From Gigantopelta aegis (lineage: Eukaryota; Mollusca; Gastropoda; Neomphalida; Peltospiridae): a stretch of 64,000 bases of DNA. The stretch is from NCBI RefSeq assembly GCF_016097555.1, contig NC_054712.1, positions 57,428,681-57,492,680 on the forward strand, written 5' to 3'. Below the pieces are notes generated by a model. It made no database searches. It saw only the letters and a list, made by a program, of their open reading frames with translations, and was not told the DNA's origin. Below are positions 1 to 64,000 of the stretch, piece by piece (the first letter of the stretch is position 1; each line of letters begins with the position of its first letter). The position numbers were made by a program, and so were the translations under genes.

Positions 1-29
1 TACTGATTCTGATTTTTGTATTAGCTCCA

Positions 30-425
30 AATGCATTTTGTTTTGTTTAACGACACTGCTAGAGCACATTGGCTTATTAATCGACTATTGGATGTCAAAC
101 ATTTGGTAATTCTGACTTGTTGTTTAGAGGAAACTTGCAACATTTTTCCATTAATCGACTATTGGATGTCAAACATTTGGTAATTCTGACTTGTTGTTTA
201 GAGGAAACTCACAACATTTTTCCATTAACAGCAAGGGATCTTTTATAAACACTTCCCTATAGACAGAACAGCACATACCACAGCCTTTGATAAACCAGAC
301 ATGGGACACTGCCTGTGATGGTGAAAAACAAATAGTCAGAGAATGGGTGCACAAGAGGGATTCGATCCTACAGCCAAAAAACATCATGTTGGCACTCTAT
401 CCACTGAGCTAGATCCCCCTCCCTC
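30..425 (-). repeat. tRNA-derived SINE, minus orientation
   Basis: Read on the minus strand the right end is a tRNA-like head: an A-box-like TAGCTCAGTGGATAGAG and a B-box-like GGATCGAATCC (near 357-368). It is followed by a body also seen near 4.8, 24.5, 45.5 and 48.7 kb (tail motifs GCTATTGGATGTCAAACATT and GTTTAACGACAC). Part of the tail (about 84-134 and 145-195) is duplicated. It is a retroposon, not a functional tRNA gene. Confidence 0.7.
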
Positions 426-574
426 AAAATGTACTATACCTATCAGTGTTTCTGCCAGAAAGAACATTTTGTGTATGGCACTATGGAATTCAGTGCAACA
501 ACAGTCAACAGGGGGTATGGGGCGGGCCTCCCCCAGAAAGAAAATAGTTCAGTTTAAGGTTAGGGTTAAGAAGG

Positions 575-822
575 AAATGTTTTATTTAACGATGCACTCA
601 ACACATTTTATTTATGGTACATATGGTTAAGGACCACACAGAAATAGAGAGGAAACCCGCTGCCGCCCCTTCATGGGCTATTCTTTTTCGATTAGCAGCA
701 AGGGATCTTTTATATGCACCATCCTACAGACAGGATAGCACATACCAAATCCTTTGATATACCAGTCGTGGTGCACAGGCTGGAGTGAGAAATAGCCCAA
801 TGGGCCCACCAACTAGGGTGAA
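575..822 (-). repeat. SINE body/tail without head
   Basis: Shares the SINE body (GCAAGGGATCTTTTATATGC, AGGAAACCCGCTG) and the tail ending in GTTAAATAAAACATTTC on the minus strand. The tRNA-like head is absent or too decayed to see; the copy stops near ACTAGGGTGAAG. Confidence 0.65.
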
Positions 823-1969
823 GAAAATCATACAGTAATGATAAGAGTAATTAAGTTTGTCAAAAGGTTAACTTAAAAAAACAAATATCTGCAACAAATT
901 TTGGGTATGGCACCATACCTGTTTTACTCTCTGGCAGAAACTATACCTGTAAATGAGGAATTAGGATCAGGGATTTTAATACATGTTATATTTTGGCTTT
1001 ATACGTGTTATCAGTGTCGTCTATACATGTAGGTTTTCCTGCCCGTTCTTGTTTGTATTGTATTTCCGATAAAAAGATAAATATTATGTATTTTCAGGGT
1101 GAAGGAGATACAAGTGGAGGGTGTCAGTGTCGTGTAAATGGTGCCAAGTGTCACCCGGACTGCAACAACTGCCACTAACACACTACGTGCATCTTCGCAT
1201 ACACCTTGAAGAACTACCAAGGAAAATATTTTCAAAATATACAAGTTTTTGTTTACTCTTCATCATTCATCACATGATTTAATCAGCACTTAGCCTGTTA
1301 GGTGTATGGTAATTTGAAAAAAAAAGAGATCCAGCCAGTACAGAGAATGAGAGAAGAAACCTGCTGGCCACATGGTTATTCAAGTTACATGTGCAACAAT
1401 CATGTGCTCACCACAAGAACAAGATCATGATAGCAATCATACGTTCCGGGCATAAAATATTCTTTTAAAATTTCATTTTGTACCCAAAAATATGATTTCC
1501 AGTTCAAACATTAAGGTTAGGGTTAGCGTTTATGGGTTTGACTCAGAATAAACATTTTGGAGTATGCACCTTACGTTCTTGTATATGATTTGCAATCACA
1601 TGCATTTTCAGGTGGACTGCACACTAAAACAATAAGACCTACATGTACATGTACTCCGGTCCATATGCAGTGTTTTAGCAGGGGGTGGGGCAGTCCCCTG
1701 TCCTAGCTCAGACTTTGCATGTGAAATATGATGTCATTTCATTGTCTCCTTCTAGTTATGGGTGAAACATTTTGGAATGGCCCTTGTTATTCATAAAAAA
1801 CAAACACAATTCTAATAATATAGGTAATAAAGAAATTATTACACTCACATACTGATTTTACTGCTGTCAGGATTTATGTATTGCTCTCGCTCGGGCTATA
1901 CAAAAAGTCTGACACTTATTTAATAAAATCAGTACAACACACTAGCTTGTATAATAATATCTATTTATG
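823..1969. other. Unassigned AT-rich stretch
   Basis: Apart from the exon-like sequence at 1098-1178 I see no convincing gene. It contains short AT-rich runs and no recognisable mobile element. Confidence 0.5.
1098..1178 (+). CDS. Candidate 3' terminal exon, Cys-rich
   Basis: A good acceptor (TTATGTATTTTCAG) is followed by an open frame ending [20 protein letters not shown] then TAA. The Cys spacing (C-x-C, C-x3-C, C-x2-C) looks like a metal-binding knuckle such as those that end some CXC-type or transposon-borne proteins; I cannot name a family. No upstream exon is visible in the 1.1 kb to the left, so it would be the last exon of a plus-strand gene that starts outside the window, or a fossil. 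A 27-residue Cys-rich frame can arise by chance. Confidence 0.25.
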
Positions 1970-3958
1970 TGAGGTTTTTATCAAAGGAAAACCATTGGAG
2001 GATCTTAGAACGTAGGGAGGTTAATGTGAGGGTTTTTTTTATGAAAGGAATACTTATGGAGGGTTTTGAAAGTAGGAAGGTTNNNNNNNNNNNNNNNNNN
2101 NNNNNNNNNNNNNNNNNNNNNNNNNNNNNNNNNNNNNNNNNNNNNNNNNNNNNNNNNNNNNNNNNNNNNNNNNNNNNNNNNNNNNNNNNNNNNNNNNNNN
2201 NNNNNNNNNNNNNNNNNNNNNNNNNNNNNNNNNNNNNNNNNNNNNNNNNNNNNNNNNNNNNNNNNNNNNNNNNNNNNNNNNNAGGAAGGTTAATGGAGGG
2301 TTCTTTATCAAAGGAATACTTATGGAGGGTCTTAAAAGTAGGAAGGTTAATGGAGGGTTCTTTATCAAAGGAATACTTATGGAGGGTCTTAAAAGTAGGA
2401 AGGTTAATGTAGGGTTCTTTATCAAAGGAATACTTATGGAGGGTCTTAAAAGTAGGAAGGTTAATGGAGGGTTCTTTATCAAAGGAATACTTATGGAGGG
2501 TTTTGAAAGTAGGAAGGTTAATGTGAGGTTTTTTTATCAACGGAATACTTATGGAGGGTTTTGAAAGTAGGAAGGTTAATGTGAGGTTTTTTATCAAAGG
2601 AATACTTATGGAGGGTCTTAAAAGTAGGAAGGTTAATGTGAGTTTTTTTTATCAAAGGAATACTTATGGAGGGTCTTGAAAGTAGGAAGGTTAATGTGAG
2701 GTTTTTTATCAAAGGAATACACATGGAGGGTCTTGAAAGTAGGAAGGTTAATGGAGGGTTCTTTTCAAAGGAATACTTATGGAGGGTCTTAAAAGTAGGA
2801 AGGTTAATGTGATTTTTTTTTATCAAAGGAATACTTATGGAGGGTCTTAAAAGTAGGAAGGTTATTGGAGGGTTCTTTTCAAAGGAATACTTATGGAGGG
2901 TTTTGAAAGTAGGAAGATTAATGGAGGGTTCTTTATCAAAGGAATACTTCTGGAGGGTGTTGAAAGTAGGAAGGTTAATGGAGGGTTCTTTTCAAAGGAA
3001 TACTTATGGAGGGTCTTAAAAGTAGGAAGGTTAATGTGAGTTTTCTTTATCAAAGGAATACTTATGGAGGGTCTTAAAAGTAGGAAGGTTAATGGAGGGT
3101 TCTTTATCAAAGGAATACTTATGGAGGGTCTTGAAAGTAGGAAGGTTAATGTGAGTTTTTTTATCAAAGGAATACTTATGGAGGGTCTTAAAAGTAGGAA
3201 GATTAATGGAGGGTTCTTTATCAAAGGAATACTTATGGAGGGTCTTAAAAGTATGAAGGTTAATGGAGGGTTCTTTTCAAAGGAATACTTCTGGAGGGTT
3301 TTGAAAGTAGGAAGGTTAATGTGAGTTTTCTTTATCAAAGGAATACTTATGGAGGGTCTTAAATGTAGGAAGGTTAATGTGAGTTTTCTTTATCAAAGGA
3401 ATAATTATGGAGGGTCTTGAAAGTAGGAAGGTTAATGGAGGGTTCATTATCAAAAGAATACTTATGGAGGGTTTTGAAAGTAGGAAGATTAATGTGAGGG
3501 TTTTTTTTATCAACGGAATATTTATGGAGGGTCTTAAAAGTAGGAAGGTTAATGGAGGGTTCTTTATCAAAGGAATACTTATGGAGGGTCTTAAAAGTAG
3601 GAAGGTTAATGTGAGTTTTCTTTATCAAAGGAATACTTATGGAGGGTCTTGAAAGTAGGAAGGTTAATGTGAGTTCTTTATCAAAGGAATACTTATGGAG
3701 GGTCTTGAAAGTAGGAAGGTTAATGTGAGTTCTTTATCAAAGGAATACTTATGGAGGGTCTTAAAAGTAGGATGGTTAATGGAGGGTTCTTTATCAAAGG
3801 AATACTTATGGAGGGTCTTAAAAGTAGGAAGGTTAATGGAGGGTTCTTTATCAAAGGAATACTTCTGGAGGGTCTTGAAAGTAGGAAGGTTAATGTGAAG
3901 GGTTTTTTTATCAAAGGAATACTTAACGAAGGTCTTAAAATTCGGAAGGTTAATGTGA
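1970..3958. repeat. 57-60 bp minisatellite (contains assembly gap)
   Basis: About 30 imperfect monomers of the form AAAGGAATACTTATGGAGGG followed by TCTTAAAAGTAGGAAGGTTA and a variable ATGGAGGGTTCTTTATC or ATGTGAGTTTTTTTATC segment. Length variation comes from the T-run. The GGAGGGTTC and GTGAG variants are interspersed. Frames on both strands stay open for long stretches only because the unit lacks stops, so they are not evidence of genes. The right edge decays near 3958. Confidence 0.95.
2083..2282. other. Assembly gap (200 N)
   Basis: Exactly 200 consecutive N inside the minisatellite. The round number suggests a placeholder, so the true array length is unknown. Confidence 0.99.
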
Positions 3959-4496
3959 GTTATTTTGCGGAGAAAAAGTACTAAAATGTGGAAACCGAAT
4001 TTACGAAACCAGTTTTTGTTGTACATGTGGCAGATACAATAAGAAAAAGAAGCACTCTTGCTTACTTCTTTAAAGTACAGCGTTGGCTGTCAAAGACCCG
4101 CATTCCATCAGTCTGATTGAAGTTAGTGATTATAGCGGAGGTGAGATTGCGCATTCCATGTACACTGTTATGCGTATAATAATGTGCATTTCCATGCATG
4201 CATGTTTTCAGGATTTCCCACAGTAAACTAATGTTATCAAAGAGCGTGTAATTAATTGTTAACACAGTGAGCATAGCTCATAATCGTGAAATTGTTCATA
4301 TTTATCAAGGAGAAAAAGAAACCTTGTATGATGGCAGCACACCACAGAAAACAGTAGATTTAAGGTGCATCAAATTTTGCAGAAGAGGAAAGAACCTGTT
4401 TTTCACTGTTAAATTCTTAGATATTTTCAAACAGACATTAATAGAACAGTTCCAACATGATTAAGTTTAAATGCACACTAATACAGGCATGTCGGA
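3959..4496. other. Unassigned stretch right of the minisatellite
   Basis: No gene is supported. A Cys-rich plus-strand frame without an ATG runs from about 3957 to 4068 (residues include FCGEKVLKCG and CCTCGRYNKKKKHSC before TAA). It directly abuts the array edge, and I cannot assign it. Confidence 0.4.
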
Positions 4497-4690
4497 AGCA
4501 AGTAGACATCTGATATTGAGTTTCTAGGTGTTTCGGGGTATGCTCCCCCATAAAGTTTAAAAAACTAGATGTCCTGAAATGCAATTTCCTGCATCCTACA
4601 AGTAAAATTAATCTCTACCTTAAGATTTACTACCAATAATATTTTTTATTCAGAATTATTGAGAGGGCTAGAGACAACCCCAAATGCTCG
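4497..4690 (+). repeat. Interspersed repeat shared with 44.8-45.0 kb
   Basis: CTTAAGATTTACTACCAATA followed by ATTTTTTATTCAGAATTATT and GGGCTAGAG recurs almost unchanged at 44937-44990. An AAGTAGACAT motif begins both copies. Family unknown. Confidence 0.55.
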
Positions 4691-4798
4691 GCCGGGCCTG
4701 TAATGTCAAACACTTGTAAACCATGTTGGGGGAATGCTCATTCTACATGCGTGTGTGTACATGCATCTAAAGCATGCAGAAAATGTCTCTTATGTGCT

Positions 4799-5105
4799 GA
4801 GAGCAGGACGTAGCCCAGTGGTAGAGTGTTCGCTTGATGCACGGTCTGTCTAGGATCGACCCCCTGTCGGTGGACCCATTGGGCTATTTCTCGTTCGAAC
4901 CAGTGCTCCACAACTGGTGTAATAAAGGTCATGGTATGTACTATCCTGTCTGTGGGATGGTGCATATAAAAGATCCCGTGCTGCTAATCGAAAAGAGTAG
5001 CCCATGAAGTGGTGACAGCAGGTTTCCTCTCTCAATAGCTGCGTAGACGCCATATAACTGTAAATAAAATGTGTTGAGTGTGTCGTTAAATAAAACATTT
5101 CCTTC
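4799..5105 (+). repeat. Full-length tRNA-derived SINE
   Basis: The head GACGTAGCCCAGTGGTAGAG (A box) and CTAGGATCGACCCC (B box) is followed by the conserved body (GGCTATTTCTCGTT, GCATATAAAAGATCCC) and the tail ending GTCGTTAAATAAAACATTTC. This is the cleanest plus-oriented copy with this tail type. Confidence 0.85.
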
Positions 5106-5298
5106 TTGTGTGCTGAATATACTCTTTAATGGAAGTGCATACATGAAAATTATTCTCTGTACATGCATAATTGTGTATAATCAATGTATCGATAAAATCC
5201 TGTATGGAAAATGAGCCTAACGTCCAACTGGAAAACATTTATCTTCAGAGTGAGATGAGAAACCACAGCGTTCCATTAATTTACCCATTATTATCACA

Positions 5299-5890
5299 AT
5301 CTAATTAAAATTAGCTACACTGTTACATGTGGATCTAACAGCCGCCAGTTGGAGCTCATGTCCGCCAATCAAAACCTTACTTGCAGAATCATGCCAGTGA
5401 TTTGAAAATAATTTGAAAATATTCCGAATTATCCTGAGGGTATACGATATGTTTCATGTGAATTACGAATGCCTTATTTAGACCAGTAGAACTAATTTTA
5501 ATCAGATTGCTAACAACACTGTGTAGTCTCCAAATTCCAGGTAACATTTCGTCTGTAAATAATAATTTAAATATTGATCAATCACACTTCGCCTTTTATA
5601 ACGTTATTTGGGAGCATACAAATTCTAAAAATATCGGGCGAGTCTATTTTAGTGGCCGCAGTTCAGCGAACCATACCAATACGTACGGGATGGGTTATCA
5701 TTCTTCAATTTTACATTAGACATTATTCATTTATTTATAAAAAAATAAAAATAAATCAGTCTTACATTACAAATTATTTATTTTATAAAATAAAACATAT
5801 TTTAAGGCATTCATAAATCACACGAAACATGTCGTATACTCTCAGGATAATTCGGAATGTAATAGTGGAGCTAATTTTAATTATATTGTT
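5299..5890. mobile_element. MITE with long terminal inverted repeats
   Basis: The left arm has AATTAAAATTAGCTACACTG at about 5304 and ATTCCGAATTATCCTGAGGG with TATACGATATGTTTC at 5422-5460. The right arm (about 5823-5890) carries both blocks inverted and contiguous. The combined arm is about 65 bp. In the left arm the two blocks are separated by about 95 bp absent from the right arm. It has no transposase. Confidence 0.7.
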
Positions 5891-7387
5891 ATTATCATTA
5901 CTAGTATTATTATTATCATCATCATCATCAATATTATTTAAATAAAGTTTATTTACTCAAAGAAACAAATATGGTATTGTCGGTGTTTTTACTCAATATT
6001 ATTATTATTAATTATTATAAATGTAATATACATGTACACGTACATGTAAGTCTTAGAATAAGTATTTTATTCAAGACTGGAACAGCTGTCAGGGTTTATG
6101 ATGACAACTCCCACCCCATCCCCCACCCCATCCCCCACCCCATCCCCCACCCCTGCAATTTGACAAATGTGGTCTGAAAAATCATAAGTTGAATTGTTTT
6201 TTAAATTAACAAATTCAGTGAGCGAAACAAAAAATATTACACAATTGAGGCTTTTTACAGAATTGTATTTATTGGATTTTCGAATTAGTATTTTGATAGT
6301 TTAATAATAGAATACATGTATGTTTGTCAATTAAACTTTAATTTACGTTTAATTATTTGGCAGACAACAGCTAAAAATCCAGAGCTGTATGTTTGTTGTT
6401 AAATAAAAATACTTTGATCTGTACATACAATTTAATAATAATCGCATATTCAGTGTTAAAATTCCTTTTTAAAGGTTAATTGCATAGTAAAATGAAATTA
6501 AAATCAGACCAAAAAATGTGTCGCAAAGTTGTAGTTAAATCGCAAGAGATGACATTACAAATATATGTCTTCATTTCCAATAAAAGCTATTTCAATTTTA
6601 TAAAAATTATTGAAAATTCTGAATTAAAATAACTTTTTGGCTGAAAGCTAAAAGGAAAAACAACCAATAATTAACTTGAATAGTGACGTAGTTTGTACGA
6701 TTTCCCCCATTTGGTCTATAGTGTACATACTGAAAACATTAAAATGATGTCACATTGCTTCGAATACAATTTGGAATGTTTAGCTTAGGTATTTAGTAAG
6801 ATGCTTTGTGCTTATAGTTGCCGTATGTGAAAGCAAAAGTAGGAATAACCGATTGTACTTGTTATTATTGGGAATACCAAGTATATCAGGCCTCAGACCA
6901 CAATTAATTTCGCTATATGTTTCTATATAGCCTTATTGGCTATAACATTTTTATTAATATCAGCAGGCCCGTGGATTTTTGTATGTACCGTTGCCTGCCT
7001 GGGGGACACATACCCTGAAAAGGACAACCCCTGTTGTCCAGCTCTTTCTCCCAGCATATTGGTTTAAACAGACACACCCTCTAAACCTGGCCAGAGTACA
7101 CCCATTTTACACAAAAAGCACTACTTTGCATGGGCCGGAATTACCACAAACAAGTCTTCAATGTCAACAAGTTACACATGTTTACAAACTGCATGTTCTT
7201 CCCTGTCACTTCAGTCAAATAGTTGCCACTTCATAGCTGTCTGCCATGAAATAATCACAGTCAAACAGCAGACTACTTGCGCGGTCAAATTTCCGGATTT
7301 TGGACAACCAAATGGAAAGATAACTGTAATCTGAGGTCACATGTGCCTGTATACAGTAAAATAGATTTAATCAGTACAGCTCATAGT
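5891..7387. other. AT-rich unassigned stretch
   Basis: Contains an (ATT)/(ATC)n microsatellite near 5885-5940 and a CCCCATCCCCCA run at 6114-6154. I see no splice-flanked coding frame. Confidence 0.5.
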
Positions 7388-7508
7388 TAGTGGCGTAGCG
7401 TGGATGGGGCCACCGGGGCGGTTGTCCCGGGCACAAAATTCGGTCCACTGGTTAGAGGGCGCAATACTTGCCTTGCCCCGGGTGCTAGCAACCCACGCTA
7501 TATACTAC
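7388..7508. mobile_element. Short MITE-like inverted-repeat unit
   Basis: AGTGGCGTAGCGTGGATGGG at the left and ACCCACGCTATATACTACT at the right are imperfect inverted repeats around a GC-rich core (GGTTGTCCCGGGCACAAAAT). Terminal similarity is short, so boundaries are tentative. Confidence 0.4.
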
Positions 7509-7763
7509 TGCTCATACATGTGTAGTTGTTAATTTTATCATAAAGTTAACCTTTAAACCATTTTTGTTTGTGTTGTGATGTCAGTTTATACATGTACACA
7601 TATCTTATAACTCTTACAATAATTTATTTGTCAACAATAGAAAACATTGGTTTTGAAATTGTTTACAAACATTTTTAACAAATGAATAATTTTTTTTAAC
7701 CGATATTAAAATACTTCTACTAATATTATAGGACTACCATTAGGCTGAGATGGAGTATGATGG

Positions 7764-8035
7764 TCGGGACGTAGCCCAGTGGTAAAGCGCTCGCTTGGAT
7801 TGATCCCATCGGTGGGCCCTTTAGGTTATTTCTCATCCCAGCCAGTGCACCACAACTGGTATATCTAAGACTGTCGTATGTGCTATCCTGTCTGCGGGAT
7901 GGTGTTCCTACTAATGAAAAAAATGTAGCGAGTTTCCTCAATGACTGTCAAAATGACCATGTGTCTGACATCCAATAGCCGATGATGAATAAATCAATGT
8001 GCACTAGTGGTGTTGTTAAACAAAACAAACAAACT
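7764..8035 (+). repeat. tRNA-derived SINE with damaged head
   Basis: Head GACGTAGCCCAGTGGTAAAG is followed by a deletion that brings GGATTGATCCC close to the A box. The body resembles other copies but lacks about 20 bp around the KAAAAGATCCC block. The tail is GTGTTGTTAAACAAAACAAA. Confidence 0.75.
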
Positions 8036-8519
8036 TTTAGATGGAGTATTGGTATGGAATAGGCATCTTGAATTGCAGTTGTCTTGTTTGTTTTTGTTCT
8101 TTTCAAAAACTGCATATTGCAGTTTTATATTTTATATTTTGGTATTTTTTACATGTAATAACCAAAAACCTCACACCATTCGTTTCATTTTATTTTATTA
8201 TAAATATGCAGTTATAAAATGCATTGTAGTGAAACAGAACAAATTGAACTGATGGTAACAGTATGTACAATTAACAACACATTCTAGTATGGTACTGCTA
8301 TAAACACATTTTATGTTTTAAATAAAAAAGTAGACAAATAATGACAGAACAGCACATTATTTAATCGATGTGCCACAAGATAATTTTACTTCGTACAGAA
8401 TAATACTATTAAAACACCATAAGCATTTTCTGTTATATATGCATTTTATCACAGAAGGAACAGCAGATACCACAACCTGGTCGGGACAGAAATAATTAGT
8501 ACACAAAGAGGTCGGTCAT
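8036..8519. other. Unassigned AT-rich stretch
   Basis: I see nothing beyond simple AT-rich sequence. Confidence 0.4.
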
Positions 8520-8830
8520 ATCATGTCATGTCATGTCATGTCATAGGGTTTTACGTGCACATTCAGAACAAGCTGTTGTAGCGCATGCCTGTCGTGGGCA
8601 CAAGAGCTGGCCTTGGCCGGCTCCTCCGTCCATGACAGGAAAGGTGGGAGGAGGGGAGAGGAGGGACCGCCTGCACTGCCAGGTGCAAGGGAGCACCAGC
8701 AGCCCGATCAAATCAGTAGCAGGCGGGTGAGGGTGGTGGTGGTGCTATGGAATTTGAATGGAGCAGTTAATTGCCAAAGAGAAAAGGGTGCGCAATTTTG
8801 ATTGAGGGAATTTGGCGCAATTTTGAACGG
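8520..8830 (+). repeat. GC-rich interspersed element, family unknown
   Basis: A CATGT pentamer run (8519-8546) precedes a GC-rich block (GGCCTTGGCCGGCTCCTCCG, GGGAGGAGGGGAGAGGAGGG) quite unlike the flanks. The short plus-strand frames here look accidental. It is probably a dispersed repeat; nothing in the window duplicates it. Confidence 0.35.
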
Positions 8831-8924
8831 TCGGTCGAAAGGTAATAAAAAGAGGTTGGTCGTTTTCAAGAGAGCTATATCACATGTTCTGCCAATCAGA
8901 AAGAGTTACTTACATACATATAGA

Positions 8925-9120
8925 AAGAAAGAAATGTTTTATTTAACGTGGTGGTGGTGATGGGGGGGGGGGGGATGGGAGTGCGAGGGAATAGAGGATT
9001 TGACCCCCTGCACACACACACACACATATCTGCATTATAACTTACAATGGATGGGAGCTGGTAATGGGATTCGATCCCAGTACTGATCAGTCTCAAGTCC
9101 AATAACTCTATCACATTACA
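8925..9120. repeat. SINE remnants and simple repeats
   Basis: A SINE tail fragment (GAAAGAAATGTTTTATTTAA) at 8926-8947 is followed by a (GGT)n/poly-G tract, a (CA)n run and a tRNA-head-like GGGATTCGATCCC at 9066-9078. Confidence 0.5.
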
Positions 9121-11572
9121 GCTAGTGGCTGGTAATGTATTCAGGGTCCTCTGTTTTTAACCATTAATTATCTTTATTTTCTTAACAAGTATTGAAATTT
9201 CTAAGCAAATCTGCAATGACTTGTTAGTTTCTTTAGAGATTTTCATTAAATTTTGTTGATTGTAAACAATGTATGTTTGTTATTTTGTAATTTTTACTTG
9301 TCAATGAATGCTACCAACACTTAAGTGCCTTATCGAGAAAGGTGGGTGATTATTTGTGCTTCCCGCTATACTCGCCAGGAAAGTTTCAGAAAAGTGACAG
9401 ATTGATCACCTAGCTTGCAATAAAACGTTTTAATAAATTTTATTTGAATCTTCATGTAATTTGTCGCTAAGCACCATTTCATGAGAGTTATTGTCAGCTG
9501 ACCTTTATTGTGCTTTTAGCAAAAACTGTTTGTTTTATTTTATTATGTCTTTGATTATTACAAATTCATTTATTCGAGCTATTGTGCTCTTGGCGAAAAC
9601 TGTTTATTGTTTTATTTTATTATGTCTTTGATTATTATAAATTCATTTACATAAACAAAACATTTTTGTAGTTCATTGTATCATATCTATCCACATTTGT
9701 GTTTGCAAAGTTGTTGGCAATGTGGGATGGTTCATAATGGGGTAATTAATCTTTCTACCATCCTGCTTGTCACCATTTTCAGTATTTCTAAGATTTAAAA
9801 AAGACTGTTGAGGTTGATGCCTTTGTAACCTGGCAGTTTTAAGAACTGAAATTATATATTAAATAGAGAATAACTAGTTAATGACATAAGATATTGAGAA
9901 TAACTACATTTAGTTAATGACATAGGGAATTGGCATTATCCGGTCATGGTGAAAAAGTGGAATTCTTGCCAAATTCTCTATTAGGCTCGAATAGGATAAA
10001 GCCAAAATCCTGTCATTAATTGGTTTTCTTTTTCCATCAATAATTGAGAGAAAAAAGTATTCTTCCTGTTTATGTTACCTACATTAAATGGTTACCTAAT
10101 TCAAGTGAATGATTTTTATTCTAGGAGCAGGATATGACAACTTTATCTCACCAATACAATCTGCCAATGAAAATGGTGGTTGTGAGATAAATACCCAGTA
10201 CATGTTTTTGTTTTGCGTCACTTTCATCAACCTGACTTATAAAACAACATAAATGACTTGATAGTATAATAAACTATTTAACTAAATATATTTCAATTGC
10301 ATCAATAGAACGAAATGGAGTTATAGTATTTTTCTCTTTAAAAAAAAAATCCAAAGAAAAAATGCTTATTATTAGACCTATTGGTAGGGTACGTTCGAGC
10401 AAAAACGACCACTCACGATACCCAAGTGATAATTTTCTTTTCTTTGGGACTACTAATTGGTCAGTTTTGTGATTTTAGATGGGAAAGTCTACTTAATCAA
10501 GGGTTTTACAGAATTACTTACAGTAATAAAGTGATAATGTCCATTACGATTTGAGGGGCGTCGGCGTGGCTAACAGATAATACCTTGTGATCTTAATAAA
10601 AGAGGCACGTCTTTTTAGTGTGTCTAGATACAGTGTCTGGGGACCGTCTAAATATACACCTGCCAATCAGGAACCACAGGTACAGGCCACAGAAAGAAAA
10701 GACCAATTAACCAAGAACACACTCCGATTATTATTTCAGTACGTGGGTTAATTTATGTACAAAACAAGTAGATATTATTTTTCAATACAAAATAAGCCAC
10801 CATTGTCAAAGTGTTGAAATAACTGTATTATGTTGCCGGCTTACTGGGATGGATATTATTACAGAACATTGCTATGCATCTGCAAAAAATTAGGTACATG
10901 TATATTTTGTTTCTTCAGTTCGAAGACTAATTCCTGATGTGACACATTAGGTATTATGTAACCACCAGCTCGCCAGAGGGCGTATTCACTGGGATGGTAC
11001 AAAATGGCGGCGCCCGTTATATATAATAGCTGTCACATTTAAGCGTTTTATTAATTAACTATACCAGGCCAAATGCCTTAATTGTCCCTTCCTTTAACTG
11101 CAACATTTGACCTCTTTTTTCTTTTTTCTCACTAGCTGTCGGGCATGGCAATAGTAATTTACTAGCCTAACATTGATTATCACTAGCCATGGGAGTGGGG
11201 CTACCATAATATAGAAACCCTGGTTTCATTGTATATATATATATTAAGAAATAAAATGAATATTATGCTTCATATTTATGTGTCACAACCATTAGGATGA
11301 TCAGAAACACATTGAATATACAGAAACAGATACATGTACATGTATTCTCCAAATAAGAAAATATATTTTTAGTCTTTAACATGGCAGTTTGTCATAGAGA
11401 GCTTAGCAAGAACTGCAACCTCAAGGCAGTCTCTTTAAATTCATTTTCTTAATATTTAATGCTGTATAGAATTCCACATTACAATTAACATTTAGAATGC
11501 ACTTTGATAAACTAGACTTTTAATCATTTGTTTTCACTAAACTCTGTGTATGTGTGTGTTTATATATATATA
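9121..11572. other. Long stretch without a supported gene
   Basis: It includes a tandem duplication of about 88 bp at 9510-9655 (AAAACTGTTTRTT and TTATGTCTTTGATTATTA in both), a small duplication at 9858-9925 (TTAGTTAATGACATA), and a block at 11095-11190 shared with 46318-46412. A GCCAGAGGGCG (CTCF-core-like) and CAAAATGGCGGCGCC (YY1-like) pair at 10971-11016 looks promoter- or insulator-like, but no exon follows on either strand. Confidence 0.4.
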
Positions 11573-11596
11573 CTCTTCAAAAGAAGAAACGCAAAA
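11573..11596 (+). repeat. Left terminal inverted repeat of Tc1-like element
   Basis: CTCTTCAAAAGAAGAAACGC then AAAA, matching the right end with one mismatch. The TA target duplication lies immediately outside. Confidence 0.9.
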
Positions 11597-11733
11597 TCAC
11601 ATTGTCGTAACATTTGGAGAATTGATTTAATTATTGAATGGTGAGTCCGATAATTACCAAATGTTGCAGGATTGTTCACAATTCACTCTAGTCCATTGTG
11701 AGTAAGTGATAGGACACACCACCACGGTCAAGG

Positions 11734-12717
11734 TCATCTGGAGTCAATACCGGGTGTGGCCTCCGCGTGTGTTGACAACTGCCTGCCCATTGAAGCAACC
11801 AGAGTACGGATGACGTCCCGGGGGATGGTGGCCCACTCGGCCTGCAAGGCTGCTGCCAGCTCGGGCAGGGTCTGGGGCTGTGGTTGTCGCTGTCGGTCCA
11901 ACTCGTCCCATAGATGCTCAATTGGGTTCAAATCCGGTGATATCGATGGCCAAGGAAGGACATTAATGTTGTTGTTCTGTAGGAAAGCCGTTGTGAGACG
12001 TGCTGTGTGAGGCCTGGCGTTGTCATGTTGGAACACTGCGTTGGCGTTGGCCATAACTGGAATGATGTGTGGCCGGAGGATCTGGTCAATGTAGCCCTGT
12101 GCATTCAGGTTGCCCTGCACGTGGACCAGGTCAGTTCTGCCAGTGTGTGAGATGGCTGCCCACACCATGACACTACCCCCGCCGAATCTGTCCACTTCCT
12201 GCACGCAGTTTGCCGCATAATGTTCACCACGACGCCTATACACGCGACATCTTCCATCATGACGTCGGAGCAGAAATCGGGACTCGTCACTGAACCACAC
12301 CTGTCTCCATCGCAGTTGAGGCCATTGTCGATGAATCTGGCACCACTGCAGTCGGAGTCGACGGTGTTGTGGTGTTAAGATGACACCTTGAACTGGACGT
12401 CTGGCACGAATTCCTACCTCACGTAGGCGGTTCCGTACGGTCTGGTCGGATATCCTGCGCAAACCTGGTATTGCTGCGGCTGTGGAGGTGGCAGTAGTCA
12501 ATCGTTCCCGAAGGTGGCGTACCCGCCCGGGGGTAGTGACCCATGGTCGACCGGATCTAGGGAGGTCACGTGTTGATCCATGTTGCTGGTAACGGTCCCA
12601 CAGTCTGGAGATGGTGCTTGGGGACACATGGAATGCCCTGGCAACGGCCGTTCTGGATTCGCCTGCATCTAGTCGGCCGATGGCATTGTTTCTCTGCGGT
12701 TCACTGAGACGTGGCAT
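11734..12717 (-). CDS. Tc1-family transposase (DD34E), intact frame
   Basis: Cuts and rejoins the element at TA sites in the nucleus. The N-terminal half is a paired-like double helix-turn-helix DNA-binding region (LSEPQRNNAIGRLDAGES; STISRLWDRYQQHG; LPRSGRP linker). The C-terminal catalytic triad is visible: FSDESRF (first Asp), FQHDNARPHTA (second Asp), then exactly 34 residues to the Glu in DLNPIEHLWDEL, the canonical DD34E spacing. GGSVMVW is also present. I prefer the start at MPRLSEP (12717). An upstream in-frame ATG at 12768 adds 17 residues without family resemblance. The frame is GC-richer than its surroundings, as expected of a recent arrival. No stops or frameshifts are seen, so it may be functional. 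The product is about 327 aa, a usual Tc1 length. Confidence 0.93.
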   Translation of the reverse strand: MPRLSEPQRNNAIGRLDAGESRTAVARAFHVSPSTISRLWDRYQQHGSTRDLPRSGRPWVTTPGRVRHLRERLTTATSTAAAIPGLRRISDQTVRNRLREVGIRARRPVQGVILTPQHRRLRLQWCQIHRQWPQLRWRQVWFSDESRFLLRRHDGRCRVYRRRGEHYAANCVQEVDRFGGGSVMVWAAISHTGRTDLVHVQGNLNAQGYIDQILRPHIIPVMANANAVFQHDNARPHTARLTTAFLQNNNINVLPWPSISPDLNPIEHLWDELDRQRQPQPQTLPELAAALQAEWATIPRDVIRTLVASMGRQLSTHAEATPGIDSR

Positions 12718-12993
12718 GTCCTGGATTGTCAACTGTCGGCCAGATACAGAGGCCAGGCAAGCGAACACCCTGCACTTTTATACTGTCGGTGTTCATGTTG
12801 CACGTGCAGTGGTGACATGGTTTGCATGTGGCTGCGTTTTTGCGAATATTCACATTTTGGAACTTTATTGTACAGTAGCTGCGTTTTATCGAATGTAACC
12901 GTGGGAATGTGTTTGGGACATGCAATGACCTTATATTCACAAAGCATGAACCGGTAGGAAACATAAAATCGGAGTTATAACCCATTTGTACCC

Positions 12994-13017
12994 TTTTGCG
13001 TTTCTTTTTTTGAAGAG
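12994..13017 (-). repeat. Right terminal inverted repeat of Tc1-like element
   Basis: Reverse complement of the left end apart from one base; followed by TA. Confidence 0.9.
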
Positions 13018-13056
<39 letters not shown>

Positions 13057-13105
13057 ATATGTATGTACATGTATGTATGTATGTACATGTATGTATGTGA
13101 CAGTG
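13018..13105. repeat. (TA)n/(TATG)n microsatellite
   Basis: A pure TA run followed by TATGTA/TGTACATG units. It is the target tract of the Tc1-like insertion; the left side also has TATATATA. Confidence 0.9.
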
Positions 13106-13489
13106 TTAAAGGAACATACCCTAGTTTTTAAACACTAAGGAATATATTTTAATATTAGAGCCATTTTTGGTAACGGAATCATAATTTACTTAGATTTTAT
13201 TGTTTAGATTATACATTTCTGTACATTCGAAGTGTTTTTGGTCATCCGGGTGTTTTTAATATCACAAAATGCATTTCTCATATTTTTAAAAACGCACATG
13301 CATCTGAGAAGTAACAGTTATGGAGTTTATTTTTAGTCTATTTTTAGAGGGTATTTCACCATTTCAAAGTCACAGACTGATGTTTCACTCAATTGTAACT
13401 TTATCCAAATGTGTTACAGGTTTGTACATGTAGATCAACTAAACGTAATGTGCATTTTTATGGGCTGAAACTAGGGTCTGTCCCTTTAA
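13106..13489. mobile_element. TTAA-flanked MITE (AAAGGRACATACCCTAG family)
   Basis: Starts TTAAAGGAACATACCCTAGT and ends with the inverted ACTAGGGTCTGTCCCTTTAA. The 384-bp body has no coding potential. A second copy is at 17055-17387. TTAA at both ends suggests piggyBac-like target choice (inference). Confidence 0.75.
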
Positions 13490-13498
13490 TGAAATTCT

Positions 13499-14345
13499 TA
13501 TCGTAGGCAAAGGGTGAGTTGGGAATATACATGTATCATAAGATAGCCGCCGGTTTTGTTTTATTATCGTTGGCAAAAGGTGAGTTGGAATATACATGTA
13601 TCATAAGATAGCCGCCGGTTTTGTTTTATTATCGTTGGCAAAAGGTGAGTTGGGAATATACATGTATCATAAGATAGCCGCCGGTTTTGTTTTATTATCG
13701 TTGGCAAAAGGTGAGTTGGGAATATACATGTATCATAAGATAGCCGCCGGTTTTGTTTTATTATCGTTGGCAAAAGGTGAGTTGGAATATACATGTATCA
13801 TAAGATAGCCGCCGGTTTTGTTTTATTATCGTTGGCAAAAGGTGAGTTGGGAATATACATGTATCATAAGATAGCCGCCGGTTTTGTTTTATTATCGTTG
13901 GCAAAAGGTGAGTTGGAATATACATGTATCATAAGATAGCCGCCGGTTTTGTTTTATTATCGTTGGCAAAAGGTGAGTTGGGAATATACATGTATCATAA
14001 GATAGCCGCCGGTTTTGTTTTATTATCGTTGGCAAAAGGTGAGTTGGAATATACATGTATCATAAGATAGCCGCCGGTTTTGTTTTATTATCGTAGGCAA
14101 AAGGTGAGTTGGGAATATACATGTATCATAAGATAGCCGGTTTTGTTTTATTATCGTAGGCAAAAGGTGAGTTGGGAATATACATGTATCATAAGATAGC
14201 CGCCGGTTTTGTTTTATTATCATTGGCAAAAGGCGAGTTGGGAATATACATGTATCATAAGATAGCCGGTTTTGTTTTATTATCGTAGGCAAAAGGTGAG
14301 TTGGGGATATACATGTATCATAAGATAGCCGGTTTTGTTTTTAAA
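13499..14345. repeat. 65-66 bp minisatellite, 13 copies
   Basis: Unit: GGCAAAAGGTGAGTTGGGAA, then TATACATGTATCATAAGATA, then GCCGCCGGTTTTGTTTTATT and ATCGTT. Some units lack one G or one GCC. It begins immediately after the MITE. Every unit but one contains a full AAAAGGTGAGT splice-donor consensus on the plus strand. Open frames here come from the repeat. Confidence 0.95.
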
Positions 14346-15416
14346 ACAAGCTTTGTTACAAATTTTGCATTTATAAACCTTTATGGTTGGTTGTGAACTA
14401 ATAGCAGGTTTGGATCATAAATGAGTTTTTCACATTTGATGTTATATCTTTAGCAAGTTGTACGGGTTTTTGGCAGTATTATAACCTTTGACCTCATCAA
14501 GTTTGACTCCCATATTTTCAAAGACATCCATAATTTGTAAGTTACAAAAGGAAACTGATGAACTGACATTTAAGTTTACACTGAATAATGCTAAAACTTG
14601 TACCAAAAAATATATTAAAATCACACCAAGTTGCCTAATATTTGTTACACATTTGTTTTTAACAAACTTAATTTGTGCAACTGATGGCAGTTTGTTAAAA
14701 AAAAAAGTTTTAAGTTAGTAGTATAATACTTTTAAATGTTGATTTGTAGGGGTTAAAAACGTAACACTGACAATAAAATACAAGTAAATACTGTTTTGTT
14801 TTGGTTTTATTGTACAGGTAGAAAATAAATAAAGAATGTAAATTTTCTTGGCCACACAAATGTATTTATAATGGATTAATACTAGTAACTGTGTTGCATA
14901 AAATAAATTAACACAATCTGACAGTGTCTAATTATTCACCAGAAATTATTATTTGTATGAATCTTATTCTGGCAAACACATTGTATTCGCCAGATTTAGT
15001 TTTATAATGCTCAGTCATTGTAATGAAAACAGTTGGAAACTAAGAGTGGCCTGTTCGGAAGTCGGAGCATTCACGAACAATTTGACTGGTACCATCATCG
15101 TCTATCACATCACATTCATCTCAGGTTAGGCACAAAAACCAGTCTTAATGAGTAAACACAATCACTTGTCCTCCTAAACATACCCTAGTACTGTACTTAG
15201 AAAAACTCTTTGTCTTGATAATAAATAGACAATAAATAGAGAAACTACATGCATACAAGTGGCTGTTAGCTAGCATTTATAATACAAGTTGCCTTAAAAG
15301 GTATCTAACAAGAGGAAATGTGGATGCATTTTTACATGTGTAAGCATTGAATTGCAATATAATTGGTGTTTAACAATACTATTTGATGATTTCCGCTCTA
15401 TCACATGTAAAATAAA
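14346..15416. other. Region downstream of the ZFAT-like gene
   Basis: AT-rich, with no separate gene recognised. It may hold the 3' UTR of the ZFAT-like gene. A minus-strand AATAAA lies at 14806-14811, about 1.65 kb below the stop codon. Confidence 0.4.
14806..14811 (-). terminator. Candidate poly(A) signal for the ZFAT-like gene
   Basis: TTTATT on the plus strand reads AATAAA on the minus strand. No better-placed signal was noticed between the stop and here, but cleavage position cannot be seen from sequence alone. Confidence 0.25.
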
Positions 15417-15630
15417 TTCCAAAAAGCAGTCTACTGAGTCTTTTGTAGCAGAACTTGTGTGAATATAGATTCCAAAAACCAGTCTACTGAGTCTTTTGTA
15501 ACAGAACTTGTGTGAATATAGATTCCAAAAACCAGTCTACTGAGTCTTTTGTAACAGAACTTGTGTCAATATAGATTCCAAAAACCAGTCTATTGAGTCT
15601 TGTGTAAAAGAATGCGTGTGAACTGAATGT
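15417..15630. repeat. 53-bp tandem repeat, 4 copies
   Basis: ATTCCAAAAACCAGTCTACT and GAGTCTTTTGTAACAGAACT repeat every 53 bp (CC at 15419, 15472, 15525, 15578). It lies in the presumed 3' UTR. Confidence 0.9.
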
Positions 15631-15780
15631 GTTTCTGGTTCTTGTTAACACATTCCACTGTTTTTACCACTAGGAATCGGATGGATGCATTCCCAGTGGA
15701 ATTTTCCGTATTGTCTCTTGTGTTACATACTGAATAACATATCATATCACACATCAGTTCCTTGCAGAGTCCATTATTTT

Positions 15781-16510
15781 CTACAGCAGTGACTCCTATT
15801 GATTCAGCACCAAGAATCGGTGGACACTATTTCCAGTGATATTTCTTCCAGCAGTGACTCCTTACTGATTCATCACTAAGAATCGGTTGACTGTATTTTC
15901 AGTGATATTTCCTCCAGCAGCGACTCCTATTGATTCAGCACCAATAATTGGTTGACTGTATTTTCAGTGATATTTCCTCCAGCAGTGACTACTATTGATT
16001 CCGCACCAAGAATCGGTTGACTGTATTTTCAGTGATATTTCCTCCATCAGTGATTCCTATTAATTCATCACCAAGAATCGGTGGACTGTGTTTCCAGTGA
16101 TATTTCCTCCAGCAGTGACTCCTATTGATTCATCACCAAGAATCGGTGGACTGTATTTCCAGTGATATTTCCTCCAGCAGTGACTCCTATTGATTCATCA
16201 CCAAGAATCAGTGGACTGTATTTCCAGTGATATTTCCTCCAGCAGTGACTCCTATTGATTCATCACCAAGAATCAGTGGACTGTATTTCCAGTGATATTT
16301 CCTCCAGCAGTGACTCCTATTGATTCATCACTAAGAATCAGTGGACTGTTATTTCCAGTTATATTTCCTCCAGCAGTGTCTCCTATTGATTCATCACTAA
16401 GAATCAGTGGACTGTATTTCCAGTGATAATTCCTCCAGCAGTGACTCCTATTGATTCATCACTAAGAATCAGTGGACTGTATTTCCAGTGATATTTCCTC
16501 CAGCAGTGAT
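15781..16510. repeat. 65-bp minisatellite overlapping the ZFAT-like stop codon
   Basis: About 12 copies with AGCAGTGACTCCTATTGATT, CATCACCAAGAATCAGTGGA and CTGTATTTCCAGTGATATTT. The last (rightmost) unit is the coding end of the final ZFAT-like exon: on the minus strand it encodes [16 protein letters not shown] and the TAG stop. The other units lie in the 3' UTR and have TGG or TAG-like variants where the stop stands. Confidence 0.92.
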
Positions 16511-16701
16511 TCTCCTGGTGACACATACTGAATGACATATCCCCCATCGGGCCCCACGCTGCCATCGGCGAGGATCACTTGTTCCCCGTCCTGCTGGACG
16601 ATGATGGTCTCGGGGTCGACCACCATCATCTGACCGTCCTCGGCCTGCACGGCCACCATCTGGCCATCGTCCGACTTCATCTCAATCTCCTGCTGCTCAA
16701 G
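16462..16701 (-). CDS. ZFAT: ZFAT-like last coding exon 15
   Basis: Acceptor CTTTCTTTTCAG, phase 0. [60 protein letters not shown], then [19 protein letters not shown] and TAG. The final 16 residues and stop are encoded by one unit of the 65-bp minisatellite that continues into the 3' UTR. Confidence 0.92.
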   Translation of the reverse strand, partial: LEQQEIEMKSDDGQMVAVQAEDGQMMVVDPETIIVQQDGEQVILADGSVGPDGGYVIQYVSPGESLLEEISLEIQSTDS

Positions 16702-19700
16702 CTGAAAAGAAAGGAATGTTTGTGTTAATGTTTCAGTTTAGTACGTTCAGACACCCATTTGTTGGAAATGACATGATATGCACTTGTGCTTGTTGTCTGT
16801 TTATTTTACTTTAATGATAAAATGATAGTTTGATAATATTTTACTTGCTCAAAATACAATCATAAACTGTAAAAACAAAAACAACTGCCATCGTTATTAC
16901 ATGTTTGAGATTCCAGTTGTCACATATCTCTAGGAGCCAAAATATTTGGTTATTGTAATCTTATGACACTGGCTATCAAAACTGCACAAAAACCACCAAC
17001 TATTTTTTAATTTTACCTCAACTGTACCCTTTTCCACAGACGTGGTCATTTATCTTAAAGGGACATACCCTAGTTTTTAAACACTAAGGCATATTTTTTA
17101 CTATTTGATAACTGAAATCATACTTTACTTAGATTTTATGGTTTAGATTATCAATTTCCGTACATTCGAAGTGTTTTTAATATCACATTTCTCATATTTT
17201 TAAAAATGCATGTGCGTCTGAAAAGTAACAGTTATGGAGTCTATTTTTATAGGGTATTTCACCATTTCAAAGTTACAGACTCATGTTTCACTCAATTATA
17301 ACTTTATCCAAATGTGTTACAGGTTTGTATATTAACTAAACTTAGCGTTAATTTTCACAGGTTGAAACTAGGATCTGTCCCTTCGATAAATAATACAATC
17401 AAAAGGGACACTGGTTGAGACGATGTTGACCCCTTGCACCTCTGGTGAGCACTCTACCAATGAACTAGATCTTCCACCCTCCACCCCGCACGTAGCAGAC
17501 TTTACCTCTGTACTGGTTCCCTGCTGCGAGATGTCGATGATTTGTTGAAGCAGATTCACGGCTGATGCAGTCTTCTCATCCATCTTGGAACTGTCGTCTA
17601 AAACACATAATTCATGATTGTCTCTTATTTCTGTTATGTTCATCAGGGTATGAAGCAAAAAAATATCATCTGCAAACTGTGTGAATCAGCGAAGCCGTTC
17701 TCACATAAGTTTGCAGATGATTTTGTTTGTTTGTTCATACCCAGAAGAACGTGAAAGAAATAACAGACAATACTTATAATTCAATTTGAATCACACTTGC
17801 TAATAATAATGAATGTAACAGAAATTTAATTATACATCTTTAAATATTATATGTCTTTAAACTAAAACAAGACACAGAAACCCAGTTGTGTACTATTCCA
17901 GAACGTATCATTTTCCACATATACTTTCCTCAACTGACCATACAAGTCCAGGGGAAGTTTCCTCACCAAAAAGTTATAGTTATAGCCAAGACAAAAACAC
18001 AATTCCCCACTCGGCATAAATAATATTAATTATAAAAGGAATGTATGGTGCCACCCCAGTAACGATCAATGGAGGATAATAACATACAGACTTTTAAAGA
18101 AACAACATGAAATGTTCTTCCTATCTCCAAAACTGAAGCCTTGTGATGGAAAACAACCTATTAGTTTTCAGTTCTCCATAGATATCATTTGAATGAATGT
18201 TAGTAATAAAACGTGACAGCAACAATGCTTATAAAACTGTCGGGGCTTACAAGGAAACAAATTTTGTTTCAACCAATTTCCATTAATGTAGAGACTTTTT
18301 CCTTCAAAATTATTAAAAATCGACCAATATAAACAAACTTTTATTAGCCAAATACTACCAATGGTTGAAGTGGTTATTGAACTTATCAGCAGGTTGATCA
18401 AAGGCTTTAAAGTCTGGACCCAGGACTTTGATAAAATTTAACTCATGCAAACAACAGAAACTTTGCTAGACTCAGAAAGTCATACCTTTAGAAAAACAAG
18501 AGACAAGCCTAATTAAGATACACATGTGCCTACCCATCTGTTGTGTGTTCTCTACAGAGTTGACCGCATCGAAAGACTCGTCAATGATGGCATCTTCCTC
18601 AGCACATTGAATAACCTAAAAGGAAAGAAGGAAAGGAATGTTTGTTTAACGGCACCTCAGCACATCTTTAACTTTAGCTCTTTGGTTATATTGACATTTG
18701 ACAGATAGCATGTGTGTGTGTGTGGGCGCACGCGCGAGAGACAGATATAGCAAGAGAGAGAGATGACAAAAGAGAGACGGCGCGAGAGAGATAAAGAGAA
18801 GAGAGAGGGAGGGAGGGGAGGGAGGTAGCTAGAGATCTTTAAATACATGTACATGCACATACTTTCCTGTAGACGGGACAGCATATACCATGGTTTTATG
18901 TGTTAGTTGTGAGGCACTGGTTGGAATAGAAAAAAGCCCAGTTGCACCTCATGTCAATATCTATTGATGAGAAACACTGCAATCTCTGAGTAGCATTAAG
19001 GGATTTTTTTTTCATATACCACCGCCTTTGATACAAGAGTTGTGGATCACTGGTTGGAATAGGAAAAACACTAAGTACAAATTACACCTCTTACAAGATC
19101 TCTACCTCTAAGCTACATGGCAATCTCTCCCCAGAAATGCTTTCTGTGTATAAAATTTGACTGACAACAGGCCTATGTGAATCATGATTACTGATAAAAC
19201 AGAACACCCCCTCACACAAAAAATATCCCCCCCCCCCACCAAACAACTGTACCTGTACTTCTGAAATCTGCACTTGATCGAGATCTGTTATTCCCTGAAC
19301 CTGCACCTGGTGCCGTATTCTGAGATGGCGCTTCAGGTCGGAGAGGTTTCCGAAGATGTACTCGCAGCTGAGGCACTTGTAGACGCGCGAGTCGACGAGG
19401 ACGCTCCTCGGTGGCGCCCTCACACTCGGCACGTACGCGAGACCCTTGTGAGCCTTGGCGTAGTGAATCTTGAGGTAGCCGACCGTGTTGGCCGAATAGT
19501 CGCAGTGAGCACACACAAAACGCTTCAAGACATCGTGAGTTTCCTGGTGGCGTTTCAGATGACTTCTCTGTGTGGCTTCATAAGGACATCTGAAGAATAA
19601 ATAGCAAATGTTACAGTAGAAAAAAAAAAAAAATTTGAATAAAATTATGAATCTTTGTTTAAGCAATATTTATTACTGTGAAATACAAAATAAATGGTTT

Positions 19701-21459
19701 TGGGATTGGGCAACTTTCAAGTCTTGTTCTGTTTTACAAATACAAACGTTTTTATAAACTATATGACAAACAGCAAATGTTACAGAATTTTTTTTTTTAA
19801 TAAAATTATGAATCTTTGTTTAAGTAATATTTATTACTGTGAAATACAAAATAAATGTTTTTGGGATTGGGCAACTTTCAAATCTTGTTCGATGTTTTAC
19901 GAATACAGACGTTTTTATAAACTATATGACAAATGTTTTCTAAAAGTACACAGGTTCACTATTCTTAATGTGTTTTTGGATGGGAAAACCTATAGTCCTT
20001 CCCATAGAGAACACCTTTTTTTCATAATATAGAATTTACTACAAGTTATTTATTTTTGAGCAGATTGTTTTCTAAATTGCACACAAAAATAGTTGAACTA
20101 CATCCCGCTCTCAATAAAACATTGATTTCTCAAACATCGGCTACTGGATGTCAAACATCGGCTACTGGATGTCAAACACCGGCTACTGGATGTCAAACAC
20201 CGGCTACTGGATGTCAAACACCGGCTACTGGACGTCAAACATAGGCTACTGGACGTCAAACACCGGCTACTGGACGTCAAACACCGGCTACTGGACTTCA
20301 AACACCGGCTACTGGATGTCAAACACCGGCTACTGGACGTCAAACATCGGCTACTGGATGTCAAACACCGGCTACTGGATGTCAAACACCGGCTACTGGA
20401 CGTCAAACATCGGCTACTGGATGTCGAACATTTGATAATTTTATATAGTCTTAGAGAGGAAAACCCGCTACATTTTTCTATTAGTAGCAAGGGTTCTTTG
20501 ACATGTACCATCCCAAAGACAGGATAGCACATCACGGGGCCTTTGATATTCCAGGTGTGGTGCACTGGCTGGAACAAGAAATAGCCCAATTGGCCCATCG
20601 ACAGGAATTAATTCTAGACCAATTGCACATCAAGCGAGTGCTTTACCACTGGGCTACGTCCTGCCCCCAGCCCCCTACCTCGATAAAACTAAAACACAGA
20701 TTGTTAAAATAAAACTAGTTACTTGTCACACTTGAAGAGCTTGCCGTGCTTGTGAGACGACATGCCAGCGTAGAGCTGTGCGTGACTTGTATGCTTTGCC
20801 ACTGGACTACGTCCTGCCCCCAACCCCCTACCTTGATAAAACTAAAACACAGATTGTTAAAATAAAACTAGTTACTTGTCACACTTGAAGAGCTTGCCGT
20901 GCTTGTGAGACTTGACGTGCCAGCGTAGAGCTGTGCGCGACTTGTACGCTTTGCCACACTCATTACAGAGGAAGGGTTTCTCGGCCGAGTGGCGGAGCAT
21001 GTGGTTCTGGAGATTGTTTTTACTCCGGCAGCCGTACGAACACATGGGACACTTGAACGGCTTGATGCCCTCGTGCATCCACAGGTGTTTCTGCAGTTCT
21101 GAGTTGGCCCGAGTGAACACACGATCACAGTAAGGACATTTGTAAGTGTGACGTCCTGTTAAAAAAAATAAAAAATTAAAAGTCATATATATAATTTAAT
21201 TTCAACTTATTTTCATGCTTATATCCAATTACGTTTCAAGCACACTCTCCTGGGCACACACACACCTCAGCTATCTGGGCTGTCTGTCCAGGACAGTGAG
21301 TTAGTGGTTAGTTGTTACTGGCAGAGAAGTCGGTGGAGTGGTTTTACACCTACCCATTGAGTCGTTAAAACTCGCTCTGGGTGGGAGCCGGTACTGGGCT
21401 GCGAACTCAATACCTACCAGCCTTATGTCCGATGGCTTAACCACGACACCATCGAGAAT

Positions 21460-21491
<32 letters not shown>

Positions 21492-24400
21492 TTTTTTTAT
21501 TTTTTTTTTAATTAAACATTAAAGCTTCTTGCACCATGATGTATTTGTGGTAAACATTAGGTTATTTATTAAAATTGTTTCAGCCATCACAGCCTTTTTA
21601 TTGATAAATTACACATGGGATCTACACCACACAGCATTCAATTTCAATTGTGCTTATTTCATTGGATGTGACAACAGTTATCACTGTGGAGGTACCAAGT
21701 ATTTCCAACAGAATAATGTTGAAGACAAAAACGCTCTGTAAAGTGTGAAAATTTAAATTTTAATTTATTTTTGCCCTTATATCTAGAACATTTGGTTGGT
21801 GATTAGTGAGAGAGAAGTTGTTGTAGTGGTATTACAGCTTCCCACTGAGTCATTAAAACCTTCTGTTAGTTGGAGCCGGTCATGGGATATACAGTTACAT
21901 GTAGCATCTACCAAACCAACAGCTTAACCACTACATGTATGTCAGCAAATCCCCAGTATTTGTGACTACATGAACCATTACCCAGCTTTCCCTGGATCTT
22001 GTGGGTGTGGCTTAGCTGATATCCTGTCATCCTAGCCACCTCCTCCTTGTCAATCTCAGGGTGCACCAGCAACAGATGACCTCGGAGAACTTTCAGGCTG
22101 AAATATAACAGAAATGAATCAATGTAGCTCATTCTGAAGAACATGTGTATAGCACAACTATCTTGGTCAGTAATAATTTGGCCAAGATCAAAAAAAATTA
22201 ATACCACAGTAACTGTGATCCTTGACATGTTACTTTAAGCCCTTTAATGTTTTGTAAGCAGCAAAGATCCAATGCCGCTCTTCCTTCACTGACTACATGC
22301 AGATAAAATGAACATAAATAAAAGTTATTGAAGACTGTTATAAGCCATAACACTGCTGGTAGTCATTATGGTTTAATACAAATAAAAACACATTCAGGAA
22401 AGAAAAAAAAGAGAAATATATTTCTTTAATGACATGATCTCAAATAAAAAAAAAAATCAATATGGCTATCAGATTGCTAAACACCCAGTCTAGTTTGTGA
22501 GAAACGAAAGTCATTGCCAATACAAAGTCTATGAATAGCAGTAAGGTATACCGGCAATGGAACACTGGTTGGGACAAGAACCACCCACACCACCCTCAAG
22601 TCCATTGAGACCAATCTATTCCACGATCAAACCTCGGATAAGCACTCTACCACTGAACTGCAATCCTTCAACACATTCAGAAACCTATTGCACTGAGGTT
22701 ACCCCCCCCCCCCCACCACCACCACCCCACCCACCCAAAAAACAAGTATTTTGAGTGTACTGCAAAACAATACATGTCCCTGACTGGGCCTAAGAAATTA
22801 TTTTTATATCCTAAGTTGCAACTTAATATGATAAAATTATATACAAAATGTTAACTCAATATCTTGAGGCATTACCAAAACGTCCGGAAACTGAATATGA
22901 GACCAACAGACAGACAGATATGGACAGACAATTAGAATTGAAACCTATAGTTCTCTTCATTTGGACTGGTAAGGGACTAATAATGTGACAATAACAAAAA
23001 AATACTAACACATCTGCTAACCCTCAATGAATTTTGTTGAGTATCTATTAAAGTGAAGTACCTGTTGAACTTCTGTTTGCACTTTTCGCACTCGAGCCCG
23101 GTGATGCCGAGGTGTTTGAGGTGGTGACTCCACAGCTGACTGCGGCTGTTGGTGACGAACGTGCACTCCTTACACTGGAACTGGACGTGGCCGTGTTCGC
23201 GGTCCACGTGCTGTCGCAGAATCTCCTTGCTGATGGCGCGGAACGAACAGCTGTCGTTGTCACACACAAAAGGTTTGTCTCCTGAAAGAAAACAGAACTT
23301 TAAAATGTTTACGATGTTCACTTTAGTAATATTTTATATAGAACATTTACTACATAATTACCTACCAACTGTCGTCACACACAAAAGGTGTGTCTCCTGA
23401 GAGAAAACAGAACTTTAAAACATGTTTACCATGTTCACTTCAGTAATATAATACATAAAACATTTACTGCATAATTACTTGCTGTTTTCATAAAACTTCC
23501 AATGGGTAGTAAGAATCTATCACTTTTGTATCCTCTCCCTAAATCCGGACTATCCAGTTACTGAAGCCAATCATGCAGACCCCACCAAGGGGATCCATTT
23601 AAAGATAATATTACCATACTGATAGGTAAGGCAGCCAAACGTTACTCTCTTTCAACTAGTCCTGGAGGAGCAGAGTGACTAGCTCCCCTTAAATAGCGAA
23701 CACTGGTCATGTGACAATTACAAGCTTGTCTTATTTCTTACATACTGTATATTAGGTATCCATTAAAGTGGCATTCATAATGATGCTAGAATGCAACGTA
23801 ACTGTACCACATTGGCTATTGGATGTTAAACATTTGGCAATTCTGACATATAGTCATCAGAAGAAACCCGCTACATTTTTCCTAATGCACAAAGGGACCT
23901 TTTATATGCACTTTCCCACAGACAGGAAAGCACGTACCACAGCCTTTGACCAGTTCTGGTGCACTGGCTGGAACAAGAAAAATCCCAATCAGTTGGATAC
24001 ACGTCGAGGTGATTCGATCATGTGACACAAACACCTCAAATGAGCTACATGTAAATACTGCCTTAATACACAAACATAATTCTGACCTGGTTTGGTTTTT
24101 TCTTCAAATGCAATGTGTTGTCATTTGAATGTTTGAAACTGTGTGGCTTCATTTTTTAAATTTCCCAAATTAAAATGGTACAGTTGTTAAGGTGCAATGG
24201 TTTTCGAAAACTTGCGATATAAAGATTATGATTCACTTATTATTTCCCTAAGGCCACTACACAGACAGGACAAAAAAAGTGACATACAAGTTGTAGAATA
24301 GTGGAAATGAGAAGCCTATTCCTGAAAGAAGTCAATCTTATGATTTACCACTCATCAAGCAGATTCTTGGGCACTGAACCAAATTTCACTATAATTGTGA

Positions 24401-27400
24401 CAATGGAACAAAGCAACTAAAGTTTAAAGTTTGTTTTGTTTAACGACACCAGTAGAGCACATTGAATGATTAATTATCAGCTATTGGATGTCAAACATTT
24501 GGTAATTCTGACAATCTTATAGAGAGGAAACTCACTACATTTTTCCATTAGTAGCAAGGGACACTTTATATGCACCATCTCACAGACAGGATAACACATA
24601 CCACAGCCTTTGATATACCAGTCGTGGTTGGAACGAGAAATAGCCCAACAGGCCTCCAGTAGGGATTGATCTCGAACCAACCACAAACCAAGTGAGTGCT
24701 TTACCACTGGGCTACATCTCACCCTTCTGACATTGAACCAAGTTTCAGAATAATTCTAACAGTGGAACAAAGCCACAGACTATTTTGTGCAAACAGTGAA
24801 AGCCCATTACCTGTGTGTGTTCTAACGTGTGGCTCGAAGTCCGTCTTACTGTAGAAGAGTTTACCACAGAATTCACACTCCTCTGTTCCAAACGTCTCAC
24901 GCAGCTTGTGAAAAATCTCCATTGTCATGTTCCGGTAACCTAGTTTCTCTATGAAGTCTTTCAGCTCTTTGTCCGTGCCAGTGGCGGCCTTGTTGTCAAT
25001 GTTCTCTTTCTCTTGGTCGTTTGTTCCTGCACTGTCCTCATCAAGATCCACTGCGTGGTCTTTCTTCAGTACATCGTCACCGGTGGCATCTTTGTTACAA
25101 ATTTCGTCAATTTTTTCCTCAAGCTCTTTACCAACTAGCTGTTCAGACAAATCATTTTCAATGTTTGTAACTTCTGCTTGTGGGTTACAGCCTTCAGTAT
25201 TTTGCAAAATGCTGGTACAAGTTTGTTCTTTCAATTCTGCAGTTGACAGTTTTTCAAAACTGGCGCTGTTTTTATCAGAATCTTCCACCGTAGAAAGGTT
25301 TTCAGTGAGCTCAAAAGATGGTGGGTTTTTAAAACTGGAATTATTGTTTTCGGGATTGTCAGCAATAGAAGATTGTTCATTTAGTTCCAAGGCTGATGAC
25401 GTTTCGAAATTAGAGTTATTTTTATCACCATCACCAACCATTGTTGATGATGTTGTATTCAAACTACAATTGTTTTTATCACTGTCTTCAGGAAGAGATG
25501 GTTGCACATTCTCTTCTGAAGTCATTTGGGGTTCCAAACCAGTATTAGCTTTAATGATATCATTAGACGTGTTTTCCAGTTCTTCTGAAACTGGTTTTTG
25601 TAAAGACTGAAGAAGACCGTTCGTAGTCATCTTGCATTCACCATCATTGGAATTTTCGTTATTTTTCGAACCCAGACTTTCGTTCAAGTCCGACTTGCCG
25701 ATGAGAGACAAATCTGAGTCGTCAACCGCACCTAGGACGACATCGTCGGGGATGTTCTCAACGGCCACCTCTTTCAGTTCGTCGGGGATGTTGACGTGCT
25801 TGTTTTTAATACTGTCCTGGGGCTCGGGCAGGTACAGACTGTTGTCGATGCTCTTCTCGAACAGACTGTCCCACTGGCTGGTGTCGTCCTGCAGGTGGGC
25901 GCTTGTCAGGTGGTCGATCAGGCGGATCGTACTCGGAAACTTGCTCTCACAGTTGAAACACCTGCAGGAGATAAATGAAGTAGACAGATAGTTTTACTAA
26001 CATAAACATTTGGGAAAAGAAAGAAACAAAGAAAGAAAGAAAGAAAAAAAGAAAAAAGAAGAGCATTAGTGGGGTTTTCTACTAGAGCGAAATCCTGCTA
26101 AAATGGACACCCAATAAAAGTAACAAGGCAAGTTTTAAGGGGTATCTGGTTTAAAGAGTTTCTAAGCTGAACTGATATATATATATATATATATATCTAA
26201 TGGACTGTGAAACATGTCTGTGTTACTGAGGGTCCGGTTTAGAGGTGTTTCACTGTACTATAAATATTGGGGAAAAGAAAGAAGGAAAGAAGGAACTAAA
26301 CGTATTAATGCTCTTAACACAGAAAAAGAAGGAAACCTTGGATAGGCTATATAATACATGGAATAAAGCCCATTACAAAACATAGGCCTACATAATTAAT
26401 TAGTGGAATAATTTTAGCATTAAAAAAAAAAACTTGTTTTTTTGTTTTTTTTGTTTTTTTTACATAAAAGGCCTCAAAAAATTATACATATGATTATTTT
26501 GTTTATCCATTGCTCATGCAAGTCTAGTTTTGCATTTGGTTACTTGTAAATAACACTGTGTTTCTGTGTGTTTTCTCAAGTACACACAATCATCTGACTA
26601 CCTGTAAATAACACTGTGTTTCTGTGTGTTTTCTCAAGTACACACAATCATCTGACTACCTGTAAATAACACTGTGTTTCTGTGTGTTTTCTCAAGTACA
26701 CACAATCATCTGACTACCTGTAAATAACACTGTGTTTCTGTGTGTTTTCTCAAGTACACACAATCATCTGACTACCTGTAAATAACACTGTGTTTCTGTG
26801 TGTTTTCTCAAGTACACACAATCATCTGACTACCTGTAAATAACACTGTGTTTCTGTGTGTTTTCTCAAGTACACACAATCATCTGACTACCTGTAAATA
26901 ACACTGTGTTTCTGTGTGTTTTCTCAAGTACACACAATCATCTGACTACCTGTAAATAACACTGTGTTTCTGTGTGTTTTCTCAAGTACACACAATCATC
27001 TGACTACCTGTAAATAACACTGTGTTTCTGTGTGTTTTCTCAAGTACACACAATCATCTGACTACCTGTAAATAACACTGTGTTTCTGTGTGTTTTCTCA
27101 AGTACACACAATCATCTGACTACCTGTAAATAACACTGTGTTTCTGTGTGTTTTCTCAAGTACACACAATCATCTGACTACCTGTAAATAACACTGTGTT
27201 TCTGTGTGTTTTCTCAAGTACACACAATCATCTGACTACCTGTAAATAACACTGTGTTTCTGTGTGTTTTCTCAAGTACACACAATCATCTGACTACCTG
27301 TAAATAACACTGTGTTTCTGTGTGTTTTCTCAAGTACACACAATCATCTGACTACCTGTAAATAACACTGTGTTTCTGTGTGTTTTCTCAAGTACACACA

Positions 27401-30400
27401 ATCATCTGACTACCTGTAAATAACACTGTGTTTCTGTGTGTTTTCTCAAGTACACACAATCATCTGACTACCTGTAAATAACACTGTGTTTCTGTGTGTT
27501 TTCTCAAGTACACACAATCATCTGACTACCTGTAAATAACACTGTGTTTCTGTGTGTTTTCTCAAGTACACACAATCATCTGACTACCTGTAAATAACAC
27601 TGTGTTTCTGTGTGTTTTCTCAAGTACACACAATCATCTGACTACCTGTAAATAACACTGTGTTTCTGTGTGTTTTCTCAAGTACACACAATCATCTGAC
27701 TACCTGTAAATAACACTGTGTTTCTGTGTGTTTTCTCAAGTACACACAATCATCTGACTACCTGTAAATAACACTGTGTTTCTGTGTGTTTTCTCAAGTA
27801 CACACAATCATCTGACTACCTGTAAATAACACTGTGTTTCTGTGTGTTTTCTCAAGTACACACAATCATCTGACTACCTGTAAATAACACTGTGTTTCTG
27901 TGTGTTTTCTCAAGTACACACAATCATCTGACTACCTGTAAATAACACTGTGTTTCTGTGTGTTTTCTCAAGTACACACAATCATCTGACTACCTGTAAA
28001 TAACACTGTGTTTCTGTGTGTTTTCTCAAGTACACACAATCATCTGACTACCTGTAAATAACACTGTGTTTCTGTGTGTTTTCTCAAGTACACACAATCA
28101 TCTGACTACCTGTAAATAACACTGTGTTTCTGTGTGTTTTCTCAAGTACACACAATCATCTGACTACCTGTAAATAACACTGTGTTTCTGTGTGTTTTCT
28201 CAAGTACACACAATCATCTGACTACCTGTAAATAACACTGTGTTTCTGTGTGTTTTCTCAAGTACACACAATCATCTGACTACCTGTAAATAACACTGTG
28301 TTTCTGTGTGTTTTCTCAAGTACACACAATCATCTGACTACTTGTAAATAACACTGTGTTTCTGTGTGTTTTCTCAAGTACACACAATCATCTGACTACC
28401 TGTAAATAACACTGTGTTTCTGTGTGTTTTCTCAAGTACACACAATCATCTGACTACTTGTAAATAACACTGTGTTTCTGTGTGTTTTCTCAAGTACACA
28501 CAATCATCTGACTACCTGTAAATAACACTGTGTTTCTGTGTGTTTTCTCAAGTACACACAATCATCTGACTACCTGTAAATAACACTGTGTTTCTGTGTG
28601 TTTTCTCAAGTACACACAATCATCTGACTACTTGTAAATAACACTGTGTTTCTGTGTGTTTTCTCAAGTACACACAATCATCTGACTACCTGTAAATAAC
28701 ACTGTGTTTCTGTGTGTTTTCTCAAGTACACACAATCATCTGACTACCTGTAAATAACACTGTGTTTCTGTGTGTTTTCTCAAGTACACACAATCATCTG
28801 ACTACCTGTAAATAACACTGTGTTTCTGTGTGTTTTCTCAAGTACACACAATCATCTGACTACTTGTAAATAACACTGTGTTTCTGTGTGTTTTCTCAAG
28901 TACACACAATCATCTGACTACCTGTAAATAACACTGTGTTTCTGTGTGTTTTCTCAAGTACACACAATCATCTGACTACTTGTAAATAACACTGTGTTTC
29001 TGTGTGTTTTCTCAAGTACACACAATCATCTGACTACCTGTAAATAACACTGTGTTTCTGTGTGTTTTCTCAAGTACACACAATCATCTGACTACTTGTA
29101 AATAACACTGTGTTTCTGTGTGTTTTCTCAAGTACACACAATCATCTGACTACCTGTAAATAACACTGTGTTTCTGTGTGTTTTCTCAAGTACACACAAT
29201 CATCTGACTACCTGTAAATAACACTGTGTTTCTGTGTGTTTTCTCAAGTACACACAATCATCTGACTACCTGTAAATAACACTGTGTTTCTGTGTGTTTT
29301 CTCAAGTACACACAATCATCTGACTACCTGTAAATAACACTGTGTTTCTGTGTGTTTTCTCAAGTACACACAATCATCTGACTACCTGTAAATAACACTG
29401 TGTTTCTGTGTGTTTTCTCAAGTACACACAATCATCTGACTACCTGTAAATAACACTGTGTTTCTGTGTGTTTTCTCAAGTACACACAATCATCTGACTA
29501 CCTGTAAATAACACTGTGTTTCTGTGTGTTTTCTCAAGTACACACAATCATCTGACTACTTGTAAATAACACTGTGTTTCTGTGTGTTTTCTCAAGTACA
29601 CACAATCATCTGACTACCTGTAAATAACACTGTGTTTCTGTGTGTTTTCTCAAGTACACACAATCATCTGACTACCTGTAAATAACACTGTGTTTCTGTG
29701 TGTTTTCTCAAGTACACACAATCATCTGACTACCTGTAAATAATGGTTTCTGATACCTTTTTCAAACACACACACAATGTAATCTGTAAATAATTTTGAA
29801 GCTGGTAATGTTTTCCAAAACAAACCACATGCGACTACCTGTAAACAACTATTTCTGATAGTGTGTTTCCCAGGTACATACAAGCCTAACACTACCTGTA
29901 AATAACTCTGTGTTTCTGATAGTGTTTTTCTCAGGTACATACAATCCTAACACTACCTGTAAATAATGTTGTGTTTCTGATAGTGTGTTTCCCAGGTACA
30001 TACAATCCTAACACTACCTGTAAATAACTCTGTGTTTCTGGTAGTGTTTCCCAGGTACATACAATCCTAACACTACCTGTAAATAACCGTGTGTTTCTGG
30101 TAGTGTTTCTCAGGTACATATAATCCTAACACTACCTGTAAATAACTCTGTGTTTCTGATAGTGTTTTTCTCAGGTACATACAATCCTAACACTACCTGT
30201 AAATAACCCTGTGTTTCTGGTAGTGTTTCCCAGGTACATACAATCCTAACACTACCTGTAAATAACCGTGTGTTTCTGGTAGTGTTTCTCAGGTACATAC
30301 AATCCTAACACTACCTGTAAATAACTCTGTGTTTCTGGTAGTGTTTCTCAGGTACATACAATCCTAACATTACCTGTAAATAACCCTGTGTTTCTGATAG

Positions 30401-33400
30401 TGTTTTTCTCAGGTACATACAATCCTAACACTACCTGTAAATAACCCTGTGTTTCTGGTAGTGTTTCCCAGGTACATACAATCCTAACACTACCTGTAAA
30501 TAACCGTGTGTTTCTGGTAGTGTTTCTCAGGTACATACAATCCTAACACTACCTGTAAATAACTCTGTGTTTCTGGTAGTGTTTCTCAGGTACATACAAT
30601 CCTAACACTACCTGTAAATAACCCTGTGTTTCTGATAGTGTTTTTCTCAGGTACATACAATCCTAACACTACCTGTAAATAACCGTGTGTTTCTGGTAGT
30701 GTTTCTCAGGTACATACAATCCTAACACTACCTGTAAATAACTCTGTGTTTCTGATAGTGTTTTTCTCAGGTACATACAATCCTAACACTACCTGTAAAT
30801 AACGTTGTGTTTCTGATAGTGTTTTTCTCAGGTACATACAATCCTAACACTACCTGTAAATAACCCTGTGTTTCTGGTAGTGTTTCCCAGGTACATACAA
30901 TCCTAACACTACCTGTAAATAACCGTGTGTTTCTGGTAGTGTTTCTCAGGTACATACAATCCTAACACTACCTGTAAATAACCGTGTGTTTCTGGTAGTG
31001 TTTCTCAGGTACATACAATCCTAACACTACCTGTAAATAACTCTGTGTTTCTGATAGTGTTTTTCTCAGGTACATACAATCCTAACACTACCTGTAAATA
31101 ACCCTGTGTTTCTGGTAGTGTTTCCCAGGTACATACAATCCTAACACTACCTGTAAATAACCGTGTGTTTCTGGTAGTGTTTCTCAGGTACATACAATCC
31201 TAACACTACCTGTAAATAACTCTGTGTTTCTGGTAGTGTTTCTCAGGTACATACAATCCTAACACTACCTGTAAATAACCCTGTGTTTCTGATAGTGTTT
31301 TTCTCAGGTACATACAATCCTAACACTACCTGTAAATAACTGTGTGTTTCTGGTAGTGTTTCTCAGGTACATACAATCCTAACACTACCTGTAAATAACT
31401 TTGTGTTTCTGATAGTGTTTTTCTCAGGTACATACAATCCTAACACTACCTGTAAATAACGTTGTGTTTCTGATAGTGTGTTTCCCAGGTACATACAATC
31501 CTAACACTACCTGTAAATAACTCTGTGTTTCTGATAGTGTTTTTCCCAGGTACATACAATCCTAACACTACCTGTAATTTGTGTAAATAACCCTGTGTTT
31601 CTGGTAGTGTTTCCCAGGTACATACAATCCTAACACTACCTGTAAATAACCGTGTGTTTCTGGTAGTGTTTCTCAGGTACATACAATCCTAACACTACCT
31701 GTAAATAACTCTGTGTTTCTGGTAGTGTTTCTCAGGTACATACAATCCTAACACTACCTGTAAATAACCCTGTGTTTCTGATAGTGTTTCTCAGGTACAT
31801 ACAATCCTAACACTACCTGTAAATAACTCTGTGTTTCTGATAGTGTTTTTCTCAGGTACATACAATCCTAACACTACCTGTAAATAATGTTGTGTTTCTG
31901 ATAGTGTGTTTCCCAGGTACATACAATCCTAACACTACCTGTAAATAACTCTGTGTTTCTGGTAGTGTTTCCCAGGTACATACAATCCTAACACTACCTG
32001 TAAATAACCGTGTGTTTCTGGTAGTGTTTCTCAGGTACATATAATCCTAACACTACCTGTAAATAACTCTGTGTTTCTGATAGTGTTTTTCTCAGGTACA
32101 TACAATCCTAACACTACCTGTAAATAACCCTGTGTTTCTGGTAGTGTTTCCCAGGTACATACAATCCTAACACTACCTGTAAATAACCGTGTGTTTCTGG
32201 TAGTGTTTCTCAGGTACATACAATCCTAACACTACCTGTAAATAACTCTGTGTTTCTGGTAGTGTTTCTCAGGTACATACAATCCTAACATTACCTGTAA
32301 ATAACCCTGTGTTTCTGATAGTGTTTTTCTCAGGTACATACAATCCTAACACTACCTGTAAATAACCCTGTGTTTCTGGTAGTGTTTCCCAGGTACATAC
32401 AATCCTAACACTACCTGTAAATAACCGTGTGTTTCTGGTAGTGTTTCTCAGGTACATACAATCCTAACACTACCTGTAAATAACTCTGTGTTTCTGGTAG
32501 TGTTTCTCAGGTACATACAATCCTAACACTACCTGTAAATAACCCTGTGTTTCTGATAGTGTTTTTCTCAGGTACATACAATCCTAACACTACCTGTAAA
32601 TAACCGTGTGTTTCTGGTAGTGTTTCTCAGGTACATACAATCCTAACACTACCTGTAAATAACTCTGTGTTTCTGATAGTGTTTTTCTCAGGTACATACA
32701 ATCCTAACACTACCTGTAAATAACGTTGTGTTTCTGGTAGTGTTTTTCTCAGGTACATACAATCCTAACACTACCTGTAAATAACCCTGTGTTTCTGGTA
32801 GTGTTTCCCAGGTACATACAATCCTAACACTACCTGTAAATAACCGTGTGTTTCTGGTAGTGTTTCTCAGGTACATACAATCCTAACACTACCTGTAAAT
32901 AACCGTGTGTTTCTGGTAGTGTTTCTCAGGTACATACAATCCTAACACTACCTGTAAATAACTCTGTGTTTCTGATAGTGTTTTTCTCAGGTACATACAA
33001 TCCTAACACTACCTGTAAATAACCCTGTGTTTCTGGTAGTGTTTCCCAGGTACATACAATCCTAACACTACCTGTAAATAACCGTGTGTTTCTGGTAGTG
33101 TTTCTCAGGTACATACAATCCTAACACTACCTGTAAATAACTCTGTGTTTCTGGTAGTGTTTCTCAGGTACATACAATCCTAACACTACCTGTAAATAAC
33201 CCTGTGTTTCTGATAGTGTTTTTCTCAGGTACATACAATCCTAACACTACCTGTAAATAACTGTGTGTTTCTGGTAGTGTTTCTCAGGTACATACAATCC
33301 TAACACTACCTGTAAATAACTCTGTGTTTCTGATAGTGTTTTTCTCAGGTACATACAATCCTAACACTACCTGTAAATAACGTTGTGTTTCTGATAGTGT

Positions 33401-36400
33401 GTTTCCCAGGTACATACAATCCTAACACTACCTGTAAATAACTCTGTGTTTCTGATAGTGTTTTTCCCAGGTACATACAATCCTAACACTACCTGTAATT
33501 TGTGTAAATAACCCTGTGTTTCTGGTAGTGTTTCCCAGGTACATACAATCCTAACACTACCTGTAAATAACCGTGTGTTTCTGGTAGTGTTTCTCAGGTA
33601 CATACAATCCTAACACTACCTGTAAATAACTCTGTGTTTCTGGTAGTGTTTCTCAGGTACATACAATCCTAACACTACCTGTAAATAACCCTGTGTTTCT
33701 GATAGTGTTTCTCAGGTACATACAATCCTAACACTACCTGTAAATAACTCTGTGTTTCTGATAGTGTTTTTCTCAGGTACATACAATCCTAACACTACCT
33801 GTAAATAACTCTGTGTTTCTGATAGTGTTTTTCTCAGGTACATACAATCCTAACACTACCTGTAAATAACTCTGTGTTTCTGATAGTGTTTTTCCAGGTA
33901 CATACAATCCTAACACTACCTGTAAATAACTCTGTGTTTCTGATAGTGTTTTTCCAGGTACACGCGTCGACTGGCGCTGTAGTCACACAGTTCACAATGC
34001 TGGATGTTGGGAAGGTCTTTAATGTCGTGCACAAACAGATGTCGGTCTCGGTCGATCTTCTTTTTGAACTTCCGGTTACACACGTGACACTGGTGGATAA
34101 TCGTTGCTCCTCTCTGGTGTCCTGACAAATATATTACGATCAATGTCAGTTTTGTAATTGGAAACTTCACTTTGTATAATTAACCACAGTACAAAAAGCA
34201 ACATTTGAACAATAATCTTTATGACCCAATACATTCACAAAGGTAACAGTCATTTCCTCAAAACACTCATACAAAACTCATCATTAAAGTTAAAAATTAA
34301 TCTTAAGGGCATGTTTTATATAAAAATTATTTAAAAAATGACTGATAATATTTCTTTTGTCAAATACAAAATAATTCCAGGCCAATTTTATTTCAAAACT
34401 TATGAACCTTATTTTCCGGTTTAAATTTACTTCTTCAAAGAATATTAGTAGATCCAATGCCAAACAGAGCTGACACTGTTCATTGCCAAACTAATTGCTA
34501 ATTTTTACACAAAGACACTAACACATTTAGTCTTTGGCTAATAAAATTTTAATAATTTTCAAGGAAATATCCTACATACATGTATCTGACAACTGACTAA
34601 ATTAAACATTTGTTCCAGTGCAAGCCCTGGACAAAATTGAGACCCTGAGACAAACAGATCTTTGAAATCATGTTATCAAAAAATTCTGAAAGATTCACAT
34701 TATACAGTTTTAATTATGTGAATAACAGACAATATTTTGCATATTTAATTAAAAATAAAAAAAAACAATAAATAATTTATGTGCATATTTTTAACTGATT
34801 GAAAAAGGGAAGAGCCTGGGCCTGTTAGGACAATGGCAGATTAAATAAAGATTTCAAAAGAAGACTGATCAGAGAAACAAAACCAGTATACTATTGGTGC
34901 TTGTAGTAAAACTAGAAATATATCCACTGAAACCTGAAACCTGTCAAACTGGTGGACAATCAGATACACATAAAACTAGCTTAATACGACAGGTCCCTGC
35001 ACCATCTAATAGCTGGGACATAATAATAATATAAACAAAACTAGCTTAATACGACAGGTCCCTGCACCATCTAATAGCTGGGACATAATAATAATATAAA
35101 CAAAACTAGCTTAATACGACAGGTCCCTGCACCATCTAATAGCTGGGATATAATAATAATATAAACAAAACTAACTTAATACGACAGGTCCCTGCACCAT
35201 CTAATAGCTGGGATATAATAATAATATAAACAAAACTAGCTTAATACGACAGGTCCCCGCACCATCTAATAGCTGGGACATAATAATAATATAAACAAAA
35301 CTAGCTTAATACGACAGGTCCCTGCACCATCTAATAGCTGGGATATTATAATAATAATAATATAAACAAAACTAACTTAATACGACAGGTCCCCGCACCA
35401 TCTAATAGCTGGGATATAATAATAATATAAACAAAACTAGCTTAATACGACAGGTCCCTGCACCATCTAATAGCTGGGATATAATAATAATATAAACAAA
35501 ACTAACTTAATACGACAGGTCCCTGCACCATCTAATAGCTGGGATATAATAATAATATAAACAAAACTAGCTTAATACGACAGGTCCCCGCACCATCTAA
35601 TAGCTGGGATATAATAATAATATAAACAAAACTAGCTTAATACGACAGGTCCCTTCACCATCTAATAGCTGGGATATAATAATAATATAAACAAAACTAA
35701 CTTAATACGACAGGTCCCTGCACCATCTAATAGCTGGGATATAATAATAATATAAACAAAACTAGCTTAATACGACAGGTCCCTGCACCATCTAATAGCT
35801 GGGACATAATAATAATATAAACAAAACTAGCTTAATACGACAGGTCCCTGCACCATCTAATAGCTGGGACATAATAATAATATAAACAAAACTAGCTTAA
35901 TACGACAGGTCCCTGCACCATCTAATAGCTGGGACATAATAATAATAATATAAACAAAACTAGCTTAATACGACAGGTCCCTGCACCATCTAATAGCTGG
36001 GACATAATAATAATATAAACAAAACTAGCTTAATACGACAGGTCCCCGCACCATCTAATAGCTGGGATATAATAATAATAATATAAACAAAACTAGCTTA
36101 ATACGACAGGTCCCCGCACCATCTAATAGCTGGGATATAATAATAATAATATAAACAAAACTAGCTTAATACGACAGGTCCCCGCACCATCTAATAGCTG
36201 GGATATAATAATAATAATATAAACAAAACTAGCTTAATACGACAGGTCCCCGCACCATCTAATAGCTGGGATATAATAATAATAATATAAACAAAACTAG
36301 CTTAATACGACAGGTCCCCGCACCATCTAATAGCTGGGATATAATAATAATAATATAAACAAAACTAGCTTAATACGACAGGTCCCTGCACCATCTAATA

Positions 36401-39400
36401 GCTGGGACATAATAATAATATAAACAAAACTAACTTAATACGACAGGTCCCTGCACCATCTAATAGCTGGGACATAATAATAATATAAACAAAACTAGCT
36501 TAATATGACAGGTCCCCGCACCATCTAATAGCTGGGACATAATAATAATATAAACAAAACTAGCTTAATACGACAGGTCCCTGCACCATCTAATAGCTGG
36601 GATATAATAATAATATAAACAAAACTAGCTTAATACGACAGGTCCCCGCACCATCTAATAGCTGGGATATAATAATAATAATAATATAAACAAAACTAGC
36701 TTAATACGACAGGTTCCTGCACCATCTAATAGCTGGGATATAATAATAATATAAACAAAACTAGCTTAATACGACAGGTCCCCGCACCATCTAATAGCTG
36801 GGACATAATAATAATATAAACAAAACTAGCTTAATACGACAGGTCCCCGCACCATCTAATAGCTGGGATATAATAATAATAATATAAACAAAACTAGCTT
36901 AATACGACAGGTCCCTGCACCATCTAATAGCTGGGATATAATAATAATAATATAAACAAAACTAGCTTAATACGACAGGTCCCTGCACCATCTAATAGCT
37001 GGGATATAATAATAATAATATAAACAAAACTAGCTTAATACGACAGGTCCCGGCACCATCTAATAGCTGGGATATAATAATAATATAAACAAAACTAGCT
37101 TAATACGACAGGTCCCCGCACCATCTAATAGCTGGAATATTATAATAATAATAATATAAACAAAACTAACTTAATACGACAGGTCCCTGCACCATCTAAT
37201 AGCTGGGACATAATAATAATATAAACAAAACTAGCTTAATACGACAGGTCCCTGCACCATCTAATAGCTGGGATATAATAATAATATAAACAAAACTAAC
37301 GACTTAAAATGTTTCCAAGAATTTACAAAAAGAACAAAAAAAGAAACTTGATACTATATGTCTCTGCACCATTTAATACCAGTGGCATAATTTTTTTTTT
37401 AAATGGATTTAAAATTTTCCCAAGAATTTAGAAAAAACTGTACTGTGAGATAAAACCCCCACAAAACCCCTACAACACATGGCAGTTTTCAAACTGTAAA
37501 ATAGGAGAACATCATTATACTAACCTTTGAGAAATGAGGCCAAGTATTCTCTACCCATGGCTGAGAACGGGTGATACTTGCGGATGTGGTTGATCAGTGA
37601 CTTGACAGTGTTGTAGTCTTTCTTACACAGGGCACACTGGTGTCGGCTCGAGCTGTGAGTCGATTCGTGCTCCACCAGGTGGCTCTTGTTCACCGAGTGG
37701 AACGAACACTTCTTACACTTGTAGAACTGACCAGTGTGCTTCCGCATGTGTGTATACAAATTACCTGTAACACAAACAATATATATAAAGACATTTGAAA
37801 GTTTTTCTTTCATATCATGATGCAAATATTCTCGCAATACCATCTTCCTGACCAGTGTGATTCGGCATGTGTGCATACAAATTACCTGTAGGAAATTTTC
37901 ATATATATATAAACACATTTGAAAAGTGCATGTTTTTCTCCATTTTCCATAATTTTAAAAATAGGGAATTTTGTGAAAATGCTTTTCATATCAAGATGAA
38001 AATATTATCGTAACACCATCTTACACTTGTAAAACTGACCAGTGTGCCCTCGCATGTGTGTATACAAATTACCTGTAGAAAAAACATCCTCAAGAAATCT
38101 GCAGAATTATGAACTATAAAGTTTAACTAAGTTGTCAGCAACTGGTTTTGGTGCACTGTGATGAACTATAAAGTTTAACTAAGTTGTCAGAAACTGATCT
38201 AAATGCAAAACTTTAATGCAATATTTAGTTGATGCTGTCCCTACCGGAACAGTCATAAGTACATCTCGCTTTTTCACTTCCAGGTAACACATAAAGGCCA
38301 CATAAATGGCTTGATATGCATTTGTACTTTGCAACAATGTCTCCATTTCTCCCAATTTTGTGATAATTCTCTTCATATTATTTAAGGATTGTCTGTTATT
38401 TTTTTTACGTTCATCATGGTATGAACAAAATAAATCATCTGTAAACTGTGTGAATGGGCAAAGCCGTTCTGACATAAGCTTGCGGATGATTTTTTTTGTT
38501 CATACTGAGATGAACGTAAAAGAAATAACAGACAATACTTATAATTAAATTTGAATCATACAGGCTAATAATAACACTAAAGTGTCATACTTTATTTTTA
38601 ATTATTTTTTTATCTATAAACAATAACGCTCAATAAGACAACTTGCCCAAATAAAATGACGTCATCAGATATGATGTTCCCTGATGACGTAATGTTTATA
38701 TTCATCAAAAAATGAACAAAATCCTGTTGCTACATACATGTATATGTCTGGACCAATGGGATGATGTTATATTGTAATGAATGTAACAGAAATTTAATTA
38801 TATAATGATACTCATAATACCCATCTCCACTTTTTACTTTTCACATTTGATGAGTCCGTGTAGTTGAATGGCTTGAGATCAGTGTAACTTTTTAACTTTC
38901 ACATCTGACAAGTAGTCGCATATGGTATATTTGAATGACTCGAGATCTTTATACACACATATCTGACACTGCAGCCTCATGTGTGCTATACCAAATAAAG
39001 ACACTCCTTACATACACATTTAATGCAATGATGTAATAGTACTAAAAACCATTCTGACCTTCAGTAAAAGAAATCTTTTATCACCTAAACAAATATTTAT
39101 TAAACTTATAACTTTACTGAAAACAACAATTTACCTGCCTGTGACATCCATATATTTATATTTCACTATAAAAATCATCCATTCATTCTCTCTTCTCGTT
39201 CTCTTTTAAATGCAAATTCTTTTTTACATATATTTTACCCAACATATTTGACAAACAAGTCACTTATGATACACTTCAATGGCTTCAAACTATAATAAAT
39301 TTCTTACCTTTTGCATTTGATGAGTAGTCGCACTCTGTACACTTGAAGGGCTTGAGGTCGGTGTGTATGAGACAGTGGAGCCGCATGTGTGACAGTGTTT

Positions 39401-42400
39401 TGAAGACCTTCTCGCACACGTTGCAGCTGTAGAGAGAGAGCGATCCCGACACGTTGCGCATCACATCAGCCTGTTCATTGAGGTTCTGCTCTATGAGGTG
39501 CACCTTGAACATGCCGTCCACACAACTCAGGTCCACGTTGAGCTGCTGCTCGAAGGCAAACTTCTCGGCCTCGTTCTTGAACACCGGGATGTCCTCGATG
39601 TAGTCGGTGGCCTTCTCTGGAACGCTGCTGTCCGGGTCCGTCTCCGTCCACACCTCAAGTTTCTGGACAGTGCCACTGTCGCTGTCGGGGTCAGCGTGGA
39701 CGTGGTTGGGCATGCGGTACTCGTCGCTGGCATAATCTTCAACAGCTCCGGCATCGTCGCTGTCATCGTCACCAAGGTCGATGTCTTCTCCAGCTACAAG
39801 TGGAAATGTTTTACATATTAGAGATGTTAAGATGGCTTACGTGTATGGCAATGCGTACATCACACTATACCAACATGTACTGCAATTGTAAAATGGCTAT
39901 TTTGACTTAACTTGTGTGTGTATGTGTAGGGTAAACATATTATTAATATTCAGGAAAGAACCTACATGTGTATAGTGATCTGTGGAAGGATGGATGGTTC
40001 GGATGGATGCATGGCTGGGGGGAAGATTGGCTGACTGGCTCATTATATGGATGTATGGATGTTTGAATTGATAGAATGGGTGGATGATTGGATTGATTGA
40101 AGGAAGGAAGGAAGGAAGGATGGATGGATGGATGGGTGGATGGATGGATGGATGGAATTATGGATAGATGGTTGGATTGATAGATGAATGGATGAATAAT
40201 TGGATGTATTGATGTATGGATGGATGCATGGTTGGATGAATGGATGATTGGATATATGAATGGTAGGATGAATGCATGGAATTATGGATGGATGGATGGT
40301 TGGATGAATGGATGATTGGATATATGAATGGTAGGATGAATGCATGGAATTATGGATAGATGGATGGTTGGATGAATGGATGATTGGATATATGAATGGT
40401 AGGATGAATGCATGGAATTATGGATGGATGATTGGATATATGAATGGTAGGATGAATGCATGGAATTATGGATAGATGGATGGTTGGATGAATGGATGAT
40501 TGGATATATGAATGGTAGGATGAATGCATGGATGGATGGATGGATGATTGGATATATGAATGGTAGGATGAATGCATGGAATTATGGATGGATGGATGGA
40601 TGGATATATGAATGGTAGGATGAATGCATGGAATTATGGATGGATGGATGGATGGATGAATGGATATATGAATGGTAGGATGAATGCATGGAATTATGGA
40701 TGGATGGATGGATGGATGGATGATTGGATATATGAATGGTAGGATGAATGCATGAAATTATGGATGGATGGATGGATGGATGGATGGATGGATGATTGGA
40801 TATATGAATAGTAGGATGAATGCATGGAATTATGGATAGATGGCAGTGTTCTCCAACTTTTATGCGACCAGGTTGGCGGACATGTGAGGCCCAAGGCCTC
40901 ACAAACGAGTGGACGAAGATTTAATAAAATGATACATGGCACATGGCCTGTTCCAACGCTGCGCAGTCCATGCCACCCACTTCCGTATTTCGCGGAAAAC
41001 ACTTTTTTTTCTCAAGAATAAACATCTCAAATGCGTGTTATTATCCGGTGCGTGGAAATTTCAGATGAAAACTTATTTTTTTACGATCATTTTAGTATGC
41101 AATGGCCTGTCCGGCGCGATCGGCCAGCCAGCAACCTGATGCAAATAGACCTTAGCAGGGGGTAATTAACAATTGTTGAGCACAGTGACACTAATGAAAC
41201 TTGTTAATTACCGATTGCCATGATTTTGATAACAGTTCTGGAGGCTTTAAAAATCTACTTTGGTAAAAGATAACCTGACCTCTGGCTTATAAAGTTAATT
41301 TTAGCAGCGGTTCAACCATCCGCCATGCCCGCCAGTGTTTCCGTGATGAAAGTGCATCTATCGGCCGACGTCAAAATAAAAGAAATGAGGATGAATGTCA
41401 TTTTTTATGTACATGCCCACAATTCACCATTATACGGAACTCATTTTTAAATTCAGTGTGGCCCCGCCTCCATTGACAACCGCATCAGATTGGATGCAGC
41501 GAGAAAGGTCGGCAGGTCAGTGGCCACGCGCCAAAATGCTCATGCTGCACGTGGTACTTTGTGGGCTGGGCTTTATTAAACTAGACCTACGTCAAATTTC
41601 ACACGAAGGGTAGAACCATCACAGAAATCGGTTAAATCAGCGATTAATATCTATGTTATAAAATCAATAAATTACGTTTGGTATCGAATTCGAAATAAAA
41701 ATATTTTAAATAGGGCCTAGGCTACATACCTTCATCACGGCCTTTATAATCTATCCAGGGGTACTTTTTAAGGTAGGCATCTGAAAATGTTGTCCGATGT
41801 TTGCTGACTGTGGGGTCTTCTGACGAAGGTCGTTTAGTGCCGGTATTAGGGAGGGGCCTTGAAGCGTTATCGTTGGTACATATAGGCCTACGGATAAATC
41901 CGAAAGCGGACAAATCTTTCTTCCCTGCCATGATTACATATTACGTCGGTATAAACGATCAGGACGCAATGTGCTAGCCTGTGCAGGATTTTATAGGGAG
42001 GGGTCGTGACGTCATATCGTGGTAAACTGCATGCTGACGAAACAAACTAGGGATCGTATAGGCCTTGGAGTAATTAGAGGAGGGTGCACGACGCTAATCG
42101 CAGTACAAACAATACACTACGAGCATTCAGACATGAAGCCTGAGCTTTCTTCAGTAGGTCCTTAGGTTTCTTCAATGGGTCCTTTGATGTCTAACTTCAT
42201 GCAATAAATTTTCTAATGTTATTTAGGGGATAACCCTACTGTGTTTTCAGATATGCGGACGTATATCGGTGGTTTTACTGTCGCAAATTTAGTTTTACTG
42301 GCGACGCATTAACAAATCGGAAAATACAGTAGGGTTATCCCTATTCTAATTAAACTGTTTGCTGGTTGATTTTAAATAGGAAATTGTCACATTTGTAGTA

Positions 42401-45400
42401 AGAATAAGCCTATAAACGTCACCAGCTGGTGACGTCATTAGGTAGCCCATTAACAGACAATGGGTGGTCGGACAGTTAGCGGCTCGAACATTGATGTGTA
42501 ATTTGACATATTTAATCTGTTCTCATGATTAGATAACGACTAATAAAGAATAATATGTTCATTTCTGACATAAAAACTTCTCAGTATTTAACGACTTCTG
42601 TACGTAATATGAACGTAATATGAACGCTACAGAAATTGTCTTTATGACGTCATTACAAAACAACCCTGTTCCTCGCTTAACCTATGACGTATTTCTGCCA
42701 GAAAATTTGTGACCGGTATATCGGTGATTTTACCACCTGAAATTTTTAGCAGGGATCCAATCAGATTCGTTCTTACAAATGTGTTGAATTAGAATATTAT
42801 TATTATATACTCCAAGTCCAAGTGCAGGCTAAATATAGCGATAGGTGAATAGAACTGACGGAAGTTTTTTTCGTCATAGCGGATTGATTTTTGACTTGGC
42901 AGCATTTTTTATCAGCTTGGCGGACCCGTCTGCGAAAATCTTCAGCTTGGCGGTGCAAATTCTCAGCTTGGCTGGTGTATACTGGATGGATGGTTGGATG
43001 AATGGATGATTGGATATATGAATGGTAGGATGAATGCATGGAATTATGGATGGATGGATGGATGGATGATTGGATATATGAATGGTAGGATGAATGCATG
43101 GAATTATGGATGGATGGATGGATGGATGGATGGATAGAGGGTTGGATTGATGGATGCTTGGATTGATGGATGAATGGATGCAAGGATTAATGTATGTATG
43201 TATGGATGGATGCATGGACGCAAGGATTGATGGATGTATGGATGATTGGATGGATGTATGGATGGATGTCTGGCAAATTAGATAGTTCGATGGATGGATA
43301 GACATATGGATGGATGGAAAATTGCAATGCATGTTATTGGCAGTATGTTAACTAAGTTATAAATAAATTAACAAACAAAACCATACAGTACCTTCCATCT
43401 TAATAGCATCCTTTTGGGTGATGTCTATGTAATCTGATGAAGCCAAACACTTGTGTGTAGAAAAATGTCTCTCTTTCGTGAACATCCGCTTGCATCGTAC
43501 ACAGTGCAGCTTCCCATCTTTGTCTGAACATGACAAATAAACAAACACCTACATGTAGTACATGTACATATAATTAATACTGGAACTGTGAGCAGATTAC
43601 ACATTTAAAAACCTTTTAATACCGAAATATTTTACACAGGTACTGGTATCAATTAACATTTTATTACAAATGTTTATAAGATTAACCAAAGAGTTATTAT
43701 TCTTCAATTTTGTTCTACATTTATTTAGCGCTGCCAACATTCATTATGAATGTTAATGTAGCACTTCCTCAACATTTTTAGTAGTGTGATTTTTTACACT
43801 CCTGTTTTGGGTTTTTTTAAAATAAAAATCTGTAATTAAGCTTAAGTTAAGTCTTTAATTACTAGTATTTCTACATATAGTTGTAGTGTTTTGTATTCAC
43901 ATCTATCTGACATTATTAGATCGGTGAAGCTGGTTTTATTGAACCTCTCCTAACAATAATAAACAAGACAACAAACACCTTTCTCTGGAACAGTTGGTTT
44001 CTCAGTCTCCCTTGATGCACTGACAACTGGAGTTTTACCTTGACCTTTACGTGGACGACCTGGTTTCCTTCCTACAATTAATTTTAAATTTTTTAAATGT
44101 ATCCAAATTTGTAAACCAATCCAGAGTACTTCACATTAATTCACCTGACAAAGTTCTCGAGTTTTACCTTAAACTTGATGTGGCCAACCTCGATTCCTTC
44201 GTACAATTAATATTAATAATTGTTTTAAATGTATCCAAATACGAAACCCTACCCAGAGTACTTTACATTAATTTGACTTTAGACTGGGAGATACAATGCT
44301 TAACCTTCAAAGTTGTCCTCCCACTGCTTGCAAAGTATATGGAAATACAAACATGCAAATGTACACTACTGGTATACAAATATATGTAACTGTTGTGATA
44401 CATTCGGAATAACTGCCACATACAATATAATTTTTTAAAACAAGATTCAATAATCTAAACTGTTATTCAAATTAGTCATTCCCAGATGACTGGAAGATAT
44501 CATGTTTGGGGCCATCCAAAGATAATGTTTTTTAAAAGAAGCATCCCCTGCACCCCTTTAAGTAACAACAACTTACCATACTTGATGACTTTTTAAATGC
44601 AATTTCCATGATTTTTTCAGGATAATAAAGCATTTTCCAGCCATAATCAACATAATCTAACAATATTAATATAGCAATGTTTTGACACAAACTATCTGTA
44701 TAAGTAAAATTCTTCTTGTATTACTTTGAATGGAAAGTTTTGAAAATTCTGTAACTTTCAATCATATTCCATGACTTTGCAGGATTTCCCTGACCTCTAT
44801 GAACAGGCACGGCAGCAGCAAGTAGACATTGGGGGGGGGGGGGGGGGGGGGCGCGCGCGCTGGGTGTGTTTTGACCCCAGATATACACTTGCATTAACAA
44901 TGGTAATACTCTCTTCCCCACCCCTCTCTCTCTCCCTTAAGATTTATTACCAATATTTTTTATTCAGAATTATTGGATGGGCTAGAGCCCCCCCCCCCCC
45001 CCCCCCCCAAGACGGATGGACCCAGCTCTGACCATAACACCCACCAGTTTTGGGCGTAAGTGCGGCAGTCTCTGTCTGGATGAGTTGCGAGGTCTCCTGA
45101 CTTGGCTCTTCGTCGATGGGGTTGCTGAGGATGATAACGGTCTGCGTGCCGCCGTCTTCTGACTCAAACGACTCGAGTGTGACGCCGTGGTCAATCCCAT
45201 CACTGAACAGACTCTGCAGAGCAGACGCTGTGTCACTGTGCGGGTCTGAAACGAAAATGGGAAATGTTTGTCTAATGACACCCCAACACGTTTAAGTATT
45301 CTTACACTGTATTGCTAGGCTACTGTATTTATCACAACAAAGTTAAATATTTGTCTAATGACACCCCAGCACACGTTTAAGTACTGTTTCATGGTATAAG

Positions 45401-46907
45401 AACATGTATGGTTTAGAAAACAAATTATTGGATACTGGATGTCAAACATTTGGTATCTGATAATCTTAGAGAGGAAATCTACATTTTTCCATTAGTTGCA
45501 AGGGATCTTTTATATGTACTATCCCACAGACAGGACAGCACACACCATGGTCTTTGACAAATTGTGGTGCACTAGTTGGAACAAGAAAAAACTTGAGTAG
45601 ATCTATCAAGGTGGTTCGATTCTGCAACACAAGTACCCGAGGCGAGCACTCAACCAACTGAGCTAAATTCTTCCCCCTACATATATGGTGACTGGTGATT
45701 TTATCTCAAAATCTAATACTGTACATATTTGAAGAGAGATAGGGGAATCTTTGTTTAATAACACCCCACAAAATTTTAATGTCCCATGTATACACTGTGT
45801 ACATGCAGGTATAATGACTGTTTAGTGTACAATGAATATCTGGACAAAGAGGGAATTTTTTTTAAAGACACCCCAGTACATATATATTATGACAGGGCTT
45901 CTAGAAATATTTTTTTAAATCCATTAGCAAGGGGATCCGTCATTTTTTAAATTTACTGACCACGATTAAAAATTAACTAGCCCTACTTTAAATTAAGTTA
46001 ATATAATTTTACTAAATAATAGTTATAATCAGATTACCTATAAAGAGGGAGATAGAGATTAAAAACACTAACACTGGGCACAGCTAGCTCTGGCACTCCC
46101 CAAATTCGCCAGTTGCGAATTTCAAAAACAATTGCCAAATTTTATTTTAATTCGGCGAAATAATTTCATGGAATAATTGATATTTTATTACAAAATAACT
46201 GGGTTTCTGCTATTTTTAAAGTTTAACAGATAATTTGGTGAAATTTTCTGCTAACCCAGAGCTAGCCTTGCATTGGGGGTTGGGGTGGGGGTCAGGATAT
46301 TCATATTTACAAAATAGACTTAACTGCAACATTTGAGTCTTCTTTTTTTTAAATAGCCGTTGGGCATGGTAATTGTAGTAATTTACTAGCCCAACACTGA
46401 ATATCACTAGCTGATTATGATACTGAGTATGTCAGTACTGTTAACTGTGCAAGCGTGACGTTTATTAGTATGTTACTGAGTACATCTTTTTAAAAAGGTG
46501 ATTTTTTGTCTAACACCCCAGCACCTGCTTATAGTTCTCTTACACAACATATACATGTATGCATAAATTATGCATTAATGGAGAATAACAGGAACCACAT
46601 ACACTGTTTAGATTACTTGTATTTTGTTTTTAACATATATTACTTATTTAAAAACCAGTGTTTTGGTGTGCAAATGGTCTGACCAAACTTTGTTCTTGCA
46701 AACATTACCCCCAGTGATATTGTCTGCATCTGTAATCTCGGTTATCTCTCCTGAGTCATTAACATGAACTTGGATGATTTCTGGTTGCTGTGAAGCACAT
46801 CCCTCATTCTTGTGACCCATGAAGACATTGATGTTGTTAAAGGCACCTTGACAATTTCCACAAATAAATGTGTCAAGTGGCATTGTCACAAAGCAATGTG
46901 TTGACAT
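16462..46907 (-). CDS. ZFAT: ZFAT-like zinc finger/AT-hook protein (15 coding exons)
   Basis: Nuclear DNA-binding regulator; vertebrate ZFAT controls transcription in haematopoietic and endothelial cells and has been tied to centromeric transcription. The joined exons give 1,356 codons (human about 1,243) with every phase consistent. Order: C2HC finger, acidic/polar segment, AT-hook [13 protein letters not shown]2HC finger, acidic linker, seven fingers, a long acidic Ser/Asn-rich linker, then ten fingers and a C-terminal region with [17 protein letters not shown] and [20 protein letters not shown]. Particularly ZFAT-like are [58 protein letters not shown] and the LLQQII motif. Start: ATG at 46907, with an in-frame TGA directly before it. 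Orthology is inferred from remembered human domain order; no alignment was run. Introns contain satellites, SINEs and MITEs, and several exon edges are tandem-duplicated. Confidence 0.93.
17055..17387. mobile_element. TTAA-flanked MITE, second copy
   Basis: Starts TTAAAGGGACATACCCTAGT and ends ACTAGGATCTGTCCCTTCG. The body matches 13106-13489 with several internal deletions. It lies in the last intron of the ZFAT-like gene. Confidence 0.75.
17506..17597 (-). CDS. ZFAT: ZFAT-like coding exon 14
   Basis: Acceptor TTATGTGTTTTAG, donor AGAG|GTAAAG, phase 1 to 0. Encodes [20 protein letters not shown], the counterpart of human ZFAT LDPTAVNILQQIIELGAE. A fold-back MITE begins only about 20 bp upstream of the acceptor, and a tRNA-head-like SINE remnant (about 17395-17490) abuts the donor side. 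Confidence 0.92.
17617..17771. mobile_element. Fold-back MITE next to exon 14
   Basis: The left arm ATTGTCTCTTATTTCTGTTA...GTTCATCAGGGTATGAA and the right arm TTCATACCC...GAACGTGAAAGAAATAACAG pair over almost the whole length, with an inner ATCATCTGCAAACT pair. A related copy lies at 38386-38536. Confidence 0.7.
18534..18615 (-). CDS. ZFAT: ZFAT-like coding exon 13
   Basis: Acceptor CTTCCTTTTAG, donor ATGG|GTAGGC, 82 nt, phase 0 to 1. Encodes [20 protein letters not shown] and VENTQQM, an acidic segment without fingers. Phases before and after fit exactly. Confidence 0.85.
18708..18835. repeat. (TG)n and purine-rich (GA)n tract
   Basis: TGTGTGTG followed by GAGAGA/GGGAGG repeats with CGCGCG. 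Intronic. Confidence 0.85.
19253..19589 (-). CDS. ZFAT: ZFAT-like coding exon 12, three fingers
   Basis: Acceptor TTTATTCTTCAG, donor GTACAG|GTACAG, phase 2 to 0. [38 protein letters not shown] and [20 protein letters not shown], then [16 protein letters not shown]. The layout matches the last fingers of human ZFAT. Strongly GC-rich. Confidence 0.95.
19600..19945. repeat. Tandem duplication of about 170 bp upstream of exon 12
   Basis: AATAAAATTATGAATCTTTG, TTATTACTGTGAAATACAAA and GGGATTGGGCAACTTTCAA occur twice, in 19635-19740 and 19799-19885, with poly-T/A starts. The acceptor of exon 12 lies at the left edge of the first copy. Confidence 0.85.
20131..20675 (-). repeat. SINE with internal 21-bp minisatellite
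   Basis: Minus-oriented tRNA-headed SINE (head at 20600-20672: GGACGTAGCCCAGTGGTAAA). Its tail motif CGGCTACTGGATGTCAAACA is expanded to about 14 copies of 21 bp (20131-20430). Because 21 is a multiple of 3, both strands stay open there (GYWMSNT or SSSRCLT), without being a gene. Confidence 0.9.
20718..20803 (-). pseudogene. Broken duplicate of the 3' edge of ZFAT-like exon 11
   Basis: About 80 bp matching the end of exon 11 with its donor (GACAA|GTAACT), shifted by 153 bp. One small deletion breaks the frame ([10 protein letters not shown] then off-frame), and there is no acceptor. The duplicated unit also carries part of the adjacent SINE head. Confidence 0.85.
20876..21155 (-). CDS. ZFAT: ZFAT-like coding exon 11, three fingers
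   Basis: Acceptor TTTTTTTAACAG, donor GACAA|GTAACT, phase 1 to 2. [20 protein letters not shown] (13 residues between Cys and His, as in human ZFAT), [40 protein letters not shown], and the opening FKCDK of the next. This is the block closest to human ZFAT. Its 3' edge plus donor is duplicated 153 bp downstream. Confidence 0.95.
21202..21455 (-). repeat. Second SINE type (GGCGCAGTGG head), minus orientation
   Basis: Shares CAGCTATCTGGGCTGTCTGT, CCAGGACAGTGAGTTAG and a decayed tRNA-like head with copies near 47.7 and 50.3 kb. A further decayed relative covers 21770-21950. Confidence 0.65.
21982..22097 (-). CDS. ZFAT: ZFAT-like coding exon 10
   Basis: Acceptor TTATATTTCAG, donor CTGG|GTAATG, phase 2 to 1. 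[20 protein letters not shown] completes the finger begun in exon 9 (C-x2-C-x12-H-x4-H). The linker [19 protein letters not shown] corresponds to the human ISEVLGRRVQLKGLIGK linker. Confidence 0.92.
23062..23281 (-). CDS. ZFAT: ZFAT-like coding exon 9, fingers
   Basis: Acceptor TTTTCTTTCAG, donor AACAG|GTACTT, phase 1 to 2. The linker GDKPF leads to [20 protein letters not shown] (C-x4-C variant, as in human ZFAT CPTDGC), then [20 protein letters not shown] and the start of [12 protein letters not shown] broken duplicate of its 5' edge sits 115 bp upstream. Confidence 0.93.
23367..23481 (-). pseudogene. Broken duplicate of the 5' edge of ZFAT-like exon 9
   Basis: Second copy of a 115-bp unit (first copy 23252-23366) holding the acceptor region and the first codons of exon 9 (TCAG|GAGACACACCTTTTGTGTG). 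It has lost bases within the Cys knuckle ([10 protein letters not shown]) and lacks the rest of the exon. Confidence 0.82.
23795..24055 (-). repeat. SINE, minus orientation, decayed
   Basis: Tail ATTGGATGTTAAACATTTGG, body AAGAAACCCGCTACATTTTT, head-like GGTGATTCGATCATGTGAC. Intronic (between exons 8 and 9). Confidence 0.7.
24420..24722 (-). repeat. Full-length tRNA-derived SINE
   Basis: Head at 24650-24722 (GATGTAGCCCAGTGGTAAAG; GGTTCGAGATCAATCC) and complete body, ending in GTTTAACGACACCAGTAGAG at the left. It lies 90 bp below the donor of exon 8. Confidence 0.85.
24811..25961 (-). CDS. ZFAT: ZFAT-like coding exon 8, long acidic linker
   Basis: Acceptor TTTATCTCCTGCAG, donor CACACAG|GTAATG, 1,151 nt, phase 2 to 1. 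Begins with finger [20 protein letters not shown]. Then comes about 300 residues of acidic Ser/Asn/Glu-rich linker with imperfect repeats around DSDKN and SSF/SASFE. It ends with [20 protein letters not shown] and HVRTHTG, matching human ZFAT where the second finger cluster begins. Codons become less GC-rich in the linker. Confidence 0.95.
26541..29734. repeat. 58-bp minisatellite A (55 units)
   Basis: Unit TGTAAATAACACTGTGTTTC, TGTGTGTTTTCTCAAGTACA, CACAATCATCTGACTACC. The TGTAAATAAC word occurs at 26545 and, in the last position, at 29735; the 3,190 bp between is exactly 55 x 58. The only variation noticed is CCTG versus CTTG. On the minus strand each unit contains TTATTTACAG|GTAGTC, a diverged copy of the exon 7 donor. 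Confidence 0.97.
29735..33919. repeat. 59-62 bp minisatellite B, related to A and to exon 7
   Basis: About 68 units: TGTAAATAACTCTGTGTTTC, TGATAGTGTTTTTCTCAGGT, ACATACAATCCTAACACTAC with variants GGTAGTGTTTCCCAGG and others. The first few units (29735-29880) are diverged and link it to array A. It contains a 1,921-bp higher-order duplication (about 29885-31805 repeated at 31806-33726). Its right end runs directly into exon 7. Confidence 0.97.
33920..34121 (-). CDS. ZFAT: ZFAT-like coding exon 7, 3' end lies in a minisatellite unit
   Basis: Acceptor TATTTGTCAG, phase 1 in, phase 2 out. Fingers [20 protein letters not shown] and [20 protein letters not shown]. The second finger's [15 protein letters not shown] portion and the donor ACAG|GTAGTG (33919-33918) belong to the first monomer of the 7.4-kb array that fills the next intron. 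Using this donor gives a perfect C-x2-C-x12-H-x3-H finger, and the split Arg codon joins exon 8 (RCFNCESKF) in frame, so the repeat monomer is genuinely exonic. Confidence 0.93.
34970..37305. repeat. 65-bp satellite with (TAA)n spacer
   Basis: About 35 units of ACAAAACTAGCTTAATACGA, CAGGTCCCTGCACCATCTAA, TAGCTGGGACATAATAATAA and TATAA. Unit length shifts by 3 or 6 bp through extra TAA. Variants at CCCTG/CCCCG and GACATA/GATATA are mixed. It fills most of the intron between exons 6 and 7. Confidence 0.97.
37525..37764 (-). CDS. ZFAT: ZFAT-like coding exon 6, three fingers
   Basis: Acceptor TTGTGTTACAG, donor AAAG|GTTAGT, phase 1 to 1. It completes a split finger ([13 protein letters not shown]), then encodes [20 protein letters not shown] and [20 protein letters not shown]. 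The [18 protein letters not shown] block closely tracks human ZFAT KKKYSDVKNLIKHIRDAH. Two broken copies of its 5' edge lie 121 bp and 308 bp upstream. Confidence 0.94.
37842..37885 (-). pseudogene. Broken duplicate of exon 6 5' edge (nearer copy)
   Basis: CTACAG|GTAATTTGTATGCACACATG then [17 protein letters not shown] codons, followed by off-frame sequence. It is 121 bp upstream of the true acceptor. Confidence 0.82.
38012..38072 (-). pseudogene. Broken duplicate of exon 6 5' edge (farther copy)
   Basis: Acceptor TTTTTTCTACAG and codons [18 protein letters not shown], better preserved than the nearer copy but truncated after about 20 codons with no donor. Confidence 0.85.
38386..38536. mobile_element. 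Fold-back MITE, second copy
   Basis: ATTGTCTGTTATTTTTTTTA...CGTTCATCATGGTATGAAC pairs with GTTCATACTGAGATGAACGT...AAATAACAGACAAT, loop AATGGGCAAAGCCGTTCTGA. It matches 17617-17771. The downstream homology (CTAATAATAA then TGAATGTAACAGAAATTTAA) is interrupted here by about 210 bp absent from the first copy. Confidence 0.72.
39308..39793 (-). CDS. ZFAT: ZFAT-like coding exon 5
   Basis: Acceptor CACTTGTAG, donor AAAG|GTAAGA, 486 nt, phase 1 to 1. The N-terminal part is very acidic ([20 protein letters not shown]). It ends with finger [20 protein letters not shown] and the first half of the next ([14 protein letters not shown]), which exon 6 completes. The GC-rich coding stretch stands out from the flanks. 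Confidence 0.93.
40040..40845. repeat. TGGA-rich satellite, left block
   Basis: GGATGGATGG runs with a higher-order unit GATTGGATATATGAATGGTA, GGATGAATGCATGGAATTAT. Ile/His/Pro/Ser-rich open frames on the minus strand are repeat artefacts. Intron between exons 4 and 5. Confidence 0.95.
41730..41931 (-). CDS. First coding exon, ZNF862/TTF-like N-terminus
   Basis: ATG then [16 protein letters not shown], a basic stretch [17 protein letters not shown] and [20 protein letters not shown], with donor GAAG|GTATGT at 41729. The pattern SFGF...F..WLKKYPWL.Y....GMFC is how ZNF862, KIAA1586 and related hAT-derived TTF-type zinc-finger proteins start, with the Cys residues on the next exon. No such next exon is visible in the window. 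The exon ends in phase 1, and ZFAT-like exon 5 accepts phase 1, so it could alternatively be a second first exon of that gene. 202 nt; codons are GC-richer than the flanks. It is either a nested gene fragment or an alternative first exon. Confidence 0.5.
41989..42014 (-). promoter_or_regulatory. TATA box and CRE of an intronic promoter
   Basis: On the minus strand a perfect CRE TGACGTCA (42014-42007) is followed 12 bp later by CCTATAAAATCC (TATAAAA 41995-41989). The ATG at 41931 is about 60 nt downstream, leaving room for a start site near 41960 and a short leader. Confidence 0.5.
42226..42344. mobile_element. Short MITE with 22-bp inverted repeats
   Basis: GGGATAACCCTACTGTGTTT at the left and AATACAGTAGGGTTATCCC at the right are near-perfect inverted repeats around about 75 bp. 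Confidence 0.65.
42388..42783. mobile_element. Possible MITE with CACATTTGTAAGAA ends
   Basis: CACATTTGTAGTAAGAATAA at the left and TTCTTACAAATGTG at the right are inverted. The interior holds two perfect CRE octamers (42430, 42645). Short termini make this tentative. Confidence 0.35.
42975..43325. repeat. TGGA-rich satellite, right block
   Basis: Same higher-order unit as 40040-40845 (GGATATATGAATGGTAGGAT), grading into degenerate GGATGGATGT repeats towards exon 4. Confidence 0.95.
43392..43523 (-). CDS. ZFAT: ZFAT-like coding exon 4, C2HC finger
   Basis: Acceptor CATGTTCAG, donor GAAG|GTACTG, phase 1 to 1. [21 protein letters not shown] is a finger with C-x2-C-x12-H-x-C, a shortened end shared with the second finger of human ZFAT (RQLRKHIC). 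An acidic linker ([16 protein letters not shown]) follows. Confidence 0.88.
43979..44071 (-). CDS. ZFAT: ZFAT-like coding exon 3, AT-hook
   Basis: 93 nt, acceptor AATTGTAG, donor AAAG|GTGTTT, phase 1 to 1. Encodes [17 protein letters not shown]: the GRP core flanked by basic residues is a classical minor-groove AT-hook. Human ZFAT has its single AT-hook (KRKRGRPKGST) in the corresponding position between its first two fingers. Confidence 0.9.
44818..45000 (+). repeat. Interspersed repeat shared with 4.5-4.7 kb, with poly-G and poly-C runs
   Basis: CTTAAGATTTATTACCAATA and TTTTTTATTCAGAATTATTG match 4618-4660. A run of about 20 G plus (GC)n at 44831-44860 and a C run at 44990-45008 replace the ends of the other copy. 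Confidence 0.6.
45045..45245 (-). CDS. ZFAT: ZFAT-like coding exon 2
   Basis: Acceptor TTTCAG, donor CTG|GTGGGT, phase 1 to 1. Encodes a polar, acidic segment ([40 protein letters not shown]) with no finger. High third-position GC against AT-rich flanks supports coding. A poly-C run (44989-45008) lies just 3' of the donor. Confidence 0.85.
45424..45672 (-). repeat. tRNA-derived SINE, minus orientation
   Basis: Head TTTAGCTCAGTTGGTTGAGT and GCAGAATCGAACCACC on the minus strand; body as in other copies. Intronic, between exons 1 and 2. Confidence 0.75.
46318..46412. repeat. Interspersed repeat shared with 11095-11190
   Basis: TTAACTGCAACATTTGA, GGGCATGGTAATTGTAGTAA and TTTACTAGCCCAACACTGA recur at 11095-11190. 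No family assigned. Confidence 0.6.
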
Positions 46908-46912
46908 TCAAC
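46709..46912 (-). CDS. ZFAT: ZFAT-like coding exon 1 (with 5 nt of 5' UTR)
   Basis: Acceptor ATATTTATAG before 46912 implies an upstream non-coding exon. The ATG at 46907 is preceded in frame by TGA. A second Met (46883) starts [17 protein letters not shown]. It holds a C2HC knuckle (C-x2-C-x12-H-x4-C) at the same place as the N-terminal finger of human ZFAT. The donor is GGG|GTAATG at 46708 and the exon ends in phase 1. Confidence 0.88.
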
Positions 46913-47504
46913 CTATAAATATTCAAAACAATTACATAATTAATTTATTATTGAATGCATATGCAGTTGAAACTCTCAGTTTGTAATAATTAAATCTCAT
47001 ATTTACAAGAGTAACATAACAGATTTTGGGAGGTATCTTAAACATATATGGCAATTACATAAAATGTATTACTGGTGTGAAAAAAATGCTAACTGTGTTA
47101 TGAGACCCTTGCAGCCCACAAAAATAGGAAGTAAAGCTGGTTATCATAACCGCTTAGCCGTAGTTACTCGACATGAAAAAAACATTGTTAAATTATGTCT
47201 AAAATAAAGTCTCACACTCTAGAGACATAATGTATGCAGACTGAAGCTTTAAAGGATAAAATTAATACACTGGATGACTTTCCTAATCAACACCCCCCCT
47301 CCCCACCCCAACAAATAAATGCGAAACCAAACAGTACGTGCAACTGGAGCTATATTTACGGAACTAAAACAAACTTTCTATAATTTTAACATATTTATAA
47401 CACTAAATGATTGTTAGACTTTTACCTTTCACCTTTCACTGACGCAAATATTTTTGTATGGACAATTTAATAACACAAATCATGAATACACATTTTTCAC
47501 TTGC

Positions 47505-47550
47505 GGCTAAAAAATGGCGGACAAGCTTTCTAAATTTATGACGTCACAGG
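47505..47550 (-). promoter_or_regulatory. ZFAT: Candidate promoter of the ZFAT-like gene
   Basis: A palindromic CRE TGACGTCA (47539-47546) and the YY1-type AAAATGGCGG (47511-47520) stand 26 bp apart, about 600 bp above the first coding exon, which needs an upstream non-coding exon. YY1 sites near start sites and CRE sites 50-100 bp upstream are usual in housekeeping promoters. No TATA box is seen. The same DNA could serve a divergent plus-strand transcript. Confidence 0.4.
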
Positions 47551-47654
47551 TAAACACTAGTTACTTCCCTTTACACATCGGTTACACACGAAAAAAAAAA
47601 ACCAACAGCAACAACAACAAAAACACAACACCTTGCTAAACTTCGGTGTAGGGG

Positions 47655-47850
47655 TTACGCAATTGGATTTAAGGCTCGTAGGTACTAGGTACCGGATCCG
47701 ACCCAGAACGAGTTTAACTATTACATCGAATTATCTCTTGCTAACTCACTGTCCTGGACAGAGATACCCCAGATAGCTGAGGTGCGCCCAGGACAGCGCG
47801 CTTGAACCTTAAGTTGATATAAACACGAAATAAAGCGTACTGTCTTGTGA
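47655..47850 (+). repeat. Second SINE type, decayed
   Basis: GGTAGGTACT-like head and CTAACTCACTGTCCTGGACA, CCCAGATAGCTGAGGTG, CGCTTGAACCTTAAGTTGAT match 50308-50515. Confidence 0.6.
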
Positions 47851-48169
47851 ATGTAGAACGTTTTGGGCACGCACGCCAGGACGTATCGGCTAAATATGTT
47901 GACAGATCAGACGTTTCGGCAAGAAAACATTTAAATTTAAAAAAAAGAGAGTAATAAATTCATTAATTGATTTATTAAATTGTAAACAAAACTATTTCAA
48001 AGTAAAAAAAAAAAAGAAAAAAGAGAAGTAATAATAAATAAAATAAATAAAGGAAAGTTTTGGCAGATCTTTTGTGGACGACTGACTGAATTGAGCGCGT
48101 TCAGTTGAGGTGAACACTTTCTAACGTTATGCCAGAGTATTTACACAAATAAATTGAACATTATAGTGT

Positions 48170-48300
48170 AAGGGTGGGACTTAGCCCAGTGGGAAAGCGC
48201 TTTCTCCATGCGCGGTCAGTGTAGGGTCGATCCCCGTCGGTGGCCTTTTTGGCCGAGCTATTTTTCATTCTAGCCAGCCTTTGCTTGGGAATATCGGTAT
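48170..48300 (+). repeat. 5'-truncated-body SINE fragment
   Basis: Head GACTTAGCCCAGTGGGAAAG and GTAGGGTCGATCCCCGTCGG, then only about 60 bp of body before an A run of about 30 (48310-48337). Confidence 0.7.
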
Positions 48301-48308
48301 GTTTCAGA

Positions 48309-48339
<31 letters not shown>

Positions 48340-48682
48340 CTTTGTCAATTTAAACAGTTTATTCAAGACAAAATAAAAAAAAGAGAAAAACAAGGAAAAA
48401 CAAAACAAAACCCATTTCCTCCAAAACAACAACAACAACCCCCTCCCCTACTTCTTGCTTTTCTTAACAATTCACCGAAATGTATCCTCAACAAACATAT
48501 TGTTAACATTATTAACATTATTAACAAAATATAGATTCATCCTGACAAAATATACTCTACCCTTTCATTGTTGAAATGTTAAAAAAGGAAGATTCTCTAG
48601 TTTAGATACATGCCTGTACATTCTGTAATGGAGGAGACAAAGAAGACTGGTTTCATTTTAATTTATCCTTGTACATGTATGG

Positions 48683-48985
48683 TGGAGGGACATAGCCCAG
48701 TGGTAAAGCGCTCGCCTGATGCGCGGTCGGTCTTGGGTCGATCCCAGTCGATGGGCCTTATTAGACTATTTCTCGTTCCAGTCAGTACACCCTGACTGGT
48801 ATATCAAAGCCCGTGGTATGTGCTATCCTGTCTATGTAATGGTGCATATGAAATATCTCATGCTACTAATGGAAAAATGTAACGGGTTTCCTCTTTAAGA
48901 CTATATGCCAGAATTACCAATGTATGACATCCATTAGCCGATGATTAATAAATTAATGTGCTCCAATGGTGTCGTTAAACAATAC
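48683..48985 (+). repeat. Full-length tRNA-derived SINE
   Basis: Head GACATAGCCCAGTGGTAAAG, TTGGGTCGATCCCAG; body intact; tail CCGATGATTAATAAATTAAT and GGTGTCGTTAAACAATAC. Confidence 0.85.
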
Positions 48986-49339
48986 TTTAAAGTTTGCACA
49001 TGGATGGTCAACATTCAGTGAATTCTGGGTTCAGCAGATTTGAAAATATGAATGTAAACCAATTAAAACCAATTCATTTATCCCGTAACCCATGTATGGA
49101 CGTAAAATTACTACTAGCATTACCCCCCATCAAAAAATAATAGTTATGTACCTGTTTAATAATTAATACTTTTTGTTACGTAATTATGTACTGCAAATTG
49201 ATTTTATAATTTGTATATTGCTGGTAGCCCTCCAAACGGTTTTTTGTTTCATGGCGACTGTATTTTTTATATTTAACACTCATTAGTATACGGATATTTG
49301 CCACAGTGAGTGAAAAGTGTAGGTCCAATAATATTATTA

Positions 49340-49712
49340 TTAAAGGGACATTCCTGAGTTTGCTGCACTTTTTAAGAAGTTATCGATTGACAAAGACTTT
49401 TTAACGATTGTAATTACATATCAAATATATTTCTCTGCATAAAATATTAGTGGCTGTATATTAAACGTGTTTCTGATCGTTCTAATATTTATACTAGGTT
49501 AAATTTCATTTTATTCCGAAACATAATGTTTTCGTACGTACACAATTATTTGAAGACAAAATCCAGTTGGGCTTCTTACAAATATTAAGACGACCAGAAA
49601 CACATTGAATATACAGACACTGATATTTTAAACCAGAAAATATATTTAATATGTAAGTTTAATCGTAGAAATATTTTATTAGTCGGAAACATTTTACAAT
49701 GCAGCAAAGTGA
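49340..49712. mobile_element. TTAA MITE (AAAGGGACATTCCTGAGTT family), 3' end decayed
   Basis: Begins TTAAAGGGACATTCCTGAGT; ends ATTTTACAATGCAGCAAA without the final inverted GGGACATT block. Related copies at 52477, 52709 and 62654. Confidence 0.7.
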
Positions 49713-50261
49713 AAAAAATGCGACGCCAAAAGCTGATCCAAATTTTATCTACAACGGAGAATGAACTAAATGAGAAAATAAGAGAGAAATGACAGGAAGA
49801 AATCGGAAAATCGACTTCCTCGTGGAAAAAAACAACGTTTGATGGCAGTCTACGAGCAAGATGGAGGGGACATTGACCACCTTTTCAAGTAAAACAAGTC
49901 GATACATTTTCACTTAGCTTTTGGCATTTTATGCATTTTTAACGTAAACATTTGAATCTGTTGCTATTTTAACAACATTTAACCCATGGGTCTATATTTT
50001 CACTGAACGTGGGAAATATCCATACGCAACATGTAGTAATGCGTGTGAAATATTAAAATTACAGAGCCCACACTTTTTAGATAATTCCAATTAGTCGCAT
50101 TTTAAAAATGCAATATTTTACCCAAAGGCCTAAAATGTTCACTTTAAATAGGTGGCAAGTATCCATATAGTAATGAGTGTGAAATATCAGTTACAGTCCC
50201 CACACATTTTAAATAATCTATATTCAGTTCGGTTATCTTTCTTTTTTCTTCTTCTTTTGGC

Positions 50262-50287
50262 GGGGGGGGGGGGGGGGGGGGGGGGGG
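50262..50287. repeat. Poly-G run
   Basis: About 26 G just before the SINE head at 50308; a G4-forming and error-prone homopolymer. Confidence 0.9.
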
Positions 50288-50307
50288 CACCCGATATAAT
50301 TTACGAT

Positions 50308-50515
50308 AACCGGCCTCGGTGGCGCAGTGGTTAAACCACCGGAGTACAGTCTGGTAGGTGTAAGGCCATTACACCCTCTTCTCTCTCACTAACCACTAAC
50401 CAACTAACCCACTGTCCTGGACAGACAGCACAAATAGCTGAGGTGTGTGTCCAGGAAAGCGTGCTTGACCCTAAATTGGATATAAGCACGAACATAAGTT
50501 GAAATAAATAAATAA
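50308..50515 (+). repeat. Second SINE type
   Basis: Head CCGGCCTCGGTGGCGCAGTG with GTCTGGTAGGTGTAAG, then CACTGTCCTGGACAGACAGC and ATATAAGCACGAACATAAGT. The head is tRNA-like but the B box is lost here. Confidence 0.75.
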
Positions 50516-51084
50516 TATTTGTTACGATGTCATAAGACCGTCACAGAAATATATACCTGACGTACTGAACGCTACTCGGTTTACTCGGCATCTTTATAGG
50601 CCCTAAGCAGAAGTTTACGTTTTGATATTCCCCAGCCATTTACACAAATATTATGTATCGGATCAATTAATTTGTAGTTATTTATTATAAATAAGTGTAA
50701 AGATAGGAAAATATGACACTAAACTACGATAATATCACTGGTTCCCGTTCCACGAACCGATCTTTGCCCTAAGATCTACTAATGCACTTAAGGTGATCGT
50801 AGCGTTTAAACGGGGCCTCGTTCGCGTTCGCAAGTTGAAATGAAACGACCAACCAGTGGAAAAGTTAAAAAAAAAGAAAAAGAAGAAAAAAAAGAATAAG
50901 AAAAATGGTAAACCAGCATTTGTGGCTAATAGGTAATAAAAAAACCTCAACGGTCACCTTAAAACGGCAATCACCTTTTTTATATGCCAAGAAATGTCAC
51001 GTGATTAGGGGCGTTCCCACAAAGATTCAACCAAACATAAACACTAAGTAACAAACCTAAACAAGCACCTTTAATCCCCCTACA

Positions 51085-51735
51085 AAGTTAGTTTGTTTTG
51101 TTTAACGCCACCACTAGAGCACATTGAATTATAAATCAAAGGCCGTGGCATGTGTTATCCTGTCTGTGGGATAAAGAAAGAAAGAAATGTTTTATTTAAC
51201 GACATACTCAACACAGTTTATTTACGGTTATATGGCGTCAGACATATGGTTAAGGACCACACAGATTTTGAGAGGAAACCCGCTGTCACCACTACATGGG
51301 CTACTCTTTCCGATTAGCAGCAAGGGATCTTTTATTTGCGCTTCCCACAGGCAGGATAGCACAAACCATGGCCTTTGTTGAACCAGTTATGGATCACTGG
51401 TCGGTGCAAGTCATTTACACCTACCCATTGAGCCTTGCGGTGCACTCACTCAGGGTTTGGAGTCGGTATCTGGATTAAAAATCCCATGCCTCGACTGGGA
51501 TCCGAACCCAGTACCTACCAGCCTGTAGACCGATGGCCTAACCACTACGCCACCGAGGCCGGTCTGTCTGTGGGATGGTACATATCAAAGATCCCTTGCT
51601 ACTAATGGAAAAAAAAATGTAGCGGGTTTCTTCTCAGAAACTGTTAAGAATTACTAAATATTTGATATTTAATAGCCGATAATTAATAAATCAGTATGCT
51701 CTAGTGGTGTTGTTAAACAAAATAAACAAACAAAG
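51085..51735. repeat. SINE inserted into another SINE
   Basis: The outer SINE is split between 51173 and 51563. The inner, minus-oriented SINE (51174-51562) has a tRNA-like head (GGCGTAGTGGTTAGGCC; GGGTTCGGATCCCAG) and the shared tail GTTAAATAAAACATTTC. CTGTCTGTGGGAT flanks it on both sides as a target duplication of about 13 bp. Confidence 0.82.
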
Positions 51736-51800
51736 ACAGGTTTGACAACATATAACACAGAAAACAGGCTTTGTAATTTTGGCCATTATTGTTTTATTTA

Positions 51801-52175
51801 CCGGCCTCAGTTGCGCAGTGGTTAAGCCATCGGACTACAGGCTGGTAGGTACTGGGTTCGGATCCCACTCGAGGCATGTGATTTTTAATCCAGATACCGA
51901 CTCCAAATCCTGAGTGTGTGCTCTGCAAGGCTCAGTGGATAGGAGTAAACCACTTGCACCGACCAGTGATCCATAACTGGTTCAACAAAGGCCATGGTTT
52001 GTGCTATTCTGCCTGTGGGAAGCGCAAATAAAAGACCCCTTGCTGCCTATGGTAAAAGAGTAGCCTATGTGGCGATAGCGGGTTTCCTCGAAAAAACCCA
52101 GTGTCAGAATGACCATAGCCGATAAGTTAAAAATCAATGTGCTCTAGTGGCGTCGTTAAATAAAACAAACTTTAC
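51801..52175 (+). repeat. SINE of the GGCGCAGTGG-head type, full length
   Basis: CCGGCCTCAGTTGCGCAGTG (A box), ACTGGGTTCGGATCCCACTC (B box), body with GACCAGTGATCCATAACTGG and GGAAGCGCAAATAAAAGA, tail GTCGTTAAATAAAACAAAC. The head and body combination matches the inner element at 51174-51562. Confidence 0.85.
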
Positions 52176-52476
52176 TTTTAGTGTTTTATTTAAGATAGAT
52201 GTCTGCTTAAAAGAAGACACTGCTTCCTTTGTTTACCTATACTCAGTTTTATTACGATGAACGTATATTTCTAAAGCCAATCAGTGTCCAACGGCTGCTA
52301 TTTCTAAGGCAGTGGTATGTGCTGTCGTGTCTGTGTGCATCTTTGCAAGTCAATGTACTATTCCGTATGGTTATGGTGTATTGCGTGACGAAATGCAAAC
52401 GACTATACGGAATGGTAGGCCTACCCTGGCCTGCGAAGATTGTATGGTATACTGATTTACCATGCTGATGGGTGTA

Positions 52477-52642
52477 TTAAAGGGACATTCCTGAGTTTGC
52501 TGCATTGTAAGATGTTTCCGACTAATAAAATATTTCTACGACTAAACTTACAAATTAAATATATTTTCTTGTTTAGAATATCAGTGTATGTATATTGTGT
52601 TTCTGGTCGTCTTAATATTTGTAAGAAGCCGAAACTGGATTT
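52477..52642. mobile_element. TTAA MITE, left half only
   Basis: TTAAAGGGACATTCCTGAGT to GCCGAAACTGGATTTTG, then replaced by a SINE-body fragment (52643-52708, AATGATCCCTTACTACCAAT). Confidence 0.7.
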
Positions 52643-52708
52643 TGTGCATATAAATGATCCCTTACTACCAATGGAAAAATGTAGCGGGTATCCCTCTGAG
52701 ACTTTGTG

Positions 52709-53098
52709 TTAAAGGGACATTCCCGAGTTTGCTGCATTGTAAGATGTTTCTGACTAATAAAATATTTATACTATTGAACTTACATATTAAATATATTTTC
52801 CGGTTTAGAATATCAGTGTCTGTATATTCAATGTGTTTCTGATCGTCTTAATATTTGTAAGAAGCCCAAACTGGATTTTGTCTTCAAATAATTTCGTACG
52901 TACGAAAAAAATATATTTTATGAAATAAAATGAAATATAACCTAGTACAAATGTTAGAACGATCAGAAACACGTTTAATATACAGCCACTATTATTTTAC
53001 GCAGAAAACTATATTTGATGTGTAATTACAATCGTTATAAGGTCTCCGTTAGTCGATAACATCTTAAAAATTGCAGCAAACTCTGGAATGTCCCTGTA
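52709..53098. mobile_element. TTAA MITE, near complete
   Basis: TTAAAGGGACATTCCCGAGT at the left and GCAAACTCTGGAATGTCCCT at the right are inverted repeats; internal CGTACGTACG palindrome. SINE-body fragments abut both sides (52643-52708 and 53099-53167). Confidence 0.75.
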
Positions 53099-53480
53099 AA
53101 AGATCCCTAGCAGCTAATGGAAATGTTTGTATGTAGTGGGTTTTCGCTGAAGGCTACGTGTCAAATGTTGTATTTGGGCAATTCCGTGGTCAAGTAAACC
53201 AATAGGTCATTTTAGACAAACTCATTCAAGTGAGACAAGTTAGGTATCATTTGAAAGGTTATTATCTCTAGTGTCAAATATTACATTAATCCTTTTTCAG
53301 TAGATTTGTTTTAGTCATTTATAATGCAACTAACGCATCAACCATACATGCAGCAATAGTTTACGAACAATTATATTAACACATTTATCAGCATATTTGT
53401 TTTATACATAAATGAGTAGAAATAAAAATCTTTAAACAGAAATAATCCGAGACATGTCCTTTGTTAATTGACATAATATA

Positions 53481-55085
53481 CACAAAGAAAAAACGTTAAG
53501 CACCCTTAGATATAATTAGTACTGAAATAGCCCCATTCGCAAAAACTGCAAATTATGTGAGGAATATGTCAAGAATGGTGTTCCATCGAAATAATAGGAG
53601 AGTACAATGACAACTGTGACGTCCCACAACAGAACGACATGCACGTGCATCATGCCACCCATGCTTTGCTCAAAATGCAGTATCAACACACTGCAATTGT
53701 TGACATTTGACATCACTGTCTTGTATTGTTGAAGTTTAATCGTTGAATATGGCAAGTGGACGTTTATCAGAGGCCCAAAGATGGCATATTATTGGTATGC
53801 ATGCAACCGGCATGACCTTCAAAAGTATAGGACGTCAACTGGGGTATCATTACACTGTAATCAGCAGACTGATACAAAAACACGGGCATACCAATGCTGT
53901 AAAGGATCTCCCACGGTCAGGGAGATCGTGCATAACGTCACAGCGCGAGAACAGGGCCCTGCGTCAGCTCGTACGTCGTCAACCCTTTGCTACATCTCCT
54001 GTTCTAAAGAGCCAATGGTTACCCAATAGACGGATGTCAGCCAGAACAGTGAGGAATCGTCTGAAATTTGCGGGATTGAAGGCCAGAAGGGTCATCAAGC
54101 GTCCCTTTATTGCTGATCATCATGAGAGACGCCGTTTAGCGTGGTGTTTGGCTCGGAGAGGTTGGAATCTGAGGTCCTGGCGAAGAGTCCATTGGTCCGA
54201 TGAAAGCCGGTTCCTGCTCCATGTCACAGATGGCCATTTGAGAGTTTGGAGGCATAACAATGCTGCCTACACACCCAGGAACATACGTTCTACGACCCCG
54301 TATATTGGAGGTTCAGTAATGGTTTGGGGTTGCCTGTCACATGATTGTAAGCTGGGTCTTGTCACCATTCAAGGCAACCTCAATGGTGATCGGTACATCC
54401 GTAACGTCCTGCAACCAGCTGTTGACACCATCCACTCGCCACCAGACCTCTGTACATTGATGACAACGCTAGGCCACATCGTTCCCGAGCAGTAACAGCT
54501 TTACTCCAAACTGAAGCTGTGACGACCCTTCCCTGGCCGGCCATGAGGCCTGATCTAAACCTGCTAGGGCATATTTGGGACATCTTGGGGCGTCGAGTAC
54601 AGGCACTGGCCCCACCTGTACAGACTCTGGCACAATTAGAGGCCGTTCTTCATCGAGAATGGCAGCAGTTGCCCATGCAGCAGATCAGACGACTTACTGG
54701 AGGGATGAGACGAAGGGTGGAAGCTGTCATCCGGGCACGTGACGGGTTTACCCGCTATTGATGATTTGTGTCATGAATGTCATCTGTGGACTTCAAATGA
54801 CATTTTTCATCACCAGTCATGATGCTGACTTGTGTTTCTGACTCTGCACCTCCATACTTATTGTGCCTCAGTTTTTGGCTAAAATACAGCATATTGGAAT
54901 TCTTCTCAGAATTATGATTAAAATTTCAAAACTGGATATACTTGTTGTGTTTTCTTACTGTCAAAGATGTATTCTTGCAAAACACATTTGTTTTTCCGAG
55001 GTTATATTATCAGGTTTTCAACGCCAAACCCCGCAAGACAAGTCATTGTGAAAAATACAGGGGGTGCTTAACTTGTTTCTTTGTG
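53481..55085 (+). mobile_element. Second Tc1-like transposon, inactivated
   Basis: TA flanks at 53479-53480 and 55086-55087. Terminal repeats CACAAAGAAAAAACGTTAAG at the left and its near-inverse CTTAACTTGTTTCTTTGTG at the right (one mismatch, one indel). 1,605 bp, with a broken plus-strand transposase. Confidence 0.9.
53749..54761 (+). pseudogene. Tc1-family transposase, frameshifted and active-site mutated
   Basis: Starts MASGRLSEAQRWHIIG with HTH regions (GMTFKSIGRQLGYHYTVISR; DLPRSGRS) and catalytic WSDESRFLLH. The frame shifts between about 54425 and 54460. The second Asp (YIDDNARPHR) lies in the next frame, which ends at 54761. The expected third catalytic residue, 34 residues on, is Gly (GGG, 54567-54569, in DLNLLGHIWD) instead of Glu. 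The copy is therefore doubly inactive. Only distantly related to the element at 11.6 kb. Confidence 0.9.
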
Positions 55086-57959
55086 TATATATGAAAGACA
55101 TATTTATATTTGAAGCAGACTTTTATCCATCATATTTACATACGTTACTTGTGTATACGTCAGGCACCAAAATATAAAACATTTTAATCTCCATGTCACG
55201 GGGATCCTATAATACCCGTAACTGAATAAAACACGATTATCCAAATATCTCTCCTAACTGTATATCTATTAGATCTCTCTGTATCGGGCAGGCTACTAGT
55301 GGCCCGGCTCTAGGAGTGATCAGAGATAAGATCTGATATATATATATATATAGTTATATAGCACGTTTAGTTCACTAGAAAACACAACAAAACACAATAC
55401 ACTTTGGAATCTGTATTAACTCTAACGCTGAGAAATGTACTTGCCGCGGTAGTTAATTAACAACAACAATATAATAACAACCCAGAGCTAATCACTTAAT
55501 TAGTTAATCACTAGGTGTCTAGTTTACACAATATTCTAATCACTTCACCGTGATACAACACACACACGTGTGATAATTGAGAAACGCTGCCAGGGGAACT
55601 TAATTAATAAAGGAATTACAACTCTATTCCTAACTGGTTAATTTTTAATTAAACCTTAAATACTCATTCAGTAACCTTGTAATACAGAATTAATACTGGT
55701 ACCTATCACAATAAAGACAATAACATACAGTTTACCTAGGTCCTCTAGGATGACCGGCTAAGCTTTATCTTACCAAATACTCGAATAAAAATATTAGAAC
55801 AGTGAAGCCTACAATTTACTTCGTCAGATTACCGGAGACACTGTCTAAAGAATATTGGTATAATACAGTATTAAAATATTTAAAGTCACATCAATCACAT
55901 CAAGGTTATACAACAGAGCAGAAAATATATTTACCAGTCCAGTCGGACAACGTTCCCCGGGAGCCTTCCAGTGTTTCTCCTCGATATCTCTAAAATCCTA
56001 TCTATTTATTCAAAAATCTCAGAGACAGCGAATATCGCCTGTGGGCACATCGCGGTACCTCACCTATCATGTGATATTTCTACAACTCCCAGAGACGGTA
56101 TATTTTCTTAGATGGCCAGACTTACTGTCGCCAGTTCGCTAGAAATACCCCGGTCGTAAACCCCACTACCGGAGGTATTACGTAACTACTGGCCACATGG
56201 CCTCCACACCTGGTCTAAGTGCATATTGGGACGCAGCTCTACCACCGTCGCGCGGGGGTATTACGTAACCAAGCTGCACACGGCCCTCCAAAACAATTAA
56301 CATCGCCACAGGCAAAAAGATAAGAGCATGTTCCGTCACACTCCAAATCTGCTAACTGGTTGTAGAATGTTACTAAGATGCAATGTTAATTTTATATGTT
56401 GGTTAAAAAATGTAAAAACAATTACTGAATATGTAATAATTGCCATGCTACTATGGTGCTGTTATAGTGTACGTCCGACACTATGTACGTCCGACACCAT
56501 AAAGAATGTTTATTTTTTTTCCAATTGTGAAGCAAAATATTGATATTTATACAATACCAGTGAGACATTAGAATACTTTGTTTTATAACTAGAGCCAATT
56601 ATGATCATCAGTATTAATTTGTTATCCATATAAATGGATTAAGAGGAATTTATCAAAGTGTGCAAAAGGCAGTTTCCCGCCAAAAGTGTTGATTATGTTT
56701 CAAAAGGTAAAAATTATACTTGCAACTAACTGTTCATCTCCATAACAAAATAACAAACCCAGTAATAGCATTTACTGCCAGGATTATACAAATTGGAACA
56801 TTTGTAAAGGATCACAACTAACGTGGTAAATGTGACGTCACATTTGAGGAAACCATTTTCACATTCAGTGGTAACACTTTACTATTTTGATATGTTCCAG
56901 TTAATTTTACAGAGATTATGATTGGAATCAATTAATATAAAGTTACTTATCACAAATAAAGGCAAAAATATTAAAATATGTTTCTTGCACCTTGTTCAGG
57001 TCCTTAGTCACCGGGGGCTGCCACAGCCAGAGTTACCTCCATCCTATATGCCTTTAGTTTTAGAATAATGAATTTTTTCTCTGTGATGCTGTCATCTCAT
57101 AGTCATACAATGTCATGTAGCTAGTGGCAATTTGTCTTGTGTCACTTGTCATTTGTACGTGTACACTAGTCACAAGGTGGCTACACTGTCCCCACCCCAC
57201 CCCACCCCACCCCATGTAGTCATGGGTGTTACCTTGAATGTTTAAATGGTGTTCATCTTTGCACTGAACTAGTAAAGTTTATGGCTAATATTTAAGGTTG
57301 CTTTCAAAAAAAAAAAAAAAAAAAAAAACTGCTTTAAAGAAAACACATGGCCAAGAGGGGGTTCATCCCCACCCCCTGTACCCCCTCCTGTGATGCACCT
57401 GGTGATTGTTTTTCATTTTCTTCAAACAGAAATAATAAATCCTAGCTCAAACTGTGTTTTCGTTTTTAATATCATCTTGTTTGTTGACTATAATGACCGT
57501 TTTCCAAAACTTGTAAAGTTGTATTTCACACGAATACGTCCGACACCCAACAAATGTACGTCTGACACCAAGCATGTTTATCTGTATTGTTTTAGTGTGT
57601 GATTAAAACACAAACGTTTTTACATCTGATATACAGATAAACATCTACCCTATAGGAATAGGACATAATATATCTAATACGCACTCACACATCACAGAAA
57701 ATTAGACATAACCATGTGAGGGTGAAAAATTGCAGTCTGTGTGCATACGTCTGACACCATGCATAGTTTCCTCTGTACACCTAAAGCGACATAAGGATGG
57801 AATAAAGTTTATTTATAACAATGGTGCCCTAGTTGGTTCTTACAATGTATAACAATAAAAAGTTGTGGAACTTTTTGCACATTTATGTAATGCTTGGCTG
57901 AAGTGTCTGAAATGTACGCCAGACACCACGGAATTTCCCATATATAAATATATAATAGC
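55086..57959. other. 2.9-kb stretch without a supported gene
   Basis: A somewhat GC-richer block at 55900-56300 contains GGTATTACGTAACTACTGGC and the related GGTATTACGTAACCAAGCTG about 90 bp apart; it could be part of an old retroelement. A CCCCACCCCA run is at 57189-57213 and an A run at 57307-57326. A motif TACGTCYGACACC recurs six times between 56469 and 57930. Confidence 0.4.
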
Positions 57960-58227
57960 GGAGCGGGACGTAGCCCAATGATATTTAAAGCGCTCGACCG
58001 ATGCGCTTTCGGTTTAGGATCGATCCCCGTCGGTGGGCCCATTGTGCTATTTCTCGTTCCCGCCTGTGCATCATGACTGGTACATCAAAAGCCGTGGTAT
58101 CATGTCTGTCGGATGGTATATATAGAACACAGGCGCGTACCTGCCTGTACGCAAGTACGCAGTGGCGTCCACATCATTTTTTCAACAATTTTTTTTTTTC
58201 TTTGTTTAAAAAGAATGATTCGGTTAG

Positions 58228-58398
58228 CCAATACCAAAATGTAATACACTAAGTAGCTTCTTTGGTTTTTATTATTAGTTTGGTCTAAGTACTCTCACAA
58301 GCCTCATATGAGAGTACTTAAACCAAACTAATAATAAAAATCAAAGAAGCTGCTTAGTAATTTAATAACTACTTAGTGTATTGGTATTTTGGTATTGG
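58228..58398. repeat. Long near-perfect hairpin
   Basis: Arms of about 70 bp: CCAATACCAAAATGTAATAC and ACTAAGTAGCTTCTTTGGTT...TTATTATTAGTTTGGTCTAA at the left, complements at the right (TTAAACCAAACTAATAATAA...CACTTAGTG-like...GGTATTTTGGTATTGG). Loop near 58300-58312; one small insertion in the right arm. Confidence 0.85.
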
Positions 58399-58469
58399 TG
58401 GAGCTATCATTTGAGTAGTGAATTCACGTGACTGTTGATTTTCAGATGAGATACTACTAGTAGTAGATT

Positions 58470-58690
58470 ACCAGGGCCCGAGGTTACAAAACTATTTTTA
58501 TGCTGAGCGTAGAATTTATTTGTGTTAAAGAGAAAATGGTCTTAAATTCGTGTTTAACAGCCAGCATATCTACATGATGATGTTACACAAGGTGCATTAC
58601 TTATGTTATTAACTTGGCTCTACGATGCTATTTATTTTTTTATGCTCAGCGGAGTTGAATAAGAAAAATGGTTTGTAACCTCGAGCCCTG
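58470..58690. mobile_element. MITE with CAGGGCYCGAGGTTACAAA ends
   Basis: CCAGGGCCCGAGGTTACAAA at the left; TTTGTAACCTCGAGCCCTGA at the right. ATGCTGAGCG/ATGCTCAGCG extends the pairing inward. About 220 bp, nested in the 58128-59310 insertion. Confidence 0.7.
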
Positions 58691-59465
58691 ATACAAAATA
58701 TACATACCAATGACCATGTCGATGTGTTATTTTGTTCTACTATATTTATGTAGGTCTAAGGACTAAAATTTCAACTCTTCTATTTACCAGTACATTAATG
58801 ATCCACTAAATAGATATACAACGTAGATCTATATGTATGTGCAGTTGCTGACAAGGCACAGGTTTTGATTGATTTAGTTGGGTTTAACGCCATTTTTTCA
58901 ACAGTATTTGAATTATATATGGCAGTCAGTTAACCTAAGTGTTCCTGGCAACCTCCAGTACTAACCAGTTATTTGCAAGTAAAGGCACAAGTAAAGGCAC
59001 AGGTAGATCTACATGTAGATGTACTCCTTTTCATACCCGGACTCAGCTAATGATATTTTAAAGTGAGATGCAACTCAGACGATGCATTGATGCTATCTAT
59101 AGTTCAGACATTTTACAAATTGCCGCATTAAAACTTGCGATTTCCAAGTTTATTTATAGGTATAAAATTAGATTTCAAAGTCGCCAGAGTGCACCATATG
59201 ACGTCTAGGTTTCAAAACATTTCTGGGGGGATGCCCCCCAGACACCCCTACAAAACTTCGGTGCTCGACTGTAAATTTGGAATCCACATCAAAAATCGCT
59301 GGGTACGCCCCTGGAAGATCCCTTGCTACAGATGGAGAATTTTAGTGGGTTTCCTCTCCAAGACTATATGACAAAATTACCAAGTATTTGACATCCAATA
59401 GTGGATAAATAATACATCAATGTCCTCTGGTGGTGTCGTTAAACTAAACAAACTTTAGATTTTGT

Positions 59466-60095
59466 TCTGTGCAGAGACTGTAGCCTACTTCATACTTCAT
59501 AGTAGCAGAGACTGTAGCCTACTTCATACTTCACGGTAGCAGTGACTGTAGCCTACTTCATACTTCATACTTCATAGTAGCAGAGACTGTAGCCTACTTC
59601 ATACTTCATAGTAGCAGAGACTGTAGCCTACTTCATACTTCATGGTAGCAGAGACTGTAGCCTACTTCATACTTCATGGTAGCAGAGACTGTAGCCTACT
59701 TCATACTTCATGGTAGCAGTGAATGTAGCCTACTTCATACTTCATGGTAGCAGTGACTGTAGCCTACTTCATACTTCATAGTAGCAGAGACTGTAGCCTA
59801 CTTCATACTTCACAGTAGCAGAGACTGTAGCCTACTTCATGGTAGCAGTGACTGTAGCCTACTTCATAGTAGCAGTGACTGTAGCCTACTTCACGGTAGC
59901 AGAGACTGTAGCCTACTTCACGGTAGCAGTGACTGTAGCCTACTTCACGGTAGCAGTGACTGTAGCCTACTTCACGGTAGCAGTGACTGTAGCCTACTTC
60001 ATAGTAGCAGTGACTGTAGCCTACTTCATAGTAGCAGTGACAACTTGAATTTTGTTCTGTGCAGACTGTAGCCTACTTCATAGTAGCAGTGACAA
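59466..60095. repeat. 27/34-bp minisatellite
   Basis: Units GTAGCAGAGACTGTAGCCTA then CTTCATACTTCATA (34 bp) in the left half, contracting to 27 bp (one CATACTT removed) in the right half. The 27-bp part is open in all three plus frames at times (TVAVTVAYF), an artefact. Confidence 0.93.
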
Positions 60096-60155
60096 CCTGA
60101 ATTTTGAATACGATAACTGTTTTGTTTTGATTCGTTGCCCCACCTCCACTCAACT

Positions 60156-60190
60156 CCAACCCCCCCCCCCCAAAAGGGAGGGGGGGGGGG
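60156..60190. repeat. G/C hairpin
   Basis: A C run, then AAAAGGGA, then a G run can pair with each other; also a potential sequencing hotspot. Confidence 0.8.
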
Positions 60191-60620
60191 TAGAAAAGAG
60201 GAAAGAAGCAGATTTCCAGACGTTCTATAAAAGTGTGAGCCTTGACAATGCATTTCTTTAAACATCTGATTCATAGGTCACTTGCGCAGAGTTCGGATCC
60301 CTTTACTGACACAGGCGCCGAACCCGGGGGAGGGGTCTAGGGAGTCTGGACTCCCCTTCTAACGACGACGTTTTCGTCATGTATTTTAAAGTACATTCAC
60401 CGCTAATAAATATACAAGGTGACTTCCATTTAAGCAGATCCTCCACCTGCAAAACATCCTGGACCCACATCTGCGACCTCAACCTAAGCAAGTACGCAGA
60501 ACAGTCGGTAGTGGGTTAAAGCTGTAACTATATTTAATTATTACGATAAATTCTGGAATACAAAACTTTTTAATGGAACAGTATGATTTAAAAGCAAGGA
60601 AACGTTTTTCAAAAAGAAAT

Positions 60621-60626
60621 TTTATT
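60621..60626 (-). terminator. Candidate poly(A) signal for the Gly-rich gene
   Basis: TTTATT on plus (AATAAA on minus), about 170 nt past the minus-strand stop at 60796. Confidence 0.35.
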
Positions 60627-60795
60627 AGATACATTAACAGAAAAAAGTAAGTAAACATTAAATAAAATCAGTTATACATTAGAAAAGAAAACAAACTGAA
60701 AATAATTAAAGTTTGCTATGACAATGTGCATTTGACGAATTTTTAATGTTGTTCAAAACCCGAATTTTAACTTTCACATGGTCGTATATCCTCTT

Positions 60796-62554
60796 TCATT
60801 TGCATATTTTACTTCCGGCACAATATGCCATCCCACCAATAGGTGCAATGCCTGTCACCATCTCACCAATGGCTCCACTGCCTTGCATCCTACCAATAGC
60901 TGCAATGCCTTTCACCACCCCACCAATGGCTCCACTGCCTTTCACCATCCCACCAATGGCTCCACTGCCTTACATCCTACCAATAGGTGCGGTGCCTTTC
61001 ACCACCCCACCAATGGCTCCACTGCCTTGCATCCTACCAATAGGTGCAATGCCTGTCACCACCCCACCAATCGTTCCACTGCCTTGCATCCTACCAATAG
61101 GTTCGGTGCCTTTCACCACCCCACCAATGGCTCCACTGCCTTGCATCCTACCAATAGGTGCAATGCCTTTCACCATCCCACCACTGGCTCCACTGCCTTG
61201 CATCCTACCAATAGGTGCAATGCCTTTTACCATCCCACCAATGGCTCCACTGCCTTGCATCCTACCAATAGGTGCAATGCCTTTTACCACCCCACCAATG
61301 GCTCCACTGTCTTGCATCCTGCTAATAGGTGCGATGCCTTTCACCACCCCACCAATGGCTCCACTGCCTTGCACCCTGCCAATAGGTGCGATGCCCTTCA
61401 CCACCCACTGATGGCTCCACTGCCTTGCATCCTACCAACAGGTGCGATGCCTTTCACCACCCCACCAATGGCTCCACTGCCTTGCATCCTACCAATAGGT
61501 GCGATGCCTTTCACCACCCCACCAATGGCTCCACTGCCTTGCATCCTACCAATAGGTGCGATGCCTATCACCACCCCACCAATGGCTCCACTGCCTTGCA
61601 TCCTACCAATAGGTGCGATGCCTTTCACCACCCCACCAATTGCTCCACTGCCTTGCATCCCACCGATCCTACCAATAGGTGCTATTCCTTCCACCACCCC
61701 TCCAATGACTCCACTGCCTTGCATACTACCAGTAGGTGAGGTGCCGTTCACCACCCCACCAATGGCTCCACTGTCTTGCATCCTACCAATAGGTGCGATG
61801 CCTTTCACCACCCCACCAATGGCTCCACTGCCTTGCATACTACCAATAGGTGCGATTCCTTTCAACACCCCACCAATGACTCCACTGCCTTGCATACTAC
61901 CAATAGGTGCGATGCCTTTCACCACCCCACCAATGGCTCCACTGCCTTGCATACTACCAATAGGTGCGATGCCTTTCACCACCCCACCAATGGCTCCACT
62001 GCCTTGCATCCTACCAATAGGTGCGATACCGTTCACCACCCCACCAATGGCTCCACTGCCTTGCATACTATCAACAGGTGCGATGCCTTTCACCATCCCA
62101 CCAATGGCTCCACTGCCTTTCACGATGCCACCAAAAGTTGCACTGCCTTCCATCCCACTAGCAGGTGCAATGCCTTCCGTCCCACCAATGGCTGCACTGC
62201 CTTTCACCATCCCACCAAAAGTTGCACTGCCTTCCATTCCGCTAGCAGGTGCAATGCTTTCCGTCCCACCAGTGGCTGCACTGCCTTTCACCATCCCACC
62301 AAAAGTTGCACTGCTTTCCATCCCACTAACAGGTGCAATGCCTTCCGTCCCACCAATGGCTGCACTGCCTTTCACCATCCCACCAAAAGTTGCACTGCCT
62401 TCCATCCCGCTAGCAGGTGCAATGCCTTCCTTCCCCCCAATGGCTGCAATGCCTTTCATTCCACCAATATATCCCCTCCCAACAATTGGTCTATAGCCGC
62501 CATGTGTTGCATGGTGGTAGCTTGGCTGAGGCATTGTAATAGATCGTCTGTAAC
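60796..62554 (-). CDS. Terminal exon of a repetitive Gly-rich protein (disrupted)
   Basis: The acceptor TACTGTTTTAG precedes 62554. The frame opens GYRRSITMPQPSYHHATHGG, YRPIVGRGYIGGMKG. Block one (62100-62450) is an 84-bp repeat encoding GTEGIAPASGMEGSATFGGM plus VKGSAAIG. Block two (60850-62080) is a 57-bp repeat encoding VKGIAPIGRMQGSGAIGGV. A non-repeat end GGMAYCAGSKICK and TGA follow, with an AATAAA 170 nt on. A one-base deletion near 61405 shifts the frame (GAISGW stop), and a CAA-to-TAA change at 60970 would stop the downstream frame. The function is unknown; Gly-rich repeats resemble secreted structural (for example shell-matrix) proteins, which is speculation. The opposite strand is also open (Pro-rich, from 60746 with a signal-peptide-like start), so strand choice rests on the acceptor, the C-terminus and the poly(A) signal. 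Confidence 0.45.
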
Positions 62555-62653
62555 CTAAAACAGTAGAAAATTACTGTTGGTAAAATCGCAGTAAGAACGA
62601 AACAAAGTAATTAACAATATTATGTTGCTACAGCTTTTCTGATAAACTATATT

Positions 62654-63042
62654 TTAAAGGGACATTGCTGACTTTGGTGCATTTTTAAAGATGCTATCGA
62701 CTAACAGAGACTTTTTAACGATTGTAATTACATATCAAACATTGTTTTGCATAAAATATTTGTGGCTGTATATTAAACATGTTTCTGATCGTTTTAATAT
62801 TTGTACTAGGTTAATTTTCATTTTATTTCCTAAAATATGTTTTTTCGTACGTACGAGATTATTTGAAGACAAAATCCAGTTTGGGCTTCTTTACAAATAT
62901 TAAGACGACCAGAAACACATTGAATATACAGACACTGATATTCTAAACAAACAAAACAATTTAATATGGAAGTTTAATCGTAGAAATATTTTATTAGTCG
63001 GAAACATTTTACAATGCAACAAACTCAGGAATGTTCCTCTAA
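62654..63042. mobile_element. TTAA MITE (AAAGGGACATT family)
   Basis: TTAAAGGGACATTGCTGACT at the left and CAACAAACTCAGGAATGTTC at the right; internal CGTACGTACGAGATTATTTG as in other copies. It lies just above the Gly-rich exon, probably in its intron. Confidence 0.75.
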
Positions 63043-63667
63043 TTTCTTTTTGAAAACTCACAATGAGATCTAGCTGTATCCAAAGTCAACGTTTAGGAAT
63101 AAAACAACTTATAACACCTACTTTAAAAAAAGAGAAAAAAGGACGAAAAATCAGAAAAGAAACCAATTTAATTTATTTATTCAAATTCAGGCTGTCCAGG
63201 AATGAAAATACAGAAAACGTAGGACAAAAGTAGAAAATAGAAGGAAAAAGTAGGACAAAAGTAGGACGTAACAACATTAAGCATGCTCATACTGGAAAAA
63301 CGAATGTGTTTAATCCTAAACGTGGTATTACTGAGCAAACACTTTAAAAATGTTTTATGTGGTGCTCAGTTTGAACCTATATAGTTTCTGTTCTATTCAA
63401 AATAACATGAATCTTATGTAATGGTCACGTTATACAGTTATTTGAAAAAATCTGAAGGCAATGAGAAAAAAAACTATATGCGGGACAGACAGACGGACAG
63501 ACAAACAGAAGGATGGAGATGAAACCTATAATCCCCTCCGGTTAGACGAGTAGGGAGAGATTAATAACTATAAACCAACGCACAGGCTCAGTATAGTAGT
63601 GCTACAACTGGTACTCGACAGAGTTGAAAGAATACACTGCTTCAGACATGGCAACAGTATCATTTGA
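63043..63667. other. Unassigned stretch
   Basis: I see no exon or known element. A purine-rich GGAAAAAGTAGGACAAAAGT short repeat is at 63218-63265. Confidence 0.4.
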
Positions 63668-63743
63668 GTGATTCTGACGCCATATAACCGTAAATAAAAT
63701 GTGTTGAGTGCGTCGTTAAATAAAACATTTCTTTCATTTCGTT
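63668..63743 (+). repeat. SINE tail fragment
   Basis: TGACGCCATATAACCGTAAA, TGTGTTGAGTGCGTCGTTAA, ATAAAACATTTC: only the 3' tail of the plus-oriented SINE. Confidence 0.8.
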
Positions 63744-63849
63744 TGAGTGACAGAAATAAAATTTCATCTCACAGTGACTATCAGGGTGTAAACTTAAAAC
63801 GTTGAAATTATACGGTGCAGCAAATTGAGAGATATGTGTTGCTGCAACC

Positions 63850-64000
63850 CCCCCCCCCTCCCCCCGCCTCCCCCAAAACACAAACAAACAAACAAAAAAC
63901 CACACACCAAAAAAACAAAAAACAAACGCCCACAATAAAACCCCACAGAACACACCAAAAAAACCCAAAACAACAACAAAAAAACAAAAAAACAACAACA
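63850..64000. repeat. C-run and (CAAA/ACA)n low-complexity end
   Basis: A poly-C stretch followed by an A/C-rich strand up to the window end. Hydrophobic Phe/Gly/Val frames on the minus strand are artefacts of composition. Confidence 0.85.

Follow-up and report, generated by a model that had tools for sequence, protein, structure and literature searches.

A zinc-finger exon of the ZFAT gene of Gigantopelta aegis ends inside the first monomer of a 125-monomer intronic minisatellite

Results

The ZFAT gene and the exon that ends in repeat sequence

The window, a stretch of 64,000 nucleotides of Gigantopelta aegis contig NC_054712.1 (positions 57,428,681 to 57,492,680), carries on its minus strand an ortholog of ZFAT whose coding sequence begins with an ATG at 46883 and ends with a stop at about 16459. 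The joined exons encode a protein with multiple C2H2 fingers, and when used as a query they matched 82 proteins at E ≤0.001, the best of which are named ZFAT or ZFAT-like and come from molluscs. The top match, from Haliotis rufescens, is 74% identical across 91% of the searched part; further ZFAT-like top matches are from Argonauta, Patella, Pecten and others, and the PDB matches include the ZFAT-named chains 2rsi, 2rsj and 2elv. The homologs also place a ZFAT exon at about 22097–21983, between 23062 and 21155. The coordinates of the features are collected in Table 1.

The exon at 34121–33920, termed exon 7 in a preliminary description of this DNA, is the sixth coding exon in the present gene model. 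Its end reads ...GTGTACCTGG...TTATTTACAG/GTAGTG, where the slash marks the splice boundary, and the intron that follows (33919–25962) is 7,958 bp long. Homologs from three species align as far as 33922 and resume in the next exon. The split codon AG/G continues into RCFNC in frame, and the exon end lies within the first repeat copy, both as originally proposed; the array delimited by TRF reaches 33962, so that 43 bp of it are exonic.

Table 1 Features of the ZFAT locus, in window positions; a slash within a sequence marks a splice boundary.
Feature	Position	Strand	Basis
ZFAT coding exon, two C2H2 fingers, second completed by repeat sequence, phase 2 end	33920..34121	-	sequence; homolog alignment
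Exonic part of first repeat copy, 43 bp, TGTACCTGG...TTATTTACAG, codes finger end	33920..33962	-	TRF; protein conservation
Genuine 5' splice site ACAG/GTAGTG, boundary between 33920 and 33919	33914..33923	-	lowest matrix score of six donors; sole frame-keeper of 126
Next ZFAT exon, starts G/TGTTTCAACTGT, RCFNC once joined	24811..25961	-	in-frame joining
Whole minisatellite	26541..33962	-	TRF
Monomer 1, type A, 60 bp, starts GTAG; its 43 exon-derived bp equal the exon exactly	33860..33919	-	monomer comparison
Higher-order block 1, 32 monomers, 1,921 bp	31878..33798	-	monomer order, alignment
Higher-order block 2, same 32-monomer order, 2 mismatches to block 1	29957..31877	-	monomer order, alignment
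Aberrant monomers S, T, U (57, 55, 50 bp)	29734..29895	-	monomer comparison
Distal sub-array of 58-bp monomers (47 of type V, 8 of type W; 55 in all)	26544..29733	-	monomer comparison
Exon 3' end and donor duplicated (exon 21155-20876); 20957-20792 vs 20802-20639, 94.6%, 166 bp	20639..20957	-	
C-terminus and stop (16459) of last ZFAT exon in first monomer of 65-bp x 11.3 array	15775..16509	-	TRF, homologs
5' edge of exon 37764-37525, three copies (38086-38019, 89.7%; 37924-37848, 84.4%)	37711..38086	-	
Exon 23281-23062, acceptor with 5' edge occurring twice at a distance of 117 bp, 88.9%	23256..23478	-	
5' edge of AT-hook-like exon (about 44071) duplicated, 129-bp period	44030..44273	-	

Architecture of the array

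TRF reports a single array with a period of 58, 125.8 copies, 93% matches and a score of 9,341, which is not a chance feature. Splitting the 7.4-kb array at the donor yields 125 monomers between 33919 and 26544, and 126 donor-like sites once the genuine one, at the exon boundary, is included. An intron filled by homologous monomers had thus been described correctly, the exact count replacing the earlier estimate of about 120. The monomers range from 50 to 68 bp and fall into 23 distinct types, arranged in the order A, B, a 32-monomer block, the same 32-monomer block again, B, S, T, U and finally 55 monomers of two types. Type B, the second monomer, differs from monomer 1 by one inserted base only. 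Monomers T and U are diverged relics that separate two sub-arrays. The two types of the distal sub-array, V and W, are distinguished only by a G>A change at their last base, which is position -1 of the donor (47 G, 8 A); this G of ACAG is the sole variable base among the 55 monomers. Constraint acting on the decoy donors was considered on this basis and set aside, as little can be concluded from a single variant that falls on one of the four key bases among 58.

Donor copies and their predicted strength

The genuine 9-mer, CAGGTAGTG, occurs at 66 of the 126 sites, that is, at the exon boundary and in 65 of the 125 decoys. The remaining classes are CAGGTAGTC (49 sites), CAAGTAGTC (7), CAGGTAATG (2), CAGATTACA (1) and CAAGTAACC (1). 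CAG/GT is kept by 116 of the 125 decoys, in line with the original claim of more than 100 decoy donors. Scored with a donor matrix which, like the acceptor matrix used below, holds approximate human frequencies and is not a mollusc model, the genuine donor (4.79) equals 65 decoys and is exceeded by the two CAGGTAATG copies (7.36). It is the lowest of six ZFAT donors by this matrix; however, U1 duplex energy orders the donors differently and places it second of six (-9.4). The label of a weak genuine donor, which depends on these models, is therefore not firm.

The accessibility model predicts that the proximal donors are strongly paired, with a mean 6-mer openness of 0.008 at a window of 150, against 0.037 to 0.095 for six other ZFAT donors at the same setting. 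TACCTG, the reverse complement of the donor core CAGGTA, is present in the listed proximal monomers and absent from the relics T and U. In the distal monomers it is replaced by TACTTG (one G-U), and their 6-mer openness of 0.041 is no different from that of the six other ZFAT donors. Masking of the decoys by hairpins was examined as a reason for the choice of the first donor and rejected, because the genuine donor is equally or more closed: by 6-mer openness it ranks 126, 126 and 117 of the 126 sites at three window sizes, and by 9-mer openness 123 at each. Being neither stronger nor more open than the decoys in these models, the genuine donor is not predicted to owe its use to intrinsic strength. 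When donors are duplicated experimentally, the intron-proximal copy can be preferred, which gives a prediction opposite to first-donor use.

Reading frame across the array

Only the donor at 33920, one of the 126, leaves the frame open on joining to the next exon. Each of the 125 decoys leads to one common stop at residue 67 of the joined piece, and pseudo-exons of one to five monomers stop within 80 residues in all 615 joins tested. The exon frame, when run into the intron, reads R and then TAG. This in-frame TAG directly past the exon's own donor had been noticed from the start; it follows from the GTAG with which the unit begins and does not need selection. Truncation by decoy use had likewise been anticipated and is borne out for all 125 sites, although eight finger-like motifs, not nine fingers, precede the exon end. 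Given the conserved frame and the single frame-keeping donor, a full-length ZFAT mRNA would have to use the first donor, as judged from the coding sequence.

The exact half-finger is found in one of the 125 monomers, monomer 1. Monomer length is not a multiple of three in 123 of 125 cases, and for this reason the running exon frame is lost. The earlier statement that only monomers touching the exon retain the finger frame is accurate in the strict sense of exact copies, but a near copy persists in about half of the array: 63 of 125 monomers encode the half-finger with at most three changes, and 42 of 125 spell HYQKHRVIY exactly in some frame. The residue before YL in the monomers is M.

A regulated splicing switch, in which decoys or pseudo-exons yield either a ZFAT protein truncated behind its eighth finger-like motif or mRNA decay, with copy number tuning the amount, would account for the retention of CAG/GT in most decoys, for the matrix scores that equal or exceed the genuine one and for the stop shared by every decoy. 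It is nonetheless improbable, as the G at donor position -1 has been lost in 8 of the 55 distal monomers and the stop is already explained by the start of the unit. A related proposal is a functional bank of donors, comprising equal-strength decoys with one shared stop that are drawn on at a regulated rate, either directly or by way of recursive joins that leave no scar. If this long shot were true, monomer number would set the ratio of full-length ZFAT to eight-finger ZFAT or decayed mRNA.

Assembly and possible stepwise removal of the array

The two higher-order blocks differ at only 2 bases over 1,921 bp, with two of the 32 monomers changed by one base each; in the block alignment the cut pieces are one base out of step, which introduces one extra gap. 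Such similarity could betray an assembly artefact affecting the array length or the doubling of the block. The fixed order of the 23 types and the relics between the sub-arrays are unlike a collapse or a simple misjoin, making an artefact quite unlikely, and the copy at the exon edge is independent of array length. The single N gap of the window is at 2083–2282, away from the array, and has no bearing on this question.

Recursive, scarless removal would join the donor to the AG of a monomer in TTATTTACAG/GTAGT and so rebuild a donor, the array leaving stepwise. CAG directly abuts GT at 116 of the 125 monomer ends, which in this respect resemble the (Y)nNCAG/GTAAGT recursive sites given in the available portion of PMC5126111. 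However, compared with those sites the polypyrimidine tract of the ZFAT monomers is weak. Three monomer types yield acceptor-like scores of 2.57, 4.02 and 4.70, where six real acceptors range from 4.55 to 16.61, and the intron is only 8 kb long. Stepwise removal is thus very unlikely.

Precedence of the exon over the array

The order of events was addressed by aligning 48 homologs to the finger completed by the repeat, of which the 44 that scored >120 were counted. They comprise molluscs, a brachiopod, nemerteans, a bryozoan, a centipede and ticks, and do not amount to 44 independent cases, since many lack a name and several of the tick entries nearly duplicate one another. The 44 show no variation at either H, at the R that follows the second H or at the next C, and hardly any at Y, L and E or D. 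The four omitted homologs are a tick (score 120, a good match), Lottia gigantea (71), a second tick (69) and a fish (48), the last three of which lack a good match at the repeat-coded finger. Because the residues encoded by the repeat are conserved in 44 of the 48 aligned homologs, the exon sequence is older than the array, and the preliminary proposal that the exon seeded the array is upheld. Comparison of the sequences thus indicates that the exon end is ancestral and that the array is derived from it, presumably in a lineage whose ancestor was array-free. Invasion of the intron by a satellite or mobile repeat that replaced or created the exon end is close to refuted and extremely improbable, for although the exon end equals monomer 1 across 43 bp, a match that homogenisation in either direction could yield, the encoded protein conforms to the finger of the family, in which H, H, R and the next C do not vary among the 44 homologs, and an invader would not match it.

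Other duplicated ends in the ZFAT gene

Five further exon or coding ends of the gene lie in tandem duplications (Table 1). With the array exon included, such duplications (score ≥32) occur at 6 of 23 ends tested, a set in which a few ends are approximate and three 3' ends were left out. By the same threshold, tandem duplications cover 40.9% of 1,500 positions drawn at random across the gene span. A smaller set gave 4 of 16 edges compared with 28.7% of 600 random window positions (score ≥32). Six big arrays total 12,202 bp, one of them lying partly past the gene end, relative to a gene span of 30,500 bp. Outside these arrays the null is 6.3%, and the 4 of 21 ends that are duplicated there represent a marginal excess (p of about 0.05 by hand calculation). 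The idea that exon edges are specially targeted was rejected: 6 of 23 against 40.9% shows neither strong enrichment nor protection, and overlap with exon edges is therefore expected from blind duplication in this gene.

Discussion

The layout is best explained, with good though not complete confidence, by a tandem duplication over the exon edge followed by amplification, tolerated because the first donor is used. A duplication of about 60 bp would have spanned the 3' end of the conserved zinc-finger exon together with its donor, the duplicated unit comprising 43 bp of exon and about 17 bp of intron. Expansion of this unit to 125 monomers, including one recent doubling of the 32-monomer block, may then have proceeded by unequal exchange or slippage. 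The pattern suggests an old start with recent growth on both sides, the copies on the exon side being fresh. Splicing would persist through the first, exon-bounded donor, and the whole array would be removed with the intron. The first donor may win by position, as the first to follow the exon's acceptor, a choice that fits both exon definition and the case of human factor VII described below. The same blind process probably duplicated the five other exon or coding ends of the gene.

The primary paper on the repeats of intron 7 of the factor VII gene (F7) is reportedly that of Borensztajn in 2006. According to the available portion of a review (PMC6627357), the authentic 5' splice site of this intron is located in the first copy of a 37-bp repeat that recurs a variable number of times, and the most upstream repeat donor alone is used, by 'oriented scanning'. 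To the extent of that account, the genuine ZFAT donor is similarly positioned in the first monomer of an intronic minisatellite and the downstream monomers likewise carry donor copies, over half of them with the exact 9-mer. In contrast to F7, the ZFAT array is built of 125 monomers of 50 to 68 bp over 7.4 kb, and it possesses a higher-order block, a distal sub-array that has diverged, and an exonic part that codes for half a zinc finger. First-donor use is reported for F7, whereas for ZFAT it is suggested by coding consistency, with one donor of 126 keeping the frame. On the portion of the review available, the ZFAT locus is of the same kind as the F7 array and much larger. The early view that an exon end embedded in its own satellite is very unusual is not supported for the kind, given the same layout in F7 intron 7 (PMC6627357, available portion) and the five other tandemly duplicated ends in ZFAT itself.

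Related cases are found elsewhere. Minisatellites occur at exon-intron boundaries in human segmental-duplication genes (PMC2812944), and like the ZFAT array these repeats straddle the boundary, where they can alter splicing. In the accessible part of that paper, however, the gene-modifying repeats average four 30-bp units and new introns reportedly arise from those at boundaries, while the ZFAT array is large and shows no apparent new intron. Intron gain by tandem duplication of segments that contain AGGT or cross a boundary, as outlined in the available part of PMC4974935, also copies splice signals; that text cites fission yeast genes in which several 24-bp AGGT copies are spliced as one intron. 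The ZFAT array differs in that it lies inside an existing intron and multiplies the donor with no new intron apparent. The available portions of PMC6783214 and PMC2423196 contain nothing on the repeat layout, and a literature search of CC-licensed PMC papers found no paper on this ZFAT array.

The locus represents a natural experiment in which one 5' splice site is chosen among more than 100 near-identical ones: 65 decoys share the genuine 9-mer, two score higher by the matrix, and the full protein is obtained from the first donor only. The F7 repeats, as presented in the available portion of PMC6627357, suggested the rule that the most upstream site wins, and the ZFAT array would allow this rule to be tested beyond mammals and with about 125 copies. 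Its size and the doubled 32-monomer block make it a good natural test of splice-site choice. It also shows that, in an animal gene rich in duplications, large minisatellites can start from the edges of coding exons.

Donor pairing in the main array

The donor core CAGGTA of the main array, the intronic minisatellite seeded by an exon end of the ZFAT ortholog, is complementary to a motif carried by the monomers themselves: TACCTG in the proximal, exon-side monomers and TACTTG in its place in the distal ones. Strong pairing is predicted for the proximal donors, whereas the distal donors are not unusual. The 55 distal monomers vary solely at the last base of ACAG, which is either G or A.

Other arrays and duplicated exon edges

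A second ZFAT minisatellite (65 bp x 11.3) holds in its first monomer the C-terminus and stop of the last coding exon (a 15-residue stretch), and is a further case of an array seeded by a coding end. Another 65-bp array occupies about two thirds of its intron.

One ZFAT exon has a single extra copy of its 3' end together with its donor, CAA|GTAACT; the two copies agree at 94.6% over 166 bp. This duplication possibly represents an early stage of the array-seeding process. The upstream copies of three ZFAT exon 5' edges may provide decoy acceptors.

Repeats and duplicated exon edges in the window
Feature	Position	Strand	Remarks
Proximal monomers (TACCTG)	29896-33919	-	
Distal monomers (TACTTG)	26544-29733	-	
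C-terminal array	15775-16509	-	
Another large array, 35 copies of a 65-bp unit	34972-37298		ZFAT intron preceding main-array intron
57-bp (19-codon) repeat array	60829-62469	+	overlaps 586-codon open frame, + strand
Exon 3' end with donor	20639-20957	-	
Exon 5' edge, duplicated upstream	23256-23478	-	two copies
Exon 5' edge, duplicated upstream	37711-38086	-	three copies
Exon 5' edge, duplicated upstream	44030-44273	-	two copies
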